From the NCBI GenBank assembly GCA_036405135.1, contig DASWYF010000002.1, forward strand, positions 62,001 to 126,000: 64,000 bases of DNA. The letters run 5' to 3'. Origin of the DNA: Verrucomicrobiia bacterium (GTDB lineage Bacteria > Verrucomicrobiota > Verrucomicrobiia > Limisphaerales > JAEYXS01). The notes below the pieces were generated by a model. It saw only the letters and a program-made list of their open reading frames with translations. It was not told the origin of the DNA and ran no database searches. Positions 1 to 64,000 of this stretch are shown here, one piece after another. Positions within the stretch are counted from its first letter, which is position 1, and the number at the start of each line of letters is the position of its first letter. The position numbers and the translations under genes are program-made.

Positions 1-368
1 ACGAAAGAATTGGGGCCGACGAAAGCGCTGGGATCAACTGAAGCTGTAGAATCTACGACAGCAGTAGGGTGAATGCCTGGAGCGAAACTCGGTTCTGGGA
101 AAAAGAGCGGGAGGACGCGGGCGAAGGCCACGCGAGCATTCGCGACTTTAATCAGCGTTTTCTTATCTGATTTGAAATCATCGCCGGAAACCAAGATCGC
201 AGAGGCTGCGCTTTGTTCCGCAGCGGTGAAGTACTCTTGGGTTTCGGCAAAGGTAAGATCACCTGCTTTCGCGGAGTTCGCAGGAGCGAAGCCGGAGAGG
301 GGCATGGAGCTGTCGCCGATGACCAGTCCTTGTAGTTTTTCAGCGAGTTCAGCGGCGGTAAATGGCAT
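1..368 (-). CDS. lpxD: UDP-3-O-acylglucosamine N-acyltransferase, N-terminal part (runs off left edge)
   Basis: This minus-strand frame starts at an ATG at 366-368 and stays open to base 1, so only about the first 122 residues are present. The translation begins MPFTAAELAEKLQG and contains the LpxD N-terminal uridine-binding domain pattern (KAGDLTFAE, then ILV and VANARVAFARVL), followed by the PSFAPGIHPTAVVD segment that opens the left-handed hexapeptide beta-helix. LpxD adds the second 3-hydroxyacyl chain to UDP-glucosamine in lipid A synthesis in the cytoplasm. It starts 16 bases after panD ends, so the two are probably co-transcribed. Presence of lpxD supports an LPS-bearing outer membrane. 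Confidence 0.88.
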   Translation of the reverse strand, partial: MPFTAAELAEKLQGLVIGDSSMPLSGFAPANSAKAGDLTFAETQEYFTAAEQSAASAILVSGDDFKSDKKTLIKVANARVAFARVLPLFFPEPSFAPGIHPTAVVDSTASVDPSAFVGPNSF

Positions 369-384
369 AGGGAGAGTTGGGCGG

Positions 385-747
385 TTAAATACCGCGCTCA
401 CTCAGGATCTTGTTGGCTTCACCCAGCACGATGATCTTTGGCGTCCAGCCCTTGGCTTCGCTGGCATCCACCACGGCATAGCTCATGATGGTGAGGCGGT
501 CGCCGACTTTGCCCAAGTGCGCTACGCCACCATTCAAGATGATGGCCGCAGAGCCGCGCTGGCCAGGGATGGCGTAGGTCTCGAATCGGTTGCCATTCGC
601 CATGTTGCCGCACAGGATGCGTTCATAGGGAAGGATGCCTGATTTCTCCATCAGGTCCTCAGCAATCGTCAGGCTGCCCTCGTAATTGACGTTGGCACCC
701 GTGACTTCCGCCCGGTGTATCTTCGATTTTAGCAGGTGAATCTGCAT
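385..747 (-). CDS. panD: Aspartate 1-decarboxylase precursor
   Basis: A 120-residue protein starting MQIHLLKSKIHRAEVT. PanD decarboxylates L-aspartate to beta-alanine for pantothenate and coenzyme A synthesis. The self-processing site is visible: Tyr22-Glu23-Gly24-Ser25, where cleavage between Gly24 and Ser25 gives the pyruvoyl cofactor, at the same numbering as the E. coli enzyme. GNRFETYAIPG and GDRLTIMSYA are also typical. The frame is open further upstream (to 804), but the ATG at 747 gives the canonical N-terminus and length. It is divergent from the oxidoreductase gene at 854 and lies directly upstream of lpxD. Confidence 0.95.
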   Translation of the reverse strand: MQIHLLKSKIHRAEVTGANVNYEGSLTIAEDLMEKSGILPYERILCGNMANGNRFETYAIPGQRGSAAIILNGGVAHLGKVGDRLTIMSYAVVDASEAKGWTPKIIVLGEANKILSERGI

Positions 748-853
748 ACAACTCTCAAGTCGTCCGTTGACTTGAAAAACGCGCGTCACTATAAAGGCCG
801 CCATCTCGTATTCAACAACGGACTGAAACCATTTTATATCATCACTTTACACC

Positions 854-2017
854 ATGAGCAGAAAAATTCGATACGGTATGGTGGGCGGCGGGCGGGGAGC
901 CTTCATCGGCGCGGTGCATCGCATCGCGGCGAATATCGATGGGCAGATCGAGCTGGTTTGCGGCGCATTCTCCTCTGACCCAGAGCGTTCCAAGGCGAGC
1001 GGAGCGGATCTTTTCCTCCCGGCGAACCGCTGCTACGGCACGTTTGAAGAGATGATCAAGGCTGAGGCCAAGCTGCCGGAAGGCGAGCGGATGGACTTCG
1101 TTTCCATCGTCACGCCGAACCATATGCATTTCCCTCCGGCGAAGATGGCGCTGGAGAATGGCTTCCATGTATTGAGCGATAAACCGGCTACGCTGAACCT
1201 CGCTGAAGCGAAGAAGCTGGGTGAGATCGTGAAGAGGTCCGGTCAGCTCTACGGCCTGACGCATAACTACACGGGCTATCCGATGGTGAAGGAAGCCAAG
1301 GCGATGATCGCTGCGGGCAAGCTCGGCAAGATTCGCAAGGTGGTGGTGGAGTATCCGCAAGGCTGGTTGGCCACGCGCATCGAGGCGAGCGGCCAGAAGC
1401 AAGCGGCCTGGCGCACGGACCCGAAGCGCTCGGGCGCGGCAGGTTGCATCGGCGACATCGGCACGCATGCGGAGAACTTGGCGGAATACATCACGGGTTT
1501 GGAGATCGAAGAACTTGCTGCCGACATCACGGCTTTCGTGAAAGGTCGTGCATTGGATGATGACGGCAACGTATTGCTGCGTTTCAAAGGCGGCGCGAAG
1601 GGTGTGCTGCACAGCTCCCAAATCTCGGTGGGTGAAGAGAACAATCTGAACATCCGCGTGTATGGTGAACTCGGTGGCATCGAATGGCACCAGAAGGAAC
1701 CGAACACGTTGCTCGTGAAGTGGCTGAACGACCCGATGCAGGTGTATCGCGCCAGCATGGGTTACCTGAGTGATTCCGCGAAAGCGGCTGGTCGCACGCC
1801 TCCGGCGCATCCGGAAGGTTATCTGGAAGCCTTCGCGAACATTTACAAGAACTTCGCGAATCACATCCGCGCGGTGCAATCCGGCACGAAGCTGGCGAAG
1901 GACGCGGTGGCTTTGGATTACCCGAAAATCAGCGATGGTATCCGCGGCATGGCGTTCATCGAGGCCGTGGTGAAGTCCTCGAAGGGCAATGCCAAGTGGA
2001 CGAAGCTGAAGGTGTAA
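854..2017 (+). CDS. Gfo/Idh/MocA family NAD(P)-dependent oxidoreductase
   Basis: A 387-residue cytosolic protein. The N-terminus MSRKIRYGMVGGGRGAFIG carries the GGGxG dinucleotide-binding loop of a Rossmann fold. TPNHMHFPPAKMAL and VLSDKPATLNLAEA match the cofactor-binding EKP-type motif of the family, here DKP. CIGDIGTHAENLAEYITG in the second half is the substrate-domain GDIGxH motif, with the His as probable catalytic residue. The family oxidises or reduces sugars and cyclitols; the substrate cannot be read from the sequence. The gene stands alone, with panD divergent 106 bases upstream and a strong terminator after the stop. Confidence 0.9.
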   Translation: MSRKIRYGMVGGGRGAFIGAVHRIAANIDGQIELVCGAFSSDPERSKASGADLFLPANRCYGTFEEMIKAEAKLPEGERMDFVSIVTPNHMHFPPAKMALENGFHVLSDKPATLNLAEAKKLGEIVKRSGQLYGLTHNYTGYPMVKEAKAMIAAGKLGKIRKVVVEYPQGWLATRIEASGQKQAAWRTDPKRSGAAGCIGDIGTHAENLAEYITGLEIEELAADITAFVKGRALDDDGNVLLRFKGGAKGVLHSSQISVGEENNLNIRVYGELGGIEWHQKEPNTLLVKWLNDPMQVYRASMGYLSDSAKAAGRTPPAHPEGYLEAFANIYKNFANHIRAVQSGTKLAKDAVALDYPKISDGIRGMAFIEAVVKSSKGNAKWTKLKV

Positions 2018-2040
2018 GCTAAGCCAAACATTTCATCAGA

Positions 2041-2068
2041 AAGGCGCGGATGAACTCCGCGCCTTTTT
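2041..2068 (+). terminator. Rho-independent terminator after the oxidoreductase gene
   Basis: GGCGCGGA at 2043-2050 pairs perfectly with TCCGCGCC at 2056-2063 around a TGAAC loop, and five T follow (2064-2068). It is 23 bases after the oxidoreductase stop on the plus strand. Confidence 0.9.
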
Positions 2069-2099
2069 GTTTTCTTGTGCGTGGATGTGATGCTATCCA

Positions 2100-3374
2100 T
2101 TGCTCATGCCCAAGTTTGTTTCTCTCGCGCTCGCTTGTTTGCTGGCCTCGGTTGCCTCTTCATTCGCTGGCGAGCCTTTGATGCGCGACCTCATCGGCCT
2201 GAACACGCATACCATCCAGTTCAAGACGAACTTGTATCAGCCGGTCACGAAGTATCTGCGGAATTATCATCCGATCGAGTGGGATTTCGGCAAGGATACG
2301 AGCCGTCCGCAGACGTTTCCTTCGGCGGCGAACAAGGTAAATTGGGATACGCAGGTGTATGGGCCATGGCGCAAGGCGGGTTATCACGCGCACGCCTCGC
2401 TGATGTTCGATAATCTCAAGACGAATGATTGGAAGGATATGGAGCGCGATGCGGAGGTGTATGGTCGTGAACTGGCCAAGGCACTCGGGCCTTCTTCCAC
2501 CAAGCTGATTGAAGCCGCTGAAGTGGGCAATGAACCGGGGCTGTATGATGATGCCGCGTATCGCAAACTGTTTCAGGCGATGGCGAAGGGTTTGCGCGAG
2601 GGTGATCCCAAGCTGCGTATCGCGACGTGCAATGTGGAGGAGGGAAAGAGCGGGCGTTATCACAAAAGCATCGAGTGCGTGAAGGGATTGGAATCGCTCT
2701 ATGACATCATCAATGTGCATTCCTATGCAGAACTGAAACCATGGCCGACTTGGGAGCGTAGTTATCCCGAGGATGAGCGGTTGAAGTATCTGAAAACCAT
2801 TCAGGAAGTCATCGACTGGCGAAACAAGAATGCGCCGGGGAAGGAAATCTGGCTGACTGAGTTTGGTTACGATTCCTCGACTAAGAAGCCGGAGCCGACC
2901 GGGGACTTCGCTAAGTGGATGGGCGTGACGGATACACAGCAGGCTCAATGGATTGTGCGTTCGTTTTTGATCTTCGCTTCAATGGATATCGATCGCGCGT
3001 ATCTGTATTGGTTCAATGACGCGGATAAACCATCCGTCCACGCCTCTGCGGGACTAACACGGAATTACCAACCGAAACCGTCATTTCATGCGGTGGCCTG
3101 GTTGATGAAATCGCTGGGAGATTATCGTTATGTGAAGACGCAGCAGCAGAATGCGGATGCGTGGGCCATGGAGTTTGTGCATGAGACGGATGCGAAGCGC
3201 AAAGTGCTAGCCGTGTGGAAGCCGACGGGGGAGGCAGCGACCTACAAGCTGAAGGTGACTCCTGAGAAATGCGAAAGGATGCCATTATCGGAGTCATCCG
3301 CTGAGTCGGTCATGGCAAAAGATGGAAAGATTACCATCAACGAATCGCCGGTGTTTGTCTGGTTCCGGGAGTGA
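2100..3374 (+). CDS. Secreted glycoside hydrolase, clan GH-A-like TIM barrel
   Basis: A 424-residue protein with a cleavable signal peptide (MLMPKFVSLALACLLASVASSFAGE). The first Met is at 2100 and a second at 2106 is equally possible. Two glutamates sit in the arrangement expected for a retaining GH-A enzyme: Glu145 in EVGNEPGLYD (acid/base, NEP motif) and Glu254 in WLTEFGYDSS (nucleophile). INVHSY and YLYWFNDAD are also barrel-strand motifs of such enzymes. The family resembles GH39/GH5-like enzymes, but I cannot name it or the glycan. A short beta-sandwich tail follows the barrel. A periplasmic or extracellular role in polysaccharide degradation is inferred. Confidence 0.75.
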   Translation: MLMPKFVSLALACLLASVASSFAGEPLMRDLIGLNTHTIQFKTNLYQPVTKYLRNYHPIEWDFGKDTSRPQTFPSAANKVNWDTQVYGPWRKAGYHAHASLMFDNLKTNDWKDMERDAEVYGRELAKALGPSSTKLIEAAEVGNEPGLYDDAAYRKLFQAMAKGLREGDPKLRIATCNVEEGKSGRYHKSIECVKGLESLYDIINVHSYAELKPWPTWERSYPEDERLKYLKTIQEVIDWRNKNAPGKEIWLTEFGYDSSTKKPEPTGDFAKWMGVTDTQQAQWIVRSFLIFASMDIDRAYLYWFNDADKPSVHASAGLTRNYQPKPSFHAVAWLMKSLGDYRYVKTQQQNADAWAMEFVHETDAKRKVLAVWKPTGEAATYKLKVTPEKCERMPLSESSAESVMAKDGKITINESPVFVWFRE

Positions 3375-3393
3375 TGGGAAAGATTCCTATCCT

Positions 3394-3597
3394 CTAACTT
3401 CCGGCGGGAGGAGTAGATGAAGCGGGGGCAGGGGGCGCAGCCGGGGTAGTTTTCTTGCCACCGAGAATCTTGAACATGACCACGCCGCAGTCAGGGCATT
3501 TGCCCTTGATGGCCTTGCGACCATTCTTCATGACTTCTTCCACAGCATTGGCGATCTCTTTCTTCGCCTTGCATTTGACGCAGTAGCCCTCAGCCAT
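3394..3597 (-). CDS. DUF5679-type small zinc-ribbon protein
   Basis: A 67-residue protein, MAEGYCVKCKAKKEI, then GKCPDCGVVMFKILG. Two CxxC pairs (CVKC and CPDC) about 30 residues apart form a predicted zinc ribbon, as in the DUF5679 family, where the protein is usually about 45-60 residues and of unknown function. The last 20 residues are an Ala/Pro/Ser-rich tail, probably disordered. It converges with the glycosidase gene, 19 bases apart. A cytoplasmic location is expected because there is no signal peptide. Confidence 0.75.
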   Translation of the reverse strand: MAEGYCVKCKAKKEIANAVEEVMKNGRKAIKGKCPDCGVVMFKILGGKKTTPAAPPAPASSTPPAGS

Positions 3598-3746
3598 AAG
3601 TCTCTTAGCGTTGGGGTTTCGAAAAACCCGTTGTTACCCGGTGATAGAGAGCTTACGGAGGGGGTTGCGGAGGGTCAACCTGTAAAAGCTCAAAACAGGC
3701 GGCAATGGAGTGTTTTCTATTTCGTAACTTGTTCTAAATAAGGATC

Positions 3747-4382
3747 TTACTTCTTTTCTGTGGCTTTTCCGTGTTTCCAGTCGCGGAGAGTTAATTTGAA
3801 CTTGAGAGGACCTTGGCTGAACTCAGACTTAATCGACCCCACATTCGGGGCTTCCCAGAATACTTCTGAAAACTGACCGTCTTTAGACTGGGTTTGGACC
3901 TTAAAACAGTCGGCATATTCCTTCCCGCCCACGGTCACGGTTTCCTTGGCGAGTACCGTATGCTTAGCAAGAACTGGAAATTGCGTTTCCCAAGTCATAC
4001 CCACTTTCAATGGCAACGGTACCTCCACTTCTTCTTTGGCTCCGGGAACTCCTATATTGAACGAGTGAAAACCTTTCGTGTCCCGGCGGACGAGTTTTTC
4101 CTGGCTTTGCGAGGGCATGCCATCGGGACGCAGGGTGGTGATCATGCGGAAGTAAATCTTACCATCGCGTTCAACCGCGTCTTTCACGATGCGGTGGGCG
4201 GTGCCTTTGAGTTCATTTCCATCGGGGGTGGTGATGCGGAGATTCATCGTCCATTCCGCGCCTTGAGCCAATGGGATGTAGCGGTCATCGCTGGCATCGG
4301 GTGTGGCGGCGAAAATGTTGGAAAGAAAGGTGGCAATGAGTGCGATCACTCCCAGCGTGTATGCTTTCCTTGGTGAGATCAT
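3747..4382 (-). CDS. Exported hypothetical protein
   Basis: A 211-residue protein with an N-terminal hydrophobic stretch (KAYTLGVIALIATFLSNIFA) ending in an Ala-x-Ala-like site, so probably periplasmic. The mature part has many beta-strands (YIPLAQGAEWTMNLRI, VPLPLKVGMTWETQFPV, VTVGGKEYADCFKVQT). This pattern, with a repeated Trp-Thr/Glu, resembles the exported beta-sandwich proteins seen next to many Verrucomicrobia genes, but no named family is recognised. It is divergent from rpe with about 100 bases between the starts. Function unknown. Confidence 0.65.
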   Translation of the reverse strand: MISPRKAYTLGVIALIATFLSNIFAATPDASDDRYIPLAQGAEWTMNLRITTPDGNELKGTAHRIVKDAVERDGKIYFRMITTLRPDGMPSQSQEKLVRRDTKGFHSFNIGVPGAKEEVEVPLPLKVGMTWETQFPVLAKHTVLAKETVTVGGKEYADCFKVQTQSKDGQFSEVFWEAPNVGSIKSEFSQGPLKFKLTLRDWKHGKATEKK

Positions 4383-4483
4383 GAGGCAAATTTAGAGATG
4401 GATACGATCTCAGGCAAATAGCTTTTCGTCATTTAGGCATGCGACGAATTGACTCCGGCACTGGTTCCTTTAGGTTTCGGCGC

Positions 4484-5182
4484 ATGATTATCGCTCCTTC
4501 GCTGTTGGCAGCGAATTTTGGCAAGTTTGCCCCCGAGGCAGCCCGCACCGGAAAGGCCGGGGCGGACTGGCTGCATCTGGATGTGATGGATGGGAATTTT
4601 GTGCCGAACATCTCCTTTGGTCCTGAAGTGGTGCGCCGTATCAATGAAGCCAGTGAGACGTTTCTGGATGTTCACCTGATGTGCCAGAAGCCGGAGATCC
4701 TTTTTGATGCGTTTGTGAAGGGCGGGGCGGATCTGATCACCATCCACGTAGAGCTAGGGGACAGGGTGGAATCGTTGATCTGGAAGATCAAGTCGATGGG
4801 GAAGAAAGTCGGTCTGGCAGTGAATCCGCCGACGAACATTGCTTTGGCTGAACCATATCTGAAGCATATCGACCTGTTGCTGGTGATGACGGTGAATCCT
4901 GGCTTTGGTGGACAATCATTCATTCATGAATGCGTGCCGAAGATCCAGCAGGCGAATAGCTGGCGGCGTGATCGGGGTTTGCGGTATCGCATCGAGGTGG
5001 ATGGCGGCATCACTTATCAGACAGTCGTAGAATGTGCGAAGGCGGGAGCGGATACGTTTGTGAGTGGCACGGGGCTATACGGCCAGCCGAGCTTGTCCAA
5101 GGCGATCAAGAAGATGCGCACGCTGGCGGAGAAGGCGGGCGGGGACGGTCCGGCGGAGGGCATCCAGTTGAATTTGGTGTAA
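4484..5182 (+). CDS. rpe: Ribulose-phosphate 3-epimerase
   Basis: A 232-residue TIM-barrel enzyme that interconverts ribulose-5-phosphate and xylulose-5-phosphate in the pentose phosphate pathway. The start at the ATG at 4484 gives the canonical MIIAPSLLAANFGKF; the frame is open 15 codons further up but without similarity. WLHLDVMDGNFVPNISFGP holds the metal-binding His and Asp, DVHLMCQKPE the second His, MTVNPGFGGQSF the phosphate loop, and EVDGGI the second catalytic Asp. The gene precedes the phosphohexomutase gene, with a 132-base gap containing a hairpin repeat. Confidence 0.95.
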   Translation: MIIAPSLLAANFGKFAPEAARTGKAGADWLHLDVMDGNFVPNISFGPEVVRRINEASETFLDVHLMCQKPEILFDAFVKGGADLITIHVELGDRVESLIWKIKSMGKKVGLAVNPPTNIALAEPYLKHIDLLLVMTVNPGFGGQSFIHECVPKIQQANSWRRDRGLRYRIEVDGGITYQTVVECAKAGADTFVSGTGLYGQPSLSKAIKKMRTLAEKAGGDGPAEGIQLNLV

Positions 5183-5264
5183 GCGGAGTATATTGGGGCT
5201 CGGTAAGAGGCGTGAGCATAGTTCGAAACCGATTTCGAATGCAGAGCGTCTCTTGGATTTGGAC

Positions 5265-5292
5265 ATGGCTGCGACTCGGAGAGTCGCGCTCC
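5265..5292. repeat. REP-like hairpin, copy 1 (GCT-stem-GGA-stem-GCTCC)
   Basis: GCGACTC at 5271-5277 pairs with GAGTCGC at 5281-5287 around a three-base GGA loop, followed by GCTCC at 5288-5292. The same design, with the same flanks, recurs at 16017-16044 (opposite orientation) and 16140-16167, and with a different stem at 55831-55860. It lies in the rpe to phosphohexomutase gap, 22 bases before the mutase start. Confidence 0.8.
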
Positions 5293-5314
5293 GGTGGGTA
5301 TTTGAATTTCAATT

Positions 5315-6733
5315 ATGGCAGCTATCAAGTTTGGGACGGATGGGTGGCGCGCAGTCATCGCCGAGGATTTCACTTTTGAAAACCTGAGTCGTGTGGCGCA
5401 GGCCACGGCGGATTACTGGAAGGCGAATCCCATCGAGGGCACGAAGAACACGGTGGCCATCGGATATGACCGGCGTTTTCTATCCGATCAATTCGCGGAG
5501 CGCGCGGCGGAGATTCTGGTGGCGAATGGCTTCGACGTGGTGCTGAGCGACAGCCCGGTGCCGACGCCGGCGGTGTCATACGCGGTGAAGCAGGGGAAGT
5601 GCATCGGGGGTATCATGCTCACGGCGAGCCATAATCCGGCGATATTTAACGGGTTCAAACTCAAGGGGCATTTCGGCGGTTCAGCAGAACCGGCCATGTG
5701 CAAAGCGATCGAGGGCTTGCTAGATAAATCACCGGTGCAATCAATCACGCTGGCGGAAGCGGTGAAAGCAAAGAAGATCCGCAAGGTGAACATGCGGCAG
5801 CCGCATTATCAGGCGGTGAAGAAGCTGGTGAACTTTGACTTGGTGGCGAAGTCGAAACTGAAGTTCGCGCATGAAGCGTTGTTCGGGGTGGGGGCGGGTT
5901 GCTTCGATGAATTGCTCGCAGGGACGACGTGTAAGGTGACGACGATCAATGCGAAGCATGATCCGTTTTTCGGTGGCATCAATCCAGAGCCGGTGGAGAA
6001 GAATTACACGTTCAGCCAGGCGTATCTGAAGAAGCATCCGCATGATATTTGTCTGGTGACGGATGGGGATGCGGATCGTGTGGGTGGCATGGATGGGAAG
6101 GGAAATTATCTTTCTACACACAATCTCATCTGCCTTTTGCTGCGCCATTATGTCGTGAACCGCAAGGCGACAGGCAAGGTGGTGAAGGCGCTCACGACGA
6201 CGTCCATGGTGGACAAGATGTGCGCGAAGTATGGGCTGGAGTTGATCGAGACGGGCGTGGGCTTCAAATACATCGCGTCGGAGATCATCAAGGGTGATGT
6301 GTTGCTGGGCTTTGAAGAGAGCGGTGGCATCGGCTTTCCCGGACACATACCAGAGCGCGATGGCATTCTTGCGGGCTTGATGCTTTTGGAGATGCTGGCG
6401 ACGGAGAAGAAGTCTGTGGGTGCGTTGCTGGCGACGTTGGAGAAGGAATACGGGCCGCATCGCTATGCGCGTATCGACACACATTTCCCGTTGGAGAAGC
6501 GGGCGGCACTCATGGAGTTCTGCGCGAAGAATCCACCGGCGAAGTTGCTCAGCTCGAAGCTCAAAGATGTGAAGGCGTTCGATGGGGTGAAGTTCATCGC
6601 GGAGGATGGTGCGTGGTTGATGCTGCGTGGGTCCGGCACGGAACCGATCTTGCGGATCTATGCGGAGGCGAAATCGGATGCGGATGCGCAGAAGCTGTTG
6701 AAGCTGGGGGTGGAAATGACGAAGAAAGTCTAA
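5315..6733 (+). CDS. Phosphoglucomutase/phosphomannomutase family protein
   Basis: A 472-residue alpha-D-phosphohexomutase. All four domain signatures are visible: MAAIKFGTDGWRAVIAEDF at the N-terminus, the phosphoserine loop TASHNPAIFNGFK with Ser105, the metal loop DGDADRVGGMD, the sugar-binding loop GFEESGGIGFPG and the phosphate loop RGSGTEPILRIYAE at the C-terminus. It moves phosphate between C1 and C6 of glucose or mannose, feeding nucleotide-sugar synthesis. The exact sugar is not readable. A link to the O-antigen-type locus at 38-46 kb is plausible but not shown by position. Confidence 0.92.
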   Translation: MAAIKFGTDGWRAVIAEDFTFENLSRVAQATADYWKANPIEGTKNTVAIGYDRRFLSDQFAERAAEILVANGFDVVLSDSPVPTPAVSYAVKQGKCIGGIMLTASHNPAIFNGFKLKGHFGGSAEPAMCKAIEGLLDKSPVQSITLAEAVKAKKIRKVNMRQPHYQAVKKLVNFDLVAKSKLKFAHEALFGVGAGCFDELLAGTTCKVTTINAKHDPFFGGINPEPVEKNYTFSQAYLKKHPHDICLVTDGDADRVGGMDGKGNYLSTHNLICLLLRHYVVNRKATGKVVKALTTTSMVDKMCAKYGLELIETGVGFKYIASEIIKGDVLLGFEESGGIGFPGHIPERDGILAGLMLLEMLATEKKSVGALLATLEKEYGPHRYARIDTHFPLEKRAALMEFCAKNPPAKLLSSKLKDVKAFDGVKFIAEDGAWLMLRGSGTEPILRIYAEAKSDADAQKLLKLGVEMTKKV

Positions 6734-6742
6734 GAGAGTTTT

Positions 6743-6777
6743 TTAACCACGGATGAAACACTGAATCACACGGATTT
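6743..6777. repeat. Degenerate ACGGAT-containing intergenic repeat
   Basis: The stretch reads TTAACCACGGATGAAACACTGAATCACACGGATTT, with the unit CACGGAT twice 22 bases apart. Short repeats built from this unit are commonly seen between genes in Verrucomicrobia and Planctomycetes (general knowledge, not checked here). It lies between the mutase stop and the caspase-like gene start. Confidence 0.4.
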
Positions 6778-6786
6778 GGGGCTTGA

Positions 6787-7668
6787 GTGAAGGTTCTCTT
6801 CTATAGTTCTAAGAGCAGGCACTGGCTTTGGCTGGTGCTTTGTTTTTTGTTCTTCAATGGTTTGATGCAGGGGGCGGAGATGGTTTCAACAAAGAGTGAA
6901 CAATCAGCGGGGCTGTTTGTTGGTGTCGGCAAGTTTGGTTTTCAGGCGGGGTTGGAGAATTTGGAGTATGCACCGGATGATGCAGTGGCTTTGGCGTATC
7001 GGTTGGTGGTGGAGTTGAAGATGGTGCCCCCGGCGAAGGCGCAGGTGGTTTTGGCAGGAGAGCCGAAGTCAGTGCGAGGACGGAAGCAGTTGGCGGAATT
7101 GAAAGCGACGAAGCTGGAGGTGGTGGAGGGGACTCGGAATGGGTTACAGAAGGCGTTGCGGAAGTTTTCCAATCAGGCAGAGGCGGGTGGCTTGGCGTTG
7201 ATGTCTTTTTCCGGGCATGGGTATGAGACGCAGAAGGATGTGTATCTGATGCCGAGTGATGGGAACTGGCAACTGGTGCGGACCACTGGTGTGAGTTGTG
7301 AATCAGTTTGGGATGCGATGCGGGCGAGCAAGGCGCGCACGAAAGTTTTACTGCTGGATGCGTGTCGGCAGGTGCCTGATATGGCGTCACTGGAACGAGA
7401 GGCAGCGGATAAGGGGATCCGCGAACGAGTACAGGGGATTGAAGGTCTTACGATTTTGGCCTCGTGTTCAGCGGGGCAGAGGAGCTGGCAGGCGAAGTCG
7501 TTGGAGCAGGGCGTGTTCACGCATCTGGTTTTGGAAAGGTTGAAAGGAGAGGGTATTTGGTGGGTGACGTTAGGTGACCAAGTGGTGAAGGCGAATGTGG
7601 AATGGTTTGAGAAACGGGAGATGAAAGGGCCGGTGGCGTGGTGTCATGAAAGTAGACGGACGAAGTAA
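6787..7668 (+). CDS. Secreted caspase-like (peptidase C14 family) protein
   Basis: A 293-residue protein using a GTG start; the first in-frame ATG lies inside the signal peptide, so GTG is preferred. The N-terminus (WLWLVLCFLFFNGLMQGAE) is a signal peptide or anchor. The caspase p20 core follows: AGLFVGVGKFGF, then LEYAPDDAVALAYRLV, the catalytic histidine His144 in MSFSGHGYE, and the catalytic cysteine Cys193 in VLLLDACRQ. The His-Cys dyad and PDDA motif are intact, so an active arginine/lysine-specific metacaspase-like protease is likely. Unlike eukaryotic caspases it is apparently exported. No adaptor or partner domain is fused and neighbours give no clear role. Confidence 0.82.
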   Translation: MKVLFYSSKSRHWLWLVLCFLFFNGLMQGAEMVSTKSEQSAGLFVGVGKFGFQAGLENLEYAPDDAVALAYRLVVELKMVPPAKAQVVLAGEPKSVRGRKQLAELKATKLEVVEGTRNGLQKALRKFSNQAEAGGLALMSFSGHGYETQKDVYLMPSDGNWQLVRTTGVSCESVWDAMRASKARTKVLLLDACRQVPDMASLEREAADKGIRERVQGIEGLTILASCSAGQRSWQAKSLEQGVFTHLVLERLKGEGIWWVTLGDQVVKANVEWFEKREMKGPVAWCHESRRTK

Positions 7669-7759
7669 AGATTCGCGTGGCTGATAAGGTGGTTAGCGCA
7701 GATGTAATGTGCTGCAGAGGCATTGCGCGAGACCTGACAATAAGATAGGCTTAAGAATC

Positions 7760-8224
7760 ATGAATGAAAATTCGACGCCGGACTTGATGAAAGTCGTGCG
7801 GTTTTCCATCGCCTTAAGTTTCGGAGGACTTTCTGGTTTTGTGGCTTCCATCCGTCAGATCAATCCTCATGCGCGGTTTGCTTTTGATTGGATCGTCATA
7901 CTCGCGTTGGTTGCGGGCTGGTTTTTCGGTTCGTGGTTTGTGAAGACATTCCTGCCAGTGGATGCAGAAAGATTGAGTGAAGAAGATGAGAAGAGGAGAC
8001 GGGCGCGGCTGAGCAAGCTGGGCTTCTTCGGGCTATTGCCGTGTGGCGCAATTTTGATGGGTATGGTGTTCTTGATCGGTGATGCTTCCAGCAAGAAGCA
8101 GTATGATTACTTCTTTGGCTTCACGGCAGCCGTGATCTTTCTTACCACCTTGGGGTGGATGCTGCATAAAGTGGTGAACTTCTTTGAAGAGAAGTCCAGT
8201 GGTGTTGATGACGAACAGAGGTGA
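7760..8224 (+). CDS. Four-helix inner membrane protein, hypothetical
   Basis: A 154-residue protein starting MNENSTPDLMKVVRF; the frame is open 17 codons earlier, but this ATG is the first good start. Four predicted membrane helices are visible (SIALSFGGLSGFVASI, WIVILALVAGWFFGSWFV, LGFFGLLPCGAILMGMVFLIG, YFFGFTAAVIFLTTLGWML). A charged loop, DAERLSEEDEKRRRARL, sits between helices 2 and 3 and a short acidic tail ends the protein. No family recognised. It converges with the PEP-CTERM gene. Confidence 0.6.
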   Translation: MNENSTPDLMKVVRFSIALSFGGLSGFVASIRQINPHARFAFDWIVILALVAGWFFGSWFVKTFLPVDAERLSEEDEKRRRARLSKLGFFGLLPCGAILMGMVFLIGDASSKKQYDYFFGFTAAVIFLTTLGWMLHKVVNFFEEKSSGVDDEQR

Positions 8225-8279
8225 GAGATCCTGTATCACTGGCAGGCTGTCACTGCTCGCCAGATGGAACGAAGCCAGA

Positions 8280-9164
8280 TCATTCGCGCTTGCGCCGGGC
8301 GCAGCCGAACAATCCTAAGCCGCCAATCAGCAGAGCAATGGAGGTGGGTTCCGGAACTACGGCCAAGTTTTGAAGGGAAGCGACGTAGACAGGATCGGGA
8401 TCGTAGACAGTGGTGCCTGTATAAACGCCATCGCCATCCAACACGCCCGCGTTGAGGGCGAAGCCGGAACCATCGAAAGCCAGTCTGCCTTGGCCGGAGC
8501 TATCGACTGCTTTGTCGTTCGGCATCAGGTTGGCGAACTGGATGTAATCGACACCCTGGCTTTCAGTGAGGCCGAAATTTGAGAGGTCGTATTTGTAGAT
8601 GTGGAGACCCTCGTTGCCGGTCGTGCCGCCGAATTCCGACGTGGCGAAGTAGTGCCAATCCGACCAGTTTTCCGTGCCGCCGATATGGACACGGACCATC
8701 ATGCCTTCAACGCCAGCTTGCGTGGAGGCGGATTCAAAGATGACAAAATCATCACCCGAACCATTAAAAATCCCCAAGCCGCTGGCCCATGAGACTTCAA
8801 TGCCGTGGCGGGTGGTGGAGCCGTTATCACCGCGCGGCAGGTTGACGCCGCGCAAGCCGGTGTTCAAGTCTGTGAGGTCACCGAGGCTCAAGGCTGTGTT
8901 AAAACCTGAGCTGCTGGCAGGGAAATTGGGGATGGCTGAGGTGGTGCCGTTCGGCAGCAAGGGGCTGAAGCTGACGCCGCCTAACGTCTCGCCATTGCCG
9001 AGGAGTTTGGCGCGATCGGGTGTCAGTGCCTGATCGAACGTCACGGAACCGAAGGAGTAGGTGCTGGAAATAGCGTGGGCCTGACCGGCTACGCCGGCCA
9101 AATATCCCAAGGTGCCCAGTGCCAGCAAGGTCCTAAGATGAGTGCGAAAGGCGGTGGTTTTCAT
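8280..9164 (-). CDS. PEP-CTERM sorting-domain exported protein
   Basis: A 294-residue protein with a signal peptide (LRTLLALGTLGYLAGVAGQAHA) and a C-terminal PEP-CTERM signal: VPEPTSIALLIGGLGLFG followed by CARRKRE, that is VPEP, a membrane helix and a basic tail. Such proteins are processed by the exosortase (EpsH/XrtA-type) system and often end up in the extracellular polysaccharide matrix. The body is rich in Gly, Ser and Asn with predicted beta-strands and has no catalytic motif I recognise. No exosortase gene is in this window. It is divergent from the response regulator at 9318. Confidence 0.85.
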   Translation of the reverse strand: MKTTAFRTHLRTLLALGTLGYLAGVAGQAHAISSTYSFGSVTFDQALTPDRAKLLGNGETLGGVSFSPLLPNGTTSAIPNFPASSSGFNTALSLGDLTDLNTGLRGVNLPRGDNGSTTRHGIEVSWASGLGIFNGSGDDFVIFESASTQAGVEGMMVRVHIGGTENWSDWHYFATSEFGGTTGNEGLHIYKYDLSNFGLTESQGVDYIQFANLMPNDKAVDSSGQGRLAFDGSGFALNAGVLDGDGVYTGTTVYDPDPVYVASLQNLAVVPEPTSIALLIGGLGLFGCARRKRE

Positions 9165-9317
9165 ACAAACTCAATCTGGGAAGAAGGTGGGACTGAGGCC
9201 AAGAATTGTCAATCAAATGTGACTTGTATTAGTGGTGCTTTTGCGCGATTTAATAGAAGGCCACTTGCTTACCAAGCACTTAGGTGTTTTAATTCCGAGT
9301 GCGGGGCGGGAAACTGA

Positions 9318-9749
9318 ATGAATCCTGAACTGAATCAAAGAACCAATGGAGCAAGCAGCCAGTCGACACTGATCGTCGTTGTTGATGACGAGCCGATGGT
9401 CGGTGAACTGGTTCAGACCATATTTGCATTGGAGGGACTGGATTCCAAGGTTTACCAGGATCCTATTGCAGCGTTGCAGGAGTTGAAGGGGTGGGCGGGG
9501 CCACCGGCGTTGTTGCTGACGGATTTCAGGATGCCCGGCATGAATGGAATGGAACTCATCCAAGGTGCCAAGACGCGGTTTCCCGAGCTCAAGACGGTGT
9601 TGTTCAGCGGTAATGTGGATGAGAGCATCCAGAGCGAATATCCACTTCACGCGGATGCGTTCATCCGTAAACCGTTTTATCCCAATCTCCTGTTGGATAC
9701 AGTCCGTAAAGTCCTAAAAGACGGGGGGGCTGGAAGAGCACAACCGTGA
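9318..9749 (+). CDS. Single-domain response regulator (CheY-like receiver)
   Basis: A 143-residue protein consisting of one receiver domain after an 18-residue leader. The acidic pair is in VVVDDEPMVGE, the phosphoacceptor Asp in LLLTDFRMPGMNGMEL, the Thr/Ser switch in VLFSGN and the conserved Lys in AFIRKPFYP. There is no output domain, so it probably acts by protein-protein contact or as a phosphorelay intermediate. The hybrid kinase with an Hpt domain at 10690 is an obvious candidate partner (inference from position). Its stop lies 16 bases before the DsrE-like gene. Confidence 0.88.
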   Translation: MNPELNQRTNGASSQSTLIVVVDDEPMVGELVQTIFALEGLDSKVYQDPIAALQELKGWAGPPALLLTDFRMPGMNGMELIQGAKTRFPELKTVLFSGNVDESIQSEYPLHADAFIRKPFYPNLLLDTVRKVLKDGGAGRAQP

Positions 9750-9765
9750 CGGCTGTTTGCTGGTG

Positions 9766-10083
9766 ATGATCTTACGCGGAAAAAAACTGGGCATTCTTCT
9801 TTCCACAAAACCGGAAGAGCCAAATTTTCAACATGGAGTCTGCCTTGCTGCAGCGGGGGTGGCCCGTGGCGTGGAAGTGTATCTCTACTGTATTGATGAC
9901 GCCGTTTCTGGAATCAGAGATCCCCGCATCACTCATCTGAAACAACTCGGGGTGCGTTTGTTCGCGTGCGCGTATGGAGCACAAATGCGGAATTTGGAGG
10001 CAGATGATTGCGTGTATTTTGCAGGCCTGACCGTGGTGGCCGATCTGATGGCGGACACGGATCGCTTCATAAGTTTCAACTGA
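9766..10083 (+). CDS. DsrE/TusD-like small protein
   Basis: A 105-residue protein taken from the ATG at 9766; upstream in-frame TTG, CTG and GTG codons are weaker starts. KKLGILLSTKPEEPNF followed by ACLAAAG-type helix residues (GVCLAAAGVARGVEVYLYCIDDAV) and GVRLFACAYGAQMRNL match the DsrE/DsrF/TusBCD fold. The cysteine in LFACAYGA sits where the sulfur-carrying Cys of DsrE/TusD is found. The family relays persulfide sulfur, for example to tRNA thiolation or in sulfur oxidation, but here the acceptor is unknown. It is the first of three tightly packed small genes (2 bases to the next). Confidence 0.6.
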   Translation: MILRGKKLGILLSTKPEEPNFQHGVCLAAAGVARGVEVYLYCIDDAVSGIRDPRITHLKQLGVRLFACAYGAQMRNLEADDCVYFAGLTVVADLMADTDRFISFN

Positions 10084-10085
10084 GT

Positions 10086-10427
10086 ATGAGCGAAGCCGCA
10101 AAAAAAGTTTTGATCGTTGTCACCTCAGATCCGAGGGCGAATGGGAAAGCTGCGGAGGCGGTGCGCATTGCGGCAGGGGTGGGTAGCTGGGAAAAGGTGG
10201 CGGTGATAGTTTGTTTTTGTGGCGAAGCACGGCGGGTGATAGCGGATGAGCCGGACGATCTGATCAACGGCGAAGTGATCAGTTCTTATCTGCCACTGTT
10301 GCAGGAAAATCCTGAAGCGGTGCGAGTGCTGGTAGAAAATGGGATGCACGACTGCGGTATTGCTGCCATCACGCTGCCACAATTGGCCGAGCTGGGGCGC
10401 GGCATGGATAATGTCATGAGGTTCTAA
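10086..10427 (+). CDS. DsrF/TusC-like small protein
   Basis: A 113-residue protein starting MSEAAKKVLIVVTSDPRANGKAAEA at the ATG at 10086, two bases after the previous stop. The alternation of hydrophobic strands and helices (KVLIVVTSDP, AVRIAAGVG, VAVIVCFCGEARRVI, VRVLVENGMHDCGIAAITLPQL) fits a DsrE/DsrF-like alpha/beta fold. Cysteines are present in VCFCGEA and HDCGI. The assignment rests on fold pattern and the neighbouring DsrE-like gene. The stop (10425-10427) is directly followed by the ATG of the next small gene, which suggests translational coupling. Confidence 0.5.
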   Translation: MSEAAKKVLIVVTSDPRANGKAAEAVRIAAGVGSWEKVAVIVCFCGEARRVIADEPDDLINGEVISSYLPLLQENPEAVRVLVENGMHDCGIAAITLPQLAELGRGMDNVMRF

Positions 10428-10604
10428 ATGAAAAAAATCCTTCAAGTCATCACGCGGGAAGACGATATGCTGGCTGATGACGTAGCGGATGCAAATCTTG
10501 CTGCGGACGATCGCGTCCGGGTGGTGCGACTTTCGCCGGGCAGGACTGATTATGAGGAGCTTCTGGAGGCGGTGTTTGAGGCGGATTCAGTGCAGAGCTG
10601 GTAG
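10428..10604 (+). CDS. 58-residue DsrH/TusB-like protein
   Basis: The frame MKKILQVITREDDML to the end FEADSVQSW begins on the base after the previous gene's stop and is 58 codons long. The opening strand (KKILQVIT), the acidic middle (DDVADANLAADDRVRVVRL) and the C-terminal Trp recall TusB/DsrH, but it is shorter than the usual 95 residues and has no cysteine. The link to DsrH therefore rests mainly on its position as third gene of the trio. It is probably a real gene because of the tight coupling and the conserved alpha/beta pattern. Confidence 0.5.
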   Translation: MKKILQVITREDDMLADDVADANLAADDRVRVVRLSPGRTDYEELLEAVFEADSVQSW

Positions 10605-10689
10605 TGATATGAGTGCGCCACAGAGGGGTGGCGGAAAGAATTTGTTTTGGGGTTGATAAAAGACCGGTTTGGTAATCCTTTAGACTTGA

Positions 10690-13600
10690 ATGACAAAGCC
10701 GGGAAATCAATCCAGTCTGAGCCTGTCTTACACCCGGATCAGTGCTTTGCTGGTGATCATACTTGGTGGCGGGGTGTTTTTTGGGTGGCTGCTCCAGAGC
10801 ATAACCATGGTGGCAGTGGTGGCGGGGTTCACTCCGATGCAGCCGAACACAGCGGTTTGTTTCGTCGTGGCCGGAGCGGCGATTCTGGCGGCAGGCAAGG
10901 AGAGGATGCGGTGGACATTGTGGCTGGGGGCAGCTATCGCAATGGTGGGGCTGGCCACCTTGCTTCAATATACGTATGGAGGAAATTTCGGCATCGATCA
11001 GTTCCTGATCAAACCGTTCTATGTGGAGAGGAGTGCGTTTCCCGGACGGATGTCGATGCTCACCTCCATCTGTTTTTTTCTCGCTGGGCTCTCCCTGGTC
11101 ATAAAAGCCAGCAGCCAGCAAAATCCCCGGCTGAGAATAATGCTGGCGATCTGCAACAGTTGTGTGCTTGGGATCGCATCGACCGCCTTTTTTTCTTATC
11201 AGCTTGATGTGGAGGGGTTGCAGGGCTGGCGACGGCAGATCGGGCAGATGGCTTTGCACACATCGATCGGTTTCCTGCTTCTGAGCACGGGAATTTTTTC
11301 TTTGGCCTGGCATCGCACCAAGCAGGAGCAGACGGGCTTGCCGAGCTGGCTGCCATTTCCCGTTGGCATCGGTGCGCTCGCCGCCACGCTGTATGTCTAT
11401 CTGATGGTGTTGTCCTCCCAACAGATGCAGACGGAGCGGAGCACGGCGCTGCAACTGGAGAACCTCCGCGTGCTGCTCCATCATTCCATCGATGAGCGCA
11501 TGGGGGCGCTGAACCGGATGGCCAGGCGCTGGGAGGCGGCCGGAGGGATCGCCGAGGCTGAGTGGGAGAAGGATGCAGCCAATTATGTAGGTGATCTGCC
11601 CGGATTTCAGGCGGTGCAATGGATTGATGCAAGTATGGTGGTGCGGCGGTGTGTGCCGGTGAAGGGAAATGAATCGGTTATCGGATTGAATCTGGGCGAA
11701 AATCCGGCACGTCTGGCAATTTACGAACGTTCGCGGCAGCAGGGCCGGCTTACGTTCACCCCGGCGATCAACCTGATCCAGGGCGGAAGGGGCTTTCTTG
11801 TCCATGTCCCTTTGATGGTGAATGGCCAACCGGATGGCTTCATCGTGGGGGTGTTTCGTTCCCAAGATTTTTTGTCCAGCGTGATCCGGCCGGAACTGGT
11901 GCGGGATCATTCTTTGTTTGTCTATGATGGGGACAAGGAGCTGTATCGTTCACAAAAGGAGAATTTTGGCCCCGGACGTTCACTGGCCAAGCAGGCGAAA
12001 CTGAAACTGCCGGGGTCGGAATGGGACATGGTGCTGGAACCGCTCCGGGTGGACACAGAATCCAAGATGTCCGAATTGGTGCAGTGGATTGGTGCGGGGA
12101 TCGCCTTGCTGCTTTCCGGCATGACCTGGCTGGCGCAGACTGCTTACCGGCGCACAGGCGAGCTGCAAAAGGGTAATGAGCAGCTTTCTGCCGAAGTGCT
12201 GGAACGACGCCGGGTGGAGGAAGAATTGCGCCGGTTGGGCATCTCGCAAAGGGCAGTCCTGGGCAGTGCCAATTATTCGGTCATCTCCACCACCATGGAC
12301 GGGACCATCACCTCCTTCAATGCCGCCGCCGAGAGGATGCTCGGATATGCGGCCGAGGAAGTGGTCGGAAAGGTGAGTCCGGCCATCATTCATCTGGAAG
12401 AGGAAGTGGTGGCGCGGGCGGGGGAACTGGAGAAGGAACTGGGCCGGAAAATCGAGCCGGGATTTGATGTCTTCGTGGCCAAGGCGCGCATGGGGCAAAC
12501 TGAAGAGAGGGAGTGGACGTATGTGCGCAAGGACGGAAGCCGGTTTCCCGTGCTGCTTTCCGTTACCGCCATCCGGGATGAACGGCACGGCACCGTCGGT
12601 TTTCTGGGCATCGCCAGCGACATCACCGAGCGCAAGGAGTCGGAGGAGAAGCTGGCAGATGAAAAGGCGCGCCTTTTCGCTTTCATCGAGCATGCACCGG
12701 CGGCGGTGGCGATGTTTGACCGTGAGATGAGATACATCGCCGCGAGCCGCCGCTGGTTCGTGGATTACGGGCTGAGCGGCCAGTCCATCCTCGGCCGCAG
12801 TCACTACGAGGTGTTCCCCAATGTCGGAGAGAACTGGAAAGATATCCACCGTCATTGTTTGGCGGGGGCGATCGAGCGGAAGGATGATGACGTTTGGCGG
12901 CCACCGGGTTGGGACCATGACCAGCACCTGCGCTGGGAGGTGCGTCCGTGGTTTGATGGCGCTGGTAAAATCGGCGGGGTCATGATGTTCACGCAAGACA
13001 TCACAGCGGATCGCATGCGCGAGCAGGAGCTGGGGCGGATGCGGGATGCGGCGGATGCGGCGAACCAGGCGAAGAGCGAGTTCCTCGCGAATATGAGCCA
13101 TGAAGTGCGCACCCCGATGAACGGTGTCATCGGTATGACCGGACTTCTGCTGGATACACCGCTAACGCTGGAGCAGCGGAATTATGCGGAGACGATCCAG
13201 TTCAGTGCGGAGTCATTGCTGACGGTGATCAATGACATCCTGGATTTCTCGAAGATCGAGGCGGGCAAGCTGGTGTTCGAGACGCTCGATTTCAATCTGC
13301 AGGAGACGGTGGAGGAATCGCTGGAGATTCTGGCGCAACGGGCGCAATCCAAAGGCATCGAACTGGTCGGCTGGCTGGCACCGGAAGTGCCGGTGAATTT
13401 GCGCGGTGATCCGGGGCGCATACGGCAGGTGCTGAACAATCTCTTGAGTAATGCGGTGAAGTTCACTGAGCGGGGTGAAGTGGTGATGAATGTGCGGCTC
13501 ACGAGTGAGACGCAGGATCACGCGGTTCTGCGCTTCGAGGTGAAGGACAGCGGCATCGGCATCTCAGAGGAAGCGCAGAGGCGTTTGTTCCAGGCGTTCT

Positions 13601-15006
13601 CGCAAGCGGACGGTTCGACAACGCGCAAATACGGTGGCACCGGCTTGGGGCTGGCGATCAGCCGGCAATTGGTTGAATTGATGAATGGCGAGATCGGCGT
13701 AACGAGCGAGCCGGGGAAAGGTTCCACGTTCTGGTTCACTGCACGGTTGGAAAAGCAGCAGCAGACCGCGATAAAACTCGTGCCAGTGACATCTCTTATT
13801 CAAGCGGGTGACCGCGTGCTTATTGCGGTGACCAACCCGGCGAACCGCGAGTTTCTGCACAATCAACTGCTGGCGTGGAAGATGAATTCCGTGGCAGTGG
13901 GTACGGGAGAAGAGGCGCTGAAGGCGATACGTGAGAGCTTGCGGAAAGAAGGCCGGTTCAAACTGGCGGTGCTGGATCAAAAGCTGCCGGGCATTGACGG
14001 GGTGGCACTGGCCAGGATCATCCGACAGGAGATCGGTCGTGACGGGCTCAAACTGGTTTTGCTGGAATCTGGAACGGAAGCCGTCAGGCCGCAGGAGATC
14101 GTGGAAGCCGGGATCGACGGCGCTTTACAGAAACCGCTGACGCAGTCACGTATGCTGGATTGTTTTATGACTGTGAGTGCGCAGGCGATGAACCCGCGTT
14201 CGCTCGCGATGGTGCCGGTGGAGGCGGTAGAGACTGTGAGCAACCAGCCGAAGAGAAAGATCAAGATACTGCTGGCAGAGGACAATGCGGTGAACCAGAA
14301 AGTGACGCTGGGACAACTGCGCAAGCTGGGATGCCAGGCGGATTGTGTGGGTAATGGTCTGGAAGTGCTGCAGGCGTTGGAAGTGGTGCCGTATGAGATC
14401 GTGCTGATGGACTGCCAGATGCCGGAGATGGACGGCTTTGCAGCATCGCGCGAGATCCGGCATCGGGGATTGAATGTGCATATCATCGCGTTGACGGCGA
14501 ATGCGATGCAGGGCGATCGTGAGCGTTGCCTGGCGGCGGGGATGAGCGATTACATCACCAAACCGATGAAGCTGGAGGATCTCAAGGCGGCGATCGACCG
14601 CTGGGCTGATCTGCGGCCGCGCAAGGTGACGGGAGACACGGAGACATCACCGACGACCACGGCCGTGTTCAACCTGGAGATATTGCGGACGGCTACCTCA
14701 GACGATCTGGACCTGACGAGCGATCTGGTGGCGGTTTATTTCGATGATGTGGAAAAGACGCTGCCGTTGCTGGAAGCGGCGTGTAAATCGCGAAAGCTGC
14801 CGGAGGTGAATAAGCTGTCACACCGGTTGCGTGGTTCCAGTGCCACCATGGGTTTGGACCGTGTGGCCAAGGTGCTGGAAAAGATCGAGATGAAATCGGA
14901 GACTGGAGCGGTGGAGGCGTTAATGCCGTTGATGGAGGAATTGCGGCGGCAGATGTCTCTGGCGAAGACGGCGCTGGAGAAGCATGTGGAGGGGTTGAAG
15001 AGGTAG
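10690..15006 (+). CDS. Hybrid sensor histidine kinase (MASE-like, CHASE, 2 PAS, HisKA, HATPase, 2 REC, Hpt)
   Basis: A 1438-residue inner membrane phosphorelay protein. Order: about seven membrane helices (residues 10-245), a CHASE-type extracytoplasmic sensor (about 255-420), another helix (about 455-480), two PAS domains (about 515-645 and 660-780), HisKA with His802 in [12 protein letters not shown], HATPase_c ([25 protein letters not shown]), two receivers (about 1040-1155 and 1190-1305) and a C-terminal Hpt with [13 protein letters not shown] (His about 1378). The second receiver is complete (LLAEDNA, LMDCQMP, TKPM). The first lacks the acidic pair ([11 protein letters not shown]) although it keeps an Asp in AVLDQKLPG, so it may be a pseudo-receiver. 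The DsrE-like trio and CheY-like gene lie just upstream. Confidence 0.93.
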
Positions 15007-15035
15007 AGGGCATCTTTCTTGGCCCATGGGGCCAG

Positions 15036-15199
15036 AAGATTCATAGCAGCGGCTTGAAAGCCGCTGTTGGATGGGAAACGGATACGGTCACGTAGTGACC
15101 GAAGAAGTTTATCTTGCGTCGCTAACGCGACGCTCATCCTCAAAAAAGTAACGGCGGCTTAAAAGCCGCCGCTATGAATCTTTCGTGCCTGACGGCACG
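15036..15199. repeat. Composite palindromic element with five hairpins
   Basis: Five perfect hairpins lie head to tail: 15048-15065 (8 bp), 15085-15101 (7 bp), 15116-15133 (7 bp), 15152-15171 (9 bp) and 15184-15199 (6 bp). An outer inverted repeat, AAGATTCATAGC at 15036-15047 and GCTATGAATCTT at 15171-15182, encloses the first four. It occupies most of the gap between the hybrid kinase stop (15006) and the pyrF stop (15216), two convergent genes, so it might also terminate transcription from both sides. It has no coding frame of note. Confidence 0.85.
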
Positions 15200-15215
15200 G
15201 AATAATAAACATTCT

Positions 15216-15929
15216 TTAGCCGTTGATGCTTTGCAGAATCTCTTCGGCGGCCTGGCGGGGGTTGGCGGCTTGGTAGATGGGGCGGCCGATGACGAGCCAG
15301 TTGGCTCCGGCAGCCATCGCTTCTTTCGGGCTGAGGACGCGTTTTTGATCGCCTAGGTCTTGGCCAGCACCGCGCACGCCGGGGGTGACGAGCTGGACTT
15401 CGTGGGGGAGGACTTGGCGCAGGAGAGCGATCTCCAAAGGGGAGCAGACGAGGCCGCGCAGGCCGCTTTGGCTGGCGAGGGTCGCGAGGCGTTCCACTTG
15501 TTTGCCGATGTCATCACCCACGCCGGTTTCCGAAAGAGACTGTTGATCCATGCTGGTGAGGACGGTCACGCCGAGGACGAGCGGGGCGGGGATACCGGCT
15601 TGCAGCGCAGTCTTTTGGGCGGATTCCTCGGCGGCCTTCATCATCGCGCTGCCGCCGCAGGTGTGGATGGTGAGCATGTCCACGCCCATGCGCGTGGCGG
15701 AGGCGACGGCCTTCGCGACGGTGTTCGGGATGTCGTGAAATTTCAGGTCCAGGAACACACCGGCACCGGTGGCCTTGATCTCTTTGACGATGGATGGGCC
15801 GGCGGCGGTGAAGAGTTCACTGCCGATCTTGAGCGCGCCCACGGAGCCACGCAGGGCATTGGCCAGTTGGATGGCCTGTTCAGCGGTGGGAACGTCGAGG
15901 GCAACAATGATCGGATTGCGCATGGGCAT
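15216..15929 (-). CDS. pyrF: Orotidine 5'-phosphate decarboxylase
   Basis: A 237-residue TIM-barrel enzyme that converts OMP to UMP, the last step of de novo pyrimidine synthesis. MRNPIIVALDVPTAEQA is the N-terminal substrate strand, and VFLDLKFHDIPNTVAKA carries the Lys and Asp of the DxKxxD catalytic array. LVTPGVRGAG and WLVIGRPIYQA form the phosphate-binding end. Length is normal for the bacterial type. Met1 (15929) and Met3 (15923) are both possible starts. It stands alone. Confidence 0.95.
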   Translation of the reverse strand: MPMRNPIIVALDVPTAEQAIQLANALRGSVGALKIGSELFTAAGPSIVKEIKATGAGVFLDLKFHDIPNTVAKAVASATRMGVDMLTIHTCGGSAMMKAAEESAQKTALQAGIPAPLVLGVTVLTSMDQQSLSETGVGDDIGKQVERLATLASQSGLRGLVCSPLEIALLRQVLPHEVQLVTPGVRGAGQDLGDQKRVLSPKEAMAAGANWLVIGRPIYQAANPRQAAEEILQSING

Positions 15930-16016
15930 GACGGTAACAAGTAGCGCAGGGGAGCGTCACGCGCAAATGGAGGGAATGGATTGGCTGCAAAGAGGCGCAG
16001 AAGGCGCAAAAAGGTT

Positions 16017-16044
16017 GGAGCGCGACTCTCCGAGTCGCAGCAAT
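16017..16044. repeat. REP-like hairpin, copy 2 (GGAGC-stem-TCC-stem-AGCAAT)
   Basis: GGAGC (16017-16021), GCGACTC (16022-16028), loop TCC, GAGTCGC (16032-16038), AGCAAT (16039-16044). It is the reverse complement of copies 1 and 3 and forms an inverted pair with the copy at 16140-16167, about 95 bases apart. It is preceded at 15989-16010 by a purine-rich AGAGGCGCAGAAGGCGCAAA stretch that resembles one at 23776-23810. Confidence 0.85.
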
Positions 16045-16139
16045 CTCGAATGGGAAACTGGATTGAAGAAGCTTGAGGCTTTCAAATAAAGGTCATTTTT
16101 AGACTTCAGCCATTCTGAATGCTGCATTTGCTCAGGTGA

Positions 16140-16167
16140 ATTGCTGCGACTCGGAGAGTCGCGCTCC
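16140..16167. repeat. REP-like hairpin, copy 3
   Basis: ATTGCT (16140-16145), GCGACTC (16146-16152), loop GGA, GAGTCGC (16156-16162), GCTCC (16163-16167). Same stem as copies 1 and 2, oriented as copy 1. It ends 5 bases before the duplicated hisD segment starts at 16173. Confidence 0.85.
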
Positions 16168-16172
16168 GTTTA

Positions 16173-16338
16173 CTTGTTCAGCGTTTTTGACATCTTCTGC
16201 CGCTTCCCCTAGTGTCCCCGGCGCATGAATGTGATTCGCCTGACAGCGGGCAATTTGCCCGTGAGTTGTGGTAATTGACCGGGCACTTCAGATTGTTGAC
16301 CCGACGAATCGAGGAGACGTGCATGCGTGGGATCGTGG
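16173..16338 (+). pseudogene. Decayed duplicate of the hisD promoter region and first codons
   Basis: Bases 16173-16248 match 17606-17681, the segment ending 8 codons into intact hisD, with only two mismatches over 76 bases. The following 90 bases are still alignable with 17682-17769 but much more diverged. The copied reading frame starts ATG AAT GTG ATT CGC CTG like hisD (MNVIRLTA) but reaches a TGA after 17 codons, so it is not functional. It lies on the far side of the RhuM-family gene from the real hisD, so the two copies flank that gene as direct repeats 1433 bases apart. Confidence 0.88.
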
Positions 16339-16435
16339 CGTGTTACGCGTAATGCCGCTTCAGGATTGCCTCATTGCATGCTCCGGCGGCAACAGGTAAT
16401 GAGTGTGTGTCTGTTCAAGCCGAAGAAGCTATACG

Positions 16436-17500
16436 ATGAGCAAAGATAAGCCTACTCGTGGTGGGGGTAAAAAGAAGGACACAGTCTCGCTGGTCCGTTC
16501 TTCGGCGGCGGAGTATCTGACTTTTGTGGCGGCCAGTGGCAAGGGCGGAGTGGAGGCGGTTTATGCTGGTGAGAATGTGTGGCTCAGCCAGAAGATGATG
16601 GGGTTGCTGTATGATGTGGAGACGCACACCATCAATTACCATCTCAAACAAGTTTTTGCTGATCACGAGTTGCAGGAGGAGTCAGTTATTCGAAATTTTC
16701 GAATAACTGCCGCTGACGGCAAAGCCTACGACACGCAGCACTACAATTTGGCCGCGATCATCGCCGTGGGCTACAAGGTGAATTCGGGACGCGCCGTGCA
16801 GTTCCGCAAGTGGGCCACCACGATCATCGAGTCGTTCACCATCAAGGGTTTTGCGATGGATGACGAGCGGCTGAAGAACGATGGCTCCATCCTTGGGAAA
16901 AAGTATTTCGAGGAGCAGCTTCAGCGCATCCGGGAAATCCGCCTGAGCGAGCGCAAGTTTTATCAGAAGATCACGGACATCTACGCCACTTCCATCGATT
17001 ACGATGTCACTGCCGCCGCTACTCAGCGCTTTTTCGCCACGGTGCAGAACAAGCTGCATTGGGCTATCCACGGGCAGACGGCGGCAGAGGTGATCCTCTC
17101 CCGCGCTGATGCGGCCAAAACACACATGGGGCTGACTACCTGGAAGGACGCGCCCAAGGGTAAGATCCAGAAGTTCGATGTAAGTGTGGCGAAAAATTAT
17201 CTTACGGCCGACGAAATGGCGCAATTGCAACGGTTGGTTTCCGCCTATCTGGATGTGGCTGAGGATATGGCGCTACGGCAGATCCCGATGACGATGCAGG
17301 ATTGGGAGACCCGGCTTAACCGCTTCATTGCCGCGACGGACCGTGAGATATTGCAGGATGCGGGCAAGGTGACGGCCGAAATTGCCCAGGCTCATGCGGA
17401 AAGTGAGTTTGAGAAATACAGGATTGTGCAAGACCGGTTGTTCGAATCGGATTTTGACAGGGTGATCAAGAAACTGCCGGGAGCGGGTGATAAACCGTAA
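16436..17500 (+). CDS. RhuM-family protein (virulence RhuM / Fic-associated family)
   Basis: A 354-residue protein starting MSKDKPTRGGGKKKDTVSL at the ATG at 16436; 11 upstream codons are open but less likely. VWLSQKMMGLLYDVETHTINYHLKQVF is a DNA-binding-like helix-turn-helix segment. ESVIRNFRITAADGKAYDTQHYNLAAIIAVGYKVNSGRAVQFRKWAT is the RhuM hallmark region. HGQTAAEVILSRADAAKTHMGLTTW and LTADEMAQLQRLVSAYLDVAEDMALRQIPMTMQDWETRLNRFI-type residues complete the family pattern. RhuM was named from a Salmonella pathogenicity island; its biochemical role is unknown, and relatives occur on mobile islands. The flanking hisD duplication supports horizontal arrival. Confidence 0.88.
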   Translation: MSKDKPTRGGGKKKDTVSLVRSSAAEYLTFVAASGKGGVEAVYAGENVWLSQKMMGLLYDVETHTINYHLKQVFADHELQEESVIRNFRITAADGKAYDTQHYNLAAIIAVGYKVNSGRAVQFRKWATTIIESFTIKGFAMDDERLKNDGSILGKKYFEEQLQRIREIRLSERKFYQKITDIYATSIDYDVTAAATQRFFATVQNKLHWAIHGQTAAEVILSRADAAKTHMGLTTWKDAPKGKIQKFDVSVAKNYLTADEMAQLQRLVSAYLDVAEDMALRQIPMTMQDWETRLNRFIAATDREILQDAGKVTAEIAQAHAESEFEKYRIVQDRLFESDFDRVIKKLPGAGDKP

Positions 17501-17657
17501 CTGGAGTTAAGGAAAAGGCAGAGCTTTCTCACGTCGCCTGCTACCGGATGGGGATCCGCCTCCTAACCTCGGCGGCTACAGTTCGAGGACGAGCATGAAG
17601 GGAGGCTTGTTCAGCGTTTTTGACATCCTCTTCCGCTTCCCCTAGTGTCCCCGGCGC

Positions 17658-18959
17658 ATGAATGTGATTCGCCTGACAGCGACGAATTTCGCCGACGAGA
17701 TGCGGCAGTTGACCGGTCATTCCAGCCTGTTTGACCAGACGATCGAGGCGCGTACGCGGGAGATCGTGGAGGGAGTGTATCTGCGCGGGGATGCCGCGGT
17801 GCTCGAATATACGGAGAAGTTCAATGGCGTGCATCTGGCGCCGGAGGATCTGGCGGTGAGTCAGGCGGAGAGTTTCAATGCGTCTTTGCAGGCGGATGAG
17901 CATTTGCGCCGGGCGGTGGATATCGCCAGCAGCAACATCGAGCTGTTCGCGCGCAAGGCGCTGCGGAAGAACTGGACGGGGAAGAATCGCCAGGGGGCGA
18001 CGGTGGGGGAGAAGTTCGATCCGTTTCAGCGCGTGGGCATCTACATCCCGGGCGGCACGGCTCCGCTGGTTTCCACGGCTTTGATGACGGTGACGTTGGC
18101 GCGCGTGGCGGGTTGTCAGGAGATCGTGGTCTGCACGCCTTGTGATAATCAGGGGAAGATCAATCCGGCGCTGCTCTTCGCGGCGCGGCAGGCGGGGGCG
18201 ACGGAGATTTATCGGGTGGGTGGGGCGCAGGCGATCGCGGCGATGGCGTATGGCACACCGACGATCAAGCATGTGCAAAAAGTTTTCGGACCGGGCAACG
18301 CGTATGTGGTGACGGCGAAGCGCCTCTTGTTCGGTCACGTGGCGGTCGACCTCTTGCCGGGGCCGAGCGAGGTGATGGTGATCGCGGATGATTCGGCGAA
18401 TCCCAAGTTCATCGCCGCCGATCTGCTGGCCCAGGCGGAGCATGGTTCCGGCCATGAGCGAGTCTGGATGGTCACGACCTCCATCAAGCTGCTGCACGCC
18501 GTGGAGCGGGAGATCAACAACCAGTTGCCCAAACTTTCACGTCACGAATTCATCGGCAAGGCATTGCACAACCATGGTCACCTGATCTTGGTGAAATCCA
18601 TGGACGTGGCGGCAGACGTGGCGAATGCGCTGGCACCGGAGCATTGCGAGATCATGACGAAGGACGCCGAGAAGCTGAGCGAGAAGATCACCACCGCTGG
18701 CGCGATTTTCCTCGGTGGTTATTCGCCGACGGTCATGGGCGATTACATGGCGGGACCGAGCCACACCTTGCCCACGGGCGGGGGCGGATTATCCTTCGCC
18801 GGCTTGACGGTGGACCAATTTCAGCGTCGTACGAGCCTGGTGCAGTATAACCGGACGGCTTTGCAGAAATCGGTGTCCACCATCCAGAAGTTCGCCGAGA
18901 TGGAAGGCTTGGACGCGCATGGCCGCTCCGCGACCATTCGCTTGGAGGGCAATAAGTGA
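17658..18959 (+). CDS. hisD: Histidinol dehydrogenase
   Basis: A 433-residue zinc enzyme that oxidises L-histidinol to L-histidine in two NAD-dependent steps. VGIYIPGGTAPLVSTALM, VFGPGNAYVVTAKRLL, VDLLPGPSEVMVIAD, DLLAQAEHGSGHE (metal Gln/His and catalytic residues) and GDYMAGPSHTLPTGGG (His) are all present. Length matches the family. The stop overlaps the hisC start by four bases (GTGA), so hisD-hisC are coupled. The upstream 50 bases and first codons are duplicated at 16173; this copy is the intact one. Confidence 0.97.
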   Translation: MNVIRLTATNFADEMRQLTGHSSLFDQTIEARTREIVEGVYLRGDAAVLEYTEKFNGVHLAPEDLAVSQAESFNASLQADEHLRRAVDIASSNIELFARKALRKNWTGKNRQGATVGEKFDPFQRVGIYIPGGTAPLVSTALMTVTLARVAGCQEIVVCTPCDNQGKINPALLFAARQAGATEIYRVGGAQAIAAMAYGTPTIKHVQKVFGPGNAYVVTAKRLLFGHVAVDLLPGPSEVMVIADDSANPKFIAADLLAQAEHGSGHERVWMVTTSIKLLHAVEREINNQLPKLSRHEFIGKALHNHGHLILVKSMDVAADVANALAPEHCEIMTKDAEKLSEKITTAGAIFLGGYSPTVMGDYMAGPSHTLPTGGGGLSFAGLTVDQFQRRTSLVQYNRTALQKSVSTIQKFAEMEGLDAHGRSATIRLEGNK

Positions 18960-20092
18960 GCGCGGGCAAAATTTCCAAAGGCGGAAAATCTCCCGCTAAA
19001 TTAATTCGGCCCATGGTGCATGCCTTGCATCCGTATGTGCCGGGTGAGCAGCCGCGCATCCGCGGGCTCGTGAAGCTGAACACGAACGAGAATCCGTATC
19101 CGCCCTCACCGAAAGTGATCGAGGCGACGAAGGCGGCGGTGGATGGGCGGCTGCGGCTGTATCCGAATCCCACGGCGCAAGCGCTCCGCGAAAAGCTGGC
19201 GAAGCTGCACAAGTGCGCGCCGGAAAATATCATCATCGGCAACGGCTCGGATGAACTGCTGATCATGGCGGTGCGGGCCTTCACGGAACCGGTGGCGACG
19301 GGCGCGCCCGTGGACAAGACGACGGTGCAGTATTTCACGCCGAGTTATTCGCTCTACCCGGTGTTGTCCGACATTCATGGTTCGCGGACGAACGGTGTGC
19401 CGTTGAAGGCGGACTTCGGGATTCCGACGGTGGCGGAGTTGAAGCAGGGGAAGCAGTGGCAGTTCAATGCGGCGCTGACTTTCGTCACGACACCGAATGC
19501 GCCGAGTGGTCGCGGTTATTCGGTGGCGGAGTTGGAAGCACTCTGCCAGGCGCAGAAGGGGATCATCGTCTTGGATGAGGCGTATGTGGACTTCGCCAAG
19601 GAGAATGCCTTGGACCTTGCGTTGAAGTATCCGCATGTGATCGTCTCGCGGACGTTCTCGAAGGCGTATTCGCTCTGCTTCCAGCGGGTGGGTTATTTTG
19701 TGGCGCATGCGGAGGTGGTGGCGGCGCTGGATAAGATCCGGGACAGCTACAATGTGAATGGGCTTGGGCAGGTGGCCGCCTTGGCGACTCTCAGCGACCT
19801 GCCGTATTACCGGGCGGGCTTTAAGAAGATCATCGCCACACGGAGCCGGTTGACGGAGGAGTTGACCGGGTTGGGCTTCACGGTGCTGCCGAGCCAGACG
19901 AATTTCATCCTCACCAAACCACCAGCATTTCCGGCGGAGCAGTGGTTGGGCAAGTTGCGTGACCGGAAGGTGTTGGTGCGGTGGTTCAAGTATCCAGAGG
20001 TGCGGGATTATCTGCGGATCACAATCGGGTCGGAGGGGGAGGCGGAGGTGCTTCTCAAGGCGGTGAAGGGGATATTGGCAGGGGCGAGGTGA
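18956..20092 (+). CDS. hisC: Histidinol-phosphate aminotransferase
   Basis: A 378-residue PLP enzyme of fold type I that transaminates imidazole-acetol phosphate to histidinol phosphate. It uses a GTG start overlapping the hisD stop. KLNTNENPYPPSP is the HisC N-terminal signature; GNGSDELL binds the cofactor phosphate; TPNAPSGR and VLDEAYVDFA hold the Asn and Asp contacts; the Schiff-base lysine is in SRTFSKAYSLCFQRVGY. A 25-residue leader of low complexity precedes the fold. It forms a two-gene his operon with hisD. Confidence 0.95.
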   Translation: MSAGKISKGGKSPAKLIRPMVHALHPYVPGEQPRIRGLVKLNTNENPYPPSPKVIEATKAAVDGRLRLYPNPTAQALREKLAKLHKCAPENIIIGNGSDELLIMAVRAFTEPVATGAPVDKTTVQYFTPSYSLYPVLSDIHGSRTNGVPLKADFGIPTVAELKQGKQWQFNAALTFVTTPNAPSGRGYSVAELEALCQAQKGIIVLDEAYVDFAKENALDLALKYPHVIVSRTFSKAYSLCFQRVGYFVAHAEVVAALDKIRDSYNVNGLGQVAALATLSDLPYYRAGFKKIIATRSRLTEELTGLGFTVLPSQTNFILTKPPAFPAEQWLGKLRDRKVLVRWFKYPEVRDYLRITIGSEGEAEVLLKAVKGILAGAR

Positions 20093-20263
20093 GAAGGGCG
20101 AAGCCGGTTGCACCGGCGGGCCAATTGAGGAAAACATCGAACATCGAGTGGGGGAGGTGGGATGTGGCTTGCTGGACTGGTGGCGGAGGCGATGGGGGCG
20201 GTTAGCGATTTGCTGGGCCGGAAATGAAGAGGGAAAATAACCATGTGTGGGACCTCTATAGGC
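20093..20263. other. Convergent gap between hisC and the toxin-like gene
   Basis: No gene seen. GCCGGT at 20103-20108 and ACCGGC at 20112-20117 form a short hairpin without a T run. AACATCGAACATCGA at 20132-20146 is a small tandem repeat. No immunity-type gene is present downstream of the toxin-like gene. Confidence 0.5.
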
Positions 20264-21481
20264 TTAAAGCATCGCCGGGAAAAATTGGTAGCCGTATTTG
20301 AAATCGATTTCTGACGCCTTATCCAGCAGCATCTTCCGTGTCATCACACCGGGGGGATTTACCTTCATGAAGGCGTTCCACTCACTGTGAATCTGACTCT
20401 GGTGAAGTTTCGGACTGATGTGCGCCGGAATCCCCCGCAAATTCTCCAGCGAGTGAAGCTCCGCCTTCGAAATTAGATTCGGATAATCCTCCCATGCCTC
20501 GCGCGGTACTGCGTGATGCACCTCCACCCTCTTCGCCAGTTCTGGATGCGCTGCGAAAAATGTCTTCTTATAATCCGTCGTCGTTGATTGCCCAAGCGTC
20601 GCCCGGGGCGGCTTGAAACCCTGCGGCCTCATCGCCACCCGCGCCCGGTTCGCCGCCACCGTCACCCGCGCCGCCACCTGCGGGAAGAGCCCCTGCGCGT
20701 GGCTGAGCCGGCCCCCGGATGCTCTTTTCGCCACCTCGCCCAGATCCGCAGCCTTCCCCGCGTGCTTCAATTTCGAGAACGGCACCAGCAACGTGGCCAT
20801 CTCCAGCGCGGCCTCGCCGCCCAGCCGATGATTAGCCTCGCTCTCCACCACCGCCCGCCCCCGCGCCGTCTTCAGCTCGAAATAATTCACCCCGTGCGAT
20901 TCCCCCACCTGCCGCGCCTTATCGTCATAATACGCCCCGGCCAAATCCGCCACATCCTGCTCCATCTCTACCAGGGGCGTGTCCTTCACATAGATCGCAA
21001 GGTCCACTGCCGCGTCTCCCAGCTTCGTCGCCGTGTCGATCGGATGCCGTAACACCTGCCACAGCCCTCCCACCAGCGACTCCGCTCCTTCGCTCACCCC
21101 CTGCGCGGCCGCCTTCAACCGGGCCGGACCGGCATTCACCATCCGCACTTCGTTCGCGAAACCCTGGAGCGACTCCGCGTCCCCGCCGAATCGCAGGAAC
21201 CGTTCCCCGTTCCCTTCATCACCGAAATTCTTCGTCGAAAGGATCTCTACCACGAACACCGCCATCCCTGTCTCCCGATTGTAGAGAAACGGCTCCGCCA
21301 CCCGGAAAAGCTTTCCTTGCGCCGCCAGTGCATCCGCGCTCACTCCCGGTAATTCCGCCAGCGAAATATAAACCTCCGGCTCGACCTTCACCGATCCTCC
21401 GCGGAAATACCACGCCGCCCAGACCGCCAATCCCAATACCAAAAGTACCAGCCCTAACTTCATCCAAATAAAACTTTTCAT
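20264..21481 (-). CDS. Membrane-anchored protein with C-terminal HNH-like nuclease (polymorphic toxin-like)
   Basis: A 405-residue protein. The ATG at 21481 is chosen because GAGGAG lies six bases before it; the frame is open 16 codons further. MKSFIWMKLGLVLLVLGLAVWAAWYF is a membrane anchor or uncleaved signal. Residues 30-290 are an Ala-rich, partly helical region (VSEGAESLVGGLWQVLRHPIDTA) resembling pre-toxin linkers. From about residue 300, VEVHHAVPREAW (His322-His323), LHSLENLRGIPAHISP and LHQSQIHSEWNAFM form a histidine-rich treble-clef pattern of the HNH/ENDO VII superfamily toxins (AHH/LHH-like). A DNase or RNase activity is inferred. No immunity gene is recognised on either side. Confidence 0.68.
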   Translation of the reverse strand: MKSFIWMKLGLVLLVLGLAVWAAWYFRGGSVKVEPEVYISLAELPGVSADALAAQGKLFRVAEPFLYNRETGMAVFVVEILSTKNFGDEGNGERFLRFGGDAESLQGFANEVRMVNAGPARLKAAAQGVSEGAESLVGGLWQVLRHPIDTATKLGDAAVDLAIYVKDTPLVEMEQDVADLAGAYYDDKARQVGESHGVNYFELKTARGRAVVESEANHRLGGEAALEMATLLVPFSKLKHAGKAADLGEVAKRASGGRLSHAQGLFPQVAARVTVAANRARVAMRPQGFKPPRATLGQSTTTDYKKTFFAAHPELAKRVEVHHAVPREAWEDYPNLISKAELHSLENLRGIPAHISPKLHQSQIHSEWNAFMKVNPPGVMTRKMLLDKASEIDFKYGYQFFPAML

Positions 21482-21893
21482 ACCCATCTCCTCATTGTTA
21501 CCCGTGCTTACTCTCGCAAGTCTAGTCATCGCCTCCTATTCATCCCGAAACCAAGAAATCCCGCACTTACAAAAAATCAGCCCCGTTTGTAAACCAGCCA
21601 ACGACTACTGCCTTCCATTTCTTTTTGGTTCCCAGCGGGCCGGGATGTGCCGCCAAGTGTAAAGGGCAGTTTCCATTTCATCTTTAACGTGCATGAAGCG
21701 CGCTTTCAGCGCTTGGGCAGACACCGCGCCATACATGGGGCGTTGCTCCATCTGGAATGAAGCGGGCCTTTGGCCCTGATTATATCCGTTGAGATCGAGT
21801 GGCGCCTTAGCCAAACTTGACAACGGCTTTCGATTCACGCCCAATCGGAATCGAAAAGCGAAATGAAAGTTTGGTAAGCGAAGCTACCCCGCA
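21482..21893. other. Intergenic region with hairpin-rich repeat-like stretch
   Basis: A gene-free gap between two divergent genes. Between about 21690 and 21780 there are small hairpins: AAGCGC (21696-21701) with GCGCTT (21709-21714), and GGGCC (21764-21768) with GGCCC (21772-21776). A 79-codon open frame on the minus strand (21605-21844) covers this part, but its protein looks like translated repeat and I do not call it a gene. Promoters for both flanking genes must lie here; none is clear. Confidence 0.5.
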
Positions 21894-23600
21894 ATGGTTC
21901 AGCCCATGAAGTCGTCGCCTGTTCAATCCATGCGCTCTCTGCTCGCCATCGCCTGCATTTTGGCATGGCTCACGGGTCTCTCACTGGGCGCGGCGGAATC
22001 CCGTCCCAATGTCGTTTTTATCGTCATTGATAATGTGGATTTCGGCTACTTGGGCAAATGCTACGGCGGCACCAGCCTGACGCCTCATCTTGATCGCATC
22101 GCGGAGCGCGGGGTGAAATTCACACGCGCCTATGCGGTCACGCCGTTGTGCGTGCCGAGCCGATACACCTGCCTGAGCGGGCGCTACGCCTCGCGCGGAC
22201 ATGCCACAGCAAATGATGATGACGACGGGGAAGGCGGCAGCCACGTGGCGCTGGAAGCAGACCGGCCAAACCTGCCCAAGGTGATGCATCAGGCCGGTTA
22301 CCGAACGGGCTTCGTCGGCAAGTATCACCTCGAGTCGGAGAAGTATGACCGCTTCCGTGGCAAAAATGGCGACGTCTTCGGCACCGAGGCGGATGCGTGG
22401 TTGAAGCAGCGCAGCGCGTGGCTGACCGGACGCATCAAGGAGCGCGGGTTTGATTTCGTCGCCGCGCCGATCGACTTCCGCGTGTCGCAGTTCAAGGGCA
22501 TCGACCTCTACGGCGAACGCTACAGCCACAACCTCGAAGTCGAGGTGCTTGGCGCACTGAATTTCATCGAACAAAGCAAGGAGCAGCCGTTCTTCCTCTA
22601 CCTGGCAACACATCTCCTGCACCTGCCGATCGATGCAAAGCTGCTGCTCGATGATTACGCAAAGTATGGCCGCGTGACCGAGGGCGGTTTGCTGCCCGAG
22701 GCGCCCAAAGTGCCCATGCCCTCGCGCAAGGAAATCTACGACACCGCCAAAGCGGCGGGCGCAAAGACCGCGCAGCAATTCGGCATGCACTGGCTGGACT
22801 GCGGCATCGGCGCGGTGGTGCAGCGTCTTGAGGAACTCAAACTGCTCGACAACACGCTGCTCGTCGTCTTTTCAGACAACAACCAGCGCGGCAAGGAGAC
22901 GCTCTATGAAGGCGGGGCGCGCGTCCCGCTGCTGGTGATGTGGCCGAAGCGATTGAAAGCCGGCACGGAATGCGACCGCATCGTCGCCAACACGGATTTT
23001 GCGCCCACTATTTTTGCCGCCTGTGGAATCACGCCGCCCACCGGCATGATACTCGATGGCCGCAACTTCCTGCCGGTGCTCGCCAACGCCAAGGCGCCGT
23101 GGCGCGATGGGCTGCTCCTCGAAAACGGGCACACGCGTGCGATCGTCACCGACCAGTGGAAATACGTGGCGCTACGCTATCCGCCGGAGGTGCAGGAAAA
23201 GATCGCGGAAGTGGATCGCACCGGAAAATTTCCGCCCCTGACAGCGAAAGCGGAGTTGTTTTTCGACAAGTTCAAAAAGACCCTCACGCCCGAGCAATGG
23301 AACTTCGCGCGTAACTCATGGCGCTGGCACACGCAGGGAAACAATTACATGAAGTCCATCGATGATTTCCCCTTCCAGTTCGACGCGGATCAATTGTTCG
23401 CGATGGGCAGCGGTCTGGCCCCGCAGGACACGAAGAACCTCGCCAACATCCCCGCAAATGCCGAGGTGCTCGCGGACATGAAAGCAAAGCTCAAGCAAGC
23501 GCTCATCCCGCTCGAACAGCCCTTCGGCGAGTTCGGTACGAAATATCCGGCCGCGCCCGCCCCCATGTCGCGCAAGCAAAAGCGCATGCTGGAGAAGTGA
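21894..23600 (+). CDS. Secreted type I sulfatase
   Basis: A 568-residue arylsulfatase-family enzyme that hydrolyses sulfate esters. A signal peptide (LLAIACILAWLTGLSLGAA) follows; starts at 21894, 21906 and 21930 are all possible. RPNVVFIVIDNVDFGYLG binds calcium through the Asp pair. LCVPSRYTCLSGRYASRG is the sulfatase signature, with Cys86 of CxPSR as the residue converted to formylglycine. GKYHLE holds the active-site Lys/His and VVFSDNNQRGK the second calcium site; the usual DHG is replaced by DNN. Such enzymes are abundant in Verrucomicrobia and act on sulfated polysaccharides. No carbohydrate partner gene adjoins it. Confidence 0.92.
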   Translation: MVQPMKSSPVQSMRSLLAIACILAWLTGLSLGAAESRPNVVFIVIDNVDFGYLGKCYGGTSLTPHLDRIAERGVKFTRAYAVTPLCVPSRYTCLSGRYASRGHATANDDDDGEGGSHVALEADRPNLPKVMHQAGYRTGFVGKYHLESEKYDRFRGKNGDVFGTEADAWLKQRSAWLTGRIKERGFDFVAAPIDFRVSQFKGIDLYGERYSHNLEVEVLGALNFIEQSKEQPFFLYLATHLLHLPIDAKLLLDDYAKYGRVTEGGLLPEAPKVPMPSRKEIYDTAKAAGAKTAQQFGMHWLDCGIGAVVQRLEELKLLDNTLLVVFSDNNQRGKETLYEGGARVPLLVMWPKRLKAGTECDRIVANTDFAPTIFAACGITPPTGMILDGRNFLPVLANAKAPWRDGLLLENGHTRAIVTDQWKYVALRYPPEVQEKIAEVDRTGKFPPLTAKAELFFDKFKKTLTPEQWNFARNSWRWHTQGNNYMKSIDDFPFQFDADQLFAMGSGLAPQDTKNLANIPANAEVLADMKAKLKQALIPLEQPFGEFGTKYPAAPAPMSRKQKRMLEK

Positions 23601-23951
23601 TGCATCCCGGCCAGTATCATTATGTAGCGGTGTGGCGAAGAAAAGAGGGAGCGGTCTTTTTGGATTCGGGCTTCGTTTTGGATCAGCGCATGACAACTCT
23701 GGGCTGATGGATGGATTCCTTTTTGGGATACGGGGTAGGGCGGGAAGTTAGAGCCTCGTCACCTCGTCTGCTACGATAGCCAAAAAAAGCGCAAAAGGCG
23801 CAAAGGGAAGAGGTTAGTTCTGCCTCATTATCCCGCGGGCGGGACAGCTGCGAGGGAAAGCAAAACGGGCGTCACTTGCGTGACGCCCGTGGGTTGAAAA
23901 AGGTCCGTTAAGGATTGGGGGGTGTTCAGGTTGGCGAAGGGCCGGATGGTT
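23601..23951. other. Gene-free convergent region with repeat fragments
   Basis: No gene seen. 23751-23773 (GAGCCTCGTCACCTCGTCTGCTA) resembles 17524-17544 before hisD, and the purine-rich AAAAGCGCAAAAGGCGCAAA that follows resembles 15989-16010, so these look like dispersed repeat fragments. A terminator at 23862-23890 closes the minus-strand pseudopilin set. Confidence 0.45.
23862..23890 (-). terminator. Terminator of pseudopilin set A
   Basis: ACGGGCGTCAC (23865-23875) pairs over 11 bp with GTGACGCCCGT (23880-23890) around TTGC. Read on the minus strand it is followed by TTTT. It lies 61 bases past the stop of the gene at 23952. Confidence 0.85.
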
Positions 23952-25232
23952 TCAGATTTCTTTCCAGGAGGTGACGATGAAGCCGCGGTGGAGGTTGATG
24001 CGTCCGAGGTTTTCATCGTAGTGGAAGTTGACGTTACCGTTCATCTGGACGGTCTTGGTGACGCTGGCTCCGGTCATGTTTTCGAGGGTGCTGTTGCCGC
24101 CGCCGTTCATAGTATAGCTGGCGTGGGGGGCGTAGATGACGCCGGTGAAGGCGCCGTTGCCATTGATGGTGAGGGTGGTGTTGGCGGGTGTACCCCAGTA
24201 GAAGAAATTGGTGGCATTGCCGGAGTGGTTGACGACGCCGTTGCCGGTGATTTTTGCGCTGGGGCCGGCCATGTAGAGGTTGAGTGAGGCGCCTTTTTGG
24301 ATGGTGATGGTGTCCTGGCCCGTCATGTTGATTTCGGTGTCAATGATGAGGCGGGCTTGCACGTTGCTTTTGACGAGGAGGTTGCCGGTGAGGCTGGGGA
24401 TGCGGTAGTCACCGCTGGAGCTGATGACGTATTGGTAGCCGGTGGCATTGCCAGGGGTGAAGCCGCCGCTGAAGGGGGGGGAGACATCGGGAAAGGCCAC
24501 GTTCATGTCGTCGGAGAAGTAACCGGGCTGGATGCCGCTGGAACCGGAGGCCTGCCAGGCGAGGTCTCCCACGGCGCCGTTGTTGCCAATGCCGACCGAG
24601 CCGCCGGGACCAGTGGAGACGTGTCCGTATATGTTGGCGTTTCCGGCAGCGAGGGCATTGACGAGGCCGGAGTTGGTAGCGACATCTCCGTTGGCTTTGC
24701 GTTTGCTGGGGGTGTAGAGGCCGTTGGTGCTGTAGTTGGGGTCTTGGGAGTCGAAGCTATCCACGTTGATCTGGTTGCCGTTGAGAGTGATTTGTCCTTT
24801 GGCGACCATGCCTTTGGAGAATATGCCGTCACGGCGTGTTTCCACTTTTATTGTGCGCCGGATGTAATCACCGTTCAGAGGCGCTTTCATATAAGCGGTG
24901 GAGTAGATGACGGGTGTGAGGCCGTTGGAGATCACGACGAGTGCGGAGCCGCTGCCGACCGTGCGCCATTTGAGGCAGCCGTTTTGGGACGGATACCAGC
25001 TGTTGGAGGTGAGGTTGGTGCCCTTGGTCTGGTGCAGGTGTGCCAGCGCCTCTTCCACGCCCGCTTCCACCACAGGGATGCAGGTGTTCCATGTCTGTGA
25101 ACGCGCGATGGACTGGTGCTGCGCGCTGACGAGATCAAGATATGCGGCCAGCATGAAGCCGATCACGAGGCTCACCATGAGCACGCCGATGACCACGAAG
25201 CCCGGGCGGCGGTTATGTAGGCGGATGATCAT
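23952..25232 (-). CDS. PilX-like pseudopilin/adhesin with beta-solenoid C-terminus, set A
   Basis: A 426-residue protein. A short basic leader (MIIRLHNRRPGFVVIG) runs into a hydrophobic helix (VLMVSLVIGFMLAAYLDLVSAQ), as in minor pilins though without the usual Glu5. RSQTWNTCIPVVEAGVEEALAHL follows and is nearly shared with the set B protein at 34259. The rest is Gly/Asn/Thr-rich and beta-predicted, ending with repeated GNG units (ITGNGVVNHSG, INGNGAFTGVIYAPHA) and NVNFHYDENLG. The C-terminal pattern resembles small solenoid domains of PilX-like and cell-surface proteins. It is 30 bases after the prepilin gene at 25263 and probably co-transcribed. Exported surface role inferred. Confidence 0.65.
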   Translation of the reverse strand: MIIRLHNRRPGFVVIGVLMVSLVIGFMLAAYLDLVSAQHQSIARSQTWNTCIPVVEAGVEEALAHLHQTKGTNLTSNSWYPSQNGCLKWRTVGSGSALVVISNGLTPVIYSTAYMKAPLNGDYIRRTIKVETRRDGIFSKGMVAKGQITLNGNQINVDSFDSQDPNYSTNGLYTPSKRKANGDVATNSGLVNALAAGNANIYGHVSTGPGGSVGIGNNGAVGDLAWQASGSSGIQPGYFSDDMNVAFPDVSPPFSGGFTPGNATGYQYVISSSGDYRIPSLTGNLLVKSNVQARLIIDTEINMTGQDTITIQKGASLNLYMAGPSAKITGNGVVNHSGNATNFFYWGTPANTTLTINGNGAFTGVIYAPHASYTMNGGGNSTLENMTGASVTKTVQMNGNVNFHYDENLGRINLHRGFIVTSWKEI

Positions 25233-25262
25233 GCGTGTCTCTTTCCTTTGGCGATGCTGGGG

Positions 25263-25718
25263 TCAGTAGATGTAGTTTTGTAGTCCATGGCGGGAGATCA
25301 TGGTTTTCATCTCCCGTTTGTGAGTGATGTTGCCGGAGTTCCAACTCAGGTTGACTGTCACCTGGCGCATGTCAGCGCTGTAACTTTCATTGAAAGTAAC
25401 ATTTGTAATGGTGAGTGTGCCATTGTATTGCAATCCTTGATTGCCATCTGCAGGCCAGAATGGCGCGGTGAAAGTCGCGGGCACGAAGCCGGTTTGCGTG
25501 ATCTGGTCCCAGCTATAAAGCCGGATCGTTTCCATCTTCTCCAGCATCACTTGTGTGGCACGCAAGTTTTCGCGCGCTGAACGGATGATGGCCATGCCGG
25601 AACTGATGCCTGCATAAAGCGAGACGAACAGGATGCCGAAGACAGCCATCCCGATGAGGGTTTCAATCAATGTCATCGCCGCCTGTCGGGGAGCGAATGA
25701 TTTCAGTGTCAGTTTCAT
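25263..25718 (-). CDS. Prepilin-type (PilV/GspI-like) protein, set A
   Basis: A 151-residue type IV prepilin-like protein (Met at 25718; an upstream Met at 25724 is possible). The class III-like cleavage site is AAMTLIETLIGMAVFGILFVSLYAG, with Glu5 after the cleaved Ala/Met. SARENLRATQVMLEKMETIRLYSWDQIT is almost identical to the set B homologue (33211). The C-terminal half is a beta-sheet pilin head. It is the first gene of a two-gene set with the PilX-like gene; a PilW-like gene is absent here but present in set B. It would be cleaved by a PilD peptidase encoded elsewhere. Confidence 0.85.
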   Translation of the reverse strand: MKLTLKSFAPRQAAMTLIETLIGMAVFGILFVSLYAGISSGMAIIRSARENLRATQVMLEKMETIRLYSWDQITQTGFVPATFTAPFWPADGNQGLQYNGTLTITNVTFNESYSADMRQVTVNLSWNSGNITHKREMKTMISRHGLQNYIY

Positions 25719-26049
25719 AGGCAATCAGGAGCTCTGAGCACCTGTGCCCACATGTTAAGCAAAGGGCCTGCCAAGGATGCATTCTGCCACTGCAAATCTC
25801 CAATTGTGAGCTATTCCGCCATTGATAGGTCTGTATGGGTCTATAGTTGATGATATATAAGAACTTATCTGTGTGCCCATGCGGCTATAGTTGCTTGTAA
25901 CATGGTCGAAAGACACCGCATTGTAAGGGCAATTTTTGCTTGCTGTCCTGTCCATTGCTCTTGGTGTGTGTCTTGTTTCTGAGCACTCACTTTTTTATTT
26001 GGTTTCCTCTTTTCAGACGGGCATCTCTTCCTACATTTGTTTGGTCCAG
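25719..26049. promoter_or_regulatory. Divergent intergenic region with a 15-base direct repeat
   Basis: No gene seen between the divergent pseudopilin set A and the GYF_2 gene. The motif ATGnGnCTATAGTTG occurs at 25835-25849 and again at 25879-25893, 44 bases apart, about four helical turns, which fits a pair of regulator binding sites. The region is AT-rich (TGATATATAAGAAC at 25850-25863) and so a likely promoter area. No factor can be assigned. Confidence 0.4.
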
Positions 26050-26694
26050 ATGGAACCGCAGCGTGAAGAGTATTTTCTACTGGTTAACGGCGAGACCGCC
26101 GGGCCTTATACTTTGGCTGAGCTGCATGAAATGTGGATGTCGGACAAGATCACGCTCGATACGCTGTTTGTGAGGCCGGGGATGAAGAAATGCCAGCCGA
26201 TCAATCTTATCTTGGGCATGGTGATCAATTACCAGACGGCTACGGCCAAGCCTGCGCCGACGGAGATTGCCATTGAAGAGGAGAGCGCTCTTGCTCCGCT
26301 AAAAGGTGTTTTCCGTTGGGGAATCACGGTCGCTATCATGTGTGTATTCATCTGGGTAATTGGCCCTTGGCGCTACCGTGGCGAAGAACAGACCCAAGTC
26401 ATGCGTGCGATCATCGAAGTGAAACCGGCGGACATCCGTATCATCAATGAGAGTGATTTCGAGTGGAATCAGATGTTTGTATATCTGAATGGCACCCCTC
26501 CGTCGGGATTTAAACGGCTGCTGGGCAATCTTAAGCCTGGCCAGCAAAAGGACTTGATCCTGCTGGAGTTCAATGATTCAGGCGGCGCTCCATTTGAGCC
26601 GTGGCGGATGACTGTGAGTGATGTCTGGATCGGCAATGAGAAAAACGGTTACCGTACTTTTCGTATCCGGCAGCCACTTCCTGTTCAACCTTAA
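26050..26694 (+). CDS. GYF_2-domain membrane protein
   Basis: A 214-residue protein taken from the ATG at 26050 (MEPQREEYFLLVNGETAGPY); the open frame begins 38 codons earlier without similarity. The first 55 residues form a GYF_2-like domain: FLLVNGETAGPYTLAELHEMW, then ITLDTLFVRPGMKKCQPI. One membrane helix follows (GVFRWGITVAIMCVFIWVIGPW), then a C-terminal domain of about 100 residues predicted to be outside (VKPADIRIINESDFEWNQMFVYLNG). GYF_2 domains bind proline-rich or other peptides in bacterial membrane proteins; the partner is unknown. It leads the plus-strand series of genes up to set B. Confidence 0.72.
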   Translation: MEPQREEYFLLVNGETAGPYTLAELHEMWMSDKITLDTLFVRPGMKKCQPINLILGMVINYQTATAKPAPTEIAIEEESALAPLKGVFRWGITVAIMCVFIWVIGPWRYRGEEQTQVMRAIIEVKPADIRIINESDFEWNQMFVYLNGTPPSGFKRLLGNLKPGQQKDLILLEFNDSGGAPFEPWRMTVSDVWIGNEKNGYRTFRIRQPLPVQP

Positions 26695-26825
26695 CAAAAG
26701 GTGTTTAACGCATTTGCGGCCGACAACAAATGGCCGATTATACTGTCGGTCTGGTATTATTCTTTATCTGATTGCCAGGTTTACAAATGGTCTGCAATCT
26801 GCTGAATATCAGGCAACTGACCAGT

Positions 26826-27440
26826 ATGTTGTCCAACTGCAAACGAGCCATTAGAAGCATAATATCGCAACTCCCTGGTGGGGCTGGCGTCTGTGCTTTC
26901 ACCTTGTTTGTGCTGTGCCCGTTCATCCACACGGCGGAAGCTCAGGAGGCTTCCACCAACGCACCTTCCCTCAAGTCCGTTCAGCTTCAAAGCAATGGAA
27001 ATGGCAACGGGAACGACAACGGTAACAACGGTAAGGCCAAAGGTAAGAGCAAACCTACCGTCGCCGAGCGGCCTCAAGTGATCGGTGCCAAAAGCAGCTC
27101 CTCGTCCAGCAGCAAAGGCAAGCCAGAACGCCCCGGCAATCCTGGCAATGCTGAGCCTGCGGAAGTGACCACGCTGGTGAACAAATTTCAGACCGCACGC
27201 GAGGAATTCCTGGCTGCCCAAAAAGAACTGAATCTTAAGAAAAGTGAAGCCACAGAAGCACAGCGAGCGATGATCCGTGAGAAGTCGCGCGAAGCTCTGG
27301 AAAAATGGAAGGAAGAGCGCAAGCAGTTTGCTGAAGAGGCGAAGGAACGGGCCAAAGACATCAAACAGGAACTGCACCCTGATTTGGGTAAGATTGTGGA
27401 CGGTGCCGGCGGAGATGGAGGCAATGGGCGGGACCGCTGA
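26826..27440 (+). CDS. Exported Asn/Gly-rich coiled-coil protein
   Basis: A 204-residue protein from the ATG at 26826; Mets at 26772 and 26787 are alternatives. GGAGVCAFTLFVLCPFIHTAEAQ is a signal peptide. Then comes a low-complexity part (NGNGNGNDNGNNGKAKGKSK), a Ser run, and a long charged helix (residues about 110-185: TLVNKFQTAREEFLAAQKELNLKKSEA, REKSREALEKWKEERKQF) predicted as coiled coil. No family recognised. It ends 15 bases before the beta-barrel gene, so the two likely form an operon. A periplasmic bridging or scaffold role is only a guess. Confidence 0.6.
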   Translation: MLSNCKRAIRSIISQLPGGAGVCAFTLFVLCPFIHTAEAQEASTNAPSLKSVQLQSNGNGNGNDNGNNGKAKGKSKPTVAERPQVIGAKSSSSSSSKGKPERPGNPGNAEPAEVTTLVNKFQTAREEFLAAQKELNLKKSEATEAQRAMIREKSREALEKWKEERKQFAEEAKERAKDIKQELHPDLGKIVDGAGGDGGNGRDR

Positions 27441-27455
27441 CCGTCCACTGAAGCA

Positions 27456-28607
27456 ATGAAGGTAGATGCACCATGCCGTGTGCTTCAGGATTTCGGATGT
27501 TCGTCCTTCCCTGTCCTGTTGGCGATCATGCTTTTTACCCCGGCAACCGAATCTCTGGCGCAGGACGATCTAGAAATGAAAGAACCCTCCAATTGGAGCC
27601 ATTTCATCGATGTGCGACTGGAGTCCGGCTATCGGGACAACCCGACATACACATCTTCCAATCCATCGGGCACAACCTTTGGCACCATCAAGCTGGATCA
27701 TACCCTGATCCGTCTGCCGGTCGATGCCTGGCAAGTCACCGTTCTCACTACTGTTGATGCGACCCGACTTTTTGACAGCGACCTGGCCAAGCACGAACTC
27801 TTCACCTTTGGCCTGTTCCAACTGCAAAAAGAATCTGCGCCCGGCCGCTCTTGGGAGGCGGGACTGCAACACATCTACCAAGATCAGACGATAGATGCTT
27901 CGACAACGATCCTGAACCAAGGCTCGGTCAATATCCATGGCCATACGCTGCAAGGCTATGGCCGCTGGAAACAGCAATGGGTCACTGGCTGGTGGATCGC
28001 ACTCAAGCCCATGCTTGAGTGGCAGACTGTCGAGCAACCGTTGGACGATTCTTATGAACCGGGCATCTCATTTTCTTTGGGGCAGGATGCCAGCAAGCGC
28101 ACTTCCTATTCGCTCACCTACGATTATCAGGAACGGGTGTTCGACCGCATGACACCCACAGATGAATTTGGCATCGCTGTCCTTGGGGATGAATTACGCT
28201 TTCGCCAGCACCATGTAGAGGCCTCCGCACGCTGGGAATTGGATGAAGCGAAAGTCTGGCGGTTGACGGCGCGTGCGGGTTGGCGGCGTATCACGGACAA
28301 CGGCCAAGATTACTTTGACCATGACCGGGGCCGAATGGCTCTAGAGTTGCGGTTTCGGCGAAAACATTGGGAAATAAAGCTTTCTAGCCGTGCTTCTTAT
28401 TATGATTATGACATCCAGAAAATCGCTGGAGCAGGCAGTAATGAGCGCGAAAAGTTATTGCTGCTCACCGGACTGCAAGCGAAGCGGAATTTTAACAATG
28501 GCTGTTATCTGATTTTGCGGGGAGAGCATGAGCAATCACTCTCCAATCTGACAACCGATCGCTACGTGGCCAATACGGCCAGCATCGGTATTGGCTGGGA
28601 AAACTGA
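27456..28607 (+). CDS. Outer-membrane beta-barrel protein, hypothetical
   Basis: A 383-residue protein with a signal peptide ending near SLAQ (PVLLAIMLFTPATESLAQ). The mature protein consists of many alternating 10-residue amphipathic strands with aromatic belts, for example FIDVRLESGYRDNPTY, HTLQGYGRWKQQWVTGWWIALKP, LRFRQHHVEASARW and LELRFRRKHWEIKLSSRASYYDYD, and ends with ASIGIGWEN. I read this as about 16 strands of an outer-membrane porin-like barrel. No named family is recognised. It follows the coiled-coil gene and precedes the histidine kinase by 36 bases. Confidence 0.68.
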   Translation: MKVDAPCRVLQDFGCSSFPVLLAIMLFTPATESLAQDDLEMKEPSNWSHFIDVRLESGYRDNPTYTSSNPSGTTFGTIKLDHTLIRLPVDAWQVTVLTTVDATRLFDSDLAKHELFTFGLFQLQKESAPGRSWEAGLQHIYQDQTIDASTTILNQGSVNIHGHTLQGYGRWKQQWVTGWWIALKPMLEWQTVEQPLDDSYEPGISFSLGQDASKRTSYSLTYDYQERVFDRMTPTDEFGIAVLGDELRFRQHHVEASARWELDEAKVWRLTARAGWRRITDNGQDYFDHDRGRMALELRFRRKHWEIKLSSRASYYDYDIQKIAGAGSNEREKLLLLTGLQAKRNFNNGCYLILRGEHEQSLSNLTTDRYVANTASIGIGWEN

Positions 28608-28643
28608 ACTGCGGTTTGAACATTTAAAAGAAATCGGCACGGC

Positions 28644-30107
28644 ATGCCTTCTGTGTCGCCAAATAAAAGCGGAAAAAATTTAACGGGGCTTGGGTCAACC
28701 AACTGGTTGCCCTTCGCTTCCGTATTGCTCGCTTTGACATTGCTCGCCGGTGCCATTGCAGCGGGTGCATTCGGACTCCGTGCCAAACTTCGGGAAGAGT
28801 CCGTCAACCGGGACGGTGAAGTGATCGGTGCGGTCACGATGATGCAATATCTGGCCGAACAATACAATGATCCCGAGGCCACGCTGGACAAGACGGAAAC
28901 GCAGTTCACCGTGCTGCTCAAAGCCTCCTTTCTCCAAGGCGTCATGGGCGCACGCCTCTTCGATGCCAAAGGAAACTTCGTCACCTCTTTTCCCCAAAAT
29001 GTGAAGGAGCTCCGCATCGACAAGGACGAAGTCGCCCAACTGCGCAGCGGCAGCATCGTTTCCGGCGAACTCCAGTCCGTCTCCGCCTTCCATCCCGACC
29101 GCAAACTCGCTGACGATTTCCTGATCGACCCGCGCGAAGCGGGCAAGGCCGCTCCGGTGCTCATCGTGACCGTTCCGCTTCACAAAAAAGGGGAGCTGCA
29201 ATTATTTGGCGTGGCCCAGATGATCATTGATGGCACGCCCAAGGCCTTGGAATTTGCCGAGATCGACCGCAGCCTTGCCGCCCGTGCGGCTTCGCTTTTC
29301 TTGATCTGCGGCGCCCTCATGACGGCGACGCTGTGGTGGGCCTTCGCCCGACTCGCCCGTGCCAATGCCGAACTGGCCGCCCGTTCGGAGAGCCTGCTCA
29401 AAGCGAATCAGGAACTCGCCATGATGGCGCGTACCTCCGCCGTCGGTGCCGTCGCCGCCAATCTCATGCACGGCCTCAAAAGCCCTCTCTTCGGACTCAT
29501 CAATCTCTTCGCCGCATGGCGTGCGGCCGATACGACCGGCGAAAAAGTGGAATGGCATACTGCGGTGGACACCGCCCGGCGCATGCAAGCCATGGTCAAC
29601 GGGGTGATGGATTTCGTGCGCGATCAGGAAGGCCTGAGCAATCACGAAGTCACGATGAAGGAGATGCTTCAGGCCATTGGTGACAAAGTCACACCACTTG
29701 CCGCGCAGAACGACGTGCGGTTCGATTATCAAGGAGAAGTGAACACCGTGCTCGCCGCGCGAGTCAGTAATCTGCTGACCATGATCCTGATCAACCTGAT
29801 CCAAAACGCGATCGAGGCCACACCTTCCGGCAAGCAGGTGCGGCTCTCCGTGCGGCAGTCCGCCCAAGAGATCGAGTTTGAAGTGGCTGATGAAGGCGGC
29901 GGACTCCGTCCGGAATTGGAGCGCCAGCTCTTCCAGCCCTGTGAATCGTCAAAAGAAGGTGGCAGCGGTTTGGGGCTCGCCATCTGCAAACAATTGGCCC
30001 GTCACCTCGGTGCCGATCTGAACCTCCGGCAGAACACCTCGAAAGGCTGTGTTTTCGGCTTGGTCCTGCCCCCCGAATTATCCGCTGCAAGCACCGGCGA
30101 AACATAG
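28644..30107 (+). CDS. Sensor histidine kinase
   Basis: A 487-residue inner membrane kinase. One helix (about residues 20-45: LPFASVLLALTLLAGAIAAGAFGL), an extracytoplasmic sensor of about 165 residues, and a second helix (about 215-238). No HAMP domain is obvious. The phosphoacceptor is His276 in NLMHGLKSPLFG, an unusual HGLKSPL H-box. The ATPase shows NLIQNAIEATPSG, VADEGGGLRPE and GSGLGLAICKQL. It is 20 bases from the YCF48-like gene and within one gene of the response regulator at 32377, its likely partner (inference from order). Confidence 0.88.
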   Translation: MPSVSPNKSGKNLTGLGSTNWLPFASVLLALTLLAGAIAAGAFGLRAKLREESVNRDGEVIGAVTMMQYLAEQYNDPEATLDKTETQFTVLLKASFLQGVMGARLFDAKGNFVTSFPQNVKELRIDKDEVAQLRSGSIVSGELQSVSAFHPDRKLADDFLIDPREAGKAAPVLIVTVPLHKKGELQLFGVAQMIIDGTPKALEFAEIDRSLAARAASLFLICGALMTATLWWAFARLARANAELAARSESLLKANQELAMMARTSAVGAVAANLMHGLKSPLFGLINLFAAWRAADTTGEKVEWHTAVDTARRMQAMVNGVMDFVRDQEGLSNHEVTMKEMLQAIGDKVTPLAAQNDVRFDYQGEVNTVLAARVSNLLTMILINLIQNAIEATPSGKQVRLSVRQSAQEIEFEVADEGGGLRPELERQLFQPCESSKEGGSGLGLAICKQLARHLGADLNLRQNTSKGCVFGLVLPPELSAASTGET

Positions 30108-30127
30108 TAGATTTACCAGTTGTAGAC

Positions 30128-32251
30128 GTGGCAGCAGATACAAAGCGCGATGGAATAAGCCCCCGGCTTCCAGATTCAAGAGCCGGTTGGCTGCCCTTTT
30201 TGCTGGCCATATGCCTCTGGCTGACTGGCCTTTCCAATACCGCCGCCCAGACCTCCTGGCGCTGGAGCAATCCCCAGCCTCATGGTGCCAACGTCGTGGA
30301 CATGACCGAGAAGCTCGGCGTAAAAATCCAAGTCGGTGAATCCGGCCAGCTCTTCGCCTCAGATGACCTGACACTCTGGCAAGCCAAGTCCACGGGTGTC
30401 ACCAATTCTTTGCGTAGTGCCACTTTCTTCGGCGAACGGCTGCTTGTCACTGCAGAGAAGGGGCTCATTCTTTACGCAGATTCTTTGGAAGAATTCACCC
30501 AAGTGAATTTGGGGACATCAGATTGGCTCGAAGCGATCACCGTCTCCAATCAACGCGCTGTGGCCGTGGGAGACAATGGCGCGATATACGTCAGCATCGA
30601 CGGCGCTTCGTGGGCACGTGAAAGCCTGAGAGGCGCAGGCAGCACCACCTGGCTGCGGGGCGTGGCAAGCAGCGGTAGCGGCTTTGTGACTGTGGGTGAA
30701 AATGGCTACATCGCGACTGGGAACAATGCCGCAAATACTTGGACCAGAGTCACCACCGCATACACGGTGCATCTGAACCGCGTTGCTTACATCAACAGCA
30801 AATACTGGGTGGTTGGCAACAGTGGCCACATTCTTTCCAGCACTGATGGTTCCTCATGGAACAAGGCTAGCGTCACCGTCACGAACAACCTCTTCGCCAT
30901 CGCCGGCACCAATTCCACCATCCTCGTCGCCGGCGACCAGATCGCCCTGCTCAGTGAAGACGGTGGCACCACTTGGAAAACTCAGACGACCGTACCGGAT
31001 GCCGTCCAGCCCGCGCCCAAGTGGACATACTATTCCGCGCTCTACACGGACGGCATCTTCCTCCTCGGCGGGCGGAGCGGTATGACCGTGGAGGGGTTCA
31101 AAACCAACGCGACTGATCAGATCTGGGTGGAACGCAACGATTCTCAACGCCAATGGTTATGGTCCGCACACCGTCTCGCTGATTTCTATCTCGCCGTTGG
31201 TGATCACGCCACGATCCTCACCAGCAGTCGCGGAGTGAACTGGGATCTCGAACTCACCCCGGATGCCGCGACAAACTCCATCCTGCTCGGAGTCGGCGGA
31301 ACGACGAATGGCGCCGTGATCGTCGGTAACAAAGGCACCATTCTCTTCAGCCCCACCAACTATGTCTCTGTGCTCTATACGAACAAGGACAACAGCATCA
31401 CGAGCAACTACCTCTCCACCATCGGCACCTTATGGCATGCAGTGACACCTGCACCCGTCAGCGTCGATCTGCAAGGTGTCGCCTGCAAGAACGGTCTCTA
31501 CGTCGTGTCCGGTGGCAACGGTACGGTCCTCACCAGCAATGACGGCACCAATTGGACTTCACGAACGACACCAACAAGTGCTTTTCTCTCCAGCATCGCC
31601 ACGAATTCCTCGCTCTTCGTCGCCGCCGGAAATCTTGGCACCATTCTCACCAGCCCCGACGGCATCAGCTGGACGCTGCGCAACTCTTCCACCGCCAAGT
31701 GGCTCTTTCGCGTGAAACAGTTTGACGGCACATTTGTGGTCGTGGGTGAAAACGGTACGATACTCACCAGTCCTGACGGCACGAACTGGACTCCTCGCAC
31801 CAGTGGTGTCACCAACTGGTTGAATGATGTGGAAAAGGTGAACGGAGAATATTTCGTGGCCGGCAACCAGGGAACCGTTCTGCGCAGCTCGAACCTCACC
31901 ACTTGGACACCCATGAGCACACCCACCAAAAAATCTCTCTTCACCCTCGCATCGGCGGCCGGTCAACTCATTGCCGGAGGAGTCGAGGGGGCATTGCTCC
32001 GTCTGCAACTTACGCCTGATACCACGCCGGTCTCGTTCGTTGATTATGGCAAGGTTTTAAACCAGAGCCTCGTCCTCATCTCTGGAGGCACCGATCAAAA
32101 ATTCGCGCTCGAGACCAGCACCAACCTGGTGGATTGGGTCGAAGGCGTGACGTTTGAAATCGTGGACCGCTCCGGCACCTTGCTCATAAAACAGTCTATC
32201 GACACCAATACGGTCCCTCGTGAATTCTACCGTGCCCGCATGGCTCCCTGA
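30128..32251 (+). CDS. Secreted YCF48/BNR-repeat beta-propeller protein
   Basis: A 707-residue protein with a GTG start (30128), since no earlier ATG precedes the signal peptide (LPFLLAICLWLTGLSNTAAQTS). It has at least ten repeats of about 40-50 residues with a shared core, for example VVVGENGTILTSPDGTNWTPRTSGVTNWL, VVSGGNGTVLTSNDGTNWTSR and VAAGNLGTILTSPDGISWTLR. These are YCF48/BNR-like blades, which form beta-propellers. The last 110 residues form a separate beta domain typical of Verrucomicrobia autotransport-like or immunoglobulin-like tails (FALETSTNLVDWVEG). It sits between the histidine kinase and the response regulator, suggesting a ligand-sensing partner (inference). Confidence 0.85.
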   Translation: MAADTKRDGISPRLPDSRAGWLPFLLAICLWLTGLSNTAAQTSWRWSNPQPHGANVVDMTEKLGVKIQVGESGQLFASDDLTLWQAKSTGVTNSLRSATFFGERLLVTAEKGLILYADSLEEFTQVNLGTSDWLEAITVSNQRAVAVGDNGAIYVSIDGASWARESLRGAGSTTWLRGVASSGSGFVTVGENGYIATGNNAANTWTRVTTAYTVHLNRVAYINSKYWVVGNSGHILSSTDGSSWNKASVTVTNNLFAIAGTNSTILVAGDQIALLSEDGGTTWKTQTTVPDAVQPAPKWTYYSALYTDGIFLLGGRSGMTVEGFKTNATDQIWVERNDSQRQWLWSAHRLADFYLAVGDHATILTSSRGVNWDLELTPDAATNSILLGVGGTTNGAVIVGNKGTILFSPTNYVSVLYTNKDNSITSNYLSTIGTLWHAVTPAPVSVDLQGVACKNGLYVVSGGNGTVLTSNDGTNWTSRTTPTSAFLSSIATNSSLFVAAGNLGTILTSPDGISWTLRNSSTAKWLFRVKQFDGTFVVVGENGTILTSPDGTNWTPRTSGVTNWLNDVEKVNGEYFVAGNQGTVLRSSNLTTWTPMSTPTKKSLFTLASAAGQLIAGGVEGALLRLQLTPDTTPVSFVDYGKVLNQSLVLISGGTDQKFALETSTNLVDWVEGVTFEIVDRSGTLLIKQSIDTNTVPREFYRARMAP

Positions 32252-32376
32252 TGTCCGGCCTCTGTATTATCAGGTGGAATTATATTCGTAATTCCACGAA
32301 AATATTGTCATCCTTAGCGGAAGGCAGTTGCATTTTATTGCCGGATGTTATTTTCTCCCGCCATCAATCCTTAAAC

Positions 32377-33039
32377 ATGACCATGCAAACCGGCAAATCT
32401 ACAGTGCGAGTTTTGATCGCTGACGACCATCAAGTGGTGAGAGTGGGCCTGCGGGCAATGTTCGCGCGATTCCCCGAGATTGAGGTCGTGGGTGTGGCTG
32501 AAAATGGCAACCAGGCAGTGCTGGAAGCCCAACGCCTCCGCCCGGACGTCGTGCTGCTTGACGTGCGGATGACAGATGGCAACTCCTTCGATGCCTGCCG
32601 CAAAATCCTCGCCAACACCGAGGCGACGCATGTGATTTTCCTCACCTCCTTCGCAGACGACAATACCGTTTTCGACGCTATTTCCGCAGGTGCGGACGGT
32701 TATTTGCTGAAAGACGTGGCAGAGGAAGAACTCGTCCGGGCCATCACCCAGGTGGCCGGGGGACACTCCATTCTCGATCCTTCCGTCACCCGTCGCGTCT
32801 TGGGCCGCGTCAAAGCCGGAGCCGAAAGCCAGGGGCAGGGCGGCTTGGACATCCTCTCGGCTCAAGAGCGCCGCGTCCTTGCACTTGTAGCGGAAGGCAA
32901 GACCAACAAGGAAATCGCCCAGGTCATGGGCCTGAGTGACAAGACGGTGAAGAACTACCTCAGCAACCTCCTCGACAAGCTGAACCTCTCCCGCCGCTCC
33001 CAAGCGGCGGCATTCTACGTTCAGCATTCTATTAAATAG
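32377..33039 (+). CDS. NarL/LuxR-type response regulator
   Basis: A 220-residue transcription factor. The start at 32377 (MTMQTGKSTVRVLIADDHQVV) is preferred; the frame is open 42 codons earlier. The receiver has IADDHQVVR, the phosphoacceptor Asp in VVLLDVRMTDGNSF and Lys in GYLLKDV. The LuxR/GerE helix-turn-helix is LSAQERRVLALVAEGKTNKEIAQVMGLSDKTVKNYLSNLLDKL. It binds promoter DNA when phosphorylated. The gene follows the propeller by 125 bases and precedes the set B pseudopilin genes, so those genes or set A are plausible targets (inference). Confidence 0.92.
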   Translation: MTMQTGKSTVRVLIADDHQVVRVGLRAMFARFPEIEVVGVAENGNQAVLEAQRLRPDVVLLDVRMTDGNSFDACRKILANTEATHVIFLTSFADDNTVFDAISAGADGYLLKDVAEEELVRAITQVAGGHSILDPSVTRRVLGRVKAGAESQGQGGLDILSAQERRVLALVAEGKTNKEIAQVMGLSDKTVKNYLSNLLDKLNLSRRSQAAAFYVQHSIK

Positions 33040-33046
33040 GGATATA

Positions 33047-33068
33047 AGGCCCTATATAATTAGGGCCT
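33047..33068 (+). terminator. Possible terminator after the response regulator
   Basis: AGGCCCTA (33047-33054) pairs with TAGGGCCT (33061-33068) around TATAAT. AT-rich sequence follows, but no T run, so termination is uncertain. Confidence 0.45.
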
Positions 33069-33121
33069 AATAATTATCCTTTCGGCACTATTTTAACCCG
33101 TGCCGTTTCCGGTAATCTCAA

Positions 33122-33156
33122 GGTTATAGAGTGGCATTGCCACTGCTATTATAACC
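33122..33156. promoter_or_regulatory. Two-tier stem-loop upstream of pseudopilin set B
   Basis: GGTTATA (33122-33128) pairs with TATAACC (33150-33156), and inside it AGTGGCA (33130-33136) pairs with TGCCACT (33138-33144). A palindrome CGCAAATTTGCG follows at 33161-33172. It lies 55 bases before the prepilin start at 33211, so it is a candidate operator or RNA leader for set B. Confidence 0.45.
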
Positions 33157-33210
33157 ATTGCGCAAATTTGCGTGAATGGATGCAGGTTTTCATCTCTACC
33201 ATTCGCAACC

Positions 33211-33723
33211 ATGAGATTTCCTAGGACCAGAAACAGGCTGCGCCTGAGAACCGGGGCATTTACCATCGTCGAGGTGCTGATCTCGATGGCCGTGGTGGCC
33301 TTGATGTTCGTCTCCCTCTATGCGGGCATCTCTCAAGGCCTGGCTGTGATCTCCAGCGCTCGTGAGAACATGCGGGCGACGCAAATCATGATCGAGAAGA
33401 TCGAGCTGCTCCGGCTCTATTCATGGGATCAGATCACGGACACCAGCTACGTTCCCAAATACTTTGCCGAGCGCCTTATGCCAGCCAACTCCACCAATGC
33501 TGCAAGCAGCTCAACCAATGAGGCCACACTCACCATACCTGCAGGGGCTGGAACGGTTTTCGTCGGTTCGATCGTGTTCGCGGATGCTCCCGTGAATTCG
33601 GCTTATTCCGCCAATATGCGGCTGGCCACGCTCACGGTCACGTGGACCAACGCGAACATCCTGCGCACCCGCAGCATGCAAACCCTCGTCGCCGAACGCG
33701 GCATCCACGACTATGTTTATTGA
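33211..33723 (+). CDS. Prepilin-type (PilV/GspI-like) protein, set B
   Basis: A 170-residue type IV prepilin-like protein from the ATG at 33211 (MRFPRTRNRLRLRTGAFTIVEVLISMAVVALMFVSLYAG). FTIVEVL is the cleavage site with Glu5. SARENMRATQIMIEKIELLRLYSWDQITDT matches the set A protein at 25263 closely. The head domain is Ser/Ala/Asn-rich with beta-strands. It overlaps the next gene by 11 bases, which supports coupling in an operon of three. Confidence 0.85.
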   Translation: MRFPRTRNRLRLRTGAFTIVEVLISMAVVALMFVSLYAGISQGLAVISSARENMRATQIMIEKIELLRLYSWDQITDTSYVPKYFAERLMPANSTNAASSSTNEATLTIPAGAGTVFVGSIVFADAPVNSAYSANMRLATLTVTWTNANILRTRSMQTLVAERGIHDYVY

Positions 33724-34252
33724 TTTCAAAAAACGCCGTCGCCAGCTCGGTGTGACGCTGATGGAGATGATGGTTGCCGTAGGTGTTGGCAGCGTCGTTC
33801 TGGCCGCGGTGGCGTCACTCTCCTTTTACACCGCGCGCAGCATGGCGGCCATGTCCAACTACGCGGATCTTGACCGTCAAAGCCGCAATGCTTTGGATCA
33901 GATGACGCTGAAAATACGTTCCGCCTCCCGGCTTACTTCCTTCTCGGCCACCAGCGTCAGCTTTCTCTACAATGGCCAGACGCTCACGTACAGCTATTCC
34001 GCGAGCACCAAACGACTTACTGAAACATTGGGCAGTTCGTCTAGTGTCCTCCTGGAAGACTGCAATTCTCTTCAGTTCAGCATGTTTCAACGGAACGTGA
34101 TGAACGGAACGTTCAACCAGTACACGACCACCAGCATCACCGAGGCAAAGTCCATCATCGTGACGTGGACGTGCGCGCGTTCTTTGCTGGGCAATTTGAT
34201 CAACTCGGAGAGCGTGCAGTCAGCGCGCATCGTCATCCGGAACAACCCCTAA
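33713..34252 (+). CDS. Prepilin-type (PilW/GspJ-like) protein
   Basis: A 179-residue prepilin-like protein. KRRRQLGVTLMEMMVAVGVGSVVLAAVASLSFYTAR shows a basic leader, the Gly-Val-Thr-Leu-Met-Glu cleavage site and the hydrophobic helix. A helical stalk (DLDRQSRNALDQMTLKIRSA) and a beta-rich head follow, as in PilW/GspJ minor pilins. The start ATG at 33713 lies inside the end of the preceding gene. It has no counterpart in set A. Six bases separate it from the PilX-like gene. Confidence 0.82.
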   Translation: MFIDFKKRRRQLGVTLMEMMVAVGVGSVVLAAVASLSFYTARSMAAMSNYADLDRQSRNALDQMTLKIRSASRLTSFSATSVSFLYNGQTLTYSYSASTKRLTETLGSSSSVLLEDCNSLQFSMFQRNVMNGTFNQYTTTSITEAKSIIVTWTCARSLLGNLINSESVQSARIVIRNNP

Positions 34253-34258
34253 GTCGTT

Positions 34259-35872
34259 ATGATTATCAGGCATTCATCCCGCGAGCGAGGCAGCATGCTT
34301 ATCATCACAGTAGTGATCTCGGGCATCATCGGCCTCACGTTGGCTTCCTATCTCACGATGGTGCAGTCCCAGCACCTCAACGTGATGCGTTCCCAGACAT
34401 GGAATGCAGCGATTCCTGCCTGCGAATCCGGTATAGAAGAAGCGCTTGCGCATCTGAACAGCATCGGTGACGGAGATCGCGCGGCCAACGGATGGGTGCT
34501 GAACAGCGGCACCTACAACCTGACCAACATCGTCGGGGACATGCGATATGAGGTCAACATCAGCGGTGCCAATCCGCCCGTGGTGACATCCTACGGTTAC
34601 ATTCCGGCGCCTCTGGGCAAGGGCGAAGTTACCCGGGCCGTCCGTGTGACCACCACACGTGAGACCACCGGCATGAAAGGCTTGGTGGCGAAAGGCTCGA
34701 TCACATTGGGGCCGGGCAGCGTCGTGGACAGTTACGACTCCCGCATCACGTTCACCTACAATGCGGCCACAGCGAATGCGAACGCGTTTGTTGGGGCCGT
34801 AGGTGGCAACATCTCGGGCGGCAGCATCATCAAGGGTGACGTCGCCACAGGTCCCGGTTACACGATTTCTTCCCCGCACACCGGCAGTTCGGCCAATGAC
34901 CTCAGCATGTCCTTCCCCCCCGTGGCTCCTCCATTCAGCGGCGGGTTCAGCCCGGGCGGCGGCTCGGTGACCGTTACCAATTTTTCCGTCTCCAGTCTCA
35001 CCATCACCACCAACGTTCTGCCGGCCACCTTTCCAGCCAGCGGCGTGATCACCAACACCGGCAACTTTACGAACACAGTACCGCCGGCATCGGGCTCCTA
35101 TACCACGCAAACCGCAAGCACTAACACAACGAGCTGGCCCGGTGCTGGTGCTGGAACCATCACGACGAACACGACTGCAGTCACCGGCGCAAAAACCTAT
35201 CCGGCAGCAGGCACTTTCCTTGGTTCGGTGACGACCACCACATCACCCACCCGCTACCACTACAACCGCATCGACAGCTACACCTACAATATCACCCGTT
35301 ACGTGTACAGCACGACCACTTACACCTACTCGACATCCTCCACCAATGCCGTCAGCACCAGCACAGCCACTTACGAGTATGTGCTCGACAGTGAGAACTA
35401 CAAGACGACCTCCATCAGCATGAGCGGCAGCAAGGAAATACTGGTCCGGGGCAATGCCGTGCTCTGGTGTACAGAAGGCATCAGCCTTCAAGGTAATGCC
35501 CGCATCACCATTCTGCCGGGTGCCAGCCTCAAGCTCTACATCGGCGATGGCTCCGGTTCGGGTGCGGAAGCCAAGATTGCTGGCAATGGCGTATTCAATC
35601 AATCTGGCGACACGGAGAAGATGACCATCTTCGGTCTGGATGATTGCACTGTCGTGAAACTCGCAGGTAACGGTGCCTATGTAGGCACCGTATATGCACC
35701 CAATGCCAACCTGCAGGGCAAAGGTGGCGGCAGTGATACGGATGATTTCCAGGGAGCAGCCATCGTCGGCTCCGTCACCTACAACGGCCACTTCAACTTC
35801 CATTACGATGAGAAGCTGGGCGACAACGGTGGTATGACTCAATGGAAAATCGCTTCCTGGACTGAGTTCTAA
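34259..35872 (+). CDS. PilX-like pseudopilin/adhesin with beta-solenoid C-terminus, set B
   Basis: A 537-residue paralogue of the protein at 23952. The N-terminus ERGSMLIITVVISGIIGLTLASYLTMVQSQH is a membrane helix, followed by MRSQTWNAAIPACESGIEEALAHL, shared with set A. Residues about 160-360 are very rich in Thr, Ser and Asn, with a Tyr/Thr-rich stretch (YTYNITRYVYSTTTYTYSTSS). The C-terminal 150 residues carry glycine-rich solenoid units (IAGNGVFNQSG, LAGNGAYVGTVYAPNA) and end in FNFHYDEKLGDNG, like the paralogue. The extra length is in the Thr-rich middle. It ends the pseudopilin set; surface display is inferred. Confidence 0.65.
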   Translation: MIIRHSSRERGSMLIITVVISGIIGLTLASYLTMVQSQHLNVMRSQTWNAAIPACESGIEEALAHLNSIGDGDRAANGWVLNSGTYNLTNIVGDMRYEVNISGANPPVVTSYGYIPAPLGKGEVTRAVRVTTTRETTGMKGLVAKGSITLGPGSVVDSYDSRITFTYNAATANANAFVGAVGGNISGGSIIKGDVATGPGYTISSPHTGSSANDLSMSFPPVAPPFSGGFSPGGGSVTVTNFSVSSLTITTNVLPATFPASGVITNTGNFTNTVPPASGSYTTQTASTNTTSWPGAGAGTITTNTTAVTGAKTYPAAGTFLGSVTTTTSPTRYHYNRIDSYTYNITRYVYSTTTYTYSTSSTNAVSTSTATYEYVLDSENYKTTSISMSGSKEILVRGNAVLWCTEGISLQGNARITILPGASLKLYIGDGSGSGAEAKIAGNGVFNQSGDTEKMTIFGLDDCTVVKLAGNGAYVGTVYAPNANLQGKGGGSDTDDFQGAAIVGSVTYNGHFNFHYDEKLGDNGGMTQWKIASWTEF

Positions 35873-36035
35873 GTCCCCGGTTTCTGGCTCGACAATGCGT
35901 TTTCCGGTCGGCATTGCACAAAGCCAGCCGATGTGAAAACAACGTGGATTTCCGCTTGCCACGGCACTGGTTTTCTCCATATTACCACGCACTTGATGCG
36001 GGGCGGAAAAAGCGGTTCGCATCACTCTGGTGGAT

Positions 36036-36111
36036 GGGGTCGTAGCTCAGTTGGTAGAGCGTCTCGTTCGCAATGAGAAGGTCAGGAGTTCAAGCCTCCT
36101 CGGCTCCACCA
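36036..36111 (+). tRNA. tRNA-Ala (anticodon CGC)
   Basis: The 76-base sequence folds as a tRNA. The acceptor arm is GGGGTCG with CGGCTCC (two G-U pairs), the D arm GCTC-AGTTGGTA-GAGC, the anticodon stem TCTCG/TGAGA (one G-T pair) with loop TTCGCAA, hence anticodon CGC, and the T arm AGGAG-TTCAAGC-CTCCT. The discriminator A and CCA end are encoded (36108-36111). It reads GCG alanine codons. No integrase or attachment duplication is seen beside it. Confidence 0.96.
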
Positions 36112-36182
36112 TTCCACTTCTTCTATGGTTCTACCGTGTTGTTAGAATCTGGCCTGACAATCATTCTTTCAACGGGCTGGGT

Positions 36183-36965
36183 TCACTCTGTCTTTTCAGC
36201 TTCGGGCTTTGTTTTCTTTTCGGGAGGAAGAGGGACTCCGGCATCGACAAAGATGGAATCGAGTACGGGCTGGGTGGACTTGTGCATGTGATAAAATTTA
36301 CCACTGGGATGATGCTCCACTTTGCCGCAGCCAAAACAGATCAGCAGGTCGATGGTCTTGCCTTGATGCACTGCACGCAATCCGTGGTGTGGATAAAAGC
36401 ATACCATTTCCGTTGAATTGGTTTCACTCCCTTGAATCAGACCTTCGATGGTGGTTTGACGGCGAGGATGATTTTTCAGCTCAACTTTTCCAGTGATGGG
36501 ATAGTCGTGAAATTTTTCCTGCAATGCGGTCTGGGCGTTCGTCGTCCAGAGGGCGTAGAGGGTAAGTTCATCCGCCTCCCGAAGCTGCTTTTTTAATGTT
36601 CCCGGGAAAGGTGGCGAATATGCGTGGATGAAATAGGGCGAGGCGAGGCAGATACCAATGAAGAGGTACAGTGCGCAGAGCAGGCCACCGGAGACGGATA
36701 TGCTTACCGGATGCCGTAGGAAGGTGATGTGCTTGCAGAGCAGTCCGAAAATCAAAAAAAGAAGGGGTATGCTCCATAGCCAAGGCTGAAGGCGAAGGTA
36801 ATGCCGGAAAATATTGGGTAAGATCTCGATATCTCCCATCAATCCCAGAGCTGCACGCAGGATGAATGGTGTCAGCGCGTGATATGCCCAAGCTCCGGTC
36901 AAGGCCAGTATGAACCACACGCCGTAGGCGTAACGGGCAGGGCGTGTTCCTTGGTCTTGGCTCAT
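36183..36965 (-). CDS. Inner membrane protein with Cys/His-rich C-terminus, hypothetical
   Basis: A 260-residue protein with three or four membrane helices in the first 125 residues (YGVWFILALTGAWAYHAL, LWSIPLLFLIFGLLC, SGGLLCALYLFIGICLAS). The C-terminal soluble domain contains VCFYPHHGLRAVHQGKTIDLLICFGCGKVEHH-type residues, that is a CFYPHHG and a CFGCG motif that could bind a metal. This C-terminal module recurs in Verrucomicrobia as I recall, without known function. Its start overlaps the stop of the lipase-like gene by four bases (ATGA), so the two are coupled. Confidence 0.6.
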   Translation of the reverse strand: MSQDQGTRPARYAYGVWFILALTGAWAYHALTPFILRAALGLMGDIEILPNIFRHYLRLQPWLWSIPLLFLIFGLLCKHITFLRHPVSISVSGGLLCALYLFIGICLASPYFIHAYSPPFPGTLKKQLREADELTLYALWTTNAQTALQEKFHDYPITGKVELKNHPRRQTTIEGLIQGSETNSTEMVCFYPHHGLRAVHQGKTIDLLICFGCGKVEHHPSGKFYHMHKSTQPVLDSIFVDAGVPLPPEKKTKPEAEKTE

Positions 36966-37861
36966 GGAGTGGTAGCAGTGTTAACTACACCACGGGCAAG
37001 GTCCAGATACATCTGGCGAATCTGTTCTTCGAAACGGTTTATGGATTCTTTGATCTCCAGCACGCTTTTTTGCCGGTTGCGTTTGCTGGGATCCCACCAA
37101 CCGGTCTGGTTGAAGTGATCGGCGGCGAAAGGGAAGGGGATCTGCTCAACGCGTTTCACGAGGCCATCTTGTCCGCACAATTCCTTGGTCCAGAGTTGTG
37201 ATGTCACAGAGACGAGGCCGTCGTTATCACCTTCGTTTTCAAAGATGATGTCCCAAGCATGACGAAGCGGCAGCAAGGTGTCTTTGCGGGTGGCGTGACT
37301 GGCGCAGACGCGGTAGCGGACGCTGTTGCTGGCTTCAACGATTTCAGCAGCACGATTGAATTCTTTACAAGCGGCACGGGTGAGATCTTTGAAGCCGGAA
37401 AGGTCGAGGATGGGGCTGGCGGCGGTGATGACGTGATTCCCACCACGTTCAAGACCCCAATCGGCCAGGCTGGTGCCGAGATGCGGTGTGCCAATGGTGG
37501 TGAGGCTGGCGATGCTGGAGGCGAGGTTCGGGCGCGTGATGATGAGGCGACGGGCATCGATGCCGCCCATGCTGTGAGCGATCAAATGGACTTGGCGCGC
37601 GCCGGTCTGCTGGCGGATCTGGGCGATCTGTTCACCGAGTTCCCGGGCGCGCTGTTCACTGCTTTTCGCATAGCTGAGCGAGGCATGAAACGTCTCGTAG
37701 CCGTGGTGTTTCAGGTGGGTGCCGACGTTGCGGAAATAATGGCTGCGATCTTTCGGGTGGCCATCCGTCTGCGGGAACAGTTTGCGATAACCTTCGTGCA
37801 GCCAGTCAAAGCGGGCGATGCCGTGGATAAGAATTATCGGCGAGGCATCGTTAGTGGGCAT
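36962..37861 (-). CDS. Alpha/beta hydrolase, triacylglycerol lipase-like
   Basis: A 299-residue protein. PIILIHGIARFDWLHEGYRKLFP gives the oxyanion-side HG motif, and VHLIAHSMGGIDARRLI carries the nucleophile Ser in GHSMG-type AHSMG. The acid residue is probably an Asp in NEGDNDGLVSV and the His in FPFAADHFNQTGWWDP. The arrangement matches bacterial lipases of the family that includes LipA/PHB-type lipases. No signal peptide is visible, so it may be cytoplasmic or use another route. It is coupled to the downstream membrane protein and lies five bases from the YajQ gene. Confidence 0.8.
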   Translation of the reverse strand: MPTNDASPIILIHGIARFDWLHEGYRKLFPQTDGHPKDRSHYFRNVGTHLKHHGYETFHASLSYAKSSEQRARELGEQIAQIRQQTGARQVHLIAHSMGGIDARRLIITRPNLASSIASLTTIGTPHLGTSLADWGLERGGNHVITAASPILDLSGFKDLTRAACKEFNRAAEIVEASNSVRYRVCASHATRKDTLLPLRHAWDIIFENEGDNDGLVSVTSQLWTKELCGQDGLVKRVEQIPFPFAADHFNQTGWWDPSKRNRQKSVLEIKESINRFEEQIRQMYLDLARGVVNTATTP

Positions 37862-37866
37862 AAAGC

Positions 37867-38352
37867 CTAATCCCGGAAATTTTGGAAATTCACCGCCACT
37901 GGAAAATCATGAGTGCGCACAGCTCCGATGACTTCTTGCAGCTCATCCCGGCTTTTGCCGGTGACGCGGACCTGCTGCTCCTGGATCTGCGTGGTGACTT
38001 TGAACCCCTTGCCCTTGATGAACTGGATGATCTCTTTGGCAATCGGTGTCTCGATGCCTTGCTTGATCTTGATGCTCTGCCGGGCGTGGCCGAGGGGTGA
38101 CAGGTCGGGCTCGCCCTGATCCACGCTCTTGAGGCTGATGTTGCGCTTGGCGATCTTGCCGATGACGATTTCCACCAGTGCCTTCATCTTGAACTGGTCG
38201 GCGGCACTGAGCTTGATCTCGTTCTTTTCCAGGATGATCTCGGCCTTGCTGCCTTTGAAATCAAAGCGGTTGGCGAGTTCCTTTTGGGCCTGGTTGATGG
38301 CGTTCTGCAATTCCATCGGATTCACTTCCGAGACGATGTCAAAAGATGGCAT
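37867..38352 (-). CDS. YajQ-family nucleotide-binding protein
   Basis: A 161-residue protein starting MPSFDIVSEVNPMELQNAINQAQKEL, typical for YajQ. RFDFKGSKAEIILEKNEIKLSAADQFKM and the C-terminal KVTTQIQEQQVRVTGKSRDELQEVI complete the two ferredoxin-like halves. Relatives bind cyclic di-GMP or nucleotides and RNA; in Xanthomonas one acts as a c-di-GMP effector. The biological role here cannot be read from the sequence. It heads a three-gene minus-strand group with the lipase-like gene. Confidence 0.93.
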   Translation of the reverse strand: MPSFDIVSEVNPMELQNAINQAQKELANRFDFKGSKAEIILEKNEIKLSAADQFKMKALVEIVIGKIAKRNISLKSVDQGEPDLSPLGHARQSIKIKQGIETPIAKEIIQFIKGKGFKVTTQIQEQQVRVTGKSRDELQEVIGAVRTHDFPVAVNFQNFRD

Positions 38353-38450
38353 GGGCGGGATAGTAGGAGGGTTGGGCGAAAAATCAATCCAAGGCCGAGC
38401 GCGTGCGTGGAGCCAATTGCGGCTTGTTTAGCGGAGGGGGATTGGTCTGA

Positions 38451-39608
38451 ATGGGGGAAATGCGTCTGCGGGTGGCTCACATAATCGGTATGGCGGATGG
38501 CGGCGGGGGAAGAACCGTCGGCCTCAACGCCATCGCTCCGTGTGCCGAGCATTTTGAGACGTATGCGATACTGGGGCGGAAAGGTGACTTGCCCGAATTG
38601 CTCAGACAACGGGGAGTGCAGGTATTCACGACGGGGCTCGATCATGCGATGCGCAGCCTGTTTTCGCTTCCTTCCTTAGTCAGCATTTTGCGGCGGATCA
38701 AACCGGATGTAGTGGTGAATTACGGTCAACCGGGCGGTATGGTCGGTGCTTTGGCATGTCGCCTTGCGGGTATCAAGAACGTGCTCTACGTGACATGTTT
38801 CCCAAGTTTTTACACGGACTGGGATCTCTTCCGTGTCATACGCAATCATATAGTGGAACGAATCAGTTGTCGCTGGGCGACGATGGTGGGTTGCCCGAGT
38901 GAAGCGGCGCGTTACCAGTATCTTTTGCGTCAACTGGTCCCGAGCGAACGCGCGGTCTATTTTCCGCTGGGAGTGGATGTTAAGCATATCAATCCCACGG
39001 CAGATAAAGCGGCGATACGTCGTGAGCTGGGACTGCCTGAAGGCGTGCCATTGGTGGTCAACGTGGGACGCTTGGTGGATCAGAAGCGGGTGGACTGGCT
39101 GGTGCGTGCCTGGGCGCTGGTGGAAGCGCGTGATGAGAAAGCTGTGCTGGTGATCGTGGGTGATGGAGCTGAACGTGCGGCTTTGGAAAAATTGGCTGCC
39201 GAGCTGAAATTGAAGCGCTGCCGTTTTCTTGGTGTGCAACCGAATGGTTCTGCATTTTTCTCGGCGGCTGATCTGGCAGTTGTCACGACTTTATATGAGA
39301 TCCCGGGCCTTACGGTGCTGGAGGCGATGGCGGCTGCGTGTCCTGTGGTAGTCACGGCTGCGGATGGCGTGGCGGAATCTGTACAGGCTTCAAACGGTGG
39401 TGGGGTATTGGTGCCGTTGGCCGATCCCGAAGCGCTGGCAAAAGGGATACTGACATTGCTGCAAGATGAGCAGATGAGATCTGTGATGGGCAAACAGGGC
39501 AGGGCATATGTCGGGAAATCTTGCGCGCTCACCGATGCACAATTGTGTCAACGGGAACTTATCCAGAAAGTGACGGGGAACTCTGCAGAAGGTCTCGGAC
39601 GAAACTGA
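38451..39608 (+). CDS. Glycosyltransferase family 4
   Basis: A 385-residue GT-B glycosyltransferase; Met at 38451 or at 38460. The N-terminal glycine loop is VAHIIGMADGGGGRTVG, PDVVVNYGQPGGMVGAL is the acceptor domain, and PLVVNVGRLVDQKRVDWLVRAW with VLVIVGDGAERAALE opens the nucleotide-sugar domain. The catalytic EX7E is in ADLAVVTTLYEIPGLTVLEAMAAACPVV (Glu in YEIPGLTVLE). It transfers a sugar to a growing glycan, probably on undecaprenyl phosphate. First gene of a polysaccharide locus with tightly spaced genes. Confidence 0.9.
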   Translation: MGEMRLRVAHIIGMADGGGGRTVGLNAIAPCAEHFETYAILGRKGDLPELLRQRGVQVFTTGLDHAMRSLFSLPSLVSILRRIKPDVVVNYGQPGGMVGALACRLAGIKNVLYVTCFPSFYTDWDLFRVIRNHIVERISCRWATMVGCPSEAARYQYLLRQLVPSERAVYFPLGVDVKHINPTADKAAIRRELGLPEGVPLVVNVGRLVDQKRVDWLVRAWALVEARDEKAVLVIVGDGAERAALEKLAAELKLKRCRFLGVQPNGSAFFSAADLAVVTTLYEIPGLTVLEAMAAACPVVVTAADGVAESVQASNGGGVLVPLADPEALAKGILTLLQDEQMRSVMGKQGRAYVGKSCALTDAQLCQRELIQKVTGNSAEGLGRN

Positions 39609-39617
39609 CCAGTTTGA

Positions 39618-41015
39618 ATGGAAAATAAAACTGGCATTTTTGGCGTGATGCAGCGGCTGTGGGGTTCGGCTTATGCGATCGCATCGGTGGGGACGGTGAT
39701 TCGTGTCGGTGCGAATATCATTTTGCTGCCGCTGATGCTGCGCACGCTGGTGCCGGAATTGCAGGCGTTGTGGTGGGTTTTCCTTTCGCTGGGAGCATTG
39801 GCCTCGCTGGCTGATTTCGGTTTCGGCCAGGTGATCAGCCGCGTTTACGGTTTTCTCTGGGCTGGTGCGGAGGACATCAAGGAGGAAGGTTTGTTGGCGC
39901 CCACGGAATCCAAAGAGCCTAACTTGCCACGATTGCGTGTGCTGAATTGCACGGTGCGTCACCTTTATTTTTGGGTGTCTTTCACCGCCACGGTTTTGCT
40001 CGCGCTCGGCGGCACGCTGGTTTTGAGCAAGCCGATCAGTGCATTGGCGGATCCGATGCAAGGCTGGCTGGCGTGGGGCGGGTATCTTGCGGCGGTCGCT
40101 TTCAATATTTTCACCGGGCACTGGAATCTGGCTTGCATGGGAGTGAATAGAGTGCGGGATCTGCACTTTTCCTACACAGCCGGAGGAGTGATTTATCTGC
40201 TCGTGGCGGCCACGTTTTTGCAAGCGGGCTACGGCCTTCACGCATTGATCGCGGCGACATTTATGCGCGGGGTCGTGTCTCGCTGGATCACCAAACGAAG
40301 TTATTACGAGGCTGTGCCGCCTGATCCACAAACACCTGAAAAGATGGACGTGGTCTTGCTGAAGCGTTTGTGGCCGAACGCGAAAAAATTCGGCCTCATG
40401 TCGCTCGCCAGTTATCTGGTCAGCCAGGCGAACATGATGGTCGCAAGCCATTATCTGCCGGTGGAGACGGTCGCTTCGTATGGCTTGAGTGTTCAAGTGG
40501 TCACATTCATGGCGAATTTTTCCTGCCTGTGGATATCCGTGAAGTGGCCGCAGATCATCATCTTGAGGACACAAGGTGCTCTCGATGCCATGAGCCAGCT
40601 CTTTGCGCGAAGACTGGCTTTGGTAGTGCTGACGTTTTTTGCGGGAGCAGTTGCGCTTTTGCTTTTGGGTCAGCCGTTGCTGAAAATGATGGCGGCGAAA
40701 TCCACTCTGCTGCCGCAGGAACAGTTAATGATCTATCTTGTTTGGGCGGGCATCCAGATATTCCCGGTCCATTTCAGCCACCTGACTTACACTGAAAACG
40801 TAGTGCCTTTTTATCGATTGAGTGTTTTCACCGGAGTCCTTTGCGTGTCTCTGGCCTTGTTGCTCACGCCGGTATATGGCATCTACGGCCTGCTCTGGGT
40901 GCCGCTGATCGTCGAGACCACCTGCATCTGGTGGTATGTGATCTGGCGCGGTTTTCAGGGGCAATCTTTGAATCTCAAAGAATTTATCAAAGCATTTTTT
41001 TGGCAAACCAGGTGA
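39618..41015 (+). CDS. Polysaccharide (O-antigen) flippase-like membrane protein
   Basis: A 465-residue protein with about 12 predicted membrane helices, for example VIRVGANIILLPLMLRTLVPEL, LVVLTFFAGAVALLLLGQPLLKMMA and LSVFTGVLCVSLALLLTPVYGIYGLLW. The N-terminal helix pattern and the mid-protein loop after SLASYLVSQANMMVASHYLPVETVASYGLSVQ match the Wzx/MATE-like PST family that flips lipid-linked glycans across the inner membrane. The large soluble loop (EEGLLAPTESKEPNLPRL) is unusual. It follows the GT4 gene by nine bases and precedes the GT2 gene by seven. Confidence 0.8.
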   Translation: MENKTGIFGVMQRLWGSAYAIASVGTVIRVGANIILLPLMLRTLVPELQALWWVFLSLGALASLADFGFGQVISRVYGFLWAGAEDIKEEGLLAPTESKEPNLPRLRVLNCTVRHLYFWVSFTATVLLALGGTLVLSKPISALADPMQGWLAWGGYLAAVAFNIFTGHWNLACMGVNRVRDLHFSYTAGGVIYLLVAATFLQAGYGLHALIAATFMRGVVSRWITKRSYYEAVPPDPQTPEKMDVVLLKRLWPNAKKFGLMSLASYLVSQANMMVASHYLPVETVASYGLSVQVVTFMANFSCLWISVKWPQIIILRTQGALDAMSQLFARRLALVVLTFFAGAVALLLLGQPLLKMMAAKSTLLPQEQLMIYLVWAGIQIFPVHFSHLTYTENVVPFYRLSVFTGVLCVSLALLLTPVYGIYGLLWVPLIVETTCIWWYVIWRGFQGQSLNLKEFIKAFFWQTR

Positions 41016-41022
41016 CGAACAC

Positions 41023-41976
41023 ATGCTGTCCGCAGATATAAAGCCGGGCATCTCCATCCTCATTCCGACTTGGAATGGCGAGGCACTGTTGCGCCAGTAT
41101 CTGCCGCCGTTGCACGCCGTGATGTCACAATATGCGGGCCCTTGGGAATGCGTGATCGTGGATGACGGCAGCACGGATGAAACGTTATCCATGCTGGCCG
41201 CCGATTTTTCCTGGGCGCGCGTTGTCCCTTTGCCGAAAAATGGCGGGGTAAGCCCGGCGTTCAATGCCGGGTTGCGCGAGACAAAATATCCGCTGGTGCT
41301 TTCTCTGAACAACGATGTGAGAGTGAAGCCAGGTTTTCTGGAGCCGTTGCTCGAAGCGTTCCGGACGATTCCAGATCTCTTCGGAGCCGGCTCGCTGCAA
41401 CGCGGTCGTAATCCCAAGGGTGAGCCTATCTCGGAAGGCTACGCCGAACTGGTCTGGCGCAACGGTGTTTTCTTCCTGAAGGATGAGACAGATCAAGTGC
41501 TTGCCGGACGCACGCCGAATCCCGGTTATCTTGGTCTGGCATGTGCGTTGTTGGACCGCGAGAAACTCGTCGCGTTGCAAGGCATGAACGAGATATTCAC
41601 TCCTTTTTATTGGGAGGACGCCGAGCTCTGCATTCGCGCGCGGCTGGCCGGTTGGCAGATATGTTTTTGCCCGGCCAGCCAGGTGGATCATTGCCACAGC
41701 ACGACGACTCGCAAGAAACCTCTGCTGTTGCGCATCATCCCGGTCCGCAACCTCCACCTGATACACTGGTTGCTCCTCGATGACTCTGCATTTTGGCGCG
41801 ATTACCGCAGCAAGATGGGCCGTCGCATGTTGCGGGAAACGTTGCAAGGAAAGTTCGGTTTGCTGGGCGGACTGATGCTGGCGTTGTTGAAGCTGCCTGT
41901 AGTGATGCGGTCGCGACGTCGTTATGTGGCGTTGCGCAAGCGAAACCTCCGTGACATCGTGCGGATCGAGGAATGA
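41023..41976 (+). CDS. Glycosyltransferase family 2
   Basis: A 317-residue GT-A glycosyltransferase. ISILIPTWNGEALLRQYLPPL, CVIVDDGSTDETLSML (DDGS nucleotide motif), LVLSLNNDVRVKPGFLE (DxD-like NDV) and FYWEDAELCIRARLAGW (ED base motif) are visible. A C-terminal membrane-associated tail, LLGGLMLALLKLPVVM, anchors it. Similar proteins add rhamnose or other sugars to O-antigen chains; the sugar is not known. The gene sits between the flippase and the GT9 gene. Confidence 0.9.
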   Translation: MLSADIKPGISILIPTWNGEALLRQYLPPLHAVMSQYAGPWECVIVDDGSTDETLSMLAADFSWARVVPLPKNGGVSPAFNAGLRETKYPLVLSLNNDVRVKPGFLEPLLEAFRTIPDLFGAGSLQRGRNPKGEPISEGYAELVWRNGVFFLKDETDQVLAGRTPNPGYLGLACALLDREKLVALQGMNEIFTPFYWEDAELCIRARLAGWQICFCPASQVDHCHSTTTRKKPLLLRIIPVRNLHLIHWLLLDDSAFWRDYRSKMGRRMLRETLQGKFGLLGGLMLALLKLPVVMRSRRRYVALRKRNLRDIVRIEE

Positions 41977-41988
41977 ATCGCTGAGATT

Positions 41989-43011
41989 ATGGGGCGAAAA
42001 ATTCTTGTCATACGTATGGATCATCTCGGGGACGTCATCGTGACGACGCCGTTGATCCGCGCGCTTGCCATGGCGGGAAACACAGTGGAAGTGATCGTTC
42101 CGAAAGCATTCGCACCGGTATTCACTCACAGCCCGCGGGTGAAGGCGGCTCACGCCATGGAAGATATCTGTCCGCAGTTTCCAAATGGCTGGCGAGCTTT
42201 GTCGGATTGGATTCGCGCGCAGAAGTTCGATGTCATCCTGCTTCCTTATGCCCGCCAGCGTGAATTGCTGTGGGCCTCGTTTTTTTCCGGCACACGTACA
42301 CGCGTTGCCATGTGGGCGGGCGTTTGGGGGCGTCTGACGTTGCATCAGTGCCTGAGTTCCCGCCTGCTCGATGAGCCTCGATATTTTGGTGATGTCGTTC
42401 TGGATTGCGCCCGTGCCTTGGGCATTCCGCCGCAAGGCGCTCAGCCGGAACTTTTCTTGAGCGACGATGAGATCGCCACTGCGGGGAAAAGTTTGCGTCA
42501 GCGTTTTGGCACTCGCGCATTGGTCGGCATTCATCCCGGCTGTGCGGGGAATGCGTGCAATCTCCCATCGCAAGTTTACGCGCAGGTCGCCCAATCTTTG
42601 TTGGAGCAGGGGGACTGCGCCTTGATCATCACCGGCGGTGCCAAGGAGCGCGAACTGCTGAAAACTTGGCCACAAGAAATTCTCTCCTCTTCGCACGTGT
42701 GGAACAGCATGGGCGAAATCTCGCTTCGCCAGTTGGCTGTCACCATCCGACACATGACAGCCTATGTGTGTCCCAGCACCGGGCCATTGCATATCGCCAG
42801 TGCGTTGGACATACCCACCGTTTCGCCTTTTTGTTCGATCGATAACTTGTCGCCGAAAGTCTGGGGCAATCAACGTCCCAACGCCACCACTCTCACACCT
42901 GGCATCGGATTCTGTCGTGAACAACGAAAGTTTTCTGCCGTGCACTGTGATTTCTGCGGGAAAATCCCTGCCGCCAACATCGTTGAAAAAGTCCTCGGCT
43001 GCCTGCCTTAA
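41989..43011 (+). CDS. Glycosyltransferase family 9 (heptosyltransferase-like)
   Basis: A 340-residue GT-B protein. KILVIRMDHLGDVIVTTPLIRAL is the ADP-heptose:LPS heptosyltransferase N-terminal motif, with Asp in the DHLGD loop. RALVGIHPGCAGNACNLPSQVYAQV, ALIITGGAKERELL, and VCPSTGPLHIASALDIPTVSPF complete the donor site (TGPLHIAxAL). It likely adds a sugar to LPS core or a related glycan in the inner leaflet. Its stop (43009-43011) overlaps that of the convergent GT4 gene (43008-43010). Confidence 0.9.
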   Translation: MGRKILVIRMDHLGDVIVTTPLIRALAMAGNTVEVIVPKAFAPVFTHSPRVKAAHAMEDICPQFPNGWRALSDWIRAQKFDVILLPYARQRELLWASFFSGTRTRVAMWAGVWGRLTLHQCLSSRLLDEPRYFGDVVLDCARALGIPPQGAQPELFLSDDEIATAGKSLRQRFGTRALVGIHPGCAGNACNLPSQVYAQVAQSLLEQGDCALIITGGAKERELLKTWPQEILSSSHVWNSMGEISLRQLAVTIRHMTAYVCPSTGPLHIASALDIPTVSPFCSIDNLSPKVWGNQRPNATTLTPGIGFCREQRKFSAVHCDFCGKIPAANIVEKVLGCLP

Positions 43012-44135
43012 AGTTTTCCGAGCTGCTGATCGATCTCCCTCGCGATCTTCTCTGCGGTCTTCCGCCATGTGAATACCTCGCTCCTTTTCCGTCCCTCTGC
43101 TGCCAGCTTTTCGCGCAACGCCCCGTTCTGCCAAAGTTCCGTCGCCGCTTCACCGATTGATGTCAAATCAAATGGATCGAACAGCCTTGCCGCACCTCCG
43201 GCTGTTTCCGGCAAGCTTGTTGTGTTTGAGCAAGCCACTGGGGCACCGAGGCTCATAGCCTCGATCACCGGCAATCCGAACCCCTCCGCGATCGATGGCT
43301 GCAACACTCCGATCGCTGTGGAATATCCCCATGCCAGATCCTCATTGCTGATGCGTCCGGGCAGCAAAACCTCGGACGCTCTGGGCAAACGTTTCAATGC
43401 CGGTTCGATCACTTCGTGTCGATAGCTCTCGGGACACGGTCCTGCCAGCACCAATGCCGGAAAATCCGGGTGCCTGCTTTGCAACGCCGCCCACGCTTCC
43501 AACAACCGCCGTTGATTCTTGTTCTCCGAAAAAGTTCCTACGTAAATGAAGAATGGCTTCATCAACCCTTTTGCCCATGACGGCGTCACTGCACTGGCCG
43601 GGGGCAGGGGAGTCAGTCCACAAGGTGCCGTGACAAACTTTTCCTTCGACTGCGGAAAACGACGTTCAAGGTAATTGCGGCAATAATCCGAGAGCACCAA
43701 AAGTTTCCTTGCCCGGCGAACGGCGTGATCCGATGCAAACCGGTTGATCCAATACTCCTTTCTACGTCCGCTCTGGATCCACGTGTCTCCGTGTTCGTAG
43801 ATATTGGAATCGAACAGATTGGCGATGCACGGCGCTCCAGACATCGGCACAAAGCAAGTCGTCGCAAACCCCAGATCACACTGGCTCTGCGCCCAAGTCC
43901 GGCCCAGTGACCACCAGGCGCGAAGTGCGAAGCTGCCGCCTGCCACCACCATGGCCGGTTTGCCGAAGCACTCTTTGAGCGGGTTTTCCTGCCCCTCCAC
44001 CGTGGGCAGCCAGTCCCAAGCCACATCCATGCTGGCCAGCGCCCGTGCCGTCTCCGTCACATGCCGGGCAGTGCCGGGCGCCTGCCCGATGAGGCTGGCG
44101 GGCGCGAGATCGATGCCGACGAGCGGACGTTTCAT
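43008..44135 (-). CDS. Glycosyltransferase family 4 (mannosyltransferase-like)
   Basis: A 375-residue GT-B enzyme starting MKRPLVGIDLAPASLIGQAPGTARH at 44135. The frame is open much further upstream on this strand, but that stretch is antisense to the O-antigen ligase and deoC and shows no similarity. FIYVGTFSENKNQRRLLEAWAAL and ALVLAGPCPESYR open the donor domain, and GVLQPSIAEGFGLPVIEAMSLGAPVACSN is the catalytic EX7E region. It is the only glycosyltransferase of the locus on the minus strand and overlaps the GT9 gene tail to tail. Divergent from the ligase-like gene. Confidence 0.88.
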   Translation of the reverse strand: MKRPLVGIDLAPASLIGQAPGTARHVTETARALASMDVAWDWLPTVEGQENPLKECFGKPAMVVAGGSFALRAWWSLGRTWAQSQCDLGFATTCFVPMSGAPCIANLFDSNIYEHGDTWIQSGRRKEYWINRFASDHAVRRARKLLVLSDYCRNYLERRFPQSKEKFVTAPCGLTPLPPASAVTPSWAKGLMKPFFIYVGTFSENKNQRRLLEAWAALQSRHPDFPALVLAGPCPESYRHEVIEPALKRLPRASEVLLPGRISNEDLAWGYSTAIGVLQPSIAEGFGLPVIEAMSLGAPVACSNTTSLPETAGGAARLFDPFDLTSIGEAATELWQNGALREKLAAEGRKRSEVFTWRKTAEKIAREIDQQLGKL

Positions 44136-44270
44136 TTCTGTTTCTTGGCTTGCACGGGCATCACATGTTAAAGTGTCCCCGTCGATGCTTTGGAAATCAT
44201 TCTTGAAAAGAACCGTCCAGTCCAGTTCAGTCGCCAGACCGGTTGCTGACAATTTAACCGGCAAATCGTG

Positions 44271-45806
44271 ATGCAGTCCAATTGGCACAGTAATCCGCGT
44301 TTCTGGCTCGGGCTTTTTGCCGTGCTGGGTGGCAGCCTTTTCTTGGGCTACTTCTTGGCCTACTGGAGTTCCTTTGGGGCGATTTTTCTGGCCGTCCTCT
44401 TTTTGGGGACCCTCTTTTTCTTTCTCAGTCCCAAGTGGTGGTGGATTCCCGTTCCAGCCTCCTTTGCTGCCGGCGGCGTGCTCTATTTCGGTTTTAAACT
44501 CTACGCCCACGAACTCACTCTCTTGCTTTGCTCCCTTCCTCTTTTCTTTGCCGTCGCGCTCCGGTTCAGGTCTTTCTATCAATACCGCAAGATTCTGCCT
44601 TGGACCTATTACCTCTTGGGCGCATACCTCTGCGCGCACATGGTCTGGAGCGTCGGTGCTGCCCGTATCTTGGGTGAGGGCGGCACTGGTAACATCGTGC
44701 GCCATTACTCGTGGGCTTTGTGGCCCATGATCTTCGGCATGCTCTTCGTCTGGTTCGGCTCCATCAAGTATTTGAAAGCCGCCCTCTACCTTCTCGTCGG
44801 TGCCTATCTCCTGCGCGTGGTCGTCACCATTCTGTCGGACTACATCGGCGGCTTCTTTTACATTCCCTATATCAATTACGTTCTTCCCGGCTCCACTCCC
44901 GGTGAGACGGATGATCTCCGTACCAGCGGCCTGGGTTTGGTGGCCTTCGCCACTATCTTTGTCTGCATAGCCCGCACCTGGCAGACCCGTACTATCGCCG
45001 TCCTTATCGTGGCATTGGGCTTCGTAGGATTGCTGCTGGGTGGCGGTCGCGTAGCCATCGCCATGGGGTTGCTCATACCCGTCGCTGCGGCCGTCGCCGC
45101 CAAGCGCTTTGCCTGGGTCATCTCCGCCGGAGCCGCCGGTCTTCTCTTCGTCGCCTCCCTTAATCTCTATCCCGGCCTTTTGGATCGGGCGGATTCCCGC
45201 ATCCAGCGCACCCTGAGCATTTTGGTTTTGGAAAAAGGCGCCGTGCAGGCTCACGCAGACACCGCCTCCAGCAACTACTGGCACGAACGCCTTCGGGACA
45301 TCGCCATCGATCGCTGGCTGGCCGATGCCGGCAGCTTCTTCTTTGGCAACCGCGTCAAAAAATTCGATGCCGAACTGCTCTTCGTCCACAGCCAGCAGGA
45401 ATGGTCCTTTGAACACGCCATCGATCAAGCCTCGGATGTCGGCGCCTATGAGACCGGCTGGTTCTCCGTGCTCGCCAATTCCGGCATGTTCGGCTTCGCC
45501 TGTTACATGGCCCTCTTCATGCAATTCATCGGCCGTCCCATTGCCCATCTTTATCGTGATGGTGTCAAGGACGTCACCGGCGGCATCTGCTTCATCAGCG
45601 TTTATTTCACCACCATGTGGCTCGTCTTTGGCTGGACCTTTGGTGCCTATCCCAGCTTTGAGATCATGCTCCTCATCATCGCGAACGTCGCCATATACGA
45701 CGCCGCCCGTGAACGCACCCGTGCTGGTGCGGAAGCTGTGGCTGCTGCCCACGTTGCCCAACCCGAGATCGCCCCACCCGCACTTGCTCCCGCCAGTGTC
45801 AATTGA
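44271..45806 (+). CDS. O-antigen ligase/polymerase-like membrane protein
   Basis: A 511-residue polytopic protein; ATG at 44271, with an alternative GTG one codon upstream. About 11 membrane helices are visible, for example LGLFAVLGGSLFLGYFLAYW, LLLCSLPLFFAVALRF and LIVALGFVGLLLGGGRVAIAMGLLI. A large periplasmic loop (residues about 315-390: RIQRTLSILVLEKG, HERLRDIAIDRWL) precedes the conserved H-x-region seen in WaaL/Wzy proteins. GGGRVAIA supplies the conserved Arg. It would join or polymerise glycan on the periplasmic side. An Ala/Pro-rich tail ends it. Ligase versus polymerase cannot be decided. Confidence 0.72.
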   Translation: MQSNWHSNPRFWLGLFAVLGGSLFLGYFLAYWSSFGAIFLAVLFLGTLFFFLSPKWWWIPVPASFAAGGVLYFGFKLYAHELTLLLCSLPLFFAVALRFRSFYQYRKILPWTYYLLGAYLCAHMVWSVGAARILGEGGTGNIVRHYSWALWPMIFGMLFVWFGSIKYLKAALYLLVGAYLLRVVVTILSDYIGGFFYIPYINYVLPGSTPGETDDLRTSGLGLVAFATIFVCIARTWQTRTIAVLIVALGFVGLLLGGGRVAIAMGLLIPVAAAVAAKRFAWVISAGAAGLLFVASLNLYPGLLDRADSRIQRTLSILVLEKGAVQAHADTASSNYWHERLRDIAIDRWLADAGSFFFGNRVKKFDAELLFVHSQQEWSFEHAIDQASDVGAYETGWFSVLANSGMFGFACYMALFMQFIGRPIAHLYRDGVKDVTGGICFISVYFTTMWLVFGWTFGAYPSFEIMLLIIANVAIYDAARERTRAGAEAVAAAHVAQPEIAPPALAPASVN

Positions 45807-45833
45807 TCCGCACGCATCCCATAAAGTTTTCCT

Positions 45834-46523
45834 ATGAGCCTTACTTTGACCCCGCTCGAAATCGCCAAATACATCGACCACACCTTGCTCAAACCCGAGG
45901 CCACCTCGAAAGAGATTGAGAAACTCTGCGCCGAAGCACGGGAACACAAATTCCGTTCCGTCTGCGTGAACGGCTCCCGCGTGGAGCTGGCCGCCTCCCT
46001 GCTGGAGGACTCCGGCGTGCTCGTCGCCGCTGTCGTCGGTTTTCCCCTTGGTGCAGCCGATGCCGATGTGAAACGCTACGAGACCGAGGTTGCCGTTGAT
46101 ATGGGCGCCCAGGAGATCGATGTCGTCATGAACATTGGCCGCTTCAAAGACGGGTTTCACGGCTACATCGTCCGCGAACTCCGCGACATCGTGGAAGCTG
46201 CCGATGACCGCCAGGTAAAAGTCATTCTTGAAACGAGCCTCCTCAGTGATGAAGAGATCGTGCAAGCCTGCAAACTCGCGCTCGAAGCTGAAGTCCACTT
46301 CGTCAAAACCTCCACCGGCTTCGGAAAGGGCGGAGCCACGCTTGAGCACGTGAAACTCATGCGCGAAACCGTAGGGCGCAACTGCGGCGTGAAAGCCTCG
46401 GGTGGCATCCGGGATGCCAAAACCGCCATGGCCATGATCGGGGCCGGCGCCAGCCGCCTCGGCACCTCTGCCAGCGTAGCCATCATACAGGGCCTTGCTA
46501 CAGACTTCTCCACCGCTTACTGA
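45834..46523 (+). CDS. deoC: Deoxyribose-phosphate aldolase
   Basis: A 229-residue class I aldolase that cleaves 2-deoxyribose-5-phosphate to glyceraldehyde-3-phosphate and acetaldehyde. IAKYIDHTLLKPEATSKEIEKLC is the N-terminal hallmark, VAAVVGFPLGAADADVK the second, and the Schiff-base lysine is Lys158 in VHFVKTSTGFGKGGATLEHV. KASGGIRDAKTAMAMIGAGASRLGTS is the phosphate loop; the second Lys of the relay is in GVKASGG. It follows the ligase-like gene by 27 bases but is functionally separate. Confidence 0.96.
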   Translation: MSLTLTPLEIAKYIDHTLLKPEATSKEIEKLCAEAREHKFRSVCVNGSRVELAASLLEDSGVLVAAVVGFPLGAADADVKRYETEVAVDMGAQEIDVVMNIGRFKDGFHGYIVRELRDIVEAADDRQVKVILETSLLSDEEIVQACKLALEAEVHFVKTSTGFGKGGATLEHVKLMRETVGRNCGVKASGGIRDAKTAMAMIGAGASRLGTSASVAIIQGLATDFSTAY

Positions 46524-46941
46524 TCGTGGGATCAGTGCTGCGTTCCGTAAATCTGTGGCTCCTTGGCCCTGATGTGACTTCATCATGGCTTCACTCTAAA
46601 AAGGGGGGTAGGACATTGGCTGTCCATGTGGATTTTAATGCCTGTTTTTTAAAAAATACGCAACCTGCTTGCTATCAAAACGTTGCGCTTCCTGCTTGGG
46701 TTGATTTGAAAATTTCCTAAAAATATTTTCCACCTTTTCCTCAATTCTGTTGATGCCTCTGTTGCGTCTGTATTCTGGGGCACCTTGTCGGCAGCCTTAC
46801 CTTCGGCTATCTCGGTAAATCCATGCGCAAATTCTTTCGCCATTTCATTAAAAGCGATTCGCCACAGTATTTCTTGAACCGCTCTAAAACAAAAAAGCCC
46901 GGAGAGTTGTCCTCTCCGGGCTTTGAAGATTTTAACTATTT
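46524..46941. other. Gene-free convergent region with a terminator
   Basis: No gene seen between deoC and the pseudopilin gene. A short frame on the minus strand crosses the terminator and is not credible. 46891-46925 holds the terminator; the rest is AT-rich (for example TTTTTTAAAAAATAC near 46645-46660) and without clear motifs. Confidence 0.5.
46891..46925 (-). terminator. Terminator of the pseudopilin-lipoprotein operon
   Basis: AAAGCCCGGAGAG (46895-46907) pairs over 13 bp with CTCTCCGGGCTTT (46913-46925) around TTGTC. On the minus strand a T6 run follows (46892-46897). It is 16 bases past the stop of the gene at 46942. Confidence 0.92.
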
Positions 46942-47937
46942 TTAATCCTTGGCCAGGATTGACCACATGCCGCGCTGCACAGTGGCGTTCATCGCGTTCG
47001 TCGTTGTTTTTTGCGGCAGCAAAAACTCCGCATGCCCGTCCGCAAACGCGTAGTTGAAACCATCGCTGTGATGAACTGCCAACGTCTGATTATAGTCGGT
47101 GATGCCGGTGATGGCGGTCACACCATCAGGCCGATAACCGATGTGCGAGCGCATGCCGCTGCCCACGAATGGCACATCGATCCAGGCGATCCAGTTGCCC
47201 ACCAGCTGTTCGGTGAGATGGGTTCTTTCTGTCGTCCGGATGGTTTCTGCGGGAGCTTGCAACAAACCGGTGCGCACTGCGGGTAAACGGCTGTATTTGA
47301 AGTTGGGCAAGGTCACATTCGCGACGATATCAATACCATTGGGATCTTTGCCGCCGTGTTTGCCCCAAGGCATCGAGCGGCTCGAAGAGAAGGAATACAC
47401 GATCCCCATGCCGGTTTGAACGCTTGAAGAAACCGTTGTGTTGATGGGGGAGCCGCCGTTGATGGCTGAGGTAGAGGCATCCAAACGATAGCGCGGCATC
47501 GCGTAGCTGCGCCGCACTTCACTATTGGCCGGGGCCGGATAGTAACGATCCGAGGGACAGGTGAAAACCCCTCGTGGCGTCATGATTGTGGTCGGCTTTC
47601 CGCCAATGATCGTGGCCGAAGCGGATGAGAGATCGCCACCGAGGTATTTGAACAGCAGTTTATCCCACGAGTTGTAAGGCGAGTCGCCTTCCAATGCCAT
47701 CGAGGCATACTCCACTTTTTCGGAGTTGTCGGCGGTGTACATGCCCCCCGCCAGACCGATCTGTTTCAGGCTGGATAGGCATTTGGTGGATTGCGCCTTG
47801 GCTTTGGCGTTTGCCAGTGCTGGCAATAACATACCGGCGAGGATTGCGATGATCGCGATCACGACCAGCAGTTCAATGAGCGTGAAGGCCAAACTTTCCG
47901 GGTGTCTGGTTCCCTGATGCTGATGGGTTGTTTTCAT
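46942..47937 (-). CDS. Type II secretion/prepilin-like protein with H-X9-DG motif
   Basis: A 331-residue protein. The leader and cleavage region is [34 protein letters not shown], with Phe-Thr-Leu-Ile-Glu at the prepilin peptidase site. [22 protein letters not shown] at the C-terminus is the H-X9-DG motif that defines the expanded DUF1559-type pilin-like family of Verrucomicrobia and Planctomycetes. The mature head is about 290 residues, larger than true pilins. Members are numerous per genome and have unknown surface roles. It follows the lipoprotein gene by 33 bases, so the two form an operon. Confidence 0.88.
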
Positions 47938-47970
47938 GGTTTGGGCGGTTGGACATTAGTTTCGCGAAAT

Positions 47971-48516
47971 TCAAGGAGTTGCCGTGGCATCGGCCAGTTC
48001 CACTTTCAAGGTTTGGGCGTTGACCACATACTTTTTGCCAGCAGGTGGAGCCGGAAGAGCTTTGACCACTTTATACCTTACCAGTTCGTTCAGGTCGGTC
48101 ACAGGGTCACGGAATTTAATCAGCCATTGATCATAAGCCTTTTGCTCATCGGGCGTTTTAAATTGGGGGTAGGGCTCCGGAGAAAAGTTGCTGCGTCGCA
48201 TGTTGAACTGGGCAAGCAGTTCGTTCAAATATTGGATGTCATTCATCGTTTGGCCATCATCTCCTTTAGGACGATTGGCATCTGAGAATTCGGGGGCTGC
48301 TGGAAACATCGGAGCACTTGTATCCACCGGCGGAGGTGCGGCTTCTGTTCCGCTGCTGGCACTGGTGCCTCCAGGCGGAGGGGGCGCCATCATATCTACA
48401 CCAGTTGCAACAGATGTGGATGCCGCAGGACTTGGGCCGGGTAATTCCTCATCCTCTTTCCCGCAACCCGCTGCTATGACTGCCGTCAACGCTCCTATTA
48501 ATAAGATTCGCTTCAT
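47971..48516 (-). CDS. Lipoprotein, hypothetical
   Basis: A 181-residue protein with a lipoprotein signal: MKRILLIGALTAVIAAGCGKEDEE, lipobox IAAGC with the Cys at residue 18. A Pro/Ala/Ser-rich stretch (residues about 30-70) leads to a C-terminal domain of about 100 residues, ending AGKKYVVNAQTLKVELADA, a motif I have seen repeatedly in Verrucomicrobia lipoproteins next to pilin-like genes. No enzyme motif. It likely sits in the membrane and is co-transcribed with the pseudopilin at 46942. Confidence 0.75.
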   Translation of the reverse strand: MKRILLIGALTAVIAAGCGKEDEELPGPSPAASTSVATGVDMMAPPPPGGTSASSGTEAAPPPVDTSAPMFPAAPEFSDANRPKGDDGQTMNDIQYLNELLAQFNMRRSNFSPEPYPQFKTPDEQKAYDQWLIKFRDPVTDLNELVRYKVVKALPAPPAGKKYVVNAQTLKVELADATATP

Positions 48517-48992
48517 GTGAATGTGTTAACACTATAAATCTGCTAAAGATGCGGCACATTCAAGTGACCTTCGGTACGCATTTTGGGTGGTTTTGCAACT
48601 ACTTGATTTTCAATGTGTTGCAGGTGGGGGTTGAGGGGGTGGAAGCGGGTTTTTAAGGGACGCAAGGTCACACATATAGTCTTAACGATTTCATTTTTGG
48701 ACACTATTTCTGATAATGCCGCAGAAATTTCATACCTTTGCTTAAACACCCATCCCTATTATATCAAAGCTGCGCCACTCCCCATATGAACTAGAAAACC
48801 CCAAAATCACGTCCTAACTAATTCTAGGCCCGTTGCATTCAACCACCTGATGGTCAAGAATTATCATCGTCTCTTTCTTGAACCACTTGCGTTACCTATG
48901 TCCTGACTGCGCCCTCCGGTGCAACCGGCTGAATACAGAAAACTTGAAACTCTTCTTCAACGACCTCAAACCTATTCAGACGCTCAATAATC
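48517..48992. other. Gene-free region between the lipoprotein and SET-domain genes
   Basis: A divergent gap with AT-rich stretches (48640-48790) and no convincing gene; short frames on both strands lack any similarity or start signal. Promoters for both sides should lie here, but no clear hexamers stand out. Confidence 0.4.
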
Positions 48993-49385
48993 ATGCTCCT
49001 CGTCAAAACCCGCATCGCCACCAGTTCCATCCACGGCATGGGCCTCTTCGCCTCGGAACCTATACCACGCGGCACACCCTTTTGGCGCTTTGAGCCTGGC
49101 TTTGACCAGATCATCTCACCGGAACGTCTGCTCAAACTCCCGCTCTTGGCCCAGCAACACATCCGCTGGTTCGCTTACGTGAGCCAGACGGATGCTCACT
49201 ACATCCTCAGTGGTGATTTCTGCTGCTTCATGAATCATTCCGTGAACCCGAACACCGGCGCTCCTTCAAGCGGACAGCTTCCCGTGACGACCATCGCCCT
49301 TCGTGACATCGTCCTAGGCGAAGAACTGACCTGCGACTACTACGCTTTCGATGCCGAAGCCCGCCAGAAATTAATTTTGAAATGA
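48993..49385 (+). CDS. SET-domain protein
   Basis: A 130-residue protein that is essentially one SET domain. SSIHGMGLFASEPIPRGTPFWRF is the first SET motif (GxGxF-like), DFCCFMNHSVNPNTG the pseudo-knot NHSxxPN motif, and LRDIVLGEELTCDYYAF the GEELxxDY motif. SET domains transfer methyl from S-adenosylmethionine to lysine. All three motifs are present, so activity is plausible, but substrate is unknown. There is no post-SET cysteine cluster and no fused domain. Bacterial SET proteins in Chlamydia and others modify histone-like or own proteins. Confidence 0.85.
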   Translation: MLLVKTRIATSSIHGMGLFASEPIPRGTPFWRFEPGFDQIISPERLLKLPLLAQQHIRWFAYVSQTDAHYILSGDFCCFMNHSVNPNTGAPSSGQLPVTTIALRDIVLGEELTCDYYAFDAEARQKLILK

Positions 49386-49608
49386 CCGGGATGGACACTT
49401 GGATAGGGGTGTCTTCATCGGGTGTTGCCATGTCCTGAACCGCCGTCTTTCTGTCCCCTGAAAGCGTGGGCACTAAGTCATCCTGTTGCTGCATTTTCAA
49501 GCCGCTCCAGCCTCACTTCGGAAGTAACCGTCTTGTATTTTCAGGCAGGGAAGCAATGACCCATTCTCATTGCTAACATCTGCGTAGTCCGTTTATGTAA
49601 AGCCCCTT

Positions 49609-50952
49609 ATGGATAGTGCGAACAATCGCCCGTCAGGTGTTTTGGACCGGTGGTTTGGTATCACTGAGCGCGGCAGCACCGTGCGGCAGGAAGTCTTGAG
49701 CGGTCTGGCCACGTTCATGACCATGGCCTACATCATTTTCGTGAACCCGCTCATCCTCTCGAACGCGGGCATGCCCATGGCCGCTGTCATCGCCGCCACT
49801 TGCCTCGGCGCGGCTGTGCCATCGCTACTGATGGGATTGTGGGCGAATTACCCGCTCGCCCTCGCCAGCGGCATGGGCCTGAACGCCGCGCTCGTGGCCT
49901 ATGCGAACCAGCCCGGCATGAACTGGCAGACCATGATGGGCGTGGTGATCTTGGAGGGCATCATCATCCTGCTCCTCGTCCTCACCAAAGTGCGCGAGCA
50001 AGTGATGAACTCCATCCCCATCAACCTGAAACGCTCCATCGGCGTGGGCATCGGCCTCTTCATCGCCTTCCTCGGTCTGCAACAGATGGGCTGGGTGGCG
50101 AAAGGCGATGGCCCCGTTTTTCTCAAGCACGGTTCCTTCGCCATAAAGACCACATTGCTCGCCACCGCTGGTGTCGCCCTCATGGCCATGATGCTTGCGT
50201 GGCGTGTCCGTGGCGCGATCCTCTTTGGCATCCTCGGCACCGTTATCCTGAGCGTTGCTGTCGATTCCATTTCCGGCACTGCACAACCCTTGGTGCGCAT
50301 GCCGGATAAGCTCGTCGCCATGCCGGATTTCTCCACGTTCGCCCAAGCCGACTTCATGGCCGCTCTTAAGCCCAGCTTGCTTGCTGTGGTGTTCGCCTTT
50401 CTCATCACCGATTTCTTCGACACTATGGGCACCGTCATCGGCATCGGCGGGCAGGGCGGCTTCCTCGATAAGAACGGTCATCTGCCACGCTTGAATCGCG
50501 TCCTCGCTGTCGATTCCTTCGCCGCCATCTGGGGCGGCTTGTGTGGGGCCAGTTCCGCCACGACCTATATCGAAAGCGCCGCCGGTGTGAGCCAGGGCGG
50601 ACGCACCGGCCTCGTTTCTGTGGTGGTCGCCGCCTTATTTTCCCTCGCGCTATTTTTCTCACCCATCATCGGTATGGTTCCCGCCGTGGCGACGGCTCCG
50701 GCTCTGCTGATCGTCGGCTTCCTCATGGCCTCCGCTTTGAAAGAAATGGACTTTGCGAATCCCGAGGAAGGCTTGCCCGCCTTCTTCACCATGCTTTTGA
50801 TCCCGTTGGGTCAGAGCATCTCGTTCGGCATCGGCATGGGCATCATCAGCTATGTGATCGTACGCGTGTTGCGAGGAAAAGGCCGTGAAGTCTCGCTCTG
50901 GCTTTACGCCATCGCGGCATTGTTTCTGGCGAGTTTCATTTGGGGCCTGTAA
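49609..50952 (+). CDS. Purine permease, NCS2 family (AzgA/PbuG-like)
   Basis: A 447-residue polytopic inner membrane protein with about 12 to 14 helices. RWFGITERGSTVRQEVLSGLATFMTMAYIIFVNPLILSNAGMP is the N-terminal block of the adenine/guanine/hypoxanthine branch of NCS2. ITDFFDTMGTVIGIGGQGG is the conserved TMS8 motif (D and TMG) and GASSATTYIESAAGVSQGGRTGL the following TMS10 motif. It imports purine bases with protons. Just 9 bases separate it from anmK, though no functional tie is evident. Confidence 0.92.
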   Translation: MDSANNRPSGVLDRWFGITERGSTVRQEVLSGLATFMTMAYIIFVNPLILSNAGMPMAAVIAATCLGAAVPSLLMGLWANYPLALASGMGLNAALVAYANQPGMNWQTMMGVVILEGIIILLLVLTKVREQVMNSIPINLKRSIGVGIGLFIAFLGLQQMGWVAKGDGPVFLKHGSFAIKTTLLATAGVALMAMMLAWRVRGAILFGILGTVILSVAVDSISGTAQPLVRMPDKLVAMPDFSTFAQADFMAALKPSLLAVVFAFLITDFFDTMGTVIGIGGQGGFLDKNGHLPRLNRVLAVDSFAAIWGGLCGASSATTYIESAAGVSQGGRTGLVSVVVAALFSLALFFSPIIGMVPAVATAPALLIVGFLMASALKEMDFANPEEGLPAFFTMLLIPLGQSISFGIGMGIISYVIVRVLRGKGREVSLWLYAIAALFLASFIWGL

Positions 50953-50961
50953 AACCAAGCC

Positions 50962-52065
50962 ATGCACATCCTCGGCCTCATGTCCGGCACCAGCATAGAC
51001 GCGGCGGACTGCGCGCTCTGCACCATCACATGGTCCACCATGAAGCTAGAGGAACTCTGGTCCGTCCCATTTCCAAAGGTCCTGCAAAAACGCCTCCACA
51101 CCGCCGCCTCGAATCAAGCGACCACCTACGAACTCGGCCAGCTCCATCACGACCTCGGCCGCTTCTACGCCAAAGCTGCCACTAGCCATCCTGCAGTGAA
51201 GCGCGCCAAAGCCATCGGTCTCCACGGTCAAACCATTTTCCACAACGCCGATGCCAACGCCCCCGCCACCTGGCAGATCGGCGAACCCGCCTATCTCGCC
51301 CGCGCCCTCCGCGTGCCTATCGTCTACAACTTCCGCGCGAATGACCTCGCTGCCGGTGGACAGGGCGCACCCCTTGCCACCATGTTCCACGTCCGCGCCT
51401 TCGCGGAGCAGGGGAAGCATATCTGCGTGAATAATCTCGGCGGCATCAGCAACGTCACCTCCATCGACTGGCGCACCGCGAAAGCGAAATCCCCCAAACT
51501 CCAAGCCTTCGACACCGGCCCGGCCAACGTCCTCCTCGATCTCGCCCTACGCGAACACACCGGCGGCAAAAAGACCTTCGACAAAAACGGCCAACTCGCC
51601 CGCAAAGGAGTAGTGAACGCCAAGCTCCTGACCGACTGGCTAAAAAACCCTTACTTCCGCAAGGCTCCGCCTAAAAGCACTGGACGCGAACTCTTCGGCG
51701 AGCCCTTCTGGCACAAGCATTCCAAAGCTCTCCACGCGCTTATTCTCGAAGATCGCCTCGCCACTCTCACCGAATTCACCGCCTCTTCTCTCGCGTTGAA
51801 CTACACCCAGCATCTCCCGCAACCCATCGATAAGATCATCCTCTGCGGCGGTGGCGCGATGAACGGCTTTCTGCGCGAACGCATCGCCGCCAATGTAAAA
51901 GCCGAAGTCAGCACCACCGATTCCCTCGGCTGGCCCACCCAAAGCATCGAAGCCGCCGCCTTCGCGTTACTCGCCTGGCAACGCCTCCACGGCCTCCCCG
52001 GAAATCTCCCCAGCACCACCGGCGCAAAAGAAGCGAGCTTGCTTGGTTGCATCTGCGAGGTCTAA
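50962..52065 (+). CDS. anmK: Anhydro-N-acetylmuramic acid kinase
   Basis: A 367-residue sugar kinase that hydrolyses and phosphorylates 1,6-anhydro-N-acetylmuramic acid to MurNAc-6-phosphate in cell-wall recycling. HILGLMSGTSIDAADCALC is the ATP loop (GTSxD), IGLHGQTIFHN and VYNFRANDLAAGGQGAPLATMFH the substrate region with the catalytic Asp in RxxDxxxGGxGAP, and NNLGGISNVT the phosphate 2 motif. FDTGPANVLLD and ILCGGGAMNGFL follow. Length is normal. It lies downstream of the purine permease. Confidence 0.95.
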   Translation: MHILGLMSGTSIDAADCALCTITWSTMKLEELWSVPFPKVLQKRLHTAASNQATTYELGQLHHDLGRFYAKAATSHPAVKRAKAIGLHGQTIFHNADANAPATWQIGEPAYLARALRVPIVYNFRANDLAAGGQGAPLATMFHVRAFAEQGKHICVNNLGGISNVTSIDWRTAKAKSPKLQAFDTGPANVLLDLALREHTGGKKTFDKNGQLARKGVVNAKLLTDWLKNPYFRKAPPKSTGRELFGEPFWHKHSKALHALILEDRLATLTEFTASSLALNYTQHLPQPIDKIILCGGGAMNGFLRERIAANVKAEVSTTDSLGWPTQSIEAAAFALLAWQRLHGLPGNLPSTTGAKEASLLGCICEV

Positions 52066-52088
52066 AGCGGGCGCTGCCTCAGTTCCTT

Positions 52089-52752
52089 TTATTGAGCCGT
52101 CTTCCAGCTTTCCGTCAGGTAATCTGTTTTCTGATGCCGTGAATGGCAGTCCAGGCAGGACGCGATCTTGCCACGGGCAGTAATGGTTGTCGCATCCCCA
52201 CTGAGGACGAGAAATTCCCAATCACCACCTTCTGGATTGTAACCAGTGCCGCGTTTCAGCATGCCCGTGAAAAGCACTGTGCCTGTGCCATCCGCATGCG
52301 TGGTTTTTTCTTTAATCACCAGCGTTCCCACCGGGTACACCCGATTTTTTTTCCTTAGATTGAGCCAGATCTGCCGCATCTTGGGAGATATATACCTGTG
52401 CATAGCGAATCCTGCTTGCGAGAAGGTGCCCGGAATCTCCGATATATGTTTTCGGCTGTAAATACGTTTGCGGATCACTCAATGCTCGCAGCTTTGAATC
52501 AAGTGTCTCCTTCCTATAAAACGGCATATGGTTGTATATCTGCTCCGGTAGGGTGCACAAGTCGGTGGCTGTGATTGCGGCCAGCATCTGTATTGGTTGT
52601 TTGTTGAGTTTGCTCAAACGAGTGCTTCTTTTGCTCGTCAATTCGGTCAAGTGTAACTCAGAAGTATCCTGTTCAACTGGCGGATTGTGCGAGGCGCAAC
52701 TGCTTGTGATAAAAGCCAGCAAGAGCACTAAGTAGGGGAGTTTGGCTTTCAT
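52089..52752 (-). pseudogene. Cytochrome P460-like exported protein, frame broken at an A8 run
   Basis: Two frames make one protein. The first starts at 52752 (MKAKLPYLVLLLAFITSSCASH, a lipoprotein-like signal) and continues in frame through RIRYAQVYISQDAADLAQSKEK; the second continues NRVYPVGTLVIKEKT and ends SCLDCHSRHQKTDYLTESWKTAQ. They meet at eight T on the plus strand (52345-52352, A8 on the coding strand); removing one A joins them. The second part carries the CxxCH haem motif (CLDCH) and the YPVGTLVIKEK segment of cytochrome P460-type proteins. It may be a real frameshift, a sequencing error in the run, or expressed through slippage. Confidence 0.7.
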
Positions 52753-52809
52753 AGTTGATGAACTTTTCTTCCACTTTTCCGTCAGACTACCGCTTCTGAT
52801 GTCACTCAT

Positions 52810-54009
52810 TTATATCTTCAAAAATAACTTCCGCCGATACATCCACCACAACATCAACCAAAGCACCAGCAACGTCACCGCTCCCAGAAACATCGGCTCA
52901 TACGGCGCCCCAAACACCTTGAACGCCTCCTGTCCAAAGACCGTTTTCAACATCTTCATGATGAAGCCCTCGAACAGATGCGCCATCACATACGCCGCGA
53001 TGGAATTCGCACCGATGACAAGCAGCGGATACGCCCAGCCGCGCCGTTGCCGTATATCCACCAGCGCATAAAATCCCGCGAGGAAAAGAAAACACCACCC
53101 GCCACTAAACAGCACCCAGCTCGGCGTCCAGATGCGCTTCACCACTGGACAAATCCCCATCACCCCGAGCAACCACCCGCTCGCCAACCCGATGACACCC
53201 GCCATTGCAAACCACTTCACCTTGTCCCAAGCCGTGTGCTCACTTCGCAAGACACCACCAGCGATCAGTCCAAGAATCATCGTGCCCAATGTCGGAATGA
53301 AACTCAGCGTCGCGTAACCACCGCCATTGAACTCAAACGCTTTCTCGCGCGGAAAAAGATTCATCCACCATGTATCGAATGCCCACGCCAGATTGCTGTT
53401 CTTCTGCCAATGCGCCGCAAAACCATCGAGCCCGTACGTGTTCATCCACTCCCTCGACACATTCACCGTGCCATAAGCGAAATCCGCCGGTGGCAACGGA
53501 TACCACACAAACGCCGCCCAATACCCAACCAGTATAATTGCCAAAGCCGCCCACTGAATTTTTACCGACCGTTGCCCAAGGATAAACAGAAACCCATAAC
53601 CCAAACCGATCTGCGAAAGCGTATCCTCAAACGTCCAGTTCAACATCGGCCTTCCTACTGAACGTAGCAACACCCCGAGCATGATGAGCACAAACGCCCG
53701 CCAAAACGCATGCAGCGTGAGTTGCGTGGCGGATTGCCCCTTCGCCGTGCGACTCGCCAGCGAGAAGGGCAGGGCGACACCCACGAGGAACGAGAAGGAC
53801 GGTTGTATCAGGTCATGCAGCGTGCATCCGACCCAATCCACGTGATACTGCAGATACGCCAGAAAGCCCCACACCTCACTGTCTGGTAGCGCTCGCGATA
53901 CCGAGCGGAAGTTCAACACCTCCGCCATCATCAGAAACATCACCAGCCCGCGATACGCATCCACAGAAGCCAGCCGTTCCGTGGGCGAGGTCTGGGGTGT
54001 GGGGTTCAT
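52810..54009 (-). CDS. HGSNAT-like membrane acyltransferase (DUF5009 type)
   Basis: A 399-residue polytopic protein with about 11 helices. LASVDAYRGLVMFLMMAEVLNF is the family N-terminus with the DxxRG motif, and WVGCTLHDLIQPSFSFLVGVALPFSLASR follows with the conserved His-Asp-x-x-x-Pro. FAMAGVIGLASGWLLG and ANSIAAYVMAHLFEG are further helices; the latter has the family NSIxxY motif. Relatives include heparan-alpha-glucosaminide N-acetyltransferase, which moves acetyl from cytosolic acetyl-CoA to sugars across the membrane. Substrate here unknown. The cytochrome P460-like gene starts 57 bases after it. Confidence 0.82.
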   Translation of the reverse strand: MNPTPQTSPTERLASVDAYRGLVMFLMMAEVLNFRSVSRALPDSEVWGFLAYLQYHVDWVGCTLHDLIQPSFSFLVGVALPFSLASRTAKGQSATQLTLHAFWRAFVLIMLGVLLRSVGRPMLNWTFEDTLSQIGLGYGFLFILGQRSVKIQWAALAIILVGYWAAFVWYPLPPADFAYGTVNVSREWMNTYGLDGFAAHWQKNSNLAWAFDTWWMNLFPREKAFEFNGGGYATLSFIPTLGTMILGLIAGGVLRSEHTAWDKVKWFAMAGVIGLASGWLLGVMGICPVVKRIWTPSWVLFSGGWCFLFLAGFYALVDIRQRRGWAYPLLVIGANSIAAYVMAHLFEGFIMKMLKTVFGQEAFKVFGAPYEPMFLGAVTLLVLWLMLWWMYRRKLFLKI

Positions 54010-54070
54010 GTTTCGTGCTGGTTAGTCGGCTTATTTTTTGTGCACCCGTTTGAGTGCGTGAGCGCTCGGA

Positions 54071-54091
54071 CTGCTGGCAAGATGCCAGCAG
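54071..54091. repeat. Perfect 9-bp hairpin in the RbsD-acyltransferase gap
   Basis: CTGCTGGCA (54071-54079) pairs with TGCCAGCAG (54083-54091) around an AGA loop. It lies in the 90-base gap between the RbsD-like gene and the acyltransferase gene. No T run follows, so it may be a REP-like repeat more than a terminator. Confidence 0.6.
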
Positions 54092-54099
54092 CACGTTGG

Positions 54100-54543
54100 C
54101 TAGGTTCGGCAACCCATCGTCAACAGCACATTCCCCCACAGCGCCTGATCACCCGTCTGGATCGTCAGCACATGATCGGGCGATTCCACCACTTTATAGA
54201 AATCCCATTTCGAAATCGGCTCCAGCTTCAGCTTGAGCTTCGATTCCTTGATGATCTGACGATATTCCGCCCAGATTGGCGGCTCGCCTTTCTGCGCGTA
54301 AGCATCATCCGGCGGAATACCCATCGTATTCACAAAATCCACCGGCACGGCGCTTAGAAGAGCCCGCAACGCTTGCGAAACCGTGATGACGCCCGGCGAA
54401 AGATTCATACACACCACTTCGGCATTCGGCCCTTTCTTGGTCGAGGCTGGATAATTGCCGTCAGCGATCAAGATGCTCGAGTGATGCCCCGCACGAGCCA
54501 GCACTTCATTGATCTTCGGATGGATGAGTTGATGCTTCAGCAT
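54100..54543 (-). CDS. RbsD/FucU family protein, copy 2
   Basis: A 147-residue protein. MLKHQLIHPKINEVLARAGHHSSILIADGNYPAS is the RbsD/FucU N-terminus with the active-site His in AGHHSSI and Asp in ADGNYP. VVCMNLSPGVITVSQALRALLSAVPVDFVN is the central part, and VLTIQTGDQALWGNVLLTMG the C-terminus with the RTGD-like motif (QTGD). The family interconverts pyranose and furanose forms or anomers of ribose and fucose. It differs clearly from the second copy at 55383. Last gene of a three-gene sugar set. Confidence 0.85.
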   Translation of the reverse strand: MLKHQLIHPKINEVLARAGHHSSILIADGNYPASTKKGPNAEVVCMNLSPGVITVSQALRALLSAVPVDFVNTMGIPPDDAYAQKGEPPIWAEYRQIIKESKLKLKLEPISKWDFYKVVESPDHVLTIQTGDQALWGNVLLTMGCRT

Positions 54544-54553
54544 GGAAAATAGT

Positions 54554-55366
54554 TTAGGAGGTCAACCGCTTGAAACTCTCGATGGTCCGCTTGCCCGCCG
54601 TCGCTTCATCTGGCAGCGGTAATATTTCAGCCGAGAGATAACCTTCATAACGGATATCCTTCAACGCTTGGATGATCGGTAAAATGTCTGTGTGCCCCAA
54701 GCCGATCGCCCGCCGATTGCTGTCCGCGAAATGTACGTGGCCAACTTTGTCACCCGCCAGTCGCAGTGCCGCAGGGATGTTAGCCTCTTCAATATTCATA
54801 TGGAAGAGATCGCAGAGCAGTTTGACGTTCTGTGTGCGCAGCGGCTTCAGGAATTCCAAAGCGTCATAAACGTTGTTGAAGAGATTCGTTTCGTAACGAT
54901 TCAGGAATTCGTAAAGGAACGGCACACCTTGCGCATGGGCCCGTGGTCCAAGCTGTTCCAGCGCCTCGGCCAGCCACCCAAATGCTTGCTCACGCGTCAC
55001 GCCATCACCATGACGCCCTTGCATGGAGCCGAGAATGGCGGGCGCTCCAAAAGCCCCAGCAAAATCGATCACGCTACCGACGAACTGTTGCGCGCGACGC
55101 CGCACCGTTGCATCCGGATCGGTGAGACGCAGCTTATGCGCCACCCAGCCTGCGCCCGTGCCCATCGCGGCGAGCTTGAGATTGTGCTTGGTGAGCAAGG
55201 AGCGGATTTCCTTCGCGTTCAAATCTTCCACCGATCGGGGGAATATTTCTACAGCATCGAAACCCAGTGCCGCCGCCTTGGTCATGCTGGCATCGAGATC
55301 ATCCCAATAAACGAACGGGCCACCTTTGGCTTCTGGGCAGAGAGAAATAGTGATCGCAGACTTCAT
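54554..55366 (-). CDS. Sugar phosphate isomerase/epimerase (AP endonuclease 2-like TIM barrel)
   Basis: A 270-residue TIM barrel of the xylose isomerase-like family. ALGFDAVEIFPRS, FLYEFLNRYETNLFNNV (Glu metal ligand), VKLLCDLFHMNIEEANI (Asp and His) and VGHVHFADSNRRAIGLGHTDI (His/Asp), then YEGYLSAEILP (Glu) give the four ligands of a divalent metal site. This arrangement fits hydroxypyruvate isomerase or tagatose/erythrulose epimerase relatives. It is flanked on both sides by RbsD-like genes (10 and 16 bases away), so the three act together on one sugar (inference). Confidence 0.85.
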   Translation of the reverse strand: MKSAITISLCPEAKGGPFVYWDDLDASMTKAAALGFDAVEIFPRSVEDLNAKEIRSLLTKHNLKLAAMGTGAGWVAHKLRLTDPDATVRRRAQQFVGSVIDFAGAFGAPAILGSMQGRHGDGVTREQAFGWLAEALEQLGPRAHAQGVPFLYEFLNRYETNLFNNVYDALEFLKPLRTQNVKLLCDLFHMNIEEANIPAALRLAGDKVGHVHFADSNRRAIGLGHTDILPIIQALKDIRYEGYLSAEILPLPDEATAGKRTIESFKRLTS

Positions 55367-55382
55367 GAATAATTAAATCAGA

Positions 55383-55772
55383 TCAGGAGGAGACGAGGAC
55401 CATGTTGCTGTAAATCGTGTTATCACCCGTGCGGATGAGACCGATGGCCCCGGGCACCCGTTGCTTCAAAGCCAGATGCGGCTCGAAGGTCGTCTTCACT
55501 CCTCGCCGCGCCTTCTCGAAAGTATCGCGAACCTTCTTCGGGTTATGTGAGTTGAACTCTTCCGCCATGAAGATTTCACCGCACTTCCATGCGGGCAAAA
55601 TGGCATCGAGCAACTGGATGACCGTCGGTACACCTTGCACCAGCGAGAGATCTATCGTCTCAATCTGAGGCCAATAAGGGAACGCGTAATCCGCGATGAC
55701 CAGCGTGTTCGTATGGCGCACGCGGGCGATCAATGAGCGCAATTGCGGATTCAAAATGCCTTCAGTCAGCAT
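55383..55772 (-). CDS. RbsD/FucU family protein, copy 1
   Basis: A 129-residue protein. MLTEGILNPQLRSLIARVRHTNTLVIADYAFPYW has the RbsD N-terminal pattern with His in RVRHTNTLVIADYAFP. VPTVIQLLDAILPAW and the final LIRTGDNTIYSNMVLVSS (RTGD motif) match the family. It is first in the RbsD-isomerase-RbsD set. Similar RbsD mutarotases are usually single; two different ones here suggest separate sugars or a hetero-oligomer. Confidence 0.85.
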   Translation of the reverse strand: MLTEGILNPQLRSLIARVRHTNTLVIADYAFPYWPQIETIDLSLVQGVPTVIQLLDAILPAWKCGEIFMAEEFNSHNPKKVRDTFEKARRGVKTTFEPHLALKQRVPGAIGLIRTGDNTIYSNMVLVSS

Positions 55773-55830
55773 AGGCGGTACGGGTGAAGGCTAGAGATTG
55801 CAACAGAAGCGGGCAAGGCAAACAGCTATA

Positions 55831-55860
55831 GGAGCGCGGGTTGTCTCAACCCGCAGCAAT
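55831..55860. repeat. REP-like hairpin, copy 4 with a different stem
   Basis: GGAGC (55831-55835), GCGGGTTG (55836-55843), loop TCT, CAACCCGC (55847-55854), AGCAAT (55855-55860). Flanks and loop size are the same as copy 2 (16017) while the stem differs in both arms, keeping its pairing. Confidence 0.82.
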
Positions 55861-55935
55861 GCCCAATGAATAGCAGGTGTGAAAACCGTGAAGTGGATGT
55901 GTCTGTTTGATGCCAAGGTCTTGGCACCCTCGTTG

Positions 55936-55982
55936 GACATTGCTCATTCCTTCGTCATTCGGAATTGGTCATTCGTCATTCT
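55936..55982. repeat. TCATTC-type direct repeats
   Basis: The unit TCATTC recurs five times in this stretch (CTCATTCCTTCGTCATTCGG, then GGTCATTCGTCATTC). The repeat ends at the stop of the HpnI-like gene. Its origin is not known. Confidence 0.5.
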
Positions 55983-57122
55983 CTAAGCCACTTCCACCAA
56001 CTTCCCACCCGGTGCCACATGATAGTACGTCCCGCGCCAAACGATCTTCGTCGTCAGAAATGACAATGCCCACATGCCCACCTGGCAAAGATCCTTCACC
56101 GGCACCAACCATAGCCACGGCACATGCGAGTTATCACTCGTCAGCATCCGCTGGTTCGCACTCGCCGTATAAATCCGGATAAGCAGAAACGCGGCTACAG
56201 CCAAAGCGACCGCCGCCGTCGGGCTCGCCAATAACCATAGCAGCGGCCACAGCGTCGCATTGCTCAAAATGCTCATGAAATAGGGCGCTGGCTGGCATAT
56301 ACGGATGGTCCGTGCCCAGCGGAATTGATGCCGCCACACCTCGCTCCACGTCATCGGTTGCGAACGGCATTCTACCACTTGTCCGGACAGTTCGATGCGA
56401 TATCCGCGCCTCGCGATAAGATTCCCCAGCCGATAATCATCCGCCAGATACTCCGCCAGTTCTTCAAACCCACCGATCTCCTGTAACTGCTTTTCCCGCG
56501 TGATCATCACTGCACCGAGAGCGAAATCGATCGGCCTGAGTGAACGGGATTGCAGCACCTGGCTCCAGAAATCGCCGTTGATCGCTACCGCTTCCCAGCG
56601 CATCGCCGGTGTCAAAGGTTCGCCTAGCTGGTAGAAGAAATTTACCAACCCGACTTTTTCATCCGCCAGCAGTGGGATGTTCTGTTCCAGGAAATCAGAT
56701 GTCACGAATACATCCGCATCACTGATCACCACGATCTCATGCTTCGCTTCCCGGCGTAATTGGATGAGTGAAGAAACCTTCGCATTCGTGCCGAGCTTGC
56801 GATGGCAATGAATCAACTGCGCATCCACTGAGGGAAACTCCTTGCGCAATTTCTCAACGATGGCGCAAACCGGATCGTTGATATCCGCCACGCCGAAAAG
56901 TATCTGGACCGGTCCGCGATAGTTTTGACTGAACCAGCTCCGCAAGCAATCTTCTGAACCAGGCTCAGTGCCCTTGAGGGGTTTTAGCAATGTGACGGCC
57001 GGAGTATGAGGGGCAGGGGAGTTCTTCCGGTGCAGGGCAAAGCGACGTGCTACGATGTGTTGCCACACAGTGAGCCCGCAACTGAGGGTTGCCAGAACTG
57101 CTAAGACCAGCTTCCAAGCCAT
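55983..57122 (-). CDS. HpnI/ceramide glucosyltransferase-like GT2 (GT21) protein
   Basis: A 379-residue membrane glycosyltransferase. An N-terminal helix (AWKLVLAVLATLSCGLTVWQ) anchors it. VTLLKPLKGTEPGSEDCLRSWFSQNYRG is the GT21 N-terminal block, VVISDADVFVTSDFLEQN the D2 motif, EYLADDYRLGNLIARRGYRIEL the D3 motif and HQFRWARTIRICQPAPY the QxxRW-like motif. Two or three C-terminal helices follow. Homologues include HpnI, which adds GlcNAc to bacteriohopanetetrol, and ceramide glucosyltransferase. No hopanoid or sphingolipid gene is near, so the acceptor is open. Confidence 0.85.
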   Translation of the reverse strand: MAWKLVLAVLATLSCGLTVWQHIVARRFALHRKNSPAPHTPAVTLLKPLKGTEPGSEDCLRSWFSQNYRGPVQILFGVADINDPVCAIVEKLRKEFPSVDAQLIHCHRKLGTNAKVSSLIQLRREAKHEIVVISDADVFVTSDFLEQNIPLLADEKVGLVNFFYQLGEPLTPAMRWEAVAINGDFWSQVLQSRSLRPIDFALGAVMITREKQLQEIGGFEELAEYLADDYRLGNLIARRGYRIELSGQVVECRSQPMTWSEVWRHQFRWARTIRICQPAPYFMSILSNATLWPLLWLLASPTAAVALAVAAFLLIRIYTASANQRMLTSDNSHVPWLWLVPVKDLCQVGMWALSFLTTKIVWRGTYYHVAPGGKLVEVA

Positions 57123-57193
57123 GCCGGGAATAGAGTAATGCCAGAATAGCTGATTGCAAAGCAGCGGTTGCGTTACAACTTCCCGCCAGCTTG

Positions 57194-58411
57194 TTACATC
57201 GCGTCCGATGTAGTCACGGCCAGCAACTCTTCAAAGGTCGTTTCGCCGCGCAGCACGCGACGCAGACCAGTATCGTAAAGGGTGAGCATTCCGGCTTCGA
57301 TCGCGATGTCCTGCAGCACGCGGTTCGGCTGCTTGTTCATCGCTGCCGCCCGGAACTTCTCATTTGGGATCAGCAATTCCGTGATGACTGTACGGCCCAG
57401 GAAACCGACATTGTTACAGTGCTGGCAACCGCTGCCCATGCGGAACTGGGCTTCATCGATCACTTGGGGTGGAAGTTTTTCCAGTAATGCCTGTGCGGGC
57501 TCATAAGGCACCAGGCAATACGGGCAGTTCTTGCGGACCAGACGCACGCCTAATACGCCGATGATGCTGGAGCAGAGAAGGAAGGGCTCGATGTCCATAT
57601 TCACCATACGAGCATACACACCCGCAGTCGTTCCTGAGTGAATGGTGCTGATGACCAAATGGCCCGTCAGACCGGCTTGAACGGCGATGGATGCAGTATC
57701 CGCATCTCGGATCTCACCGATCATGATCACTTCCGGGTCTTGACGCAGCAGGGAACGCAACGCGATGGGATATGTGAATCCGGTCGGAGGATTCAATTGC
57801 GACTGGCTGACCATGGCCAGTGGCGCTTCCACAGGATCTTCCACCGTGCTGATGCTGATGGCTGATCCATGTTTCTGGATCAGATGATAGATGGAAGCAT
57901 AGATAGCCGTGGTTTTGCCGGAACCGGTGGGACCGTTCAACAAGATCAGCCCGCTCGGTTTCTCCAGCAAATTGAGGAAGTTTTCCAAGATATCGTCTTC
58001 AAAACCCAAAAGTTTAAGATCGAACTTCCGGTTGCGTGGATCAAAGATACGGATCACCGCTTTTTCACCATTGATGAGCGGGAAGATGGAGACACGTAGT
58101 GTTACCCCGCCAAATTCAGGAGGCATGCTGGCACGACCATCCTGCGGCATTCCTTTCTCGAAAGATTTCAGGTCTGCCATGATCTTGAAGCGGGCGATGA
58201 CCTTGTCCGCCAGATCGAGTGGCAGATGCTCCATGACGGCGAGCTGGCCGTTCACACGTACCCGTACCACCAGCGTGCTTTCCCACGGTTCGATATGGAT
58301 GTCACTGGTCTTGGCTTCCAGCGCGTCCATGACTATGTAATTCACCAGGGTCGCGATCTCGATCTGCTGCCCTTGAGTCTCTGAGTGCAGGTAATTGGCC
58401 GTGTGACTCAC
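57194..58411 (-). CDS. GspE/PilB-family secretion ATPase lacking the N1 domain
   Basis: A 405-residue ATPase of type II secretion/type IV pilus systems. TSDIHIEPWESTLVVRVRVNGQL is the N2 domain, LILLNGPTGSGKTTAIYAS the Walker A, ISTVEDPVEAPL the Asp box, EVIMIGEIRDADTASIAVQAGLTGHLVISTIHSG the Walker B and His box, and the zinc motif is CPYC ... CQHC (about 45 residues apart). It is shorter than typical GspE or PilB (550 to 570) since the N1 (MshEN-like) domain is missing. It stands alone; no other pilus machinery gene adjoins it, although pseudopilins occur elsewhere in the window. Confidence 0.9.
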   Translation of the reverse strand: MSHTANYLHSETQGQQIEIATLVNYIVMDALEAKTSDIHIEPWESTLVVRVRVNGQLAVMEHLPLDLADKVIARFKIMADLKSFEKGMPQDGRASMPPEFGGVTLRVSIFPLINGEKAVIRIFDPRNRKFDLKLLGFEDDILENFLNLLEKPSGLILLNGPTGSGKTTAIYASIYHLIQKHGSAISISTVEDPVEAPLAMVSQSQLNPPTGFTYPIALRSLLRQDPEVIMIGEIRDADTASIAVQAGLTGHLVISTIHSGTTAGVYARMVNMDIEPFLLCSSIIGVLGVRLVRKNCPYCLVPYEPAQALLEKLPPQVIDEAQFRMGSGCQHCNNVGFLGRTVITELLIPNEKFRAAAMNKQPNRVLQDIAIEAGMLTLYDTGLRRVLRGETTFEELLAVTTSDAM

Positions 58412-58508
58412 AAATATGTCCTTGTTAGCGATTGAACTTAGAAACCGTTAGCCAGCTTCCTGGCAAATGTCAGCAAGAAAAGCAGCAATTCTTCTTTTCT
58501 GCGCTGTC

Positions 58509-58552
58509 AAAAAAAAGGAAGGCGCGGTGACATGTATTCATGCCGCCGCGCC
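58509..58552 (-). terminator. Terminator after the beta-helix gene
   Basis: GGCGCGG (58521-58527) pairs with CCGCGCC (58546-58552), with an inner CATG/CATG pairing around TATT. On the minus strand it is followed by GAAGG-like bases and T8 (58509-58516). It lies 19 bases after the beta-helix gene stop. Confidence 0.8.
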
Positions 58553-58570
58553 CTGGATCAAGCATTCTGC

Positions 58571-61500
58571 TCAAGGCAGAATCCCATACTCGCCGAATTC
58601 GATCTCATCAAAGTCGGCCGTGACGATGTTGGCGTTGTAGGAATGTATCCAGACACGAACGCTTACCGTATTGGCCGGAGCGACCGCGTTTAAGGTATAG
58701 GCTGCCCAAGATGTGGACGTTCCCAAGCCTTGCACCTGCTGGCCGATGTTCGTTCCACCGGAATTGAAGAACTGGATATACATTCCAATGCCACTGCCTG
58801 AAACATTCTTCGCGCGATAACGCACTTGATAGTTCTTGCCCGCTTCCGCCGGGAAGTTGACGGAAGCGACGGAGGAACCAGCATTTGTCACACCATCGAT
58901 CACACGTAGACCTTTTGTGCCCGCATAAGCAGCTGCAGCCACTGCAGAACTCATGCCGCCATCCGCTGTGGTATCCCAGCCCGTGAAGTTACTCTCAAAG
59001 CCCGGATTCGTCAGCGCGAACGGTATCCAAGGATTCTTTTGCCATGCATAGATGGAGGCGAGAGCAGGGACGGGTCGTGGCTCCACTTCCGAGAGCACCA
59101 AGTCATCCACATCACCTGTGACAATCGCCCCTGAGTAAGAATGCACCCACACCTTCACCGTCGCTGCATTCGTCGGGGCCACCCCGCGCACAATGTATTG
59201 ACGCCACTCCGTGGTATTCGTCGGAATCTCCTCATACGTCGGCGGCGAGATGGGGCTGCCACCAGAGGTTTCGTAATCCAGATAGACTGCCAATCCGCTG
59301 CCCGAAGTGATCCGCCCCCAGAACCGGCACTGATACGTTTTACCCGGAGTGACCGCAAAGCTCACGCTCTCAGCCGATGAGCCCAACGTGGCACTGTTAT
59401 CCACGATGTGCAGACCATACGTACCCGTTTTAGCCGCCCCCGAGGTGATCGTGCTCATGCTGTTATCCGCCGAGAAGTTCCAGAAGTTTGTGCCGTTCTC
59501 GAAGCTTGGATTGGCGATCTCGAATGGCAATTCGCCGAATTCGAAATCATCCAAATCCATGGTGACGGTGTCCGCATGATAAGCACGGATCCAGATCTTT
59601 GCTGTGGCTGCACCAGGTGGGGAGACTTCCTCCACGTAATACTTTGCCCAAATGCCGTTGCTAGGAACTCCTGTACTGACGCTTAGGATTTCCGTGCCGC
59701 CAGAGTTGTAGAATTTTAGATAGACACCCAGCCCGGAACCGGTGACCGACTTTGCCCAGAAGCGGCAGAGATAGCCTTTGCCCGGTTGAACGGTGAATGC
59801 CTGCGAATATAAAGAAGAACCTGCTGAGGGATTCGTGTCAGTCACTCGCAACCCATATCCACCCGTGCGCTTGGCTGAGGCGTTCACCGCGCTCATGCCA
59901 CCGTCACCGGAATTATTCCAATTCGCGAGGTTGTTTTCGAAGCCGTTATTCACCCATGTCACCGGTGTGATGTAGTCTGCCGTCGTATTACCGGTGGAAA
60001 CAGCCGCACCGATAGCACCGCCCACGATCTCCGAACTGTTCGCCACGCCGTAGAATTTATTGTTCACCACTTCCACGCCTGTGCAGTTGGCCGTGTTCAG
60101 CCAGATGCCATTGATGCCGTTCTTCATGGAGAAGACATTGCCTTCGATGATATGATCACTGCTGCTGTCCTTCGCATAAACGCCCTGGCCGGAGTCCGTG
60201 GCAAAGCGGTTGTGCAGGATGAGCCATTCACGGTTCTGACCACCCAGCCAAACACCCGTCTTCGGCGAGGTCACATCGTTGTTGTAGATCACATTGCGCG
60301 GACCATTCGGGCCATGCTGCACATCTTCTGGTGGCGAGGCCCACATGCCGTAGCCATAGCTGCCATTGCCGATGTTGCATTCGATGATGTTGTTCTCGAA
60401 CAGGTTTTCGTGGGTCCAGCCGGAGTGCCACTGCGCATCGCTGTCGTAGAAGAAGCTGTTGCGGATGACATTGCCCGCTGCAGACCATTGCACCAGCGGT
60501 GCATGACGCATCTTATAGGTGGTCACATTCTCCATGAGGCAATCGTAGGACTTCTCCCAGCCCACATAGGCCGTGCCGCCGTCACCCTTCCACCACGCAT
60601 CATCAAAGGTGCAGTTGCGAATCTCGCACCACTTCGCCGTTAAGGTATAGATCGGGAAACGCCCCGCTTTCTTGACATTCATTCCGGTGGCCCAGCATTC
60701 CCAAACCTTTGAGAACATCACCCCGCTCGTCCAAAGATTCTTAGTCTGTTCCAAAGAAAAGTTCTCCACACCGCAATTACGGAGCGGAACGAATTTCTGT
60801 ACGTAGGAACCATCGATCGTCGGATAATCGATGCGCAAAGGCTGGTTTAGCGTGAGCACATTGCCGCTCACACTGGTGACCTTGTAGAGATAATGTCGGA
60901 ACAGGTCGCCCGTACAGAGATTGTCCACTTCATCATCCCATCGGTCAGTGGCTGGGGCTACCAGTTCGATCGCATCACCTGTTACGATGTTATGCGTATT
61001 GGTCACCGTAAGCGTGGTGGCCCCGCGCGTGCCATTGGCCGTCAGCAGAAACTTGTTCCCGATATTGCCCGCACCAGCAAAAGTGATCGCTCCCAGCATG
61101 CTTGGTGTGCGGTTCGGATTCGGATCCGTCCCGCTCACCAGATTCACCGTGATGTTATTCGAGCGTACGATGCCACCCGTGTATTCCGCGATCGCCGTAA
61201 GCGTTCTTGTGCCCGCACCTGCGGCATTGATCGCTGTGCCACCGCTCATCGTTAGGAAGAAACGCGCACCCCAACTGCCCGGCGCATTTGTCACCGCGCT
61301 GAGCGTGGTGTTGTTATACTTTATGCGCAAGATCACCAAGTTTGTGGGGTCTGCGTGAATCTCGATCCATGTGTTGGCGCGTACGACCGCATTCGTTGCA
61401 GGCTTGTAGAACTTCACCGCATTCGTTGGCGCCGAGTAACGGAAGAAGAACTTGGTCGAGCCGCTGCCCGCGCCACGCAAGACCACGTTGTCATTCGTGA

Positions 61501-61873
61501 TGATGGCAGGGCGGTCGAGGTAGAAGTTACCAGCCGGGATCGTCACCACACCGCCGCCAGCTGCCGCTGCTGCTGCCGCCGCGGCTTCAAGCGCACCCGC
61601 ATCATCCAGATTATCATTCGGAAACCCACTGTGATTCGTGATCGACGTACGGATGATGAGCCCAGTGGGGATGCCGCCCGGAATACCCGCCTGTCGAAAG
61701 TCCGGATAGACGATGCCATCGGGTCCGGGAATATCTGCTGGCGTCAGCGCGCCTTGTGTCTGGCTGGCTATGCCAAGGAGCAGGCAAAGACAACACAGCA
61801 GTCGTGGTCTGAGCTGAAGCCAGGGGGTGAAACGTGACAATAGGGGTACGGCAGAGGAGTTGGTCGTCTTCAT
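58571..61873 (-). CDS. Secreted right-handed beta-helix protein with three C-terminal carbohydrate-binding-like modules
   Basis: A 1100-residue exported protein with signal peptide (LLCCLCLLLGIASQTQG). Residues about 60-150 start a pectate-lyase-like helix (NLDDAGALEAAAAAAAAAGGGVVTIPAGNFYLDRP), and residues about 400-640 contain parallel-helix units (GNVIRNSFFYDSDAQWHSGWTHENLFENNIIECN). Three related modules of about 125 residues follow (about 640-780, 790-925 and 940-1095), each with NPxFE/NGFE-NxxxW, SGSGLxVY and VKVWxHSY/DDxxFGE motifs, as in CenC-like carbohydrate-binding modules. No catalytic residue is certain. Polysaccharide binding and perhaps cleavage are inferred. Confidence 0.78.
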   Translation of the reverse strand: MKTTNSSAVPLLSRFTPWLQLRPRLLCCLCLLLGIASQTQGALTPADIPGPDGIVYPDFRQAGIPGGIPTGLIIRTSITNHSGFPNDNLDDAGALEAAAAAAAAAGGGVVTIPAGNFYLDRPAIITNDNVVLRGAGSGSTKFFFRYSAPTNAVKFYKPATNAVVRANTWIEIHADPTNLVILRIKYNNTTLSAVTNAPGSWGARFFLTMSGGTAINAAGAGTRTLTAIAEYTGGIVRSNNITVNLVSGTDPNPNRTPSMLGAITFAGAGNIGNKFLLTANGTRGATTLTVTNTHNIVTGDAIELVAPATDRWDDEVDNLCTGDLFRHYLYKVTSVSGNVLTLNQPLRIDYPTIDGSYVQKFVPLRNCGVENFSLEQTKNLWTSGVMFSKVWECWATGMNVKKAGRFPIYTLTAKWCEIRNCTFDDAWWKGDGGTAYVGWEKSYDCLMENVTTYKMRHAPLVQWSAAGNVIRNSFFYDSDAQWHSGWTHENLFENNIIECNIGNGSYGYGMWASPPEDVQHGPNGPRNVIYNNDVTSPKTGVWLGGQNREWLILHNRFATDSGQGVYAKDSSSDHIIEGNVFSMKNGINGIWLNTANCTGVEVVNNKFYGVANSSEIVGGAIGAAVSTGNTTADYITPVTWVNNGFENNLANWNNSGDGGMSAVNASAKRTGGYGLRVTDTNPSAGSSLYSQAFTVQPGKGYLCRFWAKSVTGSGLGVYLKFYNSGGTEILSVSTGVPSNGIWAKYYVEEVSPPGAATAKIWIRAYHADTVTMDLDDFEFGELPFEIANPSFENGTNFWNFSADNSMSTITSGAAKTGTYGLHIVDNSATLGSSAESVSFAVTPGKTYQCRFWGRITSGSGLAVYLDYETSGGSPISPPTYEEIPTNTTEWRQYIVRGVAPTNAATVKVWVHSYSGAIVTGDVDDLVLSEVEPRPVPALASIYAWQKNPWIPFALTNPGFESNFTGWDTTADGGMSSAVAAAAYAGTKGLRVIDGVTNAGSSVASVNFPAEAGKNYQVRYRAKNVSGSGIGMYIQFFNSGGTNIGQQVQGLGTSTSWAAYTLNAVAPANTVSVRVWIHSYNANIVTADFDEIEFGEYGILP

Positions 61874-61975
61874 ACCAGAGTGCTAACAAGGGTTCGATGT
61901 GGAAGGTAAACCCAAACCCTTTTTTGTCACGGGAGCATAAGCCGGATTCTCAACCCCTACTTTTGGAGGGGGTGG

Positions 61976-62638
61976 TCATTCCAAGTGTACGATACCCCGC
62001 TGTATCGCAATTGTGCTCGCCTGCGTACGGTCACTCGCCTTGAGCTTGATGAGGATGTTGCTGACGTGATCTTTTACCGTCGTCTCCGCGATAGACAGCA
62101 CACTTGCTACTTCCTTGTTCGAGCGTCCTTTCACGATCTGCTGCAATACATCCAGCTCGCGATTGCTCAATTCCGGCCCATGCATCCGATCCACCAGTCG
62201 TGCAGCGATAGCAGGCGGCAAATAGTTCTGTCCCATATGCACGCTACGGATAGCGAGCAGTAATTCATCCAGCGGAATATCCTTGGAAAGATACGAGCGC
62301 GCCCCTGCCTGGATGCAGCGGAAAATGTCTTCATGACCATCGTAGGTGGAGAGCATGATGACCTTGGCATCCGGATGTTGCACACAGAGTTGTGTGGTCA
62401 CTTTGTCTCCAGTAAATCCCGGCAAGCGCACATCCATCAGCACGATGTCCGGCAGATGCTTGGCATATTGCTCCAATGCCTGCGCACCCGTGCTGGCCTC
62501 CGCCACCACCACCATGTCTGTCTCCACGTTGATGGATGTCACGAGTCCGATGCGCATGAGTGAATGATCATCGACGATGAGGATGCGAATTTTCTTCTTC
62601 ATCGTGGAACACGGAGTAGATGGAAGTTTTGTATTCAT
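61976..62638 (-). CDS. NarL/LuxR-type response regulator
   Basis: A 220-residue transcription factor. Its ATG overlaps the kinase stop by four bases (ATGA at 62635-62638), so translation is coupled and this start is preferred over the internal Met at 62602. The receiver has ILIVDDHSLMRIG, phosphoacceptor Asp in DIVLMDVRLPGFTGD and Lys in SYLSKDIPL. The LuxR-type output is LSNRELDVLQQIVKGRSNKEVASVLSIAETTVKDHVSNILIKL. It pairs with the adjacent HisKA_3 kinase. The 1100-residue beta-helix gene lies 103 bases downstream and is a possible target. Confidence 0.93.
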   Translation of the reverse strand: MNTKLPSTPCSTMKKKIRILIVDDHSLMRIGLVTSINVETDMVVVAEASTGAQALEQYAKHLPDIVLMDVRLPGFTGDKVTTQLCVQHPDAKVIMLSTYDGHEDIFRCIQAGARSYLSKDIPLDELLLAIRSVHMGQNYLPPAIAARLVDRMHGPELSNRELDVLQQIVKGRSNKEVASVLSIAETTVKDHVSNILIKLKASDRTQASTIAIQRGIVHLE

Positions 62639-64000
62639 GCGGTCACAGTGATTTCAATTCTGGCACCTCGTCCCGGTGCGCTGGAGATGTGGAGCTGCCC
62701 GCCGATTTTTTCAGCGCGTTCACGCATGCCGAGCAGGCCGAAATGTCCTGACTGGCCAGAAGGTGCGGACTCCGGCTGAAAACCTTGCCCATCATCTGCC
62801 ACGATCAGCCGCACATCATCATTCCGATAAGCGAGCTCGATCTTGATGCTATGAGCGCGCGCATGTTTAACGGCGTTCGCCGTCGCCTCCTGGCTGATAC
62901 GCAGCAAATGGCTCTCCACCAAGCCGGGCAGGGGACGTGGCTCACCCGTCACGGAGACATCCACATTCACCGAGGAACCATTGCGCACATAGCTGGCCGT
63001 GGCTGAGAGCGCGGTGCCGAGATGTCCATCCTCCAAGGCACGTGCCCGCAAATCCCATACCGAATGACGCGTCTCCGATTGCGTATGCCGCAACATGGAC
63101 TCGATCAAATTGAGCGCGCGCTTCGAAAATTCTGGTGAAGTCTCCAGCCGTGATCGCGCTGCTTGAAGTTGCAGGAGAATGGCGCCGAGCTGTTGTTCAA
63201 TGGTGTCGTGAAACTCTCTGGCGATGCGTGTGCGCTCTTCCAAGACCGCCTCGCGCTCCACCTTTTGCTGGATGACGGCGGTCTGTAGGCGCACCTGCCG
63301 CTTGAGCGTGATGATCCAGATGAGTCCGGCGAAGCACAGCACGCTCGTAGTTCCTAGAGCCACCATGACACGCGTGCGATTCCACCAAGGCGCAGAGCGT
63401 AACAGCAGCACATCCGCCGGATTGCGCAGCAGCAGATGAAAAGCCTGGGGCCAACGTTGTCCGCCTACTTGTATCTGACAGATGCCGGTAAGTTGTATTT
63501 GGCTGAACTGCGGTGGTGGTGTGAAGGTCGCATTGTTCGTTTTCGCCAGATGTGCGCGATAGGTCCAATCCTGGTTCTGCACAATGAGCACATGTTCCGT
63601 CGGCGTTTGGATCCATTCCAGCAATTGCCCCTCTAATTGCACGAGATCTGCGTCATGCGCCCCGTTACGTGCGATGTCTGGAGTCAAGGGAATCGGTGCT
63701 GGTGCCACACCACTCGATGTCTTCTTATAGATGGCATCTTCGAGTGTTGGTGAATATCCGCCAGTGGCCGGAAAGCCTAATACCTCCACTTGATCGCCGA
63801 TATTGAGCGGCATTGCCTGCTTGGTTTTAACCCACAAGCCTTGTGTCTCGTCACGAATGAAAAGCGACTGCCCGGATTCCTGATGTAATACCGTTCCATG
63901 CACTTTCACGCGATGCCCGAAAGCGGCTTCTGGCGCGAACTGGTGCAGGCTGTTGATTGTTCGAGCAGAGACCGCAAAAGCATCCGCTGGCGCAGGTTTG
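62635..64000 (-). CDS. Sensor histidine kinase (HisKA_3 type), N-terminus beyond right edge
   Basis: The frame is open to base 64000, so the beginning is missing; the visible part is about 454 residues. RVKVHGTVLHQESGQSLFIRDETQGLWVKT and GDQVEVLGFPATGGYSPTLEDA resemble an OB-fold sensory domain. A membrane helix follows (VMVALGTTSVLCFAGLIWIITL). HisKA_3 has the phosphoacceptor His in IAREFHDTIEQQLGAILLQL (CAC at 63208-63210), then HATPase_c: ISQEATANAVKHARAHSIKIEL, VADDGQGF and GLLGMRERAEKIGGQLHISS. It belongs to the NarX/DegS-type kinases and phosphorylates the coupled NarL regulator. Confidence 0.9.
   Translation of the reverse strand, partial: KPAPADAFAVSARTINSLHQFAPEAAFGHRVKVHGTVLHQESGQSLFIRDETQGLWVKTKQAMPLNIGDQVEVLGFPATGGYSPTLEDAIYKKTSSGVAPAPIPLTPDIARNGAHDADLVQLEGQLLEWIQTPTEHVLIVQNQDWTYRAHLAKTNNATFTPPPQFSQIQLTGICQIQVGGQRWPQAFHLLLRNPADVLLLRSAPWWNRTRVMVALGTTSVLCFAGLIWIITLKRQVRLQTAVIQQKVEREAVLEERTRIAREFHDTIEQQLGAILLQLQAARSRLETSPEFSKRALNLIESMLRHTQSETRHSVWDLRARALEDGHLGTALSATASYVRNGSSVNVDVSVTGEPRPLPGLVESHLLRISQEATANAVKHARAHSIKIELAYRNDDVRLIVADDGQGFQPESAPSGQSGHFGLLGMRERAEKIGGQLHISSAPGRGARIEITVTA

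Follow-up and report, generated by a model that had tools for sequence, protein, structure and literature searches.

A REPIN-like composite hairpin repeat and its probable Y1 transposase partner in a Verrucomicrobiia bacterium

Introduction

A symmetric, hairpin-rich element lying between two genes of a Verrucomicrobiia bacterium is very probably a REPIN-like non-autonomous mobile element, whose partner is a Y1/HUH single-strand transposase encoded in the same genome. A sequence-only reading of the locus had offered a mobile non-autonomous unit as one of three possibilities (next to a bidirectional terminator and a structured RNA), and this possibility is well supported by the dispersed copies of fixed design and spacing, by a transposase gene located between the same ends, and by the presence or absence of the element at an orthologous junction. 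The pairing assigns a repeat to a transposase subclass that had lacked a clear role, and the genome, whose six genes with their ends represent at least five types, provides a natural set for testing the hairpin choice of these enzymes. More generally, intergenic structures rich in hairpins may, in such genomes, turn out to be mobile repeats and not riboregulators.

In what follows, the window is the whole stretch of 64,000 nucleotides that was analysed, and its own genome (G000; 5.81 Mb, in 52 contigs, which are named C1, C2, C20 and so on) is compared with those of two sister species, G001 and G002.

Architecture of the element

The element as proposed consists of two inward-facing half-units (Table 1). 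The 12-mers AAGATTCATAGC and GCTATGAATCTT are exact inverse complements and form the tips of two arms (15036-15068 and 15150-15182), so that the outer inverted repeat described in the sequence-only reading holds. The same reading counted five perfect hairpins; all five stems are indeed perfect, but the count fell short by one, since a palindrome at 15020-15034 had been missed, which mirrors the one at 15184-15199 and completes the symmetry, giving six perfect hairpins within 15020-15199. The position between convergent genes was also correctly seen: a hybrid histidine kinase gene (10690-15006, plus strand) and pyrF, encoding orotidine-5'-phosphate decarboxylase (15216-15929, minus strand), face each other across the element.

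Table 1. Features of the element (window positions; ends of the whole element approximate)
Feature	Position	Strand	Remarks
Whole element as proposed, two inward-facing half-units	15020..15199		supported by family copies, G002 ortholog, G001 absence
Inverted doublet	15036..15182		33-nt arms 88% complementary, 81 nt between arms
Outer palindrome, left (GGCCC type), TGGCCCATGGGGCCA	15020..15034		6-bp stem; like the module left of other copies
Connector AAGATTC, head ATAG (15043-15046) and first base of palindrome B	15036..15047	+	AAGATTCATAGC
Palindrome B, left (AGCGGC type); the REP-like hairpin that follows the head	15047..15066		perfect stem, 9 bp
Inner palindrome, left (GGTCAC type)	15085..15101		perfect stem, 7 bp
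Inner palindrome, right (CGTCGC type)	15116..15133		perfect stem, 7 bp
Palindrome B, right (GGCGGC type)	15152..15171		perfect stem, 9 bp
Minus-strand connector and head (ATAG, appearing as CTAT at 15172-15175 on the plus strand)	15171..15182	-	GCTATGAATCTT
Outer palindrome, right (GTGCC type)	15184..15199		perfect stem, 6 bp

When the window is cut into 306 bins of 209 bp, unaligned to the element, one bin holds five hairpins and all others hold at most three. The segment 15030-15205 folds as RNA with an energy of -91.8 kcal/mol, vs. -50.2 +/- 4.3 kcal/mol for 200 shuffles (z -9.7), and the z-score of the element folded as DNA is -10.5 against shuffles. Together with the covariation of the stems (see below), hairpin density and folding rule out palindromes arisen by chance. 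Nor was a known RNA family found: an Rfam search of the whole window returned a single match, a tRNA, and the element matches no family above the gathering score.

A family of half-units in the genome

A genome-wide search for other copies, which had been set as a test in the sequence-only reading, did find them. With 176 nt of the element as query, 76 matches were obtained in G000 at E <= 10, and at least eight near full-length copies, including that of the window, are present, a lower bound since 40 of the 63 candidates were scored in the full-length search; in pairwise comparison these copies are only 71-82% alike, which makes recent activity unlikely. The recurrent module is the half-unit, in which an outer palindrome, the connector AAGATTC, a head of the form NTAG, palindrome B, a spacer (median 17 nt) and an inner palindrome follow one another. 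The pattern AAGATTCNTAGC occurs exactly 35 times in the genome, vs. 0 occurrences for the reversed control pattern; one of the 35 (C13:147056) lacks surrounding palindromes and probably reflects chance.

A covariance model of the half-unit (R1), built with 38 half-units aligned, gave at least 104 matches at E <= 1 among the 150 scored of 2878 first-look candidates; at least 52 half-units have E < 1e-3, and these fall into 32 loci (gap < 700 bp). Close pairs are strongly oriented: 17 of 20 face inward, three are tandem (2 + 1) and none faces outward, one partial R1 match being counted in the pair at C1. Sixteen of the inward pairs are spaced by 72-95 nt, while the seventeenth is spaced by 573 nt and has a transposase gene in between.

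The head was read at 42 half-units (ATAG 22, TTAG 9, CTAG 9, GTAG 1, ATAA 1), so that 41 of them carry NTAG, a count to be read with the search pattern in mind, which itself favours TAG. The stems are of several types, namely GTGCC, CTCGC, GGCCC and TTCGC in the outer palindrome, mainly GGCGGC, AGCGGC and CACGGG in palindrome B, and CGTCGC, GGTCAC and CGTCAC in the inner one. The types tend to occur in certain combinations, though not strictly, and the most frequent one (GTGCC-GGCGGC-CGTCGC) accounts for 10 of the 42 half-units. One locus stands outside the doublet rule: at C33:16067-17390 (L235), three half-units point in the same direction and have an unusual B stem of the CATGGG type.

Covariation and conservation of the stems

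Over two helices of the half-unit, 93.5% of cells are paired, vs. 75.7% in shuffles, and in 80 cells both partners of the pair are changed, vs. 25 (sd 3) in shuffles; neither value was reached by any of 500 shuffles, which break the relatedness among half-units. The covariation score is 0.448, vs. 0.017-0.147 when the partners are slid by one to three columns. One of the five measures, that of further pair types, was matched by 20 of the 500 shuffles.

Conservation was followed in five orthologous pairs, chosen by hand, in which the segments were delimited on one of the two copies; for one pair this delimitation covered four of the six hairpins. Identity amounts to 360/391 positions in hairpins, 77/88 in connectors and 136/247 in spacers, and the aligned pieces around the five shared loci are about 75-81% identical. 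Among the changed stem pairs seven are broken, one is compensated and one is kept as G-U. Thus, the hairpins are better kept than the DNA around them, either through selection or because copies convert one another. As for the proposal of a structured RNA, the structure stands, with compensatory changes in its stems, but it need not be an RNA, given that Y1 enzymes bind hairpins of single-stranded DNA.

The transposase gene and the other Y1 genes of the genome

The Pfam model Y1_Tnp has eight matches above its cut-off in G000, of which six are strong genes. One of these, an intact Y1/HUH transposase gene (C20:262354-262803), lies between the inward half-units with the wide spacing mentioned above, and its ends have the best and the third-best R1 scores of the genome; no listed R1 match (E <= 1) flanks another Y1 gene of G000. 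The predicted protein of 150 aa contains the motifs DHVH, WQ and YIHGQREHH, the last in place of the class 2 motif Y---NP, which is absent. It scores 97.8 bits against Y1_Tnp and 80.5 bits against the NCBIfam model transpos_IS200 (cut-off 55), while against the model of the REP-associated transposases it reaches 26.6, below the cut-off of 80. Its relatives of solved structure include the ISHp608 transposase. A Y1 gene flanked by its own repeat, as in REPtrons, is found at C20 and also at the locus of its homolog in G001 (see below).

The inverted arms of 33 nt and the nearly constant size of the element would also suit a classical MITE, whose terminal inverted repeats would be recognised by a DDE transposase and whose insertion would duplicate the target site. 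This is extremely unlikely, given that the gene found between such ends, in a search of the genome for Y1 genes, is of the Y1/HUH type, and that the arms are themselves palindromes, as expected for recognition of hairpins in a single strand.

Inverted palindromic ends, differing in sequence from those of the C20 gene, are likewise present at the remaining five strong Y1 genes. Two of the encoded proteins, those of C35 and of C2 (near 163.7 kb), are 93% identical, whereas the other 14 pairs among the six proteins share 38-51%; the GTAG-headed ends at these two loci (C35:55157-55495, L034, and C2:163699-164037, L036) are similar too. This would be expected if such units can copy, and the two genes perhaps derive from a more recent duplication of a gene-bearing unit. 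GTAG is found at some Y1 loci other than that of the C20 gene.

Two further loci deserve mention. At C20:86076-86360 (L037), a class-2-like Y1 gene (NHYH, YVHQNP) has its own inverted palindrome pair on both sides. At C13 (L038; Y1 match 139478-139756), the Y1_Tnp domain is contained in a single open frame between PriA domains (3'BD preceding it; DEAD, zinc ribbon and helicase C following), and GCTGCCGGATTCCAGCCGGCAG-like palindromes are found in the frame on both sides of the domain, as if a transposase-repeat unit had inserted into the replication-restart helicase without breaking its frame.

Y1 genes with inverted flanks in other genomes

Counting the own genome in both surveys, homologs of the C20 protein are present in 87 of 146 genomes of the order, while for the C34 protein a sample of 194 genomes from the phylum gave homologs in 37. 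The flanks of Y1 genes were compared in a non-random set of 75 loci, comprising the six of G000, 29 from the best matches of the C20 protein search and 40 picked by hand from the C20 and C34 searches (seven in the order and 33 outside it, the latter one per genome and not always the best match, with three genomes omitted for a broken or truncated match). Two loci were dropped, L194 (no frame found) and L249 (short flank). In 65 of the remaining 73 Verrucomicrobiota loci the upstream and downstream flanks are mutually inverted beyond all 100 shuffles, the excess being marginal or weak at L178 (41 vs. 39), L204 (34 vs. 33) and L177 (37 vs. 27); L180, L200, L203, L205, L250, L252, L267 and L270 do not exceed their shuffles. 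T[AG]GC is found in 44 of the 65 positive arms, a count without a control of its own. By eye, many arms share one plan, with a palindrome, a short connector, NTAGC or CAGCC, a second palindrome, a spacer and a third palindrome. The 73 proteins are rather uniform: 71 have Y---Q--HH, 72 have WQ, 63 have DH[IV]H, and 59 are 147-151 aa long.

In the Bacteroidetes class around G391, homologs occur in 109 of 198 genomes, and inverted flanks at 12 of the 28 testable loci, which were taken from the best matches (two of 30, L292 and L294, were dropped for a short flank); by eye these are mostly simpler palindromes. At L303 and L306, the flanks have GTCCC-type palindromes and a GGTAGC motif without a B hairpin after it, perhaps a simpler form of the same ends.

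The family in sister species

R1 was also run on 196 genomes of the order, under stricter filters and with 28 candidates scored in each. Among these candidates, strong matches are confined to the three genomes of this genus; weak ones, with E of 2e-5 to 8e-4, occur in six other genera. A scan of genome contigs with the exact pattern gave 25 stretches, two of them from Verrucomicrobia (L069 in G002 and L091 in G001), and the remaining 23, outside Verrucomicrobia, are taken as chance.

The locus of the window has an ortholog in G002, in which the element is present. In G001, about 21 nt separate the two convergent genes and the element is missing; this presence or absence, seen between species, concerns one orthologous junction. 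The window copy may have entered between the histidine kinase gene and pyrF in the G000/G002 lineage, or it may have been lost in G001. Other insertions of the element are common to the species, so that the family is old.

A homolog of the C20 protein with 79% amino acid identity is encoded at G001:C33, also between inward units, in a place different from that of C20: its left flank matches G000:C16, where there are units and no gene, and its right flank matches G000:C22. Conversely, the G001 site orthologous to C20 has kept the right end and measures 224 bp, vs. about 824 bp, which leaves no room for the gene; the alignment is poor on the left side, and orthology here rests on BLAST pieces. 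Either the C20-type gene moved, or different copies were retained in each species; rearrangement also occurred around the G001:C33 gene. In G002, which is 76% complete, only a 43% homolog of the C20 gene was found. As a separate observation, synteny with G000:C16 and G000:C22 breaks at G001:C33 (L214) in the surroundings of the transposase gene and the repeat units, suggesting a rearrangement point marked by these repeats.

The occurrence of units without the gene in the other species, at both transposase sites, and the mapping of the G001:C33 flanks to different G000 contigs, by which the repeats are seen to take part in rearrangement, speak for units that spread only by recombination or duplication, the C20 gene having landed beside pre-existing repeats. 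Such a history is nevertheless very unlikely, because all six strong Y1 genes of G000 have inverted ends of their own, and because the inverted ends at 65 of 73 loci of the phylum form a pattern that chance landing would not give.

Gene context and transcription termination

The gene context of the loci was obtained with a home-made codon-usage gene finder, by which 21 of the 32 loci could be classified and 11 could not. Nine of the 21 are convergent, 11 tandem and one divergent, vs. 7 convergent, 28 tandem and 7 divergent among the 42 gene junctions of the window. No gene was called over any of the 32 loci, a weak result as the finder also missed the C20 transposase gene.

This frequent location between convergent genes, together with the hairpins and connectors being kept above the spacers in the five orthologous pairs, would fit an element maintained mainly as a bidirectional terminator, or as an RNA-stabilising structure between genes, with its mobile origin in the past. 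So would the T-rich tail that follows palindrome B in 10 of 42 half-units, vs. 4.4% of random window positions, and the hairpin with CTTTTTTG that resembles a terminator and lies on the minus strand downstream of pyrF. We consider this unlikely, since 32 of the 42 half-units are devoid of the tail, the connector and head are conserved though no terminator needs them, the same ends flank a transposase gene, and REPs elsewhere have the same location bias (PMC3733652). Transcription termination may instead be a side effect of the position of the element, and it is only as such, with the T-rich tails and the single match on the pyrF side, that the bidirectional terminator of the earlier reading survives, the total of matches in the scan (2) being little above that of the shuffles (mean 0.6, sd 0.9).

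A possible route of spread

The REPIN-like element served by a Y1/HUH enzyme remains the preferred reading, and its route can be outlined by analogy with the IS200/IS605 and RAYT literature. The hairpins would fold while the DNA is in single-stranded form, e.g., on the lagging strand; the transposase would then bind hairpin B with its NTAG head, cut nearby and join the excised piece into a new single-stranded target. The window copy would have been inherited since its entry between the histidine kinase gene and pyrF.

A wider proposal can be advanced only tentatively, and we hold it to be somewhat less probable than its opposite: the Verrucomicrobiota Y1 class, reported to be devoid of REPs, could form a separate system of single-strand transposition, with ends that are arrays of three hairpins (outer, NTAG-headed B and inner) whose stems would be free to change as long as they remain paired, with enzymes reading the head, the hairpin shape and the spacing and not the stem sequence, and with cognate doublets that populate the genomes.

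Comparison with known systems

The element shares several traits with REPINs and REPtrons: its short palindromes are arranged as an inverted doublet facing inward, a tetranucleotide head precedes the hairpin on its 5' side, the position is intergenic, and the cognate Y1 gene stands between copies of the same repeat (PMC3116915; PMC8266576). Unlike a REPIN, it has two further hairpins per half (outer and inner), and its head is mostly ATAG, TTAG or CTAG; the tetranucleotide GT[AG]G at the hairpin foot is not the rule here, with G first in only one of 42 half-units, and for this reason the element is called REPIN-like and is not filed as a REPIN. No change of GTAG is tolerated by the TnpA-REP of E. 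coli, while the enzymes of Stenotrophomonas and Marinomonas tolerate some (PMC8266576). The copy number is low compared with the 430 REP doublets of P. fluorescens SBW25 (PMC3116915). The enzyme also differs, being of the class 1 type (Y---Q), whereas that of REPtrons belongs to class 2 (Y---NP).

Di Nocera 2013 (PMC3733652) describes, besides REPtrons, the TIRtrons, the compound repeats of Pseudomonas and the GTAG repeats of Opitutus terrae. In TIRtrons (TIRYT), as here, a Y1 gene is located between long inverted repeats, some with self-complementary tracts (PMC3733652); 20 of the 26 TIRYT examples are of subclass 2.1 (PMC6006769), unlike the enzymes of this study, which have the signature of subclass 1.2. 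In the compound repeats, units with a degenerate GTAG lie next to unrelated stem-loops, and the half-unit resembles them in joining a degenerate head to another stem-loop (PMC3733652). The repeats of Opitutus terrae, also a verrucomicrobium, are the only such repeats that we found described in this phylum (PMC3733652).

Subclass 1.2 of TnpA-Y1 is characterized by Y---Q--HH, DH[IV]H, WQ and a median length of 148 aa (Quentin 2018; PMC6006769), which fits the C20 protein and the set of 73 proteins, as judged by motifs and length. This subclass is entered with "no" under REP and as occurring mostly in Cyanobacteria and Bacteroidetes (PMC6006769), while the genes described here are from Verrucomicrobiota and have composite REP-like ends; the "no REP" trait does not fit the inverted flanks of the 65 Verrucomicrobiota loci out of 73, and of the 12 out of 28 in the Bacteroidetes class. 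A literature search, with most subscription journals outside its range, gave no report of such repeats with subclass 1.2. Finally, the Y---Q motif, the match to transpos_IS200 above the cut-off and the hairpins beside the gene are shared with IS200/IS605, from which the present system differs by its inverted ends, its many gene-free doublets and its mostly divergent genes.

Follow-up and report, generated by a model that had tools for sequence, protein, structure and literature searches.

A locus in the genome of an uncultured Verrucomicrobiota bacterium of the order Limisphaerales raises the question if pilin genes and a two-component module lying side by side constitute one system or two. 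The window, i.e. the whole stretch of DNA that was analysed, comprises 64,000 nucleotides and corresponds to positions 62001-126000 of a 396-kb contig (C2) in a 5.8-Mb genome of 52 contigs. Two pilin sets, A and B, bracket genes for a GYF_2 domain protein (GYF2), a coiled-coil protein (COIL), an outer-membrane β-barrel (BARREL), a sensor histidine kinase (HK), a YCF48-like protein and a LuxR-type response regulator (RR). ORF and Pfam analyses found all genes named in an initial annotation in place, 26050 and 32377 being the likely starts of GYF2 and RR, respectively. Set B is directly followed by a tRNA-Ala (CGC) gene (36036-36111, plus strand), a possible integration or boundary point, and the gene at 10690-15006 (plus strand) codes for a large hybrid kinase that combines CHASE, PAS, receiver and Hpt domains.

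The two pilin sets are paralogous and resemble tip cassettes

Set A, on the minus strand, consists of PilX-A (23952-25232) and PilV-A (25263-25718), and set B, on the plus strand, of PilV-B (33211-33723), PilW-B (33713-34252) and PilX-B (34259-35872). Pairwise comparison gave 43% identity between PilV-A and PilV-B over 155 aa (E = 1e-48), and PilX-A and PilX-B align in two stretches (33% and 38% identity, E = 1e-29 and 4e-26) that contain the RSQTWN..IP..E.G.EEALAHL segment and the NFHYDE-LG end highlighted in the initial annotation. The sets are thus paralogous, as had been proposed, but they are not equal, since set A holds only PilV and PilX and the sole PilW is found in set B.

PilV-A and PilW-B are PilV/GspI-like and PilW/GspJ-like prepilins, respectively, both with Glu5 and with N_methyl matches above the cut-off (6.3e-6 and 2e-6); the N_methyl match of PilV-B is below it, and the pilins score below the cut-offs of the named PilV or GspI/GspH equivalog models. 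The minor pilins begin with the cleavage motif and the hydrophobic helix typical of prepilins, recognisable in PilX by a long N-terminal helix and the motif only. PilX-A, a PilX/GspK-like pilin without Glu5, carries a large, β-rich C-terminal head that matches Pfam DUF7305 (7.9e-20), and the same head is found in PilX-B (2.8e-14), both matches being above the cut-off; our search found no paper on DUF7305. In the AlphaFold2 model of PilX-A (pLDDT 88) residues 11-69 form the N-terminal helix and the remainder is mostly β-structure, with weak structural matches only of the head to ice-binding β-solenoids (E = 0.017).

PilX is the last and largest subunit of each set, with 426 and 537 aa as compared to 153-183 aa for the others. 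Of 34 named loci, almost all of them from Verrucomicrobiota, about 25 show the order PilV-PilW-PilX, and the cassette is widespread in the Limisphaerales, often with one orthologous NarL/LuxR regulator just upstream. Glu5 is absent from all 35 PilX proteins with a call and present in most PilV and PilW proteins. Judged by these features, PilV-PilW-PilX with a DUF7305 head looks like a tip cassette of the GspI-J-K/PilVWX type. The genome also encodes a second B unit with the order coil-RR-PilV-PilW-PilX (L017) and an orphan A-type PilX (L016). Such orphans, which have no adjoining PilV or PilW but each their own sigma-54-like site, lie at 8944-10221 of L016 and 1015-2292 of L041.

Assembly genes in the window and elsewhere in the genome

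The remark in the initial annotation that neither a pilus motor nor PilQ is nearby holds for the secretin, as none was found on the 396-kb contig, but an assembly-type ATPase is encoded 21 kb downstream (57194-58411, minus strand; T2SSE, E = 8e-101). Its best NCBIfam matches are GspE, followed by PilB, both below the cut-off. Genes for secretins, additional motors, a prepilin peptidase and a single RpoN are located on other parts of the genome. The idea of a simple pilus operon is rejected, since the search of the contig yielded no secretin and that of the locus no platform gene; the pilins look like tip pilins with a machine encoded elsewhere. The window further contains a gene for a prepilin-type protein with an N_methyl and a weak DUF1559 match (46942-47937, minus strand) and one for a CBM_4_9/β-helix protein (58571-63909, minus strand), next to which a second regulator of the NarL type and a HisKA_3 kinase are encoded.

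The resemblance to GspI-J-K, including the last member without Glu5, and the preference of this orphan ATPase for GspE would also be expected if the pilins were the pseudopilus tip of a type II secretion system that exports enzymes, with the module regulating secretion rather than an adhesive pilus. We regard this as unlikely, for PilX is large and varies from about 425 to almost 900 aa across the family, which is unlike a constant secretion tip, and several cassettes can occur within one genome.

Four of the middle genes belong to a conserved operon

All genes between the pilin sets lie on the plus strand. GYF2 (26050-26694, start inferred) comprises a GYF_2 domain (Pfam, 6.1e-10), a transmembrane segment and a C-terminal domain. 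It is followed by COIL (26823-27440, start inferred), an exported coiled-coil protein identified by neighbourhood conservation as the product of the leading gene of the module, and by BARREL (27456-28607), which family search and a structure model with 16 strands (pLDDT 90) identify as an outer-membrane β-barrel. Next come HK (28644-30107), conserved after BARREL, with HATPase_c above (3.9e-20) and HisKA below the respective cut-off, and an exported YCF48/BNR-like protein (30128-32251; DUF6242, 2.4e-9), conserved after HK. RR (32377-33039; Response_reg, 2.6e-24; GerE, 5.1e-19) is a NarL/LuxR-type regulator, so that kinase domains and a receiver-plus-LuxR regulator are both present at the locus; tree and genome search identify it as an orthologue of the regulator upstream of PilV-PilW-PilX elsewhere. 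COIL was considered as a ZraP/CpxP-like regulator and rejected, there being no supporting Pfam match and coiled-coil noise only. Foldseek returned generic channels of the 16-strand type for BARREL (AlgE, porins, BcsC), which is not decisive for its identity.

The order-wide comparison set comprised 146 genomes, 62 of which encode BARREL, usually in one copy, and 84 do not. COIL, BARREL, HK and YCF48 keep their order in about 25 of 57 neighbourhoods, and in 19 of the 57 they are preceded by a gene for an NtrC regulator, many of the others being cut by contig ends in both counts. NtrC regulator, coil, barrel, kinase and YCF48 protein are encoded in a conserved operon. The NtrC regulators of the module (e.g. 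L062:2283-3758) read GAFTDA in place of GAFTGA, the canonical sigma-54 contact loop (alignment consensus).

The module lacks its NtrC regulator and adjoins a pilin-linked NarL regulator

An orthologue of the module NtrC is found in 51 of the 62 barrel genomes and in none of the 84 others (Fisher p = 7e-29). It was not found in the genus of the window, where several other NtrC-type proteins are encoded in the genome: scores amount to 822-845 bits in the tested NtrC-type genomes versus at most 391 bits in own-genus and NarL-type genomes. The closest match (G000 C20:33658, 391 bits) was rejected as the module NtrC, being a paralogue with unrelated neighbours. In the window and in L020, the locus of the nearest relative, the NtrC gene is absent and the NarL regulator follows YCF48, with PilV-PilW-PilX coming next.

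The tree places the NarL regulators located after YCF48 and those before PilV-PilW-PilX in a single orthologous family. For 16 of the 33 copies of this regulator, a DUF7305 gene is located at most 8 kb away (0.0024 expected per copy), demonstrating that the linkage of regulator and pilins is conserved. With orthologues defined as matches of at least 264 bits, a cut-off set after the scores were seen, and genome sets taken from result tables, the regulator co-occurs with DUF7305 across genomes (p = 3e-5) and is anticorrelated with NtrC within barrel genomes (p = 0.0013), p-values that, like the others given here, overstate the evidence because genomes share ancestry and tests were picked after the data had been seen. 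A NarL orthologue is present in nine of nine well-sampled NtrC-less barrel genomes; G050 and G140, further NtrC-less genomes with barrel fragments only, are outside these nine. Pilin genes near the barrel occur in four of six NarL-type loci, the own genus being counted once, and in one of 31 NtrC-type loci (p = 0.001), units that are not fully independent because L058 and L055/L076 share one family. Other lineages with such neighbouring pilin genes are represented by L058, L067, L072 and L030, the NarL gene of L067 lying about 8 kb away from the module. Two changes are required to explain the positions of the NarL-type kinases in the HK tree; like the distance in L067 and the degenerate COIL site of the window described below, this speaks against an exchange of regulators.

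The search for the same order in relatives had a split outcome: L020 shares the genes from GYF2 to PilX-B, but the module normally stands alone with an NtrC regulator. Moreover, across the order barrel and DUF7305 are found in the same genomes no more often than expected by chance (Fisher p = 0.40). This independence is the strongest counter-fact and indicates that the link between module and pilins is lineage-specific. A single ancestral operon for all genes is rejected on the same two grounds. Of the regulated surface pseudopilus or adhesin system that the initial annotation had proposed, the recurrence of the gene order in the nearest relative and the conserved NarL-pilin linkage are retained, but not descent from one operon.

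Both facts would also fit mere adjacency, where kinase and regulator run a barrel/propeller operon, e.g. for a porin or an exporter, and the pilins obey another sigma-54 activator; porins and exporters of exopolysaccharide, AlgE for example, are indeed among the fold matches of BARREL. Arguments against this explanation, which we consider somewhat unlikely, are the orthology of the NarL regulator, its linkage to pilins and the fact that none of the nine well-sampled NtrC-less barrel genomes lacks it, as well as the pilin genes near the barrel in four other lineages.

Sigma-54 sites precede the leading genes of both units

Pattern scans identified sigma-54 -24/-12 sites upstream of set A (TGGCAGGCCCTTTGCT, 25758-25773, minus strand) and set B (TGGCATTGCCACTGCT, 33132-33147, plus strand), and a degenerate sigma-54-like site before COIL (TGGTCTGCAATCTGCT, 26788-26803, plus strand), which is retained in L020. 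Upstream scans of the relatives gave good sites at the correct spacing for 34 of 44 pilV genes (30 of 40 after removal of duplicate loci) and 40 of 50 coil genes, a few of the accepted pilV sites, possibly by chance, lying farther upstream than expected. Shifted spacings gave 0-7 sites, barrel 3/56 and NtrC 0/31, and HK and YCF48 were near background. Both pilin sets of the window match the pattern exactly; genome-wide it has only 35 occurrences, as compared to 19 for the reversed-pattern control, and it also precedes glnII-like and flagellar (flg) genes. NarL-linked cassettes show no clear loss of the site, 7 of 11 keeping one. With one RpoN in the genome and sites at fixed spacing before the leading genes, it is likely that a sigma-54 regulon ties both order-wide units together.

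NarL regulators lack the AAA+ domain that sigma-54 sites require. Consequently, a LuxR-type regulator alone is insufficient for both pilin sets, and the control of both by the regulator at 32377, as seen in the initial annotation, is not supported in the form of simple activation. The same argument would suit a NarL regulator acting on sigma-70 promoters within the middle operon, e.g. its own, with pilins that are expressed constitutively or respond to an unrelated activator, and palindromes do occur upstream of RR and just past its stop. One of the palindromes in this region (AGGCCCTATATAATTAGGGCCT, 33047-33068), a candidate operator, enhancer or hairpin, lies about 64 bp before the set B site and is retained in L020 via compensatory changes. 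Control confined to sigma-70 promoters nevertheless appears unlikely given the linkage and co-occurrence of NarL regulator and pilins across the order.

Discussion

The locus joins two separately conserved Limisphaerales units. Gene order, orthology, the absence of NtrC, the NarL-pilin linkage, sigma-54-like sites and predicted folds, all computed, suggest that this lineage lost the original sigma-54 activator of the module and that the module was joined to the regulator associated with the tip genes. Our main reading, with a probability of about one half, is that the sensing module was re-wired, the pilin-linked NarL regulator taking the place of NtrC, and that a regulated tip or adhesin locus resulted.

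In the proposed mechanism PilV and PilW, with Glu5, and PilX, with its β-solenoid-like head and without Glu5, would assemble into a tip resembling GspI-J-K, which a motor, platform and secretin encoded elsewhere would extrude and which would display the PilX head outside the cell; the structure might be a pseudopilus, a pilus tip or an adhesin. The second unit would be a cell-envelope sensing module that acts through a dedicated NtrC-type, sigma-54-activating regulator in most relatives, and in this genus and some other lineages, where NtrC is gone, the kinase would be paired with the NarL regulator of the tip cassette. Barrel, coil and kinase would read an envelope or surface signal and relay it, presumably by phosphotransfer, to this pilin-associated regulator. 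Together with a sigma-54 activator this would lead to production of both pilin sets from their common type of sigma-54 promoter as a regulated adhesin or attachment tip. More tentatively, and with a probability below even, the locus might represent an undescribed trans-envelope surface sensor of Limisphaerales, in which barrel, exported coil and propeller feed a kinase that controls sigma-54-dependent tip adhesins and whose output regulator changed from NtrC to NarL in the course of evolution, which brought the sensor genes and the tip genes into one locus.

This order of Verrucomicrobiota is common in environmental samples, but its surface biology has been little studied. The analysis defines two order-wide gene units, neither of which we found described in the literature searched. 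If true, the exchange would be a natural case of one sensor kinase switching between AAA+ (NtrC) and NarL outputs that can be tested biochemically across relatives.

Several known systems show parallels. The pseudopilus tip GspI-J-K of type II secretion likewise has a three-pilin order with a large last member lacking Glu5, but the cassettes described here carry a DUF7305 head, match the GspI model far below its cut-off and have no adjacent secretion core. The Verru_Chthon cassette (TIGR02598, TIGR02599) is likewise a verrucomicrobial prepilin cassette; membership is rejected as PilV-B and PilW-B reach only about 16 bits, the cut-offs being 51 and 256. PrsK-PrsR of XrtA/PEP-CTERM systems, an RpoN-linked pair of histidine kinase and sigma-54-activating regulator of envelope proteins, resembles the canonical NtrC module, and here, too, membership is rejected (TIGR02916, HK, 79 versus 300 bits; TIGR02915, NtrC, about 300 versus 503 bits). 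A two-component system whose activator is of the sigma-54 type also governs pilin genes in Pseudomonas aeruginosa, where PilS-PilR controls pilA (PMC6058289), and in commensal Neisseria, where RpoN/Npa controls pilE (PMC6528607). However, these systems target the major pilin and not tip-type cassettes, and the dedicated NtrC regulator in our case is part of the barrel/propeller module, and this lineage lacks it. Finally, the tip-type minor-pilin operon with PilY1 is also two-component-controlled and its PilY1 places a β-propeller in the tip, to which the YCF48-like gene beside the cassette is a loose analogy; the present locus differs in having the two-component genes within the cluster, a NarL-type regulator, the DUF7305 head, sigma-54 sites before the pilins, and additional barrel and coil genes.
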